The translations under genes were made by a program, and so were the position numbers. DNA of 36,830 bases from Planctomycetota bacterium (GTDB lineage: Bacteria; Planctomycetota; Phycisphaerae; SM23-33): assembly GCA_030635145.1 (NCBI GenBank), contig DAOVZK010000017.1, forward strand, positions 1 to 36,830, read 5' to 3'. The notes under the pieces are model-generated. The model worked only from the letters and a program-made list of their open reading frames with translations, was not told the DNA's origin and did no database searches. How positions within the stretch are numbered: the stretch's first letter is position 1; each line of letters opens with the position of its first letter. Positions 1-36,830 of the stretch are shown here, piece after piece.

Positions 1-114
1 ATGAAAGTTCTCGAGCTTGAGCTGCTTGTTCTCTGCTTGCAGTTGTTTAACTCGAGCAGTCAGCAATTCTACTTGCTGCGTTAAGGCCTTTATTTATTGC
101 TCCAAATGACTCAT
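1..114 (-). pseudogene. Possible remnant of an IS66-like transposase N-terminus
   Basis: Read on the minus strand from the ATG at 114-112, the frame gives MSHLEQ, then an in-frame TAA at 96-94, then a heptad-like coiled coil (ALTQQVELLTARVKQLQAEN and a few more residues) that runs off the window edge. Short N-terminal leucine-zipper coiled coils of this kind are typical of IS66-family TnpC transposases, whose catalytic part would lie to the left of base 1. The stop codon after six residues argues for a decayed copy, unless translation starts from a non-standard codon after it. Only about 38 codons are visible, so the family call rests on coiled-coil character alone. Confidence 0.35.
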
Positions 115-440
115 CTGGCATTGTGTACCACATCAACTACAAGCGCGCCAGACATTTTGTAAATTTTTTAAAAGTTTTCTGTGAAGGGATACCGCTATAT
201 TACAGATGATAGAATTGTCGAAAAATCACCAAAAACTCCCAAACGTTTTGCTGTTTTCGGGGTCTAAACTTCTGAGGTTGGTGTGTGTGCATAGAAAAAA
301 TGCCTCCGCCCGAAAATCCGCGATAACTTTTTTGGTGTAAAGATGTTGCAAGTTTTGCCGATATATAACCTTGATGCATTACACCTAAGTTGGGTTGTGC
401 GCACACGGAATCGGATCGGGATAAACGAGATAAAATAAAT
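115..440. other. AT-rich leader region upstream of the Tad locus
   Basis: No convincing coding sequence was found in these 326 bases. The stretch is AT-rich at its left end (155-200) and presumably carries the promoter of the plus-strand pilus locus. I could not identify a confident -35/-10 pair. A minus-strand frame crossing 200-532 overlaps the start of cpaF and looks like a shadow. Confidence 0.4.
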
Positions 441-1535
441 ATGGCACGTTCAAATATTTTCGAAGCGACCGTCGAGCATTTCCTCGCCCCCATCATGCCC
501 TTCATGAAAGACGAGGCTGTCTCGGAGATCATGATAAATTCGGCTAGCGAGATTTACATCGAGCGTGACGGCGGGCTGGTCAAAACCGACGCCACTTTTG
601 AAGACGAAGCCGCGCTGCGGGCAGCTGTCAACAACGTACTGCAATACACGGGCAAACGCGTGAACGACAACAATCCGCTGATCGACTCGCGATTACCCGA
701 CGGCAGCAGGGTTCATGTTGTGCTGCCCCCGCTGTCACGCACCGGAACCTGCATGACCATCCGCAAATTTTCCAAAATCGCGTTCGACTCCAAACGGTTA
801 GTCGAGCTGGGGTCGTGGACGCCCCAAGCCATGGACTACCTGCGAGTTTGCGTACTTGCCGAGAAAAATATACTCGTGGCTGGTGGAACGTCCAGCGGAA
901 AAACCTGCCTGCTAAACGTGCTAAGCGAATTTATTCCGCACCAGCAGCGAATCGTAACGATTGAAGACTCGGCCGAGCTTGAGCTGCAGCAGTCGCACCT
1001 TATTTCTCTCGAAGGACGCCCCGCCGACAGATGGGGCAAAGGCGAAGTCACTATCGCCGACCTGTTTCGCTCGTCGCTACGGCTGCGCCCTGACAGAATC
1101 GTGATCGGCGAAGTTCGTGGCGGAGAGGCGTTGGATATGATTCAGGCGATGACCAGCGGGCACGCGGGCAGCATGTCTACCCTGCACGCCAATACCGCAA
1201 TTGATGCGCTTAACCGCCTCGAAACCCTCGCTATGATGAGCCATGTCGAACTCCCGCTCCATGCCCTGCGATCGCAAATTGCATCGGCTATTGATGTTGT
1301 GGTTCAGGTTACGCGATTTTCCGACGGGCGGCGCGGGTTAACCGAAATCGCCGAAGTCCTCCCGCTCGACAACGACGGGCATTATCAAGTTCAGATGATG
1401 TTCCAGTACGCCGTAGACGAAAAAGCGTCAGGGTCGCTGAAACCGTGCGGTAAAAAGTCGTCCTTCGCAAATGAACCGAAAATCAAGGCGATCTATAACG
1501 ACGCCGGTGAGGCAAAAAGCTGTTTCGATGGATAA
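441..1535 (+). CDS. cpaF: Short CpaF/TadA-type secretion ATPase (first of two)
   Basis: This 364-residue protein is a type II/IV secretion ATPase of the CpaF/TadA family, which powers Flp pilin polymerisation at the inner membrane. The visible motifs are DSRLPDGSRVH near residue 85, Walker A GGTSSGKT at 148-155, and a Walker B-type segment RIVIGEVRGGEALDM around 219-233 with Glu224. The ATG at 441 is preferred over the frame opening at 390 because homology to CpaF begins there and the upstream residues are low-complexity and hydrophilic. It is shorter than usual CpaF (roughly 450-500 residues) because it lacks an N-terminal extension. It opens the Tad locus, while a second ATPase with an FHA domain is encoded at 10662. 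The C-terminal 40 or so residues are not conserved-looking. Confidence 0.9.
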   Translation: MARSNIFEATVEHFLAPIMPFMKDEAVSEIMINSASEIYIERDGGLVKTDATFEDEAALRAAVNNVLQYTGKRVNDNNPLIDSRLPDGSRVHVVLPPLSRTGTCMTIRKFSKIAFDSKRLVELGSWTPQAMDYLRVCVLAEKNILVAGGTSSGKTCLLNVLSEFIPHQQRIVTIEDSAELELQQSHLISLEGRPADRWGKGEVTIADLFRSSLRLRPDRIVIGEVRGGEALDMIQAMTSGHAGSMSTLHANTAIDALNRLETLAMMSHVELPLHALRSQIASAIDVVVQVTRFSDGRRGLTEIAEVLPLDNDGHYQVQMMFQYAVDEKASGSLKPCGKKSSFANEPKIKAIYNDAGEAKSCFDG

Positions 1536-1546
1536 GTTAAGAAGGC

Positions 1547-1575
1547 ACTAGGGATCAGGGACTAGGCAATAGTAT
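1547..1575. repeat. CTAGG-type short intergenic repeat
   Basis: The segment holds iterated CTAGG-like words (cactaggg, gggactaggcaatag). The word GGACTAGGCAATAG recurs at about 13408-13421, after tadB. Function is unknown; it is probably a dispersed repeat. Confidence 0.4.
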
Positions 1576-1590
1576 ACACAATTGATAACC

Positions 1591-1764
1591 ATGACAAACA
1601 TCAGGAAATTCAATGCCGACGAAACCGGGCAGACCTCAATAGAGTGGGTGCTGTTGGTGGTGGCGTTTGGGCTTCCGATGGTGTACCTTGTATCTCTGTT
1701 GCTGAACTGGCTGACCGAATACTACGCGTTTTTGACGTGTCTAATCTCGCTGCCGATGAGTTAA
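1591..1764 (+). CDS. flp: Flp-type prepilin, short, with Glu5-Trp6
   Basis: This 57-residue protein has a short charged leader ending in Gly, followed by the hydrophobic segment QTSIEWVLLVVAFGLPMVYL. If cleaved after that Gly, the mature protein carries Glu at +5 and Trp at +6, close to the Glu5-Tyr6 signature of Flp pilins. The ATG at 1591 is chosen over an in-frame TTG at 1582 because it gives a typical leader. Almost nothing follows the hydrophobic helix, so it may be a minor pilin rather than the main subunit. It lies between cpaF and a second pilin-like gene. The TadV-like peptidase at 2086 is the likely processing enzyme. Confidence 0.75.
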   Translation: MTNIRKFNADETGQTSIEWVLLVVAFGLPMVYLVSLLLNWLTEYYAFLTCLISLPMS

Positions 1765-1828
1765 CGAATTGAAATTTGACCCCTGACAACCGGGGCATAG
1801 AAAACTGATAAAAAGGAAAGGTGCTTAA

Positions 1829-2041
1829 ATGGAATTGCTAAAAAAGATATCCAAGAGTCTTAAGTCGCTGCACAAAGATGAGCAAGGTGCCGACATGATC
1901 GAATATATCCTGATCATCGCCGCCATCGCTTTACCGCTGCTGGGCGTAATCATCTGGTTCTGGAAAGATATCAGCGCCTGGGTCAAGGAATCTTACGATG
2001 AAGCAAAGACCGGTGAAGGAACGAACCCCGACGATCTTTAG
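1829..2041 (+). CDS. flp: Flp pilin (Flp/Fap family), probable major subunit
   Basis: This 70-residue prepilin has a basic leader rich in Lys and Ser, then G followed by ADMIEYILIIAAIALPLLG. Cleavage after the Gly puts Glu at +5 and Tyr at +6, the canonical Flp signature. The hydrophobic helix is followed by a short charged tail (KESYDEAKTGEGTNPDDL). A good ribosome-binding site (AAGGAAAGGTG, about 1815-1825) precedes the ATG, the strongest in this part of the locus, which suits an abundant subunit. The next gene is the prepilin peptidase. Confidence 0.9.
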   Translation: MELLKKISKSLKSLHKDEQGADMIEYILIIAAIALPLLGVIIWFWKDISAWVKESYDEAKTGEGTNPDDL

Positions 2042-2085
2042 TGCATGGTGTGTGCTGAAAAAACCGCTGTGATGAAAGGCAAAAA

Positions 2086-2664
2086 ATGCCCCAGTTAGGT
2101 GCGAATCTGTGGGCGTATGTGGTGCTTGCGGTTGTCTTAACAGTCGCTTCTGTTACCGATGTGCGTTCGGGTAAAATTTACAATTGGACAACCTACCCTG
2201 CTGCGCTGATAGCATTGGTCGGGCACCTGATAATTGGTGGACTTCACGGCCGCGACGGAGCACTTGGGTTGTGGGGTTCGCTCGCCGGATTGGCCGTCGG
2301 GTTCATTCCCCTGCTGGCCGCATGGAAGGCCGGTGGTATTGGCGGTGGCGACGCAAAAATTATGGGCGTCGTGGGAGCATTGTGCGGGTGGCGGTTCGCG
2401 ATTACGTCGATGTTCTACGGATTTCTGATCGCGGCGGTGATGGCGATCATCGTGATGCTCTACAAACGCATCACCCTCAAAACGCTCCAGCGAATATTCG
2501 CGTTTGTGCTGACATTGATGGTAAAATTAAAACCAGCCGACCCGGCCACCGAGCAAAGTCCGAAAATTCCGTTCGGGCTGGCGTTGTGCATCGGAGCGGG
2601 CATCGCGCTCGTACTGGTCTGCATTTACGGCCCCAACGAAAAAATATTCCTACTTGGAATATGA
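2086..2664 (+). CDS. tadV: Prepilin peptidase, TadV/CpaA type (A24 family)
   Basis: This 192-residue polytopic membrane protein is an aspartic prepilin peptidase. It shows both A24-family catalytic aspartates: Asp25 in VTDVRSGKIYN, and Asp89 in the GxGD-type motif GIGGGDAKIM. Hydrophobic segments lie at about 9-23, 40-52, 62-80, 100-124 and 172-188. Like other TadV/CpaA enzymes it lacks the N-terminal methyltransferase domain of PilD. It would process the two Flp prepilins immediately upstream and the TadE-like proteins. A purine-rich site (AAAGGC) sits just before the ATG. Confidence 0.9.
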   Translation: MPQLGANLWAYVVLAVVLTVASVTDVRSGKIYNWTTYPAALIALVGHLIIGGLHGRDGALGLWGSLAGLAVGFIPLLAAWKAGGIGGGDAKIMGVVGALCGWRFAITSMFYGFLIAAVMAIIVMLYKRITLKTLQRIFAFVLTLMVKLKPADPATEQSPKIPFGLALCIGAGIALVLVCIYGPNEKIFLLGI

Positions 2665-2689
2665 ACCGCAAATAAAGAACAAAGTACAC

Positions 2690-3601
2690 ATGAGCAATCC
2701 AAAACCAAAATCTCATCCGAGCAAAGCCACGCCGCTATGCGTGGGATGCATTGCTGGTGTGGTTGGTTTGTGCGTTATTCTTTCGGGAATTTTTCTCGGT
2801 AGCGGCGGACAGATGGATGGATTTTCGCGGGTGCTGAGCAGCTCGCAGTTTCGATTGTTCATGTATGTCGGATTGGGTTCTGTTTTGGGATTCGCGATTA
2901 TGACCGCCATGCTGGTTTACCTTGGAGCAGGGCGTAAGCTGAAAAATCAGGATGGCACAGCAATTATCGAGTTTGCGCTCGTGCTACCGTTTTTGCTGGG
3001 AATGATACTGCTGATGGCCCAGTCGTCGTTGCTGATGGGCGGGTATCTCAGCGTCAACTACGCCAGCTTTTGTGCCGCCCGCGCAGCCATTGTGCAAATC
3101 CCTCGCGAAACCAACAGCGAACTGCTGAACACTGTCAACGACTACGACGACCCCGAAGCTTCGGGAAAATTGTGGAACATCAAAGCCGCCGCCGTCTGGG
3201 GCGTAACGCCCGTATCACCGGGCACGCTGACGCCTCCGTCCGCTCAGGGCCAAGTCTTGCGCGACGGGCTGGAACGTTTTTTTGAGGTTAACAACGCCCC
3301 AGTCCCATGGTGGGTCAACGATCAGCTGGAATCGCGTTTGTCCTACGCCGAGGAAAACACATTCGTCTCGCTTGTACCACCGAAAAACGGTAATGTATAT
3401 CAAGAGCGTGAAGACATCACCGTCACGGTCAGATACAACATCTATCTCTCCGTGCCGTACGCATCGCGATTGCTGGCGGCGTTGGACAGCGACAATTCCA
3501 TCGACCTTGGCGACGGGCGATACGCATTGACGGTGCAGGTTCCGTGCACGCTGACAAACGAAGGCGTCGACGACAAAATCACGATAGAAACTTTCGATTA
3601 A
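2690..3601 (+). CDS. TadE-like protein with an extra two-TM N-terminal region
   Basis: The 303-residue product contains a TadE-type segment, GTAIIEFALVLPFLLGMILL, starting near residue 89 with Glu at +5 after a Gly. TadE/TadF pseudopilins normally begin with this segment. Here it is preceded by two hydrophobic helices (about 19-36 and 55-78), so the segment forms a third membrane helix. The remainder, about 180 residues, should be extracytoplasmic. The ATG at 2690 is chosen, but a TTG at 2654 overlapping the end of tadV is possible. If the Gly were cleaved by TadV, the first two helices would be lost. Position within the operon supports a minor pilus component. Confidence 0.7.
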   Translation: MSNPKPKSHPSKATPLCVGCIAGVVGLCVILSGIFLGSGGQMDGFSRVLSSSQFRLFMYVGLGSVLGFAIMTAMLVYLGAGRKLKNQDGTAIIEFALVLPFLLGMILLMAQSSLLMGGYLSVNYASFCAARAAIVQIPRETNSELLNTVNDYDDPEASGKLWNIKAAAVWGVTPVSPGTLTPPSAQGQVLRDGLERFFEVNNAPVPWWVNDQLESRLSYAEENTFVSLVPPKNGNVYQEREDITVTVRYNIYLSVPYASRLLAALDSDNSIDLGDGRYALTVQVPCTLTNEGVDDKITIETFD

Positions 3602-3633
3602 TTCCAACTCACTCATGAAACACGGATGAATAA

Positions 3634-6363
3634 ATGACTGAAAATTCACACAACACAGCTGCGGGTTTGAAACCCGGTGACAAAATCGGGCGATACGAAA
3701 TTCGCGAGCTGCTCGGTATCGGCGGGCAGGCGGTGGTTTACAAATGTTTCGACCCCGAGCTGCAACGATTCGTCGCCGTCAAGCACATTTCCACGCACCT
3801 CATAAACGATGCGGGATACCTCGATCAGATCCGCCAGAACATCCGCAACCTCGCCTCGCTCGGTTCAAAAAGCGAAGCCATCGTCGACGTATACGATATC
3901 ATCGACAACACCGACGGACTTTTTTACGTGATGGAGTTCGTCGAAGGCGACACGCTCGAAACACTATTGCGACAGGCCGACGGGCCGGTCGAAAACAAGG
4001 CTGTGCTGCTGATTCTTTTCCGCCTGGCCGCCGCACTGCACGACATTCACTCCGCCGGGATCGTCCATCGCGACATGAAACCCAGCAATATCATTCTAAC
4101 CGAAGGGCTGCGACCGAAAATTATCGACTTCGGCGTGGCAACACTCGCCGGTGGCGATGCCTCAATGCCGCTGGCGACGACAAAATACATCGCGCCAGAA
4201 ATTTACGCGGGCGGAACAATTGACGGGCGAGCCGATCTCTACGCCGTGGGTTTCATGGCGTATGAAATGCTCATCGGCCGCGAAAAATTCAACGAAATCT
4301 TCGCCGACATCACCCGCGACAAGCACAGCGAAACGCTCCGCTGGATGAAGTGGCACGGCAACAATGCGGTGACCGCACCAGAGCTGCATCTGGTTAACCC
4401 AAACGTTCCGGAAAGTCTCTCCGCTCTTATCGCCAGGATGATCGCGAAAGACCCCGACAAGCGATTCGCCAATGCCGAAGAGTTCGGCCGAGCCATCCGC
4501 TCCGATTTTTCGCCCAAGGGCGCAAAGCAATCTGCCTCGCAGCAAGCGGCCTCTGCCCTGCTCGACGAAGCTATGGAACTCCGCGTAAAAACGGTCGTGG
4601 CGGCCCCGGCACTGGGTGCCCCGCGGCAAAGATCGCTGCAGAGCGACGACACCCCCACCGCCCCACTGCCCAAAGGCCCCATGACGCCGCGTACCAAACG
4701 AATGCTGATCGGTGTTGGAATCGCGGCGATTTTCCTGATACTCGTCGGTGGTGGTGTGCTGATTTACTCGGCATCGCAGTCGGCCAGGGCCCGTGCGCAG
4801 TCGGCCGACAAAATCTACAGTGAAGGAATCCGATTTTTCAAAAATCGCCAGTACGCCCAAGCCTCCAAACAGTTCAGCATACTCACCAGCAAACACAAGG
4901 AAACCATTCAGGGTAAAAAATCCCGAGTTCTGCTGCCTATGTGCAAGGAATACATCGCAATTCAAAACGCCAAGTGGAATCAGGCGGTAAATTACGAAGA
5001 CCAAGCCTCCGAAACGATACGACAACTGCAAACCCAGACAAGCGACGAGAAATTCACTAGCTGGTTAAACGACCGCAGCACGGATATCGAAAATTTAAGC
5101 CAGGCACGCTACAGTTCCCGGTTTTACGCAGAGGCCATGCAGGATGCTCGGTCCGAATTAAAGAGGGCCGAGTCGGAATCTGACTTCGACGAAGTTTTTC
5201 AGAAGCTGAAAAGTCAACTCAACAACAGCAGCATAACTCTGACCGACCAGCAGTCGGAATTGGCCGCGACGATGCTGCAACATATCCAGAGCGAGAGGTT
5301 GCAATACCTTTTCGCCGCAGAACTGAAAGAGGGTGACCTCGCCCTGCAAAAAGACGATCTTGCCGATGCCGAAATCAAATTCAACAACGCAAATGCCATA
5401 CTCACCAGCGGCCGCAAAGAAGTTAAGTTTCTTCCCCTTGACAAGAAGGCCGAAATGCGCAGCGAGATTGAAGATCGGCAGACGCAGCTGATCAACCGGC
5501 AGAAAAACAAGGAAGTTTACAACGCTATCCGCACCGCCGAAAAGCAAGGCGACAGCACCGCGTTGATTATCGCCTTAAAAGACGCATTAAAACTCAAGAC
5601 GCTATCCAAACATGAGCGTAACCTAATGAACGCGCGTTTGGTTGAGATTCAAACCGGCGAAAAGTTGACATTTGCGAAGCAGCTTATTGCTGGAGGCAAT
5701 GTCGCGGGAGCACGCGATGCGATCAACGATGTATTGAAAATGAATCCCGACAGCAACGAGGCCAAAAAGTTGAGCGTTGCTCTTGATAATGCAGAAAAAA
5801 GAGCGGAGTTGGTTGCCAAGGCAAAAATTCAGGCTGATCAGGGAAATTACAACGAGGCGCTAAATCTGTATCAGATGGGGGCCAAGTATGGCGAGGATGA
5901 CGAAATCCAAACACAAATTGTCGAATGCAAATTCAATATTGTGATGGCCAACGCCTTAGAATTGCAAAACAAAGGCGAATATGACAAGGCGGAAGAGGCC
6001 TACATTCAGGCCAAAACCATCAAGCCTGCCAGTGCCGCACGAGTCGAAACGAGTTTGATGATGCTAAAGACCCAACGCGAATATGACGCTTACATCGCCA
6101 AGGGCAACAAGGCGATCAAGGAGCAAAAATGGTCTGACGCCATCAAGATGTTTGAACAGGCGAAAAAACTCCAGGACGACAAAAACGTTCAAGGCAGAAT
6201 TGAGTTGGCAAAATACCTGCAACATATTGATTTGGGCAAAAAGGCCTTAGACAGGAACGATCTCCCAGCCGCGAGGTGGCGATTCCGTATGGCGAGAAAA
6301 AACAAGGACACGCAGGAGGCCCGCGACCTCATCAAAAAAGCCGGTGGGGATTTGGATGACTAA
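3634..6363 (+). CDS. Transmembrane Hanks-type Ser/Thr protein kinase with TPR-like C-terminal region
   Basis: This 909-residue protein starts with a kinase domain (about 20-290). It has the glycine loop GIGGQAVVYK (28-37), Lys50 in VAVKHI, the catalytic loop HRDMKPSN with Asp147, DFG with Asp165, APE (YIAPEIYAG) and the DLYAVGFMAYEML helix. All residues needed for catalysis are present. A Pro/Thr-rich linker, a TM helix (about 357-378) and some 530 residues of helical, Lys/Asp/Ala-rich TPR-like repeats follow (for example DKAEEAYIQAKTIKPAS). The kinase should be cytoplasmic and the repeats periplasmic. It is embedded among Tad genes, and FHA proteins encoded downstream could read its phosphothreonines. 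The repeat region might also stand in for the TPR lipoprotein TadD, which I do not see. Confidence 0.9.
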   Translation: MTENSHNTAAGLKPGDKIGRYEIRELLGIGGQAVVYKCFDPELQRFVAVKHISTHLINDAGYLDQIRQNIRNLASLGSKSEAIVDVYDIIDNTDGLFYVMEFVEGDTLETLLRQADGPVENKAVLLILFRLAAALHDIHSAGIVHRDMKPSNIILTEGLRPKIIDFGVATLAGGDASMPLATTKYIAPEIYAGGTIDGRADLYAVGFMAYEMLIGREKFNEIFADITRDKHSETLRWMKWHGNNAVTAPELHLVNPNVPESLSALIARMIAKDPDKRFANAEEFGRAIRSDFSPKGAKQSASQQAASALLDEAMELRVKTVVAAPALGAPRQRSLQSDDTPTAPLPKGPMTPRTKRMLIGVGIAAIFLILVGGGVLIYSASQSARARAQSADKIYSEGIRFFKNRQYAQASKQFSILTSKHKETIQGKKSRVLLPMCKEYIAIQNAKWNQAVNYEDQASETIRQLQTQTSDEKFTSWLNDRSTDIENLSQARYSSRFYAEAMQDARSELKRAESESDFDEVFQKLKSQLNNSSITLTDQQSELAATMLQHIQSERLQYLFAAELKEGDLALQKDDLADAEIKFNNANAILTSGRKEVKFLPLDKKAEMRSEIEDRQTQLINRQKNKEVYNAIRTAEKQGDSTALIIALKDALKLKTLSKHERNLMNARLVEIQTGEKLTFAKQLIAGGNVAGARDAINDVLKMNPDSNEAKKLSVALDNAEKRAELVAKAKIQADQGNYNEALNLYQMGAKYGEDDEIQTQIVECKFNIVMANALELQNKGEYDKAEEAYIQAKTIKPASAARVETSLMMLKTQREYDAYIAKGNKAIKEQKWSDAIKMFEQAKKLQDDKNVQGRIELAKYLQHIDLGKKALDRNDLPAARWRFRMARKNKDTQEARDLIKKAGGDLDD

Positions 6364-6411
6364 CAAACAACCTGTTCACCGCTCAGAGTTACATTGAGTA
6401 AACCGCAAAAA

Positions 6412-8421
6412 ATGATTTCCAACCGACAGCGATATTCCGGGCGAATTTTTCCCCGCGCAATTGCGAGATATTCTCGCGGTGCGGTGCTTGTGGTGATGCT
6501 CATTTCCATCACACTGCTGGTGGGGTTGGTTTTTTTCGTTTACAATTACGGTGATCATGTCAGCTCTCGCCTCGAAATGCAAAATACCGCCGACTCAGCC
6601 GCCATCAGCGGCGCCGGATGGGTCGCTCGCAGCATGAATGTGGTGGCGATGAACAACATAGGACAATCGAAGCTGTTGTCGCTTGTCGTAACGCTCGACG
6701 CCCTACCGCTGGGCACCGACATGTCGCTGATTGAAACAAGAGCGATGGAGGCAGCGATTACCGATCAGCTACCGCGATTGCGAAATGAGAATCTCGGGGG
6801 CACGAAGCTCAAAACAATGATCATCGGCGGTTTGGAATCGCTGCAGCGGCGCGTAGCCGCCGAGCGGATAATTCTCGAAGCGATGGACGAACAGCTCAAT
6901 CACAGTTCGTTTGAGATGTCGTCCATTACTCATTGGCGGGACGGAAAATTATGGGAAGCGATCTACGCACTCGACGAATTCAGTACAGCAACGCTGCTGT
7001 CGGTCGGCCAATTGACACAGGATATCAGTTCAGATGTAGGGCAAGCCAATAACGCCGACATCGCCTTCGTAATTCCAATCGTTCCCCAAATCCCCCATCG
7101 CGCCGGTGAATTTGCAGACTTCAAACCCACGCTCGAAGGTAGCATAATCGTCACCAGCACCAACGCCACCGACTATAGCGTCAAGGACGGATTAGGGGGT
7201 GTGATCCCCGATGGGAATTATCCATATCGTCTCGGGCCGTGGGCAAAACTGCACCATTGGTGGTGGTCGGTCCGGGCCGGGGGTAAGCTAGTCAGACGCC
7301 CCGGTTCGCAGGTGCGTTCTGTCAGCGGTGGGCCTTCTGGCGGCGGCGCTGGAACATCCGCGGTGACGCAGTCGGCCGGTTGGGACTGGAACCCTCCACC
7401 GCGAGTTATCGGATACAGCCCCTTCGGATTTTACCACTGGGCAATTGCAATGATCGACAAATGGGCAGAAATCAACGTCCCCGATATATCCTTTGCCTCT
7501 CATGTGCATAACATCGCCAATATCAAGCTGGACTACATGTTCGGCGATCGCCCGGTTACGCTGCAAAAGGTGCACTATCCCGAATTTATCATCGACTACC
7601 TGACTATCCGCAATAAAATGAATGCCCGCCCCCCATCAGTGAGTGTCTACCGCACGCATTTTTTCCTTGTCGAAGTCGTGTCAAGCCTTCCGCCAAGCAA
7701 CTCGAACTGGTTATCCGCAGGAGTTGCCCGCAGCAACGCCCACGACCCAATAACGGTTAAACTTCACGGCTGGAGCGACCCGGCGACATGGAACGGATTT
7801 ACCCAGGTTGGCAATTACGTATGGCGGGGAGATTTCGAGTACGAAGTTACCGAAGATCGCGGCCTCGGGCTGCTGCCCAAGCACGAAGACCCCGACGATC
7901 CCAGCAGCCCGCTGGTATGGCATAAAGTTTACCGGACGCAGTTCTATATTTTTGCCGGTGCCGATATCGGAACAACCACCACCGTATCCAATCCCTGCAG
8001 CTACGACGGGCTTGACGGTTTACCCGCTCCGTATCTCCTCGACACCGAAGCCCAAGATTACACCATCTATCGCGACGAAGGGATGCGGCGAGACATGTTT
8101 ACGTATCTCGGAGTCGCTACTCGCAGCAGAACCTCTCGCGTCTGGGGCCAACGGTTTGTCACGGGGAATCCCAGCGGTATGATAACCACGATCGCGCAGG
8201 TGGAAATCTTCAACAACAAAAGCTGGGACCTGTGGACGCAGGACTGGCAGGCAAAATTAGTGCCGGTAACCAATTGGAGCGACTGGATCGACAAGTTCGA
8301 CGAGGGAATCGGGCAAGCCGATTTCGCCGAGGGGAGATTAGACGCCACTGAACTGCAAATTATACGCGATTATCTGGATTCAATCGATCCGGACTTCGCC
8401 GAAACGTTTTTGAACCATTGA
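6412..8421 (+). CDS. TadG-like (Flp pilus assembly) membrane protein
   Basis: This protein of 669 residues has one N-terminal hydrophobic helix (RGAVLVVMLISITLLVGLVF, near residue 22 onward). It is followed by the TadG-like motif RLEMQNTADSAAISGAGWVA and then a long extracytoplasmic region rich in Trp, Pro, Gly and aromatic residues. In TadG proteins this layout anchors the protein in the inner membrane with the bulk in the periplasm. The ATG at 6412 is used; a TTG at 6394 in frame would add six residues and neither has a strong ribosome-binding site. It sits between the kinase and a TadE-like gene. The C-terminal 500 residues are not recognised. Confidence 0.7.
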   Translation: MISNRQRYSGRIFPRAIARYSRGAVLVVMLISITLLVGLVFFVYNYGDHVSSRLEMQNTADSAAISGAGWVARSMNVVAMNNIGQSKLLSLVVTLDALPLGTDMSLIETRAMEAAITDQLPRLRNENLGGTKLKTMIIGGLESLQRRVAAERIILEAMDEQLNHSSFEMSSITHWRDGKLWEAIYALDEFSTATLLSVGQLTQDISSDVGQANNADIAFVIPIVPQIPHRAGEFADFKPTLEGSIIVTSTNATDYSVKDGLGGVIPDGNYPYRLGPWAKLHHWWWSVRAGGKLVRRPGSQVRSVSGGPSGGGAGTSAVTQSAGWDWNPPPRVIGYSPFGFYHWAIAMIDKWAEINVPDISFASHVHNIANIKLDYMFGDRPVTLQKVHYPEFIIDYLTIRNKMNARPPSVSVYRTHFFLVEVVSSLPPSNSNWLSAGVARSNAHDPITVKLHGWSDPATWNGFTQVGNYVWRGDFEYEVTEDRGLGLLPKHEDPDDPSSPLVWHKVYRTQFYIFAGADIGTTTTVSNPCSYDGLDGLPAPYLLDTEAQDYTIYRDEGMRRDMFTYLGVATRSRTSRVWGQRFVTGNPSGMITTIAQVEIFNNKSWDLWTQDWQAKLVPVTNWSDWIDKFDEGIGQADFAEGRLDATELQIIRDYLDSIDPDFAETFLNH

Positions 8422-8430
8422 CGTAAAACT

Positions 8431-8588
8431 CGAAATGCGAATATCTAAATCCTAAACAAGCACGAAATTGGAATTATCAAAATCTAAAACGACGGTAGCT
8501 GGTGAATAAACTTTCTTGTCTTTGTTTTGAAAATTAGAATTTTGAAATTCGATATTGTTTAGTATTTAGAATTTCGTTATTCGCATTT
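8431..8588. repeat. AT-rich palindromic element, copy 1
   Basis: This is a long imperfect inverted repeat. The left arm (from about 8431, ATGCGAATATCTAAATCCTA and onward) matches the reverse complement of the right arm (about 8525-8588, with GTTTAGTATTTAGAATTTCG). Its vocabulary (CTAAATCCTAAACAA, GAATTTTGAAATT) matches the element at 29603-29757, so the two are copies of one family. It lies between the TadG-like and TadE-like genes. No coding frame fits. Confidence 0.7.
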
Positions 8589-8607
8589 TGTGTATGAGCA
8601 TAAAAAC

Positions 8608-9219
8608 ATGATTTACCATACTACATCTCATCGCACCGCGAATCGCGGAACAGCGTTGCTGGAGTTTATCATCTGCATTCCGTTGATGGCGGTGCTGATC
8701 GCGGGGATATTTTTTTTCGGGTGGGTCATGCGAAATCAGCAGCGCATGCGAATAGCCGACCGCTACGCGTCTTGGAAAAGCGTTCACAGCAGCACACCGT
8801 CAACGCAGGACATTAACGAGCAATTTTTCGCCGACCGCGGAGACAACATACAGCTGGACTTCGACACCGAAACATCTACGCGTCAGGTTCGCTATAAGTT
8901 CGTCGAGGCGTTCAGCGACAGCTCAGCCGGGCTTTACGTGCAGAATCTCGTCGACAAGAATCTACCCGGTGGTAGCCACGTTTTTCTGGAGTCGGAGTTC
9001 ACCACGAACAATGCACGGTGGCGACAATGGGCAGAGTCCGGGGGGCTGCAACATTCGCACGTCCGCGACGGTAGATACTGGATCCGTGGCGAAACGCAAA
9101 TGCCACTTTCGATTCGCGACATATACCTCCATGAGCTGGACGATTTCGTTACCGGTTTCCCCACGCAGGCCTCCACAGGCGCTGATCTTATCCAATCGCT
9201 TTATCTCGGCGGGTGGTAA
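8608..9219 (+). CDS. tadE: TadE-like pseudopilin
   Basis: This 203-residue protein carries the TadE signature near its N-terminus: G followed by TALLEFIICIPLMAVLIAG, with Glu at +5 after the Gly. A single hydrophobic helix and an extracytoplasmic domain of about 150 residues follow. TadE and TadF are pseudopilins processed by TadV and needed for Flp pilus assembly. The ATG at 8608 is chosen; a GTG at 8590 is also in frame. The upstream space is occupied by a palindromic repeat, so its ribosome-binding site is poor. Confidence 0.75.
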   Translation: MIYHTTSHRTANRGTALLEFIICIPLMAVLIAGIFFFGWVMRNQQRMRIADRYASWKSVHSSTPSTQDINEQFFADRGDNIQLDFDTETSTRQVRYKFVEAFSDSSAGLYVQNLVDKNLPGGSHVFLESEFTTNNARWRQWAESGGLQHSHVRDGRYWIRGETQMPLSIRDIYLHELDDFVTGFPTQASTGADLIQSLYLGGW

Positions 9220-9221
9220 CC

Positions 9222-9827
9222 ATGCCGAAACGCCCCGTCAAAATAATCGCCCTGCTTTTGCTATTGCTGACAACCAGCGGTTTTGCAGTGTGGGAAATTC
9301 TGGTGTTCGTGCAAAACACCCGCGTAAAAACTCGCGGAAGTACCCTGCTGGTGGACAATCGCGGTGAGGTTTTGCGGGGTAGTGGCCGCGGTGAGACAAA
9401 AAAAAACATGGAGCTTCTGCAAAACTTGATCGGTTCGGACGATTTGTTTTACGAAATTTCTGCTGCTCCCCCAGCTACCCCGCCCAAAGGGGCAAAACTA
9501 ATCCGCGCCGTCGGTAGAAACTCGCCCCGTAAAGGATACGTTCAGCTGCAATGGGCCTACGAAATTACCGACGACGAAAAAAGCATAACCAAACATTACG
9601 CAAAGGCCTTGCAGCAGCAAGGTTTTACGCTGCGAGACCAGAAACGAAAAGCTCCGCGTCTGGGAATGGTTTTTCATAGATATCCGTCGCTCGTAACGCT
9701 ATCCTTAAGACTCGCGACGGTGAAAAGCTTGATGCTCGTGACGGTTTGCGAAAATCGCCCCGCGGATGGCATAGTTTTTTCAACTAAAACCGCCACAAAA
9801 CCGAATAATAAGGATGATGATAGATAA
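9222..9827 (+). CDS. Membrane-anchored hypothetical protein in the Tad locus
   Basis: This 201-residue protein begins with KRPVKIIALLLLLLTTSGF, a signal peptide or signal anchor with no lipobox. A domain of about 165 residues without a family I recognise follows. The ATG at 9222 lies 2 bases after the stop of the TadE-like gene, so the two are translationally close. Mid-protein segments (VGRNSPRKGYVQLQWAYEI, near 105-123) suggest a small alpha/beta periplasmic domain. By position it is probably a pilus accessory protein; it does not resemble CpaD or a secretin. Confidence 0.6.
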   Translation: MPKRPVKIIALLLLLLTTSGFAVWEILVFVQNTRVKTRGSTLLVDNRGEVLRGSGRGETKKNMELLQNLIGSDDLFYEISAAPPATPPKGAKLIRAVGRNSPRKGYVQLQWAYEITDDEKSITKHYAKALQQQGFTLRDQKRKAPRLGMVFHRYPSLVTLSLRLATVKSLMLVTVCENRPADGIVFSTKTATKPNNKDDDR

Positions 9828-9877
9828 TAAACCCGAAAAACCCGGGAATCTCGGGTTACAAACAGGCGAGGTTTGCG

Positions 9878-10657
9878 ATGGCTGAAAGTAAACGGGAATT
9901 GCAGGGTAAGTGGTTGCTGTTAATCGCTGTTGTACTGGGCGTGATTGTTGTGCTTATATACAATGCACATATTTACGCCTTGCGCAGTGCGCAGGAGGGC
10001 GAAAAAGTCGCCGTCGCCATTGTGCTGCGAAAACTTCAACCCGGCGACAAGATCGACAAAAACGACATCGGCAAGCAGGAAATTCCGCGCAACATCACCA
10101 AGCGTTTCGGTGACGTCATTAAGTATGACGAACGTGGCACGGCGATGGGCAAGCGTCTGCTGTACGCCGCCGACAAGGGTTCGTTTCTCAAATGGTCGCA
10201 GATCAACCCCAGCCACAAAATTTCTCCGTCGGCGAGACTGAGGCGAGGGTACGTTGGTAAGCCCGTGACTTTTTCGTCGGACGAATCACTGGGCGATCTG
10301 CTGACGGTCGGGTCGGTGGTGAATATGCTGGGGCAATTTTCGATCAACGGCGGACGTTACGAGTATTATCCGATAATGAAGGTTCGTGTGCTGAACATCG
10401 GCGGTAAGGGTGGGGCAGACACAACATTTAACCCGCTGGGTAAGGGCATGAAAAGTTACCGCCGCATGACCATTGAAGTTCCCGAGGATGTCTCGCTGAA
10501 ACTTTCGAATTTGCGGACGCACATGATCGGCGACGTCCAGATCGACCTCTGCCCGCAGGACACCCAACCGGCCGACGAGATCAACCGCGAGCTTGACGCA
10601 CTTACAAAACAGGCTCGCCCGAACCAGCAAACCACTCCCACCATCCCAGGAGAATAA
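9878..10657 (+). CDS. cpaB: CpaB/RcpC-like Flp pilus assembly protein (SAF domain)
   Basis: This 259-residue protein has an N-terminal TM helix (about 12-29). It is followed by the CpaB-type SAF region: VAIVLRKLQPGDKIDKNDIG (about 46-65), then GTAMGKRLLYAADKGSFLKW. A second region with GYVGKPVTFSSDESLGDLL and VGSVVNML corresponds to the RcpC/CpaB C-terminal part. CpaB proteins act in the periplasm with the outer-membrane secretin in Flp pilus biogenesis. The stop is four bases before the TTG start of the FHA-CpaF gene, and the 3' end carries that gene's ribosome-binding site. A small GC hairpin (about 9838-9857) lies upstream. Confidence 0.85.
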   Translation: MAESKRELQGKWLLLIAVVLGVIVVLIYNAHIYALRSAQEGEKVAVAIVLRKLQPGDKIDKNDIGKQEIPRNITKRFGDVIKYDERGTAMGKRLLYAADKGSFLKWSQINPSHKISPSARLRRGYVGKPVTFSSDESLGDLLTVGSVVNMLGQFSINGGRYEYYPIMKVRVLNIGGKGGADTTFNPLGKGMKSYRRMTIEVPEDVSLKLSNLRTHMIGDVQIDLCPQDTQPADEINRELDALTKQARPNQQTTPTIPGE

Positions 10658-10664
10658 CACCTTG
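10648..10664 (+). promoter_or_regulatory. Ribosome-binding site that fixes a TTG start
   Basis: AGGAG at 10648-10652 lies nine bases before the TTG at 10662-10664. It makes that TTG a much better start than an earlier in-frame ATG at 10593, which would lie inside cpaB and add 23 residues ahead of the FHA domain. The site overlaps the last codons of cpaB, so translation of the two genes is probably coupled. Confidence 0.75.
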
Positions 10665-12536
10665 GAAATTTGGGCCTACAATCAATACAACGATCAACGC
10701 GAAGTTCAGACCGTCAACGACGAGAACGTGACCATCGGGCGTGATGACGGCAATGATATTACGCTGAAGTCGCAGTTCGTTTCGAGAAAGCATGCGCGGA
10801 TCGTATTTGAAAACGGTAGCTATTTTGCCGAATCGCTCGGGCTTAACGGCATCGTCGTAGCCAATCGCAGCGTGCCCGTAAAAACTCGCGTAAAAATCGG
10901 ATACGGCGACGAAATCCGAATCGGCGAATTCAGCATCTACATGATGAAGCCGTCATCCAAACGCGTCGAAGGCAGCACACACGTGTCGTCACCACGTAAA
11001 CGCGTTGTCGAAATCGAACAGCAAATGCACGCCGAACTGCTTGAACGCCTGAACTTGCGAGTAACGGGGCAAACCGGCGAAATCGATGAGCAACTGGTGA
11101 TGTTGGTCAAGCGGCACTTAAGCGAAATTATCAAATCGCACATGGACGAGATCGACGACGAGATGCGCAAGTATCTGCTGCAGGAATTTCTCTGGCGGTC
11201 GGTAGTGACGGAGCTGGCGCGGCGGTCGACGGGCAAGCTGATGTACAGCTACGGTTTCGAGCATGTCGGTAAAGACGACAACAAGCTCGAAAAAACCATT
11301 GCCCGCATCATCGGCGACATCGTGGGATTCTTCCCCCTGCAGCTGCGGCCGCACACGTTCAAAGACGACATCGCCCTGATCGAAAAAGACTGGGACTCGC
11401 AGCTGAAAAAAACCACCGCTCACATTTCCCCGGAACTTCGCGACTATATCGTCTACCGCCTGCTGAGCAACGAAATCGAAGACGTCGTACTAGGTTACGG
11501 CCCGCTGCAGGACCTGCTCGAAATGCCCAACATCTCCGAAATCATGGTCGTCGGAAAAGACCGTATCTACATAGAGAAGGACGGGGTGCTGCAGAACACC
11601 GGGCGTAGCTTCTTCAGCGACCGAATCGTCGAGAGCATCATCGAGCGAATCATCAATCCTGTCGGCCGACGAATCGACAGGTCGACCCCGATGGTCGACG
11701 CCCGCTTACCGGACGGTTCGCGCGTCAACGCCGTCATCAACCCCATAAGCCTATCCGGGGCCACACTGACTATCCGCAAGTTCGCGCAGATTCCGTTTAC
11801 CATCGACGATCTCATCGAACGCGGCACACTGAACGAAAAGTCGGCGAATTTTTTGCGGGCCTGTGCCCTGGGGCGAAAAAACATGCTCATTTCCGGTGGA
11901 ACCGGCAGCGGAAAAACCACCACGCTCAACGTGCTGGGCAATTTCATTCCCGAGGGTGAGCGTGTGGTAACCATCGAAGACTCCGCCGAACTCCAGCTGC
12001 AACATGAACACCTCGTGCGTCTGGAAACCCGCCCCGCCAACATCGAAGGTAAAGGTGCATACACCATTCGCGAGCTGGTGAAAAACGCTCTGCGTATGCG
12101 GCCGGACCGGTTAATCGTGGGCGAAGTTCGCGGCCCCGAGGCGCTGGACATGCTGCAGGCGATGAACACCGGGCACGATGGGTCGCTGAGTACGATCCAC
12201 GCGAATAATCCCGACGACACGATGCTGCGATTGGAAACGATGGTGCTGATGGCCGTCGACATGCCGATTCGGGCGATACGCGAACAGATGGTCGCAGCTA
12301 TCGACCTGGTCGTGCAAATTTCTCGCATGCCCAACGGCCGACGCTGCATAACGCATATCAGCGAGGTATGCGGCATCGACCCAGAGGACGGACGAATCGT
12401 TATCGAGGATATTTTCGTGGCGAAACCAAAAACCGACGAAGATGATCTTGGCGAACTGAAACACACCGGGTACATCCCGCCGTTTACCGAAGAACTCATC
12501 CGCAAAGGATACATGGACATCGGAGTGTTTACATGA
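10662..12536 (+). CDS. cpaF: FHA-domain fused CpaF/TadA secretion ATPase
   Basis: This 624-residue protein joins an N-terminal FHA domain (about 1-100) to a full CpaF ATPase. The FHA part keeps the phosphothreonine-binding features: Gly26-Arg27 (TIGRDDGNDITL), Ser41-Arg-Lys-His44 and Asn62-Gly63. The ATPase part shows ARLPDGSRVNAV, Walker A GGTGSGKTTT from Gly412 with Lys418, and RLIVGEVRGPEALDML with Glu488. It should energise pilus assembly with TadB and TadC, encoded next. The FHA module could let the membrane kinase at 3634, or a phosphoprotein, control it. It has the consensus Walker A, whereas the first CpaF in the locus has GGTSSGKT. It overlaps tadB by four bases (ATGA). Confidence 0.93.
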   Translation: MEIWAYNQYNDQREVQTVNDENVTIGRDDGNDITLKSQFVSRKHARIVFENGSYFAESLGLNGIVVANRSVPVKTRVKIGYGDEIRIGEFSIYMMKPSSKRVEGSTHVSSPRKRVVEIEQQMHAELLERLNLRVTGQTGEIDEQLVMLVKRHLSEIIKSHMDEIDDEMRKYLLQEFLWRSVVTELARRSTGKLMYSYGFEHVGKDDNKLEKTIARIIGDIVGFFPLQLRPHTFKDDIALIEKDWDSQLKKTTAHISPELRDYIVYRLLSNEIEDVVLGYGPLQDLLEMPNISEIMVVGKDRIYIEKDGVLQNTGRSFFSDRIVESIIERIINPVGRRIDRSTPMVDARLPDGSRVNAVINPISLSGATLTIRKFAQIPFTIDDLIERGTLNEKSANFLRACALGRKNMLISGGTGSGKTTTLNVLGNFIPEGERVVTIEDSAELQLQHEHLVRLETRPANIEGKGAYTIRELVKNALRMRPDRLIVGEVRGPEALDMLQAMNTGHDGSLSTIHANNPDDTMLRLETMVLMAVDMPIRAIREQMVAAIDLVVQISRMPNGRRCITHISEVCGIDPEDGRIVIEDIFVAKPKTDEDDLGELKHTGYIPPFTEELIRKGYMDIGVFT

Positions 12537-13402
12537 TTCTGAGCGAAATGTCACATTCGTCGCAGCTTCTGGTTAACAGCGTTTTTATTTTTATCGCTGC
12601 CGCCACTGCAGTCTGGCTGGGGTATAATCCGCTACGAAAATTGCTCCTCCGGCGAGAGGCGTTTTACAAACATGTGCTGTGCAACACGCTGCTGCTGGAA
12701 ATTCACCCGCGAGTCGTCACCGTGCTGACCGTTATGGTGATGATTCTGCTGGCCGCCGTGGCCTTCGCCCTGCTCGACGGAAGCTTAATCGCAACCCTGC
12801 TGGGGGCGGTGGTCGGTTTTGTTTTACCGCACACGATAGTGAATCTGCTTCGCAGGCGGCGGTTAGAAAAACTCGAGTCGCAGCTAGTGGGTACCATTCA
12901 GACGCTGGCATCGGGTGTGCGAGCGGGATTGAACTTAGTGCAAGCGATGGAGATGGTCGCCCGCGACGGCCCCGTCCCGACGAATCAGGAATTCCGCCAC
13001 ATGCTGCGGGAATACGAATACGGTGTTCCGCTGGACGACGCCATGATCAAAGCCTCGACGCGAATCGGCTCGGGTGATTTTACGCTGCTGTTTACCGCAC
13101 TGGAAACCCACCGCCAACGCGGGGGCAACCTCGGCATGACACTCGACCGCATCGCCGACAGCATCCGCGAAATCCAACGGCTGGAAAATCGCGTCGACAC
13201 CCTGACCGCCCAAGGCAGGGCAACGGCACGATGGTTAGGCGCCATGCCAGCTGTCGTAATGTGCATCCTGTACCTCATTGACCCCAGCGGAGTGCGAACC
13301 ATGTTCAGCACCGGCGCGGGAAAAATTATCGTCATGACCATTATCGGACTGAACATTATCGGGTTCGCGTGGATCCGAAAAATTGTAACTATTGATATTT
13401 AA
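12533..13402 (+). CDS. tadB: TadB-like Flp pilus inner-membrane platform protein
   Basis: This 289-residue protein has the T2SSF/TadB layout. There are N-terminal hydrophobic helices (about 11-26, 57-80 and 83-101), a cytoplasmic T2SSF domain with TLASGVRAGLNLVQAMEMVA (about 124-143) and GNLGMTLDRIADSIREIQRL, and C-terminal helices (about 238-252 and 262-281). It is expected to form the inner-membrane platform with TadC, moved by the CpaF ATPase. The ATG overlaps the FHA-CpaF stop as ATGA. Confidence 0.88.
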   Translation: MILSEMSHSSQLLVNSVFIFIAAATAVWLGYNPLRKLLLRREAFYKHVLCNTLLLEIHPRVVTVLTVMVMILLAAVAFALLDGSLIATLLGAVVGFVLPHTIVNLLRRRRLEKLESQLVGTIQTLASGVRAGLNLVQAMEMVARDGPVPTNQEFRHMLREYEYGVPLDDAMIKASTRIGSGDFTLLFTALETHRQRGGNLGMTLDRIADSIREIQRLENRVDTLTAQGRATARWLGAMPAVVMCILYLIDPSGVRTMFSTGAGKIIVMTIIGLNIIGFAWIRKIVTIDI

Positions 13403-13407
13403 GAATG

Positions 13408-13543
13408 GACTAGGCAATAGGAAATAGGTACTAGTGCCTGATTATTTAAGAGCTGTCAGTTATCAGATTTCAGTCGGCAGTAAGAAATTTTGAATCTGTT
13501 TCTTACTCTTGCTGATAGCTGATAACTGACAACTGAAAACTTT
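13408..13543. repeat. Intergenic inverted-repeat element between tadB and tadC
   Basis: A CTAGG-type repeat (about 13408-13436, sharing GGACTAGGCAATAG with the 1547-1575 region) is followed by a long imperfect palindrome. The left arm GTCAGTTATCAG (13455-13466) pairs with CTGATAACTGAC (13519-13530), and CAGTAAGAAA with TTTCTTACT flanks the centre near 13488-13504. The transcript could fold into a large hairpin separating tadB from tadC, which are usually adjacent. It is probably a MITE-like insertion. Confidence 0.65.
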
Positions 13544-13548
13544 AAGAA

Positions 13549-14502
13549 ATGACAAACTCAATCACAACCATTTTGGCGGCGGACATGACAGGCGGATTCT
13601 GGGACATCCTGATCTCGGTGTTGTTGTTTGCGATGGTGTTTATGGTGATAATTTCGGTGTTTTCCGCGCGGGGCAGCGTAACACTTTCACCGCAACGGGC
13701 CGCGGCGATTGCGACGGGACACACCGACCGCAAAACCATTTTCGAGAATCCGATTTTTCGCCCGGTCATGTGGATTTTCCTCTCGATAGCCTTTAGCTTG
13801 CGATTACCGGGCACGAAAAAGTTCATCAAGGATAAAATCATCGCCGCTGGGTCGCCAAACTACTACACATCCGAAGAGTACTTGGCGTTATCGATGCTGG
13901 CGGGGTTTGGGCTGGGAGTGGTATTGATGATCGGGCGATTCATCGTAGCGGGCGACTTTACGCTGCTGGGATTAGTCGCGGGATTTGTTGTCGGGGTCGC
14001 GCTTTCGATTTACCAGCTTACCGACAAGGCCTCAACGCGTTTGATGAAAATCACCAAGCAGCTCCCATACGCCATCGACCTAATCGCCCTTGCCATGGGC
14101 TCCGGTGCCACATTCACCGAGGCCGTCAAAACCATCACCCGCCCCACCAACGACGACGAAGACGATCCGCTGAAAGTCGAACTGCGTGCGTTGCTAGCCG
14201 AGATCGACCTCGGTACGCCCCGCCGCGAAGCACTGATAAGCATGACCAACCGCGCACCGCTGGAATCGATCCGCGGGTTAGTCGCCTCGGTCACCCAGGC
14301 CGAGGAACTTGGCACGCCGCTGGAAAAAGTTTTGCACGACCAAGCGACATTAATGCGAATGCATCGGTCGGTACGGGCAGAAAACAAAGCCGCCGTCGCC
14401 AGCGTGCGAATTCTCATCCCATGCCTGCTGCTTGTAGTGGCGGTGATGTTGGGAATTTTCGGCCCGGCGATTATCCGAACTATGCAGGAGGGGTTGTTCT
14501 AA
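13549..14502 (+). CDS. tadC: TadC-like Flp pilus inner-membrane platform protein
   Basis: This 317-residue protein is a T2SSF/TadC family member. It has an N-terminal hydrophobic helix (about 14-38), a central pair (about 114-131 and 135-153), the cytoplasmic motif QLPYAIDLIALAMGSGATFT (about 173-192) with EAVKTI after it, and EELGTPLEKVLHDQATLMRM. A C-terminal TM helix (about 288-308) ends the protein. It would pair with TadB as the platform for the CpaF motor. The start is the ATG at 13549, with only a weak AAGAA-like site in the repeat-derived leader. The stop overlaps the next start as TAATG. Confidence 0.87.
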   Translation: MTNSITTILAADMTGGFWDILISVLLFAMVFMVIISVFSARGSVTLSPQRAAAIATGHTDRKTIFENPIFRPVMWIFLSIAFSLRLPGTKKFIKDKIIAAGSPNYYTSEEYLALSMLAGFGLGVVLMIGRFIVAGDFTLLGLVAGFVVGVALSIYQLTDKASTRLMKITKQLPYAIDLIALAMGSGATFTEAVKTITRPTNDDEDDPLKVELRALLAEIDLGTPRREALISMTNRAPLESIRGLVASVTQAEELGTPLEKVLHDQATLMRMHRSVRAENKAAVASVRILIPCLLLVVAVMLGIFGPAIIRTMQEGLF

Positions 14503-15617
14503 TGCCCAGCGTTCGGCCGATAGTGTATTTCGTTTCCGGCCCACAAAAGGCACGGCAGTTCCCACTGCTGGATAACGTGGTAATCGCGGGACGTCAAAAA
14601 AACGTTGCAATCCCGCTGACGGAGCAGTACGTTTCGCGACAGCAGCTGAAATTTGAACTTACCATAGACGGATGGATCGTCGAAAACCTGTCGGCCTCGG
14701 CGCAAATGCGGGTAAACGACAAAAATTTCAAACCCGGTAAGCAAATTCTGCTGACGACCGGAGACTGCATTTTTGTCGGAACCGAAACAAAAATGCTGTT
14801 CGCAGAATCGGGCGATGATCTCGACGAGGCGGTGAAGAATTTCTATCATAAAAATCCCAGCAGCACCGCAAAAAAGCCCGCCTCAAAAAAAACATCCGAA
14901 AAACCCAAGCCCACCGAGAAAAAACCCTCCCGCTTTAAGATTCTTCGCGGAAAGCTAAACAAGACAAACCACACGAAAGCAAAACCGCATCTGCAGGATG
15001 AAGCCGATCTTTCACCCGAGCAGCTTGAGCAACTCGAACGCAAAAAGAAGATCCGAAAATACACCATCGCCGGTGGAGTTTATCTTCTTGCGATGATCGT
15101 GCTGGTGATTGTGTTAGCGGTCTTCAAAAACGATGGCCCCGCAGAATCCGGCGGCAAACCGCCACAGCTGACTAAAAAGCAGATTGTAGATGCCATATCT
15201 TCGGAATTAAGCGCATCGCCCAACAAAATCGCCGCCCAAGGCGCCTGCAACGAAGCCCGGGTGCTCTATAACAATCGTAACGCCGACGAGCAAAACCTCT
15301 ACCTGTGTGTCAGAAACTATCGGATGTTCCAGGCACTACGGCCGAAAACCAGACGAGCCTTCAAACCGACCGACGAAATCAATTTCTATCGGGCGAAAAA
15401 AGATCTCGTCGAAAAAATCAAAGAAGCCTACGAAAAAGCAATCATTCGTGAAAATCAACAAAATTGGGTAGAAGCGTTAAGAGCCTTCGACTACGTTCTG
15501 CGGATCGTTCCGCCAAACAACGACGACCCCGAAGTCGAGAAGGTAATCGTCGAAAATGTCCGCCAGCACACAAGGTACATCGGCCGCATGATGGAGAAGC
15601 AGAAAAAGCGGCGGTAG
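14502..15617 (+). CDS. Membrane-anchored FHA-domain protein ending the Tad locus
   Basis: This 371-residue protein has an N-terminal FHA-like domain (about 5-95). It shows Gly30-Arg31 and the SRQQ motif at 45-48, where canonical FHA has SxxH, so a key structural His is replaced by Gln. A Lys/Pro-rich linker (about 125-175), a TM helix (about 187-209) and a helical C-terminal domain of about 160 residues follow. The topology puts FHA in the cytoplasm and the helical part outside. The ATG at 14502 shares a base with the tadC stop, so translation is coupled. It may recruit phosphorylated partners, or use its degenerate FHA only for protein contacts. The C-terminal domain is not recognised. Confidence 0.75.
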   Translation: MPSVRPIVYFVSGPQKARQFPLLDNVVIAGRQKNVAIPLTEQYVSRQQLKFELTIDGWIVENLSASAQMRVNDKNFKPGKQILLTTGDCIFVGTETKMLFAESGDDLDEAVKNFYHKNPSSTAKKPASKKTSEKPKPTEKKPSRFKILRGKLNKTNHTKAKPHLQDEADLSPEQLEQLERKKKIRKYTIAGGVYLLAMIVLVIVLAVFKNDGPAESGGKPPQLTKKQIVDAISSELSASPNKIAAQGACNEARVLYNNRNADEQNLYLCVRNYRMFQALRPKTRRAFKPTDEINFYRAKKDLVEKIKEAYEKAIIRENQQNWVEALRAFDYVLRIVPPNNDDPEVEKVIVENVRQHTRYIGRMMEKQKKRR

Positions 15618-15731
15618 CTTTGCAGAAGTTCAGATTTTAGATTTTGGATTTTGGATTTCGGAATCGAAAGAAGAATTCATCGCAGTAAGAGCAAAAAAAT
15701 TGCACCCCGGATTTTGACTCGGCACAAGGAC

Positions 15732-15808
15732 GTAGGTCATGCAACTTGTTGCATGACACAGATTCATTGGAACATTTAAATTGCCATGCAACAAGTTGCA
15801 TGACCTAC
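15732..15808. repeat. REP-like inverted repeat with 24-bp perfect arms
   Basis: The left arm at 15732-15755 and the right arm at 15785-15808 are perfect 24-bp reverse complements separated by 29 bases. Each arm also contains a smaller palindrome (CATGCAAC/GTTGCATG). The element sits between the end of the Tad locus (plus) and the end of gluQ (minus). It may act as a bidirectional termination structure, but there is no T-run. AT-rich text at 15625-15665 resembles the arms of the 8431 and 29603 elements. Confidence 0.8.
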
Positions 15809-15833
15809 CAGACTGATTTTGGCCATAACCCTG

Positions 15834-16802
15834 TTACTTCCCAAGCAAAAATGCGTCGTCGTCGGGGGTAAACACTACCGGGTCTTTGGGAAGTTTTTCG
15901 ATATCGAATTTTTGCAGCAGCGTCGGCAGGTCGATTTCGTCGCGTTTTTCCAAGGCTCCCGACCAGAACCCCAGCAGCCCGAGCATTCGCTGCGGGGCGA
16001 CCCCGGCCTCAATATACGTCGTAATTTTCGTATCACCATGCCGCTTGGCGAGCTTACGCCCGTCGGGGCCAATCACCAGCGGTAAATGCCAATACTCCAT
16101 CTTGCCCACCAATCCCAACAGCCGTCGCAAATGAATCTGAATCGCCGCCGACAGCAACAAATCGTCGCCCCGCACAACCACATTCACGCCCGCGTCGTAA
16201 TCGTCTACGGTAACGGCCAGCTGATACGCCGCCAGCCCCTGCGAGCGGAAAACCACAAAGTCCCCGCACGTCTCCAGCAGATTAAACGATTGTGGCCCGG
16301 CGAATCCATCCTCGAACTCGACGGGGTTGTCCCGCACTCGCACCCGCCACGCCACCGGCCGATCGGTACGATGCTCGGCATGTGAGGCGTTTTTGAATCG
16401 CCCGCGGCATGTACCTTGATAGACGACGTAATTTTCTCCGGAAAATTCATCCGCTGTCGGTGCCGACGCGGCGGCTTCGACTTCTTTCCGCGTGCACGTA
16501 CATGGATACGCGGCATGTTCGGCAGCCAGCGACTTTAAGGCCGACTCGTAAATCTCGCTACGATCCGACTGCACAAGAATGTCGCCTTCCCAATCCAGGC
16601 CCAGCCATGCAAGCTCATCGATGGCCTGCTTGTCGGCACCGGGCTTAACTCGCGGCCCGTCGAGGTCCTCCATGCGAAACAGAATCTTCCACCCCCGCTG
16701 CTTAGCCAACAGCCAATTCAACAGAAACGTGCGGGCATTACCAAGGTGAAGCGAACCCGTCGGAGACGGTGCCAATCGTGTTGTAGGTTTTTTTAATAAC
16801 AT
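15834..16802 (-). CDS. gluQ: Glutamyl-Q tRNA(Asp) synthetase
   Basis: This 322-residue protein resembles the catalytic half of glutamyl-tRNA synthetase without the anticodon-binding domain. That matches GluQ-RS, which charges glutamate onto queuosine in tRNA-Asp. Visible motifs are APSPTGSLHLGNAR (the HIGH-type motif, His19) and KLAKRHGD (the KMSKS equivalent). A zinc site is formed by Cys101, Cys103, Tyr128 and Cys132 (YPCTC, VVYQGTC), a feature of this family. It is monocistronic, with no close neighbour on its strand. Confidence 0.85.
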   Translation of the reverse strand: MLLKKPTTRLAPSPTGSLHLGNARTFLLNWLLAKQRGWKILFRMEDLDGPRVKPGADKQAIDELAWLGLDWEGDILVQSDRSEIYESALKSLAAEHAAYPCTCTRKEVEAAASAPTADEFSGENYVVYQGTCRGRFKNASHAEHRTDRPVAWRVRVRDNPVEFEDGFAGPQSFNLLETCGDFVVFRSQGLAAYQLAVTVDDYDAGVNVVVRGDDLLLSAAIQIHLRRLLGLVGKMEYWHLPLVIGPDGRKLAKRHGDTKITTYIEAGVAPQRMLGLLGFWSGALEKRDEIDLPTLLQKFDIEKLPKDPVVFTPDDDAFLLGK

Positions 16803-16972
16803 TTTTTCAATAACGTCCAGTAACTAATCTGGGAATAAAGAGAATAATTTACCACAAAAGAACTCATAGACCACAAAGATGTTTTAGGGCTTATCTTTTA
16901 TGCCTTCGCGGAATTGGGCCTTAGGTATTGGACATTCCACTGGGGATTGCGGCAATAAAGCGTCGGTTTTTT

Positions 16973-17353
16973 TTAATCGCCACCGGTGCTACCGGACTCG
17001 TCGCTGTCGGGGGTTTTGTCCTGCTCCGCTCCGCCGAACTTAAAGCCCATTTTGCGGTCTTTGCGGAACGCTATGAGATAGATATTGCGGAAGTAGATTA
17101 TCATGTTAAGGCTTTGCCCGGCGATGAAGACAGGATTGCGAATGTAAATTGAATACGCCAAAATGATCGCAGAACCGACAATCGAGAGATACCAGAACAC
17201 GGCAGGAATATATGAGCGTTTGCGTCTTTCGGAAACTATCCATTGGACAACAAAACGCATTCCAAAAACTGCCTGACCCGAAAAACCAACGCAGAGCCAA
17301 ATTTTTTCCGTCATGGAAAGTGCAAAAAATTTATCTATTAGATTTTGTAACAT
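16973..17353 (-). CDS. LAB_N (lipid-A-disaccharide synthase N-terminal-like) membrane protein
   Basis: The 126-residue product matches the LAB_N domain: GQAVFGMRFVVQWIVSER (about 27-44), then SYIPAVFWYLSIVG, NPVFIAGQSLN and YFRNIYLI. It contains about three hydrophobic helices and an acidic Ser/Gly-rich tail. The ATG at 17353 is preferred to an earlier in-frame start because GAGG stands eight bases before it, and the upstream residues do not fit the family. It is divergent from a GT2 glycosyltransferase 119 bases away, and LAB_N proteins often accompany lipid-linked glycosyltransferases. Its biochemical role is not established by the sequence. Confidence 0.8.
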   Translation of the reverse strand: MLQNLIDKFFALSMTEKIWLCVGFSGQAVFGMRFVVQWIVSERRKRSYIPAVFWYLSIVGSAIILAYSIYIRNPVFIAGQSLNMIIYFRNIYLIAFRKDRKMGFKFGGAEQDKTPDSDESGSTGGD

Positions 17354-17472
17354 GGTGCTGTCCTCAAAAGTAATTTGTCGAATTATACCCACTTTGCCGC
17401 CTCCGGGCATGAAAAATACCTCCCATATCCGTCCGAATTGTGTAGAATATTGAGCTTGAATAGGAACAAAAT

Positions 17473-18234
17473 ATGACAAACGAAGCAACTGATACAAAAA
17501 ATACGGAAATTTATCTTTCGATCGTAGCCCCGGCGTATAACGAAGCGGAGAATCTTCCGCAGCTGATAGACGAGTCGCGGGAAGCTGGGGAGGCGACGGG
17601 CAAGGCGTGGGAAATTATCATCGCCAACGACTGCAGCACGGACGATTCGTCGGCGGTGCTGGATCGATTGATGGGCGAAGTTCCGCAGCTGCGAGTTTTG
17701 GACATGCAGGCCAACAGCGGGCAGTCGGCGGCGTTGGACGCGACAATGCGCGCCGCCCGCGGTAAGTACATCGCCACCCTCGACTCCGACCTGCAAAATG
17801 ATCCTCGCGATATTCCCAAACTTCTCGAACCGCTTGACAACGACGAGTGCGATTACGTCAATGGCTGGCGGGCCAGTAGAAAAGACAAGGGGTGGCGGTT
17901 AATCGTGAGCAAATACGGCAATAAGTTTCGCAATTTTATGACGCGCGAAACCATTCACGATTCGGGGTGCGGGTTGAAGGTGTTCCGACGCGAGTGCATC
18001 GAGCGGATGCGATTGTTTAACGGCGGACATCGATTTTTCGTCAGCTTGGTGCGCATGGACGGATGGCGGGTAATGGAGATGGTCGTGAATCATCGCCCGC
18101 GCACAGCTGGGGTCGCTAAATACGGATTCTTCGACCGCTTCTTCAAGGTCATCAAAGATGCGTTCGTCGTGCGATGGATGGAAAACAAAACCACCGTCTG
18201 GCGAGCCTCGGAAAGGTTGCAACGCGACAAGTAA
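17473..18234 (+). CDS. GT2 family glycosyltransferase (DPM1/ArnC-like)
   Basis: This 253-residue protein has the GT-A fold motifs of dolichyl/undecaprenyl-phosphate sugar transferases: LSIVAPAYNEAENLPQL (about 15-31), the metal and nucleotide site LDSDLQNDP with Asp104 and Asp106, HDSGCGLKVFRRE, and NHRPRTAGVAKYG. It lacks the C-terminal TM helices found in ArnC and GtrB, so it should be soluble or peripheral. The adjacent divergent LAB_N gene encodes a small membrane protein that could complement it. The likely reaction is transfer of a sugar from a nucleotide donor to a polyprenyl phosphate; the substrate is unknown. AGGA precedes the ATG. Confidence 0.85.
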   Translation: MTNEATDTKNTEIYLSIVAPAYNEAENLPQLIDESREAGEATGKAWEIIIANDCSTDDSSAVLDRLMGEVPQLRVLDMQANSGQSAALDATMRAARGKYIATLDSDLQNDPRDIPKLLEPLDNDECDYVNGWRASRKDKGWRLIVSKYGNKFRNFMTRETIHDSGCGLKVFRRECIERMRLFNGGHRFFVSLVRMDGWRVMEMVVNHRPRTAGVAKYGFFDRFFKVIKDAFVVRWMENKTTVWRASERLQRDK

Positions 18235-18302
18235 CAAACTTGGTGCGACAGCCAACTCCAAGCAGGGGTTGCACGCGGAGGTTGAAACATATCGCCAGAG
18301 AT

Positions 18303-19469
18303 TTATTTGCCGGCAAGTTCGACACGAAACTTTTCAGCTTCCCAATTGTCGATAAAATCCCGTTGTCGCTTATTCAACCCGTTAATTCCACCCATGCCCT
18401 GAGCATTGCGTCTTATAAACAACGACCCAGCAACAATATCGCCAATCATCTGAGTCATCTTTTTATTGCCAACAACAAAAAGCCCCACTCCGCTAACCAG
18501 AAAAGTCGTCGGTTGTTTCTGATTTTTACGAATACTCAAAGATATTTGATTCTCCAAATTTTTAGACTCGGCGTTTTCAAGCCACATTATCGGGCTGGTA
18601 ACAAAGCCCATTTCATCAGGAGTTAGCGGAGGAGCTTTTACAAGAAGTCTGGCGTTGGGCGTATCCGAAATTGCCGAAACGATTTTGCTGGCAAAGTAAT
18701 TTACGCTTAGTTTTTTGCCACCGGCCACCAGAAGGGCTTTGGCAATTTTTTTCTCAATATTCTCAATACGGGCAATATCTTGTTTGTTAATTTTGGCACT
18801 CGCACCGGTTTTTAACTGCGTTAATCCGGATTTACAACGCCTTATCACCTTTCGCACTAACCGCAATGCCTTATCCGGCGAGTTCTCTGCCACGAGAAGA
18901 CCGTGTTTTTCCAAAATCATTATCGAAGGCTTCCGCCCATATTGTTTTTGGTACTTACTGACGAGATTAAAAGCCTTTCGGCCGAGGGAAAAACCCGGGT
19001 CGGCATAGGGCACCCATAGGGGTGGGTATTTTTCATCGCTGAACAGCTCAAAAATTCGGGCTTTGCCATTTTTGGCACTGGCGTAAGAAAGCACCGCCAG
19101 GGCATGTAAGTGAATGACACACTTGTCGAGGATAACATGCAAAGGTGATTCAACCGACGGACGAGAATCGCTTTTCATATTGTCATCGCAGGTCATCTGC
19201 AGCCGTGCAGCCATTTCCAACTCGCGAGAATTAACGTCCATCCTCCCCAGAGACTTATCCCTGAATACCGACTGCACCGCTTCTACGCTAATTCGTCGCC
19301 AGCCGCGTCCCTTGTCCATCTCGGCAAGGGCCGTCCCGCTAGCCTTTATGTACATGTGTCGCCCATCATCAGTTTTTACAGACGTGTTGCCACCGACACC
19401 TTGAACAAGCGAATTATCCCGGCCGACCGTGTTCGATATCCTGATAAGCTGCGATAAAGCTTCATCCAT
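18303..19469 (-). CDS. Class II aldolase/adducin family protein (RhaD-fusion-like)
   Basis: This 388-residue protein belongs to the zinc-dependent class II aldolase/adducin family. It shows GVGGNTSVK and MYIKASGTALAEM (about 24-51), RPSVESPLH with Glu107, the zinc-ligand pair in VIHLHALAV (His120, His122), VPYADPGFSLG and ILEKHGLLVAEN. The pattern resembles the aldolase half of bifunctional rhamnulose-1-phosphate aldolase/SDR proteins. Here the SDR is a separate gene, 22 bases upstream in transcription. A strong ribosome-binding site (AAAAGGTG) is present. It is the last gene of the five-gene sugar operon. Substrate is unknown, presumably a ketose phosphate. Confidence 0.8.
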   Translation of the reverse strand: MDEALSQLIRISNTVGRDNSLVQGVGGNTSVKTDDGRHMYIKASGTALAEMDKGRGWRRISVEAVQSVFRDKSLGRMDVNSRELEMAARLQMTCDDNMKSDSRPSVESPLHVILDKCVIHLHALAVLSYASAKNGKARIFELFSDEKYPPLWVPYADPGFSLGRKAFNLVSKYQKQYGRKPSIMILEKHGLLVAENSPDKALRLVRKVIRRCKSGLTQLKTGASAKINKQDIARIENIEKKIAKALLVAGGKKLSVNYFASKIVSAISDTPNARLLVKAPPLTPDEMGFVTSPIMWLENAESKNLENQISLSIRKNQKQPTTFLVSGVGLFVVGNKKMTQMIGDIVAGSLFIRRNAQGMGGINGLNKRQRDFIDNWEAEKFRVELAGK

Positions 19470-19491
19470 ATTTTCATCACCTTTTCATTAG

Positions 19492-20307
19492 TTATCTTGG
19501 TGTTGCGTCGGGCAGGCCGCCGTCGACGGGGATCGTCGCGCCTGTCGTCGGGCTTTGATGCGTTATAAAATACATCACCGCGTTGGCGACGTGTCGGCCG
19601 GTTACTGCGGCTTTGAGTAAATTACGATTGCGGTAGTATTCGTGCAATTCCTTTTCGCCGATGCCCCGGGCCTTCATTCTATCTTCGCCAACGAGGTTCC
19701 ACAGGCCTGATTTGTATTTGCCCTCGGAAAATACTGCGTCGGGCGCAACCATATTAACACGAATATTGTGCGGAGCAAACTCAAGGCTGGCGATGCGTCC
19801 AAGCTGGTGACATGCCGCTTTCGTAGCACTATAAGCTCCGAAGCCCGCACTCGGAGAGGGCACGTTTTTGGTCGACATAATAACAACGTCCCCGCCGTTG
19901 TCCTGTTCGATTAATCTTCTGCCAGCTTCGGCAAGAACAATAAGTGTACCATCGACATTGACCTTCTCAAGTAGTTGGAACTTTTCAACATCCATATCAA
20001 CAATCTTTGACACATGAGCAATACCCGCATTATGTATCACGATATCGAGTTTGCCATATTTGTCAAAAACAGCATCAAAGGCGGTTTTAGTTGATTCAGT
20101 ATCAGTTACATCTAACGGGACACCGATGGATTGACCCGGGGCAATTGAATCCAGATCTTTGGCGAAGGCCTCGAGTCTTTCGCCGGGCAAATCCGTTGCA
20201 ACCACGCTGCAGCCGTTTTCAAGCAGCACTTCACAAATTCCATAACCAATTGCGCCGGCGGCACCAGTTACTAATGCTACTTTGCCCTTTAATGATTTTT
20301 CACTCAT
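19492..20307 (-). CDS. SDR family NAD(P)-dependent oxidoreductase, sugar-type
   Basis: This 271-residue Rossmann-fold enzyme has the cofactor motif VTGAAGAIGYG (13-23), NAG at 93-95, catalytic Ser145, Tyr159 and Lys163 (YSATK), and the C-terminal PVDGG typical of classical SDRs. Its insert SEGKYKSGLWN and the HEYYRNRNLLK segment resemble the dehydrogenase half of bifunctional RhaD/SDR fusions, which oxidise an aldehyde or polyol from sugar cleavage. The ATG overlaps the epimerase stop (ATGA), with GGAG upstream. The gene order relative to the aldolase is the reverse of the fusion protein. Confidence 0.88.
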   Translation of the reverse strand: MSEKSLKGKVALVTGAAGAIGYGICEVLLENGCSVVATDLPGERLEAFAKDLDSIAPGQSIGVPLDVTDTESTKTAFDAVFDKYGKLDIVIHNAGIAHVSKIVDMDVEKFQLLEKVNVDGTLIVLAEAGRRLIEQDNGGDVVIMSTKNVPSPSAGFGAYSATKAACHQLGRIASLEFAPHNIRVNMVAPDAVFSEGKYKSGLWNLVGEDRMKARGIGEKELHEYYRNRNLLKAAVTGRHVANAVMYFITHQSPTTGATIPVDGGLPDATPR

Positions 20308-20999
20308 TGGATAGTCTCCATCATAAATTTCGCGTTGCCCGCGGGGTCTTTACCGTCAAAGACAGCACTGCCTGTAATTATAACATTTGGTCCCATTGCA
20401 GCTACTTCAGCAATGTTGTCTTTATTGATGGCACCATCGACAAATATAAGGACATCTTCATTGATTTTTTTGATCTCAGCAATTCTGTCAGGCAGTTCCG
20501 AAATAAAAGTTTGTTTCCCGGTTTTGGGACCCACCGCCAAAAGCAGCACAATATCAACATCGTCAATTACCGGTGCGATAATATCAATCGGCGTATTCGG
20601 ATTAAGTGAAATGCCCTTTAATATGCCCCTATCCGGGTCATTCGCGTTTTTCATCTGACTTATCAGGCTCAACGCATTGGGGACATCATTACAATACTCA
20701 ACAGAAAATATAATGATATCAGCACCGGCTTTGACGAAATTCTCGATATGCTTCTCGGGCTTGTCGATAAGCAGATGTACATCTTTTAGCATCTTTGTTT
20801 TAAGCCCGCCAAGAAAACCGGCTCCAACAGTAATCTTCGGCCAGATGCCACCGTCCATCACATCGATATGCAGCAACTCTGCGCCCGTTGTTTCAAGCAG
20901 CTCGATCTCCGAACCGAGATTCATCATATCAGCAGTAAGAATCCCCACGCTGATTAGTGGGGATTCCGCTTTGATTTTTGCAAACATGTCGCCCGCCAT
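20304..20999 (-). CDS. Ribulose-phosphate 3-epimerase-like protein
   Basis: This 231-residue TIM-barrel protein of the RPE family has VGILTADMMNLG (18-29), the metal/catalytic motif LHIDVMDGG with His44, Asp46 and Asp49, DVHLLI with His75, and FVDGAI with Asp188. Key active-site residues are present, so it should interconvert C3 epimers of a ketose phosphate. It differs from housekeeping Rpe (SILSAD, HxDVMDG) enough to suggest another substrate, as in AlsE or LsrE. The ATG at 20999 is chosen because it shares a base with the upstream stop (TAATG). Downstream it overlaps the SDR by four bases. Confidence 0.85.
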   Translation of the reverse strand: MAGDMFAKIKAESPLISVGILTADMMNLGSEIELLETTGAELLHIDVMDGGIWPKITVGAGFLGGLKTKMLKDVHLLIDKPEKHIENFVKAGADIIIFSVEYCNDVPNALSLISQMKNANDPDRGILKGISLNPNTPIDIIAPVIDDVDIVLLLAVGPKTGKQTFISELPDRIAEIKKINEDVLIFVDGAINKDNIAEVAAMGPNVIITGSAVFDGKDPAGNAKFMMETIQ

Positions 21000-21883
21000 T
21001 ATTTTTTCTCGCACTTGAGAGTTTTATACAACTCAAGGGCATCTTTGGGTTTCATGTTCTCGTGGATGACCTTGTTTACCGCCTCCATCATTGCCTCAGG
21101 TGCATCCGACTGGAAAATATTACGACCCATATCTACGCCAGAAGCGCCCTGCTGAACCGCGTTATACGCCATCGTCAAGGCATCGAGTTCGGGAAGTTTT
21201 TTACCACCAGCCATTACGATCGGCACGGGACATGAAGAGGTGATAGTTTCAAAGTCTTCCGGCACAAAGTATGTCTTAACGACATTGGCACCAAGCTCGG
21301 CACACATTCGGCAAGCAAGGCGGAAGTATTGCGCATCGCGAACCATATCCTTGCCGACAGCCGTCACCGCCATCACGGGAATTCCGTAACGCATACCCAT
21401 ATTAACCAGCTTTGTCATGTTGTGTACCGACCGTGTCTCGTACTCTCCGCCGATGAAAACCTGAATGCCAATACCGGCCGCGTTTAACCGAATGGCATCT
21501 TCGATGTCCATGGCGATTTCTTCATTCGAAAGCTCTTTCAGAATGCTAGGCCCACCGCTGGCTCTGAGAAATACGGGCTTTGTCATATCGGCGGGGATAA
21601 CCGACCGGAGAATTCCTCTGGTGCAAAAAAGTGCATCGCAATTTGGAATCAAAGGCACGATGTTTTGGTCGATTCGTTCCAGCCCAGTCGTCGGGCCCTG
21701 AAAATATCCGTGGTCGACGGCAAGCATAACGGTTCGCCCGGACACAGGATTAAACACCTGCGCAAGGCGATGCTTCATGCCCCAATCAAGATTACCGCAA
21801 CCCTTGAGAAAATAACCGGGCGTCTTTTGCGGGGTATCGATGAAATAGTTCTTTTCTTTTTTGCTTACGTCTGCTTCTGGCAT
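20999..21883 (-). CDS. lsrF: LsrF-like class I aldolase/thiolase
   Basis: This 294-residue protein aligns by eye along its whole length with Escherichia coli LsrF. Shared strings include [58 protein letters not shown] and [15 protein letters not shown]. LsrF is a class I (Schiff-base) TIM-barrel enzyme that cleaves phosphorylated autoinducer-2 derivatives. The catalytic lysine is present as Lys203 (VVKTYFV), the position used in E. coli. No lsrK, lsrR, lsrG or AI-2 transporter genes are nearby, so here it may act on a sugar phosphate instead. AAAGGA precedes the ATG. Confidence 0.85.
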
Positions 21884-21973
21884 TTTCTGTTCCTTTATTG
21901 AGTTTAGTTTTCTCCACAGTTATCTGCGGGAAGAAGTTATTGTTATCTCTGTATTCTTGTTTTTTTCTGACGG

Positions 21974-22561
<588 letters not shown>

Positions 22562-22874
22562 TTAGCTTCACATGATACCCCGAACGGCCTCGAAAATTCT
22601 AGAGCGATTCTCAAAAGTCTTTTCCGTTTTTTTCAGTATAAGACTTGCTGCGAGCGACCCCGACTGCTTCCGGCTGCATCGGCATAACTACCATGCTGAT
22701 ACAAGCAGCAGCCAGCAGCCGAGCGGCAGCTGGAGCAGTTTAAGATTGCAATTTCACAATTTCTGCGCCAGCGAGCGTCCAAGCGGGGGAAACAAAATGT
22801 GAGGCTGGTAACGCTGAAGCAGACTGTAGGCCGCCTGTACGGGCGGCAAATTGACACTGATGGGGATATTTCCG

Positions 22875-22895
22875 CCGGGTCGAGACCCGGCCTAC
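22875..22895 (-). repeat. GTAGGCCGGGTC palindromic repeat, copy 1
   Basis: This 21-base palindromic word differs by one base from two identical copies at 29562-29582 (plus) and 29763-29783 (minus). Its core folds as CCGGGTC/GACCCGG. It is a REP-like dispersed element in a non-coding region. Confidence 0.75.
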
Positions 22896-22937
22896 AACTT
22901 GCCGATCCGTTAACCCCGCCCTTGCGGACGGGGTTCA

Positions 22938-22963
22938 GAAAAGCGCCCCGATCGGGGCTTTAT
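22938..22963 (-). terminator. Probable intrinsic terminator of the PEP-CTERM gene
   Basis: The perfect palindrome GCCCCGATCGGGGC (22945-22958), extended by AAGC/GCTT, is followed on the minus strand by CTTTTC (22938-22942). It starts about 20 bases after the PEP-CTERM stop. On the plus strand the same stem is followed by TTTATT, so it may work both ways. Confidence 0.6.
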
Positions 22964-22982
22964 TGAGAACGCTACCTACTAT

Positions 22983-23570
22983 CTAGCGTCTTTTTCTTTT
23001 GATGGCGATGACAGCACCGCCAATACCCAGAAGCGAAAGAGTCAGCGGTTCGGGAATCGGGGTCGCTGCATAAGTAATATTAACATTCGTGTCGCTAAGA
23101 AAACCGTCACCACTTGCATTCAGCAAAGCGGTAAAATTAACCTCAAAATCATCCTCATCAAGCCCTGCAGGAGTACTCAGCGTACCGAGAAGAGCAGGAA
23201 CATCCAAATCCACCGGCCCTTGGATCACGTCATCTTTTCCGATGCCCGTGATGAGATAATCTATGTCCTGGGCGTTATCAACCCAGAAATCCACACCGTC
23301 ATACTCGGCTAATAAAAACGACGGATCGAAACCCTTGTCGTCTTCGTCGTCTCCCTCGTCGAATAGGGTATTTTCAACATATTCGACACCAGTAGTGTCA
23401 CGCACCCAGAAATCGTAGGTCGCCAGCCCTGCCGTATCGCTCCCGGTAACTTCGACGCTTACTTCCCACGTACCGGACGATGTCTCAACAAATTTGTAAT
23501 GCACGTCCCCGGCCTGAACCAGCGTAGCTACACAACTAACCACAAAAACAATTGCTAGAATCCTTTTCAT
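22983..23570 (-). CDS. PEP-CTERM sorting-domain protein
   Basis: The 195-residue protein has a signal peptide (about 1-20, cut near VQA-GD), a mostly acidic body with beta-strand-like segments and a C-terminal PEP-CTERM tail. The tail consists of Pro-Glu-Pro at 173-175, a hydrophobic helix TLSLLGIGGAVIAI and the basic end KRKRR. Such proteins are handled by exosortase (EpsH/XrtA-type), which is not encoded in this window. The acidic patch DEGDDEDDKG (about 72-81) might bind calcium, which is speculative. A strong GGAGGT site precedes the ATG. It appears monocistronic. Confidence 0.85.
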   Translation of the reverse strand: MKRILAIVFVVSCVATLVQAGDVHYKFVETSSGTWEVSVEVTGSDTAGLATYDFWVRDTTGVEYVENTLFDEGDDEDDKGFDPSFLLAEYDGVDFWVDNAQDIDYLITGIGKDDVIQGPVDLDVPALLGTLSTPAGLDEDDFEVNFTALLNASGDGFLSDTNVNITYAATPIPEPLTLSLLGIGGAVIAIKRKRR

Positions 23571-23863
23571 TTCCGACCTCCATAACTTGTTAGGCTCAAA
23601 ATCCTCCGGGGCTGATAGGCTCGGCCCCGACCATCCAATACGCGTCAGTCTACATAATTACCATGACTAATGCCCGCGAATTTCCTGACTGTTTCAAACT
23701 TTTTTAATCCCCCACCCAGCTATCGGCCCACATCAAAGCACGTAAAGCAACTAAACCAAGAAGGTTATCATATTTTAGACACAGGAATTATTTTCGCTTT
23801 GGCTTGCGAGAATTTCCCAACGAACCGCCATCAGCGGCGATGATACCGTGTACCTGCCATGGG

Positions 23864-25231
23864 TTATTTCCTGCCGCCGATGCCCCTGGTGTTATACTGC
23901 CCAGCGATCTGCTGTTTCATGTCGTCGATCTGCTTTCGCATATTTTCGATCTGATCGGGATCGGTAAGCAATCCGGGAAATGTTTTGGCGAGCTGTTCTG
24001 CCTTTTTCAGCTGCTTGCCGGCAACATGCAGATTGGCATTACACTGACGGCACCGTTTTTTCCATTTCGTCTGCGAACTCGGGGTAAGGTGCCCGTTGCT
24101 GTTTCTGTAAACCGTGTAGCTACCCTTGCGGGGATCCATCGCCATCGCACGCGACATAGCCTTTTCAAACTTACCCATATGCTTTTTGAATTTCGCCTCA
24201 GCCACCTTCAGCGACTCTTTCTGCCACTTACCCAGCGGAACCCCAAGCCCCTTGCACTCCTGCCATTTTTCGTACCCAAGCTGTTTGCCAAGCTCGTTGT
24301 AGTTTTTCACCACCGCAACCGCCAGGCCGCACTTGACGGCCTCGTTGGACGTAAGCGTCAGTAGCTTGCCCTTTTTGATTATCCAGGTTTTGCCTTCGCC
24401 CTTCGCGGGGCCTTCTTTGACGACCTTCTTCCCATCCTCATCCAAAATCCAGTGCAGCTGAATATTGGCGTCGATCATGGCGCTACCAAAAAGCGGACTG
24501 TGATCGCCGATTTCGGCGAGGCTTCTGGCTCTGGCACGCCAGCAGGACTGAAACTTCTCGCCGATGGCTGTCGGCATACCGTTTGCCCCCGCCCGCCATG
24601 CAGTCGCAGCCCCGAAACGCCCGCCCGGGCGCATGTAAATTTCCTTCGCAGCCAAAGACGTAATCGCAGCCGCCGAAATCGCATCTTTCGCCAAAACCAC
24701 AATTCGCAACGAGTCGTTATAGCGAGTAAGCACATCACCGAGCTTGTCTACCTCGCTGACAAGCCCGCCCGGTGAATCCATGTCCAGAATCACCACGGTC
24801 GGTTCTCGTTGGACGGCGTCTTCGAGCGATTCTTCCAATACAGACGCAACGAAAGTTTTACCCACCATGCCCTTAAGCGGAATCACGTAATAAGTCGGGG
24901 TGTCGTATTTTTTTATCTCCGGTGCCTTGGGCTTGGGGATATCCGCCATATTCTTTTTGCCCTTTTTGCTCGCCGCTTTTTTCTTCTTGGGCTTTTTGAC
25001 GATCTTCCCGGCCGTCAGCGACTCGACATCCTTTTGCTTGAAGGTCTTCTCAAATGTCATATTGTATTTGTGAACCAAGAAAACAATGGTCTTGCTGTCC
25101 TGACTGACGATTTTGCCTTCGTAGACTTTCCCACTTTTCAAAACGAGGGTGTCGCCCGACACTGTCGCGGTTGTCCCCACCAGCAAAACAAAAACACTCA
25201 ACAGCAAGAAAATGCAAGTCGTCTTTTTCAT
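23864..25231 (-). CDS. Secreted NfeD/ClpP-fold (crotonase-like) serine protease-like protein
   Basis: This 455-residue protein has a signal peptide (about 1-26) and a small region LVLKSGKVYEGKIVSQDSKT (about 29-48) resembling an SH3-like domain of planctomycete proteins. A Lys-rich linker (78-95) follows. The NfeD/SppA-type fold is next, with VVILDMDSPGGLVSEVDKL (146-164) and DAISAAAITSLAAKEIYM (183-200). The latter aligns with the catalytic serine region of NfeD, making Ser186 the candidate nucleophile. RFGAAT resembles the IGAATP of NfeD. No TM domain or NfeD C-terminal OB domain is present, so it should be periplasmic. The last 150 residues are Lys-rich and helical with a CRQCNANLH motif, and are unfamiliar. 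Confidence 0.7.
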   Translation of the reverse strand: MKKTTCIFLLLSVFVLLVGTTATVSGDTLVLKSGKVYEGKIVSQDSKTIVFLVHKYNMTFEKTFKQKDVESLTAGKIVKKPKKKKAASKKGKKNMADIPKPKAPEIKKYDTPTYYVIPLKGMVGKTFVASVLEESLEDAVQREPTVVILDMDSPGGLVSEVDKLGDVLTRYNDSLRIVVLAKDAISAAAITSLAAKEIYMRPGGRFGAATAWRAGANGMPTAIGEKFQSCWRARARSLAEIGDHSPLFGSAMIDANIQLHWILDEDGKKVVKEGPAKGEGKTWIIKKGKLLTLTSNEAVKCGLAVAVVKNYNELGKQLGYEKWQECKGLGVPLGKWQKESLKVAEAKFKKHMGKFEKAMSRAMAMDPRKGSYTVYRNSNGHLTPSSQTKWKKRCRQCNANLHVAGKQLKKAEQLAKTFPGLLTDPDQIENMRKQIDDMKQQIAGQYNTRGIGGRK

Positions 25232-25395
25232 CGTACTATCCCTTCTTCTTCACAAACCCGTTACAGATCGCACAAACCCAACTACCCGACTGATGAAATA
25301 TATTCTAGCAGAGGGTTCGAGATCGACAAAACCATATTTCCATAAATTTTGCCGATAAAACCGATGCGACAAACTCCCCGCAATTCACAAAGCAC

Positions 25396-25423
25396 TTGCA
25401 TTAAACCCGCCGGTGAGTATGAT
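25396..25423 (+). promoter_or_regulatory. Candidate sigma-70-type promoter of enolase
   Basis: TTGCAT at 25396-25401 and TATGAT at 25418-25423 are separated by 16 bases, and lie about 70 bases before the enolase ATG. The match is reasonable, but the assignment is by eye only. Confidence 0.4.
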
Positions 25424-25484
25424 GTTGGCTCGATTATCGTGAAATTAACGGTAAATGGTTCATCAACCCGATACTCAATATTAA

Positions 25485-27354
<1,870 letters not shown>

Positions 27355-27422
27355 AATGACCAATACCCAAGCTCATATGTTCCACTTGGTGGGAATATCC
27401 TCAACGACAAGCAATGACGCAT

Positions 27423-28634
27423 CTATCGGCAGCTTTTGCTGCTGCAGTTTTTGCAGCTAAGCGGTGACGTCGGTGCATCCTCGCCGCTGAACGGTGAAAT
27501 TTCCCGCAGCCGCTCGATCACACCCGGAATTTTCTCCAGCGCGTAGTCGATATCAGCGTCGGTTGTGTAACGCGAAAGGCTGAACCGCGTCGATCCGTGG
27601 ATATACGTAAACGGCACACCGAGCGCCCGCAGCACATGCGACGGTTCGAGCGATCCCGACGTACACGCCGACCCCGAAGAGGCCGCGATTCCAAGATCGT
27701 CGAGCATCAGCAAAATCGCCTCGCCCTCGACATGCTTAAACCCGACACTAAACGTGTTGGACAAACGGTTTTCGCAGTCGCCGTTGATGACGGCATCGGG
27801 GCAGGTTTCCAGAATCCCCGCCTCGAGGCGGTCGCGCATCGCACGCACTTTTGTGTCGTATTCGTCTATATGTGCAGCGGCGAGTTCGCAAGCCTTACCA
27901 ATGCCGACAATGTACGGAACGTTTTCAGTCCCAGCTCGCTTACCACGCTCCTGATGCCCGCCCCACAACAGCGGATTGAGCTTCGTGCCCTTGCGAACAT
28001 ACAACGCCCCGACACCCTTGGGTGCATGAATCTTGTGGCCCGACAACGAAAGCATGTCGACGGGCGTTTTTGAAACGTCAATCGGAATTTTGCCGACAGC
28101 CTGCACGGCGTCGGTGTGAAAAATGCAGCCGGCAGCCTTGACGATCTCAGCGATTTCGTCGATCGGGAAAATCACGCCCGTTTCGTTGTTAGCCCACATC
28201 AGCGAGACGATTGTCGTGTCGTCGGTGATAGAATCGCGAAGTTCGTCGAGGTTGAGATGCCCCTGCGAATCAACCTTCAGCTCGACGAGCGTGCCTTTCT
28301 TGCGAGTCAGATGCTGCGCCATCGCCAGCACCGCGGGATGCTCGACCTTGCTGGTAACGATATGCGGAGGGGTGTCAACGGTTTCGGCCAACCCGCGAAT
28401 GGCCATGTTGTCGCTCTCGGTTCCGCAGCTGGTGAAAATAATCTCGCTGGGATCGGCACCGATCAGCGAAGCCACCTGCCCGCGTGCCGTGTCGACATGC
28501 TCCTTGACCTGTCCGCCGAAAGTATGCATGCTCGATGGATTACCCCAATAGTCCTTGAAAAACGGCGTCATCGCGTCGACCACTTCCGGAGCGACCTTGG
28601 TTGTTGCGTTGTTATCGAAATATATATTTTTCAT
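27423..28634 (-). CDS. nifS: Cysteine desulfurase NifS/IscS type with a Cys-rich tail
   Basis: This 403-residue class V PLP enzyme removes sulfur from cysteine for Fe-S cluster assembly. Visible features are YFDNNATTKVAPEV (5-18), SLSGHKIHAPKG with the PLP lysine Lys201, GTENVPYIVG, and the active-site loop SSGSACTSGS with Cys324. The ATG at 28634 is preferred to an upstream in-frame start because family homology begins there and AGGG lies eight bases before it. It follows nifU by 40 bases. The C-terminus ends SCKNCSSKSCR, three cysteines that are not part of the usual family end. Confidence 0.93.
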   Translation of the reverse strand: MKNIYFDNNATTKVAPEVVDAMTPFFKDYWGNPSSMHTFGGQVKEHVDTARGQVASLIGADPSEIIFTSCGTESDNMAIRGLAETVDTPPHIVTSKVEHPAVLAMAQHLTRKKGTLVELKVDSQGHLNLDELRDSITDDTTIVSLMWANNETGVIFPIDEIAEIVKAAGCIFHTDAVQAVGKIPIDVSKTPVDMLSLSGHKIHAPKGVGALYVRKGTKLNPLLWGGHQERGKRAGTENVPYIVGIGKACELAAAHIDEYDTKVRAMRDRLEAGILETCPDAVINGDCENRLSNTFSVGFKHVEGEAILLMLDDLGIAASSGSACTSGSLEPSHVLRALGVPFTYIHGSTRFSLSRYTTDADIDYALEKIPGVIERLREISPFSGEDAPTSPLSCKNCSSKSCR

Positions 28635-28674
28635 GGGATATTCCCTATGTAAATTCAATTTGAAAACTTTTAAA

Positions 28675-29526
28675 TCATTCGGCGTAAACAGAAACGGTAA
28701 TGTCTTCGGATACGAATTCTTTGAGTTTTGGTTCGACGACATTCTGTAGCGTAAAGTTCGAGGCGTGGCATTTTGAGCATGCACCGCGGAACGCAACCGT
28801 AACATTTGTTCCGTCGACGTCCACCAATTCGATATCTCCGCCGTCTTGTCGCAAAGCTGGGCGAATTTCGCGTTCGATGGTTTCCTCGATCAGCTTGATT
28901 CTCTGGAGATTCGTAAGTTTCTGCTTCGGTTTTTCGGCGACCGCCGGTGCATCGGAGGCAGCTTCACCGCGAACCGACTCGATAATTCGTGCGATGTCTG
29001 GTTTGCAGTTACCGCATTCACCACCAGCCTTGCAGTAGTTAGTCACTTCCTCCACAGTGGAGAGGTTGTTTTCCTTTATGACCTCGATTATTTCCGGTTC
29101 CGTCACGCCGAAACATTTGCAGACCACGCGGCCGGAAAGTTTTTTCGGCGTCGACTCGCCGGTACGATAATTATCGATGGCAGCCTGCAACGCCTCCCTG
29201 CCCATCACCGAACAGTGCATTTTCTGCTCGGGGAGTCCGCCGAGAAATTCGGCGATATCCTTGTTGCTGACATTTTCAGCTTCCTCGAGCGTCATGTCCT
29301 GAATGATGTCCGTCAGCGCCGACGACGAAGCGATGGCACTGGCGCAGCCGAAGGTTTTGAACTTGGCTTCGGCGATTTTACCGTCGGCCCCAAGCTTAAA
29401 CGTGAGCTTCAGCACATCCCCACACGCCAGCGACCCGACCTCGCCCGTACCGTCGGGGTTTTCAACCGCACCAACGTTGTGAGGATTCCGAAAATGCTCT
29501 TTAACTTTATCTGTATAGTCCCACAT
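28675..29526 (-). CDS. nifU: NifU-type Fe-S cluster scaffold, three-domain
   Basis: This 283-residue protein has the full NifU architecture. The N-terminal IscU-like scaffold shows Cys35, Cys61 and Cys105. The central Bfd-like [2Fe-2S] domain carries CKC at 136-138 and CGNC at 171-174. The C-terminal Nfu domain (about 206-283) has CSKC at 250-253. It receives sulfur from the cysteine desulfurase encoded 40 bases downstream. No nitrogenase genes are visible, so it probably serves general Fe-S assembly, as NifU-type systems do in several anaerobes. The upstream gap to nadA holds a nested repeat. Confidence 0.95.
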   Translation of the reverse strand: MWDYTDKVKEHFRNPHNVGAVENPDGTGEVGSLACGDVLKLTFKLGADGKIAEAKFKTFGCASAIASSSALTDIIQDMTLEEAENVSNKDIAEFLGGLPEQKMHCSVMGREALQAAIDNYRTGESTPKKLSGRVVCKCFGVTEPEIIEVIKENNLSTVEEVTNYCKAGGECGNCKPDIARIIESVRGEAASDAPAVAEKPKQKLTNLQRIKLIEETIEREIRPALRQDGGDIELVDVDGTNVTVAFRGACSKCHASNFTLQNVVEPKLKEFVSEDITVSVYAE

Positions 29527-29561
29527 ATCTTAAAATCCTTTCATAGGAATTTTTTTAACTT

Positions 29562-29783
29562 GTAGGCCGGGTCTTGACCCGGCGCGATGACGAAAAAACA
29601 TGAAATACTAAACTCTAAATCCTAAACAATATCGAATATTCAAAATTATAATTTCCAAAACAAAAACGTTGAGTTGCCATCTGATAGTCGTTTCAAATTT
29701 TGGAATTTTGAATTTTGTATTTGTTTAGTATTTCGATATTCTTATTTCGAGTTTACTTTGCTCCGGGTCAAGACCCGGCCTAC
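29562..29783. repeat. Nested repeat: AT-rich palindrome between inverted CCGGGTC palindromes
   Basis: Two perfect 21-base inverted copies of the GTAGGCCGGGTC palindrome (29562-29582 and 29763-29783) bracket an AT-rich imperfect palindrome (about 29603-29757). The left arm of that palindrome (CTAAATCCTAAACAA, then ATTCAAAATT) pairs with the right arm (AATTTTGAATTTTG, then GTTTAGTATTTCG). The inner part is the same family as 8431-8588. The element fills nearly the whole gap between nadA and nifU. Confidence 0.8.
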
Positions 29784-29790
29784 GAACTCG

Positions 29791-30693
29791 TTACGCTCTC
29801 ATCGCCTCAAGAGCCTTCATCGCAAGAACCCGAACATCGTTCGGCACGGTAATTTTATGCTCCATACCCTCAAGTGCCCACAGCACGTTCTCGACGGTCG
29901 TAAGTTTCATGTTCGGGCAGACGGCAGCTTCTGTGGCGGGGTAAAATTTCTTATCCGGGTTCTCTTTTCGCAGCCGGTGCAGCATTCCAACCTCAGTGCC
30001 GACAATAAACTCGTCGGCGTCAAATTCCTTCGCAAGTTTTAGCATTCCGCTGGTCGAAAGCACGGCGTCGGCAATTTCCCGAACGAGGCTGCTGCACTCG
30101 CAATGAACCATAACCGTTGCGTTGGGGTGCTGCTGCTTGGCCTTGACGATGTCGCCGTCTCTAATGCAGGTATGCACGTGGCAGTACCCTTCCCAGAGTA
30201 TCATTTTGCGATTGGTCTGCTGGGCGGTGTATCCACCGAGATTTTTGTCGGGGACGAAGATAATCTCTTTTTTCTTATCGATCCCAGCTACGACTTCGGT
30301 GGCATTCGAGGACGTGCAGCAGTAGTCGCTCTCGGCTTTAACTTCGGCGGAGCTGTTGACGTAGCACACGACGTCGGCGTTGGGGTGTTCTTGTTTCATT
30401 TCGCGAAGTTGGTCGGCGGTAATCATGTCGGCCATCGGGCAACCTGCGTTGGCAGCCGGTAGCAAAACGGTTTTTTCGGGACTCAACATCGCCGCCGTCT
30501 CAGCCATGAACAGCACACCGCAAAATACGATGACATCCGCATCGGTACTCGCCGCCGCACGAGCCAGCTCCAACGAATCACCGACAATATCCGCAATATC
30601 CTGAACTTCGCCCAGCTGATAATTATGGGCGAGAATCACAGCGTTGCGATCTTTCTTCAACGCCTCAATTTTACTTTCAATCGTTTCAACCAT
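29791..30693 (-). CDS. nadA: Quinolinate synthase
   Basis: This 300-residue protein is a NadA, which condenses iminoaspartate with dihydroxyacetone phosphate to quinolinate in NAD biosynthesis. The three ligands of its [4Fe-4S] cluster are visible as Cys85 (AGCPMAD), Cys171 (EGYCHVH) and Cys259 (AVCPNMK). Other motifs are LAHNYQLGEVQDIAD, VGDSLELA, VCYVNSSAEVKA, VPDKNLGGY and VHCEC. Its need for an Fe-S cluster fits its place between an Rrf2 regulator gene and nifU. nadB and nadC are not seen here. Confidence 0.96.
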   Translation of the reverse strand: MVETIESKIEALKKDRNAVILAHNYQLGEVQDIADIVGDSLELARAAASTDADVIVFCGVLFMAETAAMLSPEKTVLLPAANAGCPMADMITADQLREMKQEHPNADVVCYVNSSAEVKAESDYCCTSSNATEVVAGIDKKKEIIFVPDKNLGGYTAQQTNRKMILWEGYCHVHTCIRDGDIVKAKQQHPNATVMVHCECSSLVREIADAVLSTSGMLKLAKEFDADEFIVGTEVGMLHRLRKENPDKKFYPATEAAVCPNMKLTTVENVLWALEGMEHKITVPNDVRVLAMKALEAMRA

Positions 30694-30763
30694 TTTTTAT
30701 CTCATATTCTAAGCAAGAAAAATTCGCTAATTATGCATTTTCAACTGCGTCTCCGACGCGCCA

Positions 30764-31204
30764 CTAAATGCAAAAGTCCGATGTTATCTGATTTTGGTAC
30801 TTGTCCACCAGATACTGAAATGTCGTTCCGTTATAAATATCCGCCACCGCGTCGCGGGCGTCCGTCCACATATCCAGAAATACGCATTTGTCTTTTTGCG
30901 GGCATTCCAAAGATGCCCCGCTGCCGGTACAGTCAACGGGCATTATCGGCCCGTCGATAAACGTGATAATCGCCCCGGCCGTCAGCTCCGACGGTTTGCC
31001 AACGAGCAAATAACCACCGTTAACTCCACGCCGCGACTCCACAAACCCGCCCCGCTTAAGCTCTACGAGGATTACCTCAAGAAACTTCAGCGGAATCGAC
31101 TGGGCAGCTGCGATATCGCCGGTTTTAACCGCGCCCTGACCGACGCGCAGCGACAGCTCCAGCACCGCCCGCAGCCCGTATTGACACTTTTGAGAAATAT
31201 TCAT
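30764..31204 (-). CDS. Rrf2 family transcriptional regulator (IscR/CymR-like)
   Basis: This 146-residue winged-helix regulator starts with MNISQKCQYGLRAVLELSLR and has IPLKFLEVILVELKRGGFVESRRGVNGGYLL (about 37-67), the Rrf2 helix-turn-helix and wing. Three cysteines, Cys92, Cys101 and Cys107 (VDCTGSG, LECPQKDKC), match the cluster-binding pattern of IscR-type members, so Fe-S sensing is likely. It heads nadA-nifU-nifS and diverges from cysK. Both Fe-S status and cysteine supply could therefore be its output. AAAGG lies six bases before the ATG. It could also act like CymR, which controls cysteine metabolism. Confidence 0.9.
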   Translation of the reverse strand: MNISQKCQYGLRAVLELSLRVGQGAVKTGDIAAAQSIPLKFLEVILVELKRGGFVESRRGVNGGYLLVGKPSELTAGAIITFIDGPIMPVDCTGSGASLECPQKDKCVFLDMWTDARDAVADIYNGTTFQYLVDKYQNQITSDFCI

Positions 31205-31223
31205 TTCAAACCTTTATTCTCTA

Positions 31224-31252
31224 TTGACTCTATAGGAATTATATAGTATAAA
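31224..31252 (+). promoter_or_regulatory. Near-consensus sigma-70-type promoter toward cysK
   Basis: TTGACT at 31224-31229 and TATAAA at 31247-31252 are separated by exactly 17 bases. Transcription would run right, giving a leader of about 105 bases before the cysK ATG. It overlaps the opposing promoter at 31238-31265. Confidence 0.75.
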
Positions 31253-31265
31253 TCAGGGCAGTCAA
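31238..31265 (-). promoter_or_regulatory. Near-consensus sigma-70-type promoter toward the Rrf2 gene
   Basis: On the minus strand TTGACT (31265-31260) and TATAAT (31243-31238) are separated by 16 bases. Transcription would run left with a leader of about 27 bases before the Rrf2 ATG. The two -10 boxes lie inside each other's spacers. The CTATA...TATAG half-palindrome at 31230-31246 is a possible Rrf2 operator. Confidence 0.75.
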
Positions 31266-31366
31266 GTTTTATCCCTGGTTTTTCTCTTGAATAAAAGTTA
31301 CTTTTAGTGAATAACGCAACATGGCAACTCCGAGCAACTGGTGGATTGTAGCAGGAGACATCAACA

Positions 31367-32305
31367 ATGACAAGAATCTACGGCGACATTTCTGAGACTA
31401 TCGGGCACACTCCGCTGGTGCGAATCAACAGGCTCATCAGCGGGGCGGCGACGGTGTTGGGCAAGGTGGAAAGTTTTAATCCGATGTCATCGATTAAGGA
31501 TCGCATCGGCTTGGCGATGATTGAAACTGCAGAGCGCAGCGGCGAACTCGTCCCTGGGGCGAAGGTCATTGAACCCACGAGCGGCAATACGGGTATCGGA
31601 TTGGCGTTTGTTTGTGCCGCCCGCGGTTATGAGTGCATCCTCACAATGCCGGAATCCATGAGCATCGAGCGCCGCCGCGTGCTTACCGCCCTCGGTGCAA
31701 AAGTCGTACTGACCCCCGCCGCCGACGGTATGTGCGGTGCCATCACAAAGGCAGAAGAGCTTCACGCGGAAAATCCCAGTAGCTTTTTACCGCAGCAGTT
31801 TAAAAATCCGGCGAATCCGGAAATTCATCGCAGGACGACAGCTGAGGAAATCTGGAACGATACTGGCGGTAAGGTCGACATTCTCATTTCCGGTGTTGGT
31901 ACCGGCGGAACGATTACGGGTATAGCGGAGGTTTTGAAAAAACGTAAGCCCGAATTCCAGGCCATCGCCGTCGAACCGAAGCAAAGCCCCGTGCTGTCGC
32001 AAACCAAAGACGGTAAAAAACTCGAACCGCATCCGCATGAGATTCAGGGAATCGGGGCAGGTTTTGTGCCGGACGTGCTGAATATGGATATCGTGGACGA
32101 AGTTCTCACCATTGACCAGGCCGACGCGTACAAATACGCCAGACGCGCCGCCGCCGAAGAAGGACTCTTCATTGGCATATCATCCGGTGCCGCGCTCAAG
32201 GCTGCCAGCATCGTAGCCAAACGCCCCGAAAATCGAGACAAGATGATCGTAGCAATACTTCCCGATACCGGCGAGCGGTATCTTACGTCAAAACTTTTTG
32301 TATAA
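31367..32305 (+). CDS. cysK: Cysteine synthase (O-acetylserine sulfhydrylase)
   Basis: This 312-residue fold-type II PLP enzyme makes cysteine from O-acetylserine and sulfide. Motifs are [31 protein letters not shown] with PLP Lys44, [35 protein letters not shown] (the phosphate-binding loop), [13 protein letters not shown] and [15 protein letters not shown] lies about ten bases before the ATG. It is divergent from the Rrf2 gene and followed by metY, consistent with supply of cysteine to NifS. Confidence 0.95.
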
Positions 32306-32322
32306 TCGTTCACGGAATTTTA

Positions 32323-32533
32323 GACAGGATAACAGGATTAAAAATAAATCATGTTGATCCAAAACAAATCCCATATGTCGTATAAGGTATAAAATGCCGC
32401 ATGGCAAATTTGCATAAAAGATTATTACCAGCGGGTTTTATTTTGAATTTTGCCTCAGATAAAGCTTTCAATAATTAGACTCCATTGAAGTAAAACAAAA
32501 AACTAAAATTTATAACTATCCTGTAATCCTGTC
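32323..32533. repeat. GACAGGAT inverted-repeat element between cysK and metY
   Basis: The 17-base left arm (32323-32339, GACAGGATAACAGGATT) pairs with 32517-32533 (TATCCTGTAATCCTGTC) with two mismatches. The interior is AT-rich and non-coding. No riboswitch was recognised. The ~300-base gap otherwise contains only the leader and ribosome-binding site (AAGGA) of metY. Confidence 0.65.
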
Positions 32534-32607
32534 AAAAAAAAGATTAGTTTGATTGACAGGAAAAAACAGTAAATACTTACAACTTCGAGCAGAATTAAGG
32601 ACACAAC

Positions 32608-33909
32608 ATGACCAATGACAAATACGGCCTAGGAACGTTAGGCCTCCACGCAGGACACACCCCCGACTCCGACACACTTTCACGTGCCGTTCCGATCTAC
32701 GCCACCAGCAGCTATATGTTCAAAGACACCGAACATGCCGCGAATCTTTTCGCGCTGAAGGAGTTCGGCAACATCTACTCGCGGTTGATGAACCCCACTT
32801 GCGACGTGCTGGAGAAGCGCATAGCTGCGATGGACGGCGGGGCTGCGGGGCTTGCCTTTGCCAGCGGGATGGCTGCGATTTCAGGTGCGATCCTCACGAT
32901 CACGAAGGCTGGGCAGAACATTATTTCTTCAAAGAGCCTCTACGGTGGCACATGGACGCTGTTTACTCAGACATTCAAACGCCTCGGGGTAGAGGTACGG
33001 TTTTTCGATGCCGACGAACCGCAGCAGATCAAGGAACTTACCGACGATAACACGCGATGCGTCTACCTCGAAACAATCGGCAACCCGAAAAACGACATCG
33101 CCGACTTCGACGCGATAACCAAAGCGGCACATTCGCTGAACCTGCCGGTGATTTGCGATAACACCGTCGCCACCCCCGCCCTGTTTAAACCAATCGATCA
33201 CGGCGTTGACATTGTGGTTTACTCCACGACGAAATTCATCGGCGGACATGGCGTGCATGTCGGTGGAGTTATCGTAGACAGTGGAAAATTCCCCTGGGCC
33301 GACAATCCCGAAAAATGGCCCGAGTTCTGCGCACCCGACGATGCGTATCACGGTGTGGTTTTCACCGAGGCGCTAAAACCGATCGGCAACATTGCATACA
33401 TCGTCTACGCCCGCACGCATTGGCTGCGCGATATGGGGGCCTGCATGAGCCCATTCGCGGCGTTTCAGTTTATTCAAGGCCTCGAGACTTTGCACGTACG
33501 TATGCCGCGTCACTGCAGCAACGCGCAGGATGTCGCAGAATTTCTCGAGTCGCACCCAGCTGTCGAATGGGTAAACTATCCCGGCCTGGCGAGCAGTCCG
33601 TATAACGCCAACGCCAAAAAGTATATCCCCAACGGTGCAGGTGCGATTATGGGATTCGGCATCAAGGGCGGGCGCGATGCCGGGGTCAAGTTTATCAACA
33701 ACGTTAAGCTCGCCTCGCATCTTGCGAATATCGGCGACGCCAAAACGCTGGTGATTCACCCCGCCTCGACAACGCACCAACAACTGACCGACGAAGAACA
33801 AGCCGCCGCCGGCGTATCACCGGAATACATCCGCCTGAGCGTGGGAATCGAAAACGTAGAAGACATCAAGGCTGATCTTGATCAGGCGTTAAAGATGGCT
33901 ACCAAGTAA
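32608..33909 (+). CDS. metY: O-acetylhomoserine/O-acetylserine sulfhydrylase
   Basis: This 433-residue fold-type I PLP enzyme of the Cys/Met metabolism family makes homocysteine (or cysteine) by sulfide addition. It shows GLGTLGLHAGHTPD, YATSSYMFKDTEHAANLF, YSRLMNPTCDVLEKRIAAM, GGTWTLFTQTFKRLG, DNTVATPALFKPIDHG and the PLP lysine in YSTTKFIGGHG (Lys209). The length (about 430) and the insert typical of MetY rather than MetB or MetC support the call. AAGGA precedes the ATG. It follows cysK in the same direction. Confidence 0.93.
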   Translation: MTNDKYGLGTLGLHAGHTPDSDTLSRAVPIYATSSYMFKDTEHAANLFALKEFGNIYSRLMNPTCDVLEKRIAAMDGGAAGLAFASGMAAISGAILTITKAGQNIISSKSLYGGTWTLFTQTFKRLGVEVRFFDADEPQQIKELTDDNTRCVYLETIGNPKNDIADFDAITKAAHSLNLPVICDNTVATPALFKPIDHGVDIVVYSTTKFIGGHGVHVGGVIVDSGKFPWADNPEKWPEFCAPDDAYHGVVFTEALKPIGNIAYIVYARTHWLRDMGACMSPFAAFQFIQGLETLHVRMPRHCSNAQDVAEFLESHPAVEWVNYPGLASSPYNANAKKYIPNGAGAIMGFGIKGGRDAGVKFINNVKLASHLANIGDAKTLVIHPASTTHQQLTDEEQAAAGVSPEYIRLSVGIENVEDIKADLDQALKMATK

Positions 33910-33982
33910 CGAGTAAGTTTCCAAGGGCTGCGGGAGGTCCGCGGTCACGTCTTATCTTGCAGTTTAGAGAAAGGTGACGAAA

Positions 33983-34489
33983 ATGAAAAAGTCAGCAATC
34001 ATTATTGTGATGCTTCTGTTCGTGGGGACGTTTGTTGTCGGATGCGACAACGGGACGGGCAGCAGCATAAAGCCCTCCTGCAGATCGGGAAAGTGTACCA
34101 AGCAACTTTGTCAAAAATGCGGGCAAGTTAAAGGTTCCGAAAACTGCTGTAAGCCCAATCAGACAAAATGTCAAAAATGCCAAAAGGTTAAAGGCTCACC
34201 GGGATGCTGCAATACCAACAAGACGACCAGTATAAAATGCCGCAAAGCCAAAACCCCATGCGCCGGTGCAAAATGCTCGCAGTGCGGTGGTGTTAAGGGT
34301 TCTGCCGGTTGCTGCAACTCGGCTAAGGCGAAATGCGGCAAGTGTGGCAAGGTCAAAGGCTCGGCGGCATGCTGCAAGCCGGCGGCAGCTACGAAATGCA
34401 CCAAGTGCAATCAGCCGAAAGCTTCATGCAAATGCCCAAAGCCAGCAGCGGCGAAAAGCTCGTGTACTCCCTGCACAGCCACAAAATAA
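33983..34489 (+). CDS. Cysteine-rich lipoprotein with tandem CxxCx8CC units
   Basis: This 168-residue protein has a lipoprotein signal peptide ending in the lipobox VVGC (Cys21). A Lys/Cys-rich body follows with 26 further cysteines. Four units read CxxC-x3-KGS-x2-CC (CxxCx8CC) at about 43-56, 63-76, 98-111 and 118-131, paired as 20-residue repeats, with a degenerate fifth (CTKCNQPKASCKC). I know no family with this pattern; it resembles a metallothionein in composition. Export and lipidation would put it at a membrane surface. ATG at 33983 is preferred to a GTG at 33974. It follows metY by 73 bases and ends just before a strong terminator. Confidence 0.8.
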   Translation: MKKSAIIIVMLLFVGTFVVGCDNGTGSSIKPSCRSGKCTKQLCQKCGQVKGSENCCKPNQTKCQKCQKVKGSPGCCNTNKTTSIKCRKAKTPCAGAKCSQCGGVKGSAGCCNSAKAKCGKCGKVKGSAACCKPAAATKCTKCNQPKASCKCPKPAAAKSSCTPCTATK

Positions 34490-34540
34490 CCGGGTATTTC
34501 TATTGGCATAAAGTTGGAAAACACCCCGCTATCGGGATTA

Positions 34541-34580
34541 AAATAGGATGGTGTATCTTAGATATACCATCCTATTTTTT
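34541..34580 (+). terminator. Strong intrinsic terminator, possibly bidirectional
   Basis: A 16-base stem (34542-34557 with 34561-34576, one G-U pair in RNA) with a 3-base loop is followed by TTTTTT. It ends the cysK-metY-lipoprotein direction. The A-rich left flank gives a U-run on the other strand too, so it may also end the converging permease gene. Confidence 0.85.
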
Positions 34581-34606
34581 GCTCGCAGCGTGCGATTGGG
34601 GGGGCG

Positions 34607-36496
34607 TCAATCTCGTTTACGTTGGGACAGCAGAACGATATCGCGGAGACTCTCGGTAGTTGGTGCGTCCGTCCACCGTTCGGTGAAATTGTCTTCCTGC
34701 ACGATGTTCGCAATCGCCATCAGCGCCCGGAGATGATAGTTCCGCTCGTCGCTGGACCCAACGAGAATAAACACGGTTTTGACGTATGGCTGGTCGACGT
34801 CGAACACGATGCCGTCCTTGCATCGAATCAGCATCAGGTCGAACAGATGCTTCCCTTGCAGCACGATATGTGGAATCGCCATGCCCGGCTGAATGACGGT
34901 GCTGGAACGCCCTTCGCTTTCGAGGAATTTTTGCAGCAGAACGTCCGATGGGATGTTGAGTCGGCCCGAAAAAACATCCGCCGCCCGCTCAAACATCTGG
35001 TTCGCCGATACAGGCCCGGTCATGTCCATGATCTCGCAATCTCTCACGATGAAGTCGAATCGGTCGTGAACAATTTCGTCTCGCTCGGTGGCAATGAGGC
35101 GCAATTCGTCTTCCAGCCCCGCCCGGGAAATGTCATCCGAGACGATATTTTTGACGAGATACAGCAGCGCACTTTGACGCGAAGATCTCGGGCGAGAATA
35201 AAACACGTACCACAACAAACATGCCGCCAAAAATCCCAACGCCGTCAGCAACGGAACTTTTCCCAGCATGTTAATCAGCTGAAAAATCAGCATCATATAC
35301 ACGGTGATCCCTACAATCTGCAGCCACGGAAACAGCGGGCATCGGAATTGCGGGCGATAGTTCTGGATATTGCTTCCGCGCATAATAAGCAGCGACACGT
35401 TCACGAGCAGAAACAGAATCAGCATCATGGTACTGGCGACTTTCACCAGGTCGGAAATGCTCAGCACGACGATCATGAAAATGATAAACGACGTCGTCAT
35501 TATCACGCTGCGCACCGGCGTACCGAAACGCTTGGAAACGCGATGGAAACTTTTGGGAAACATTCCGTCAGTGCTCATCGCCATCGGGCTGCGCGAGGCT
35601 GCCAGAATTCCGCCGTTACCCGTCGTAATAAACGCCAGCATCGCCGCCACCGACAGCACGACCAATCCGACCGGGCCCATGAACAACTTCGCCGCATTGC
35701 TCAGCGGCGTCAGATCGCCCGTACCCTTGCCGATGAGATTTTCGCCCAATGTTCCCACGAGCACAAACACGACAGCAACGTAAAGTAGCGAGACCACGAA
35801 AAACGCCATGATCATCGCGGCCGGTATGTTTCGCCCGGGCTGCCGAACCTCTCCTGCAACACTCGCAATCTTGGTAAGCCCGCCAAAAGACACAAACACC
35901 AAACCCGCCGTCGCGAAAATCGCCGGAAATCCGTTCTGAAAAATGTTGTCAAAGTTCGGATGCTGTTTAACGTTCGGGGCCCCTACCACAACAAATGCAA
36001 CAAGCACGGTCAGCAAACCCGCGACCATAATTATCTGTGTTCGCCCGACCATTTTTACGCTGAGGCAGTTCAGGATTCCGAAAATCACGCAGCAGACGAC
36101 GGCTATGCCTTTGATTACCCATTCCCACTGGCCCTGAGACATGTCCGTCGACGGGAACACCAGCTGGGCGAAGGCTCCGATACCGACCATGGCGAAGGCG
36201 CTTTTGAGGCTGAGCGATAACCAGTCGGAAAACCCGGCGAATGTTCCGAAAAATGTTCCGAGGCTCCGCTCAATGAACAAATAGTTACCACCGCTTTTGG
36301 GCATTGCGGTGGCCAGCTCGCATTTACTCAGCAGCGCGGGAATCATCATCACCGCTGCCAAGGCATATGCCAATAGCACACCCGGGCCTGCAACGGCAAA
36401 CGCCTGGCCCGGTAAAATGAACAGACCACTACTGATCATCGCCCCGGCGGCGATGCAAAAAATATCCCAAAATCCCAACTTCCGCTTCAAGCTCAT
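34607..36496 (-). CDS. APC-type amino-acid permease fused to a PTS EIIA-like domain
   Basis: The 629-residue protein has a permease part (about 1-430) with some 12 hydrophobic helices. It starts LGFWDIFCIAAGAMISSGLF, the typical APC-family opening. A C-terminal cytoplasmic part follows. Residues about 485-629 resemble a PTS EIIA type-2 (EIIA-Ntr/fructose) domain with GMAIPHIVLQGKH around His543, the position of the phosphorylatable histidine, and LMLIRCKDGIVFD. Neighbouring genes do not encode other PTS proteins. AAGGGG lies six bases before the ATG. Phosphorylation could gate transport; the substrate is not evident. Confidence 0.85.
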   Translation of the reverse strand: MSLKRKLGFWDIFCIAAGAMISSGLFILPGQAFAVAGPGVLLAYALAAVMMIPALLSKCELATAMPKSGGNYLFIERSLGTFFGTFAGFSDWLSLSLKSAFAMVGIGAFAQLVFPSTDMSQGQWEWVIKGIAVVCCVIFGILNCLSVKMVGRTQIIMVAGLLTVLVAFVVVGAPNVKQHPNFDNIFQNGFPAIFATAGLVFVSFGGLTKIASVAGEVRQPGRNIPAAMIMAFFVVSLLYVAVVFVLVGTLGENLIGKGTGDLTPLSNAAKLFMGPVGLVVLSVAAMLAFITTGNGGILAASRSPMAMSTDGMFPKSFHRVSKRFGTPVRSVIMTTSFIIFMIVVLSISDLVKVASTMMLILFLLVNVSLLIMRGSNIQNYRPQFRCPLFPWLQIVGITVYMMLIFQLINMLGKVPLLTALGFLAACLLWYVFYSRPRSSRQSALLYLVKNIVSDDISRAGLEDELRLIATERDEIVHDRFDFIVRDCEIMDMTGPVSANQMFERAADVFSGRLNIPSDVLLQKFLESEGRSSTVIQPGMAIPHIVLQGKHLFDLMLIRCKDGIVFDVDQPYVKTVFILVGSSDERNYHLRALMAIANIVQEDNFTERWTDAPTTESLRDIVLLSQRKRD

Positions 36497-36672
36497 GGCA
36501 GCCCCTTACAAATGGGTCAAAGATATTCCAGTTGTAAAAATTATAGCAGCCTCTATACATCGCCACCAGCACCGAAAATACTTCGAGAGAATTTCCTGGT
36601 GAGTGACCTTTTTTTCTGGCAGGTATTTTGATCTGCTATTATACATGTTTTTTTGTTTTCAGAAGTTTTTTT
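36497..36672. other. Leader region of the permease gene
   Basis: This stretch is AT-rich and non-coding. A TATAAT on the minus strand (36643-36638) could be the permease -10 box, but no good -35 box is visible at the right distance. Confidence 0.35.
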
Positions 36673-36673
36673 A

Positions 36674-36822
36674 AGCCCGAAAGGGCTGACCAGAATTTAG
36701 CCGTGGGCGTCAGCCCACGGTGTAGGGCCAATAGATACATCAGCCCTGAAAGGGCGACAGAAATCTTGGGATTATCGCGGCAGAAACAAACGGCCCAGTG
36801 CTTCTGTCGCCCTTTCAGGGCT
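36674..36822. repeat. REP-like palindrome cluster at the window end
   Basis: Three structures lie in a row: a hairpin AGCCC-GAAA-GGGCT at 36674-36687, a perfect CCGTGGGC/GCCCACGG hairpin with loop GTCA at 36701-36720, and a 21-base perfect inverted repeat (36742-36762 with 36802-36822) whose arms contain GCCCTGAAAGGGC. It is a non-coding repeat cluster that may continue beyond the window. Confidence 0.8.
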
Positions 36823-36830
36823 AATTTTTA

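Follow-up and report, generated by a model that had tools for sequence, protein, structure and literature searches.

A planctomycete Tad pilus operon with a membrane Ser/Thr kinase, two FHA proteins and two CpaF motors

Gene content of the locus

The window (the whole stretch of 36,830 nucleotides of Planctomycetota contig DAOVZK010000017.1 that was analysed) carries a Tad pilus operon at positions 441 to 15617 (Table 1). A preliminary description had correctly identified the locus as Tad but gave its extent as 3634 to 15617, which is too short: a second CpaF, two Flp-like pilins, a prepilin peptidase and a TadE-like gene precede the kinase, placing the operon start at about 441. It had also missed that the operon encodes two CpaF motors, CpaF1 without and CpaF2 with an FHA domain, and that it lacks a secretin. 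Scans for promoters and terminators gave results no better than those on shuffled sequences.

Table 1. Features of the Tad operon, with positions in the window and supporting matches
Feature	Position	Strand	Evidence
CpaF1, Tad motor ATPase without FHA	441..1535	+	T2SSE 2e-60; Walker A GGTSSGKT, RPDRIVIGEVR; start ATG at 441, ORF open from 390
Small Flp-like pilin, 57 aa	1591..1764	+	tblastn orthologues, same place in 19 loci; no match in Pfam search
Flp pilin	1829..2041	+	Flp_Fap 2.8e-06, below cut-off; orthologues in 20 loci
CpaA prepilin peptidase	2086..2664	+	Peptidase_A24 1.2e-16
TadE-like pseudopilin	2654..3601	+	TadE 2.9e-06; likely start ATG 2690
Transmembrane Ser/Thr kinase (kinase-linker-TM-TPR), 909 aa	3634..6363	+	Pkinase 1.5e-44
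Thr342 codon, candidate pThr docking site in TAPLP	4657..4659	+	Invariant in 27/27 aligned linkers
Extracytoplasmic TPR-like alpha-solenoid of the kinase	4780..6360	+	AlphaFold2 model
TadG-like pseudopilin/adhesin	6394..8421	+	PF13400 Tad 5.9e-08
TadE-like pseudopilin	8590..9219	+	TadE 1.5e-06
Fast-evolving protein with N-terminal TM	9213..9827	+	tblastn: 4 close relatives only; no Pfam or NCBIfam match
CpaB/RcpC	9878..10657	+	pilus_cpaB (TIGR03177) 5.3e-07, below cut-off; SAF 7.1e-04
CpaF2, FHA-fused Tad motor ATPase	10662..12536	+	FHA 1.6e-14, T2SSE 1.3e-60; start TTG 10662 with AGGAG upstream, ORF open from 10593
FHA domain of CpaF2	10728..10925	+	Pocket R50, S64, H67, N85, numbered from ORF start 10593
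TadB platform protein	12533..13402	+	T2SSF 2.3e-19
TadC platform protein	13549..14502	+	T2SSF 8.3e-16
FHA2 (FHA-linker-TM-extracytoplasmic helical domain)	14502..15617	+	FHA 1.8e-05, Yop-YscD_cpl 7.2e-09; start overlapping tadC stop

The Tad components present are a Flp pilin (a weak match, below cut-off), a prepilin peptidase, TadE and TadG pseudopilins, a CpaF/TadA motor with the TadB/TadC platform pair, and CpaB/RcpC, whose profile score is below cut-off and which is conserved in 23 loci. The secretin CpaC/RcpA is not encoded in the window locus, and three secretins lie elsewhere in the genome; a secretin is shown by eight of nine ordinary Tad loci and by no kinase locus of the class. The window shows no CpaE/TadZ or TadD; the TadZ_N profile likewise failed to match in any control genome. 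The solved motor closest to CpaF2 is CpaF (5.7e-103). CpaF1 falls in a clade apart from both FHA-CpaF and canonical CpaF (support 100/100), and judged by their sequences CpaF1 and FHA-CpaF2 form separate ancient clades.

As first described, the kinase lies between pilin/peptidase and TadG/TadE genes (CpaA and TadE-like at 2086-3601, TadG- and TadE-like at 6394-9219). It has one transmembrane segment at about residues 357-379 and TPR matches in its C-terminal part. The nearest solved kinase is PknB (1.4e-30). The Hanks-type residues are all present (VAIK Lys, HRD Asp, Asn and DFG Asp; K50, D147, N152 and D165) and invariant in the 24 orthologues that cover them, making it a putative active kinase. 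Calling it complete-looking was therefore right for K50, D147 and D165, but the enzyme is not fully canonical: the alpha-C Glu (equivalent to PknB Glu59), salt-bridge partner of the Lys, is Asn69. This position is N or T in the window's nearest clade, V in another and E in the rest; in all, 9 of 24 orthologues, the window's among them, carry a residue other than Glu. Kinase matches from PADLOC, which could be read as a defence system, reflect generic kinase similarity, and that reading was rejected. A search of the window's genome for PP2C phosphatases (PF00481, PF13672) found none.

The proposed extracytoplasmic TPR-like region is borne out by a confident, all-helical AlphaFold2 model (mean pLDDT 93.1); a PASTA ectodomain is not what the kinase carries. 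The best PDB matches of this solenoid in a fold search are generic TPR proteins with low global TM-scores, and hence suggest no ligand. In NCBIfam the kinase best matches the generic PknB_PASTA model, with a score under the cut-off. Several Ser/Thr kinases occur in these genomes.

Conservation of the kinase and its juxtamembrane threonine

We compared the class's FHA-CpaF loci whose stretch spans the relevant interval (27) with its ordinary Tad loci, which lack FHA (9). The kinase occupies the same spot in all 27 of the former and in none of the nine latter (Fisher p = 1e-8), in agreement with the earlier statement that classical Tad loci have no kinase. The preliminary description would have been overturned by a kinase not conserved with tad genes in relatives; what we find is a kinase that accompanies tad genes of the FHA type and is missing from ordinary Tad loci. 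The arrangement is conserved across families f1, f2, f3, f11, f12, f16 and f17 of the class, on which ground chance adjacency was rejected. Two apparent counter-examples (L031 of genome G030 and L228 of G256) were likewise dismissed: in both genomes the Tad locus is split and the kinase is kept elsewhere, and in G030 it remains attached to the half running from CpaF1 to TadE. Beyond the class, the kinase has a different location and does not carry the motif described below, and about half of the FHA-CpaF loci sampled there show no kinase.

These observations largely refute the reading of the kinase as an unrelated neighbour, of housekeeping or PASTA type, that has fallen into the operon. The presence of several Ser/Thr kinases in these genomes and the generic PASTA match would fit it, but the constant position across several families, the absence from ordinary loci, the TPR ectodomain and the retention of the kinase where the locus is split leave it very improbable.

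The linker adjoining the kinase transmembrane segment contains Thr342 within a T-x-x-[LIVM]-P motif (TAPLP in the window). Of the 49 linker columns that are well filled, with a median top-residue frequency of 0.37, Thr342 alone shows no variation; Pro346 is found in 26 of 27 linkers and position +3 is always L, I, V or M. T-x-x-[LIVM] occurs in 38/38 kinase orthologues, and the loci that keep the motif beyond the 27 aligned linkers are 10 of f16/f17 and that of G030. Only 1 of 22 other transmembrane kinases of the same genomes has it (p = 6e-14, a value that is merely indicative because the rows are related). FHA domains select at position +3 (PMC5549992, PMC3953482), and T-x-x-[LIVM] is the form that they read (pT with an aliphatic residue at +3). 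From the sequence pattern we infer phosphorylation of Thr342 and FHA docking to it, making it a specific candidate docking site.

The kinase might, on the other hand, be active with its main targets elsewhere (TadG, TadB/C, CpaF1 or transcription factors), TAPLP being a docking motif independent of phosphate or a membrane-proximal structural element and the FHA domains reading other pThr marks. The proline-rich TAPLPK also resembles short docking motifs, and in L058 T-x-x-L persists with the Pro lost. Against this, the Thr is invariant while its flanks drift, +3 is aliphatic or Met throughout, and the motif is specific to Tad-locus kinases. We regard such an arrangement as unlikely.

FHA pockets and proposed control of the motor

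Both FHA proteins named in the preliminary description are real: the domain fused to CpaF has the complete pThr-binding set (GR, S, H, N), assigned by alignment to GarA and a pocket tally, and a second, membrane-anchored FHA protein does follow tadC. The structure predicted for FHA2 is an FHA fold with a helical C-terminal domain. A search of the window's genome detected three FHA domains, two of them in the Tad locus. The CpaF2 pocket is complete in the window and in f1, f2, f3 and f12 but not in f16/f17, most of which have lost its phosphate-contact Ser though Thr342 persists there. For FHA2 the decay is reversed: its pocket is complete in f16/f17, whereas in the window G-R and S are present, His is Gln and Asn is lost. 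FHA2 nevertheless retains the phosphate contacts R and S in 24/24 sequences of the window-type alignment, and at least one FHA domain keeps both contacts in class loci where the two domains are readable. Because of this decay on either side, docking at the motor, as originally proposed, cannot hold for all relatives.

Pocket decay in one or other FHA domain, together with the loss of the alpha-C Glu in the window clade and a second clade, would suit a scaffold independent of phosphorylation, in which the kinase domain is evolving into a pseudokinase, and the FHA domains dock on it, or on one another, with no phosphate involved. There is a precedent in T7SSb, where EssC FHA domains bind the EssB pseudokinase domain (PMC11217815). 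Nonetheless K50, the HRD Asp, Asn152 and the DFG Asp are invariant, the conserved linker residue is specifically a Thr, and R and S survive in at least one FHA domain of every class lineage examined. We therefore consider this scaffold improbable.

What can be read directly is a kinase, two FHA proteins and two CpaF motors in a fixed order, with an invariant T-x-x-[LIVM]-P. The best explanation as a whole, to which we give a modest degree of preference, is that the locus is a distinct, vertically conserved Tad pilus subtype with its own pThr/FHA signalling unit, which would control the Tad motor through pThr342 recruiting an FHA reader. The TPR solenoid would read an extracytoplasmic cue and the kinase would autophosphorylate Thr342. 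In the window lineage pThr342 would most likely recruit the CpaF2 FHA domain, and in f16/f17 the second FHA protein. Such recruitment could then control whether the motor beneath the membrane assembles or works, by analogy with the phosphorylated juxtamembrane region of PknB recruiting FhaA. That the same arrangement recurs in dozens of related genomes points to filament motors which, in this group, may be switched by protein phosphorylation. Against this explanation stand the replaced alpha-C Glu, the Ser missing from the CpaF2 FHA domain in most of f16/f17, the PP2C search without a match in the window's genome, and the FHA-CpaF loci outside the class.

A further, rather unlikely proposal is a two-motor machine in which the kinase picks the motor that engages the platform. 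CpaF1 and CpaF2 would be dedicated to separate, possibly opposite tasks (extension and retraction), and docking of pThr342 to CpaF2 would act as the gear shift. If true, two jobs of Caulobacter's single CpaF would be split within one Tad system.

Comparison with known systems

How Tad motors switch between extension and retraction, and any regulation of this, is an open question (PMC11300603); the CpaF N-terminal extension, where the FHA domain sits here, affects retraction (PMC11300603). The conserved operon combines a sensor kinase with two motors, one of them bearing FHA, and with an invariant candidate phosphosite, and so opens phospho-control of pilus motors to direct testing. Searches of the open-licence PMC literature turned up neither a kinase within a Tad locus nor Tad pilus motors switched by phosphorylation.

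An FHA-fused CpaF is not unusual in itself, being known from class III CpaF (PMC12019362) and KilF (PMC8460266). CpaF2, whose CpaF motor core is preceded by FHA and a linker, agrees with class III as defined in that source; such motors are described as mostly betaproteobacterial, and the part of the source consulted mentions no kinase (PMC12019362), whereas here the motor shares its operon with a conserved kinase, a further FHA protein and another CpaF. The Tad-like Kil system of Myxococcus xanthus likewise combines an FHA-fused CpaF (KilF) with several further FHA proteins, but has a single ATPase and encodes a short secretin, KilC, which the window locus does not, and the word kinase is absent from the main text (PMC8460266).

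Beyond pili, T7SSd and T7SSe encode a transmembrane Ser/Thr kinase with a helical ectodomain alongside an FHA-bearing motor ATPase, and phospho-control is a proposal there too; these are, however, Gram-positive secretion systems with an FtsK-type ATPase, not a pilus motor (PMC11217815). For PknB, pThr in the linker adjoining the membrane recruits an FHA protein, FhaA being bound by pJM-PknB (work cited in PMC12077195), though its ectodomain is PASTA, its role lies in the cell wall and its reader is not a motor. In the T6SS PpkA-TssL-Fha relay a membrane kinase places pThr on a membrane component and an FHA reader, whose R and S are needed, activates the machine (PMC3953482); there Fha is separate from the ATPase and a phosphatase, PppA, is co-encoded, while none was found for the window locus. 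If our preferred reading is true, pili would join T6SS and some T7SS among the machines relying, or believed to rely, on a kinase-FHA relay.

Operon layout and its two motors

The window comprises the entire contig C52 of a 2.38 Mb genome (G000) that is 93% complete. Its Tad genes form a compact series in which several neighbours touch or overlap, the gene for the second FHA protein (FHA2) even starting within the tadC stop codon. The order is CpaF1, two small Flp-like pilins, CpaA, a TadE-like protein, the kinase and a TadG-like protein, followed by a TadE-like protein, an unknown protein, CpaB, FHA-CpaF2, TadB, TadC and FHA2, which has one transmembrane segment. The span 3634-15617 given in the preliminary description leaves out the genes at the start of the operon. 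The most likely start codon of FHA-CpaF2 is the TTG at 10662, which has AGGAG upstream of it.

Coordinates of the operon, its motors and kinase, and side observations
Feature	Position	Strand	Remark
Tad operon	441-15617	+	
CpaF1	441-1535	+	no FHA
Kinase	3634-6363	+	transmembrane Ser/Thr kinase
FHA-CpaF2	10662-12536	+	FHA-fused motor
Glutamyl-tRNA-synthetase-like protein	15834-16802		short, 322 aa
Amino acid permease	34607-36496		fused to PTS EIIA_2 domain
Unusual secretin, L080 (G000, contig C37)	4104-7487		1128 aa

Usually only one CpaF is reported per Tad system. Two are encoded here, both with intact Walker motifs, and two also occur in 26 of the 27 class loci with both ends covered. In a maximum-likelihood tree CpaF1, FHA-CpaF and canonical CpaF form one group each (support 100/100, 100/94 and 100/99); the clades of CpaF1 and CpaF2 are distinct and ancient, and both occur across the phylum. 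As a side observation, the synthetase-like gene also adjoins the Tad locus in several relatives (L035, L037, L039).

Conservation of the kinase with FHA-CpaF

Tad loci were taken from relatives at graded distances and typed by profiles built from the window family; the kinase count in the class took in FHA-CpaF loci whose stretch covers both the CpaA and the TadG sides. The kinase lies between these sides in all 27 such loci, which bears out the co-occurrence with FHA-CpaF and tad genes that the preliminary description named as a check. Its remark that classical Tad loci have no kinase likewise agrees with the nine ordinary loci of the same class, all with a CpaF without FHA and all kinase-free (27/27 against 0/9, Fisher p = 1e-8, indicative only as the genomes are related). 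Four of these nine sit in genomes that also carry a kinase-type locus (G019, G025, G035, G038). In two apparent exceptions the locus is split, yet the kinase is kept.

In other parts of the phylum, a different transmembrane kinase is often encoded downstream of tadC in FHA-CpaF loci (for example L232, L234, L235, L238 and L240), and no kinase was found in about half of those sampled outside the class. The tie is therefore strict for this locus type within the class, but recurrent and loose outside it.

Kinase, candidate docking site and proposed FHA readers

The kinase domain, for which PknB is the nearest solved structure (1.4e-30), is followed by a linker of about 70 residues, a transmembrane segment and an extracytoplasmic part. 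The latter, earlier called TPR-like, is indeed predicted to fold into an unbroken TPR-like solenoid of helices (mean pLDDT 93.1, 22 sequences). In the PDB it matches generic TPR proteins, at low global TM-scores, and these give no hint of a ligand. The kinase had also been called complete-looking. This holds for Lys50, Asp147, Asn152 and Asp165, invariant in the 24 orthologues covering them, but not for the alpha-C Glu: 15 orthologues have it, whereas the window has Asn69, its nearest clade Asn or Thr, and a second clade Val. The missing Glu keeps alive the main rival on mechanism, in which kinase and FHA would, by analogy with T7SSb (PMC11217815), form a phospho-independent FHA-pseudokinase scaffold.

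The linker holds a candidate docking site. Its conservation is poor overall (the median top-residue frequency is 0.37 in 49 well-filled columns), but Thr342 of the TAPLP motif is present in 27/27; next come mostly Ala, mostly Pro, a residue that is aliphatic or Met in 27/27, and Pro in 26/27. With ten further class loci with kinase (families f16 and f17) and genome G030, the motif is found in 38 sequences, against 1 of 22 other transmembrane kinases of the same genomes (Fisher 6e-14, again indicative only given their relatedness). The out-of-class kinases named above lack it, L234 having a TVALP, and the catalytic loop of several reads HGD rather than HRD. The selectivity of FHA domains lies at the residue three positions after pThr (PMC5549992, PMC3953482), and the phosphorylated juxtamembrane region of PknB binds FhaA (as cited in PMC12077195). 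We infer that Thr342 is phosphorylated and then read.

The pThr-binding residues earlier ascribed to the CpaF-fused FHA, which in the window aligns to GarA, are confirmed: the pocket is complete (Gly-Arg, Ser, His, Asn) both in the window and in families f1, f2, f3 and f12, with one Asn exception (L038). There FHA2 keeps Gly-Arg and Ser, Asn is mostly lost, and the window has Gln for His. In f16/f17 the situation is reversed: in the motor FHA, Ser is replaced by Ala in most loci and Asn by Ser or Ala, and FHA2 is canonical. In f11 both pockets look intact. This pattern over about 40 related loci, which is not a test, suggests a see-saw that preserves one good reader, though sometimes away from the motor. 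FHA2 itself is modelled as an FHA fold, a disordered linker, a transmembrane helix and a helical outer domain.

Proposed switch, possible partners and known systems

Gene content, order, conservation and motif are matters of direct observation. In the proposed phospho-switch, the TPR solenoid would read an outside signal, the activated kinase would autophosphorylate at Thr342, and FHA docking would control the motor. A plausible lever for such control is known from Caulobacter, where retraction is lower when CpaF lacks its N-terminal extension (PMC11300603); in CpaF2 the FHA occupies the same end.

No detectable secretin is encoded in the kinase-type loci of the class (L031-L061); one is present in 8/9 ordinary loci (L062-L070). 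Three secretins lie elsewhere in the G000 genome, each a possible partner of this pilus. The unusual L080 secretin, with an N-terminal TPR region and surrounded by genes without Pfam hits, is a candidate outer-membrane channel for this pilus. This genome has three FHA domains and three Hanks kinases that pass the cut-off; a search for PP2C genes (Pfam PF00481, PF13672) found none, with positive controls detected.

FHA-fused CpaF is an acknowledged class (PMC12019362). For the FHA proteins of the Myxococcus Kil system a signalling cascade has been surmised without naming a kinase (PMC8460266). No description of a kinase inside a Tad locus was found in open-licence papers.
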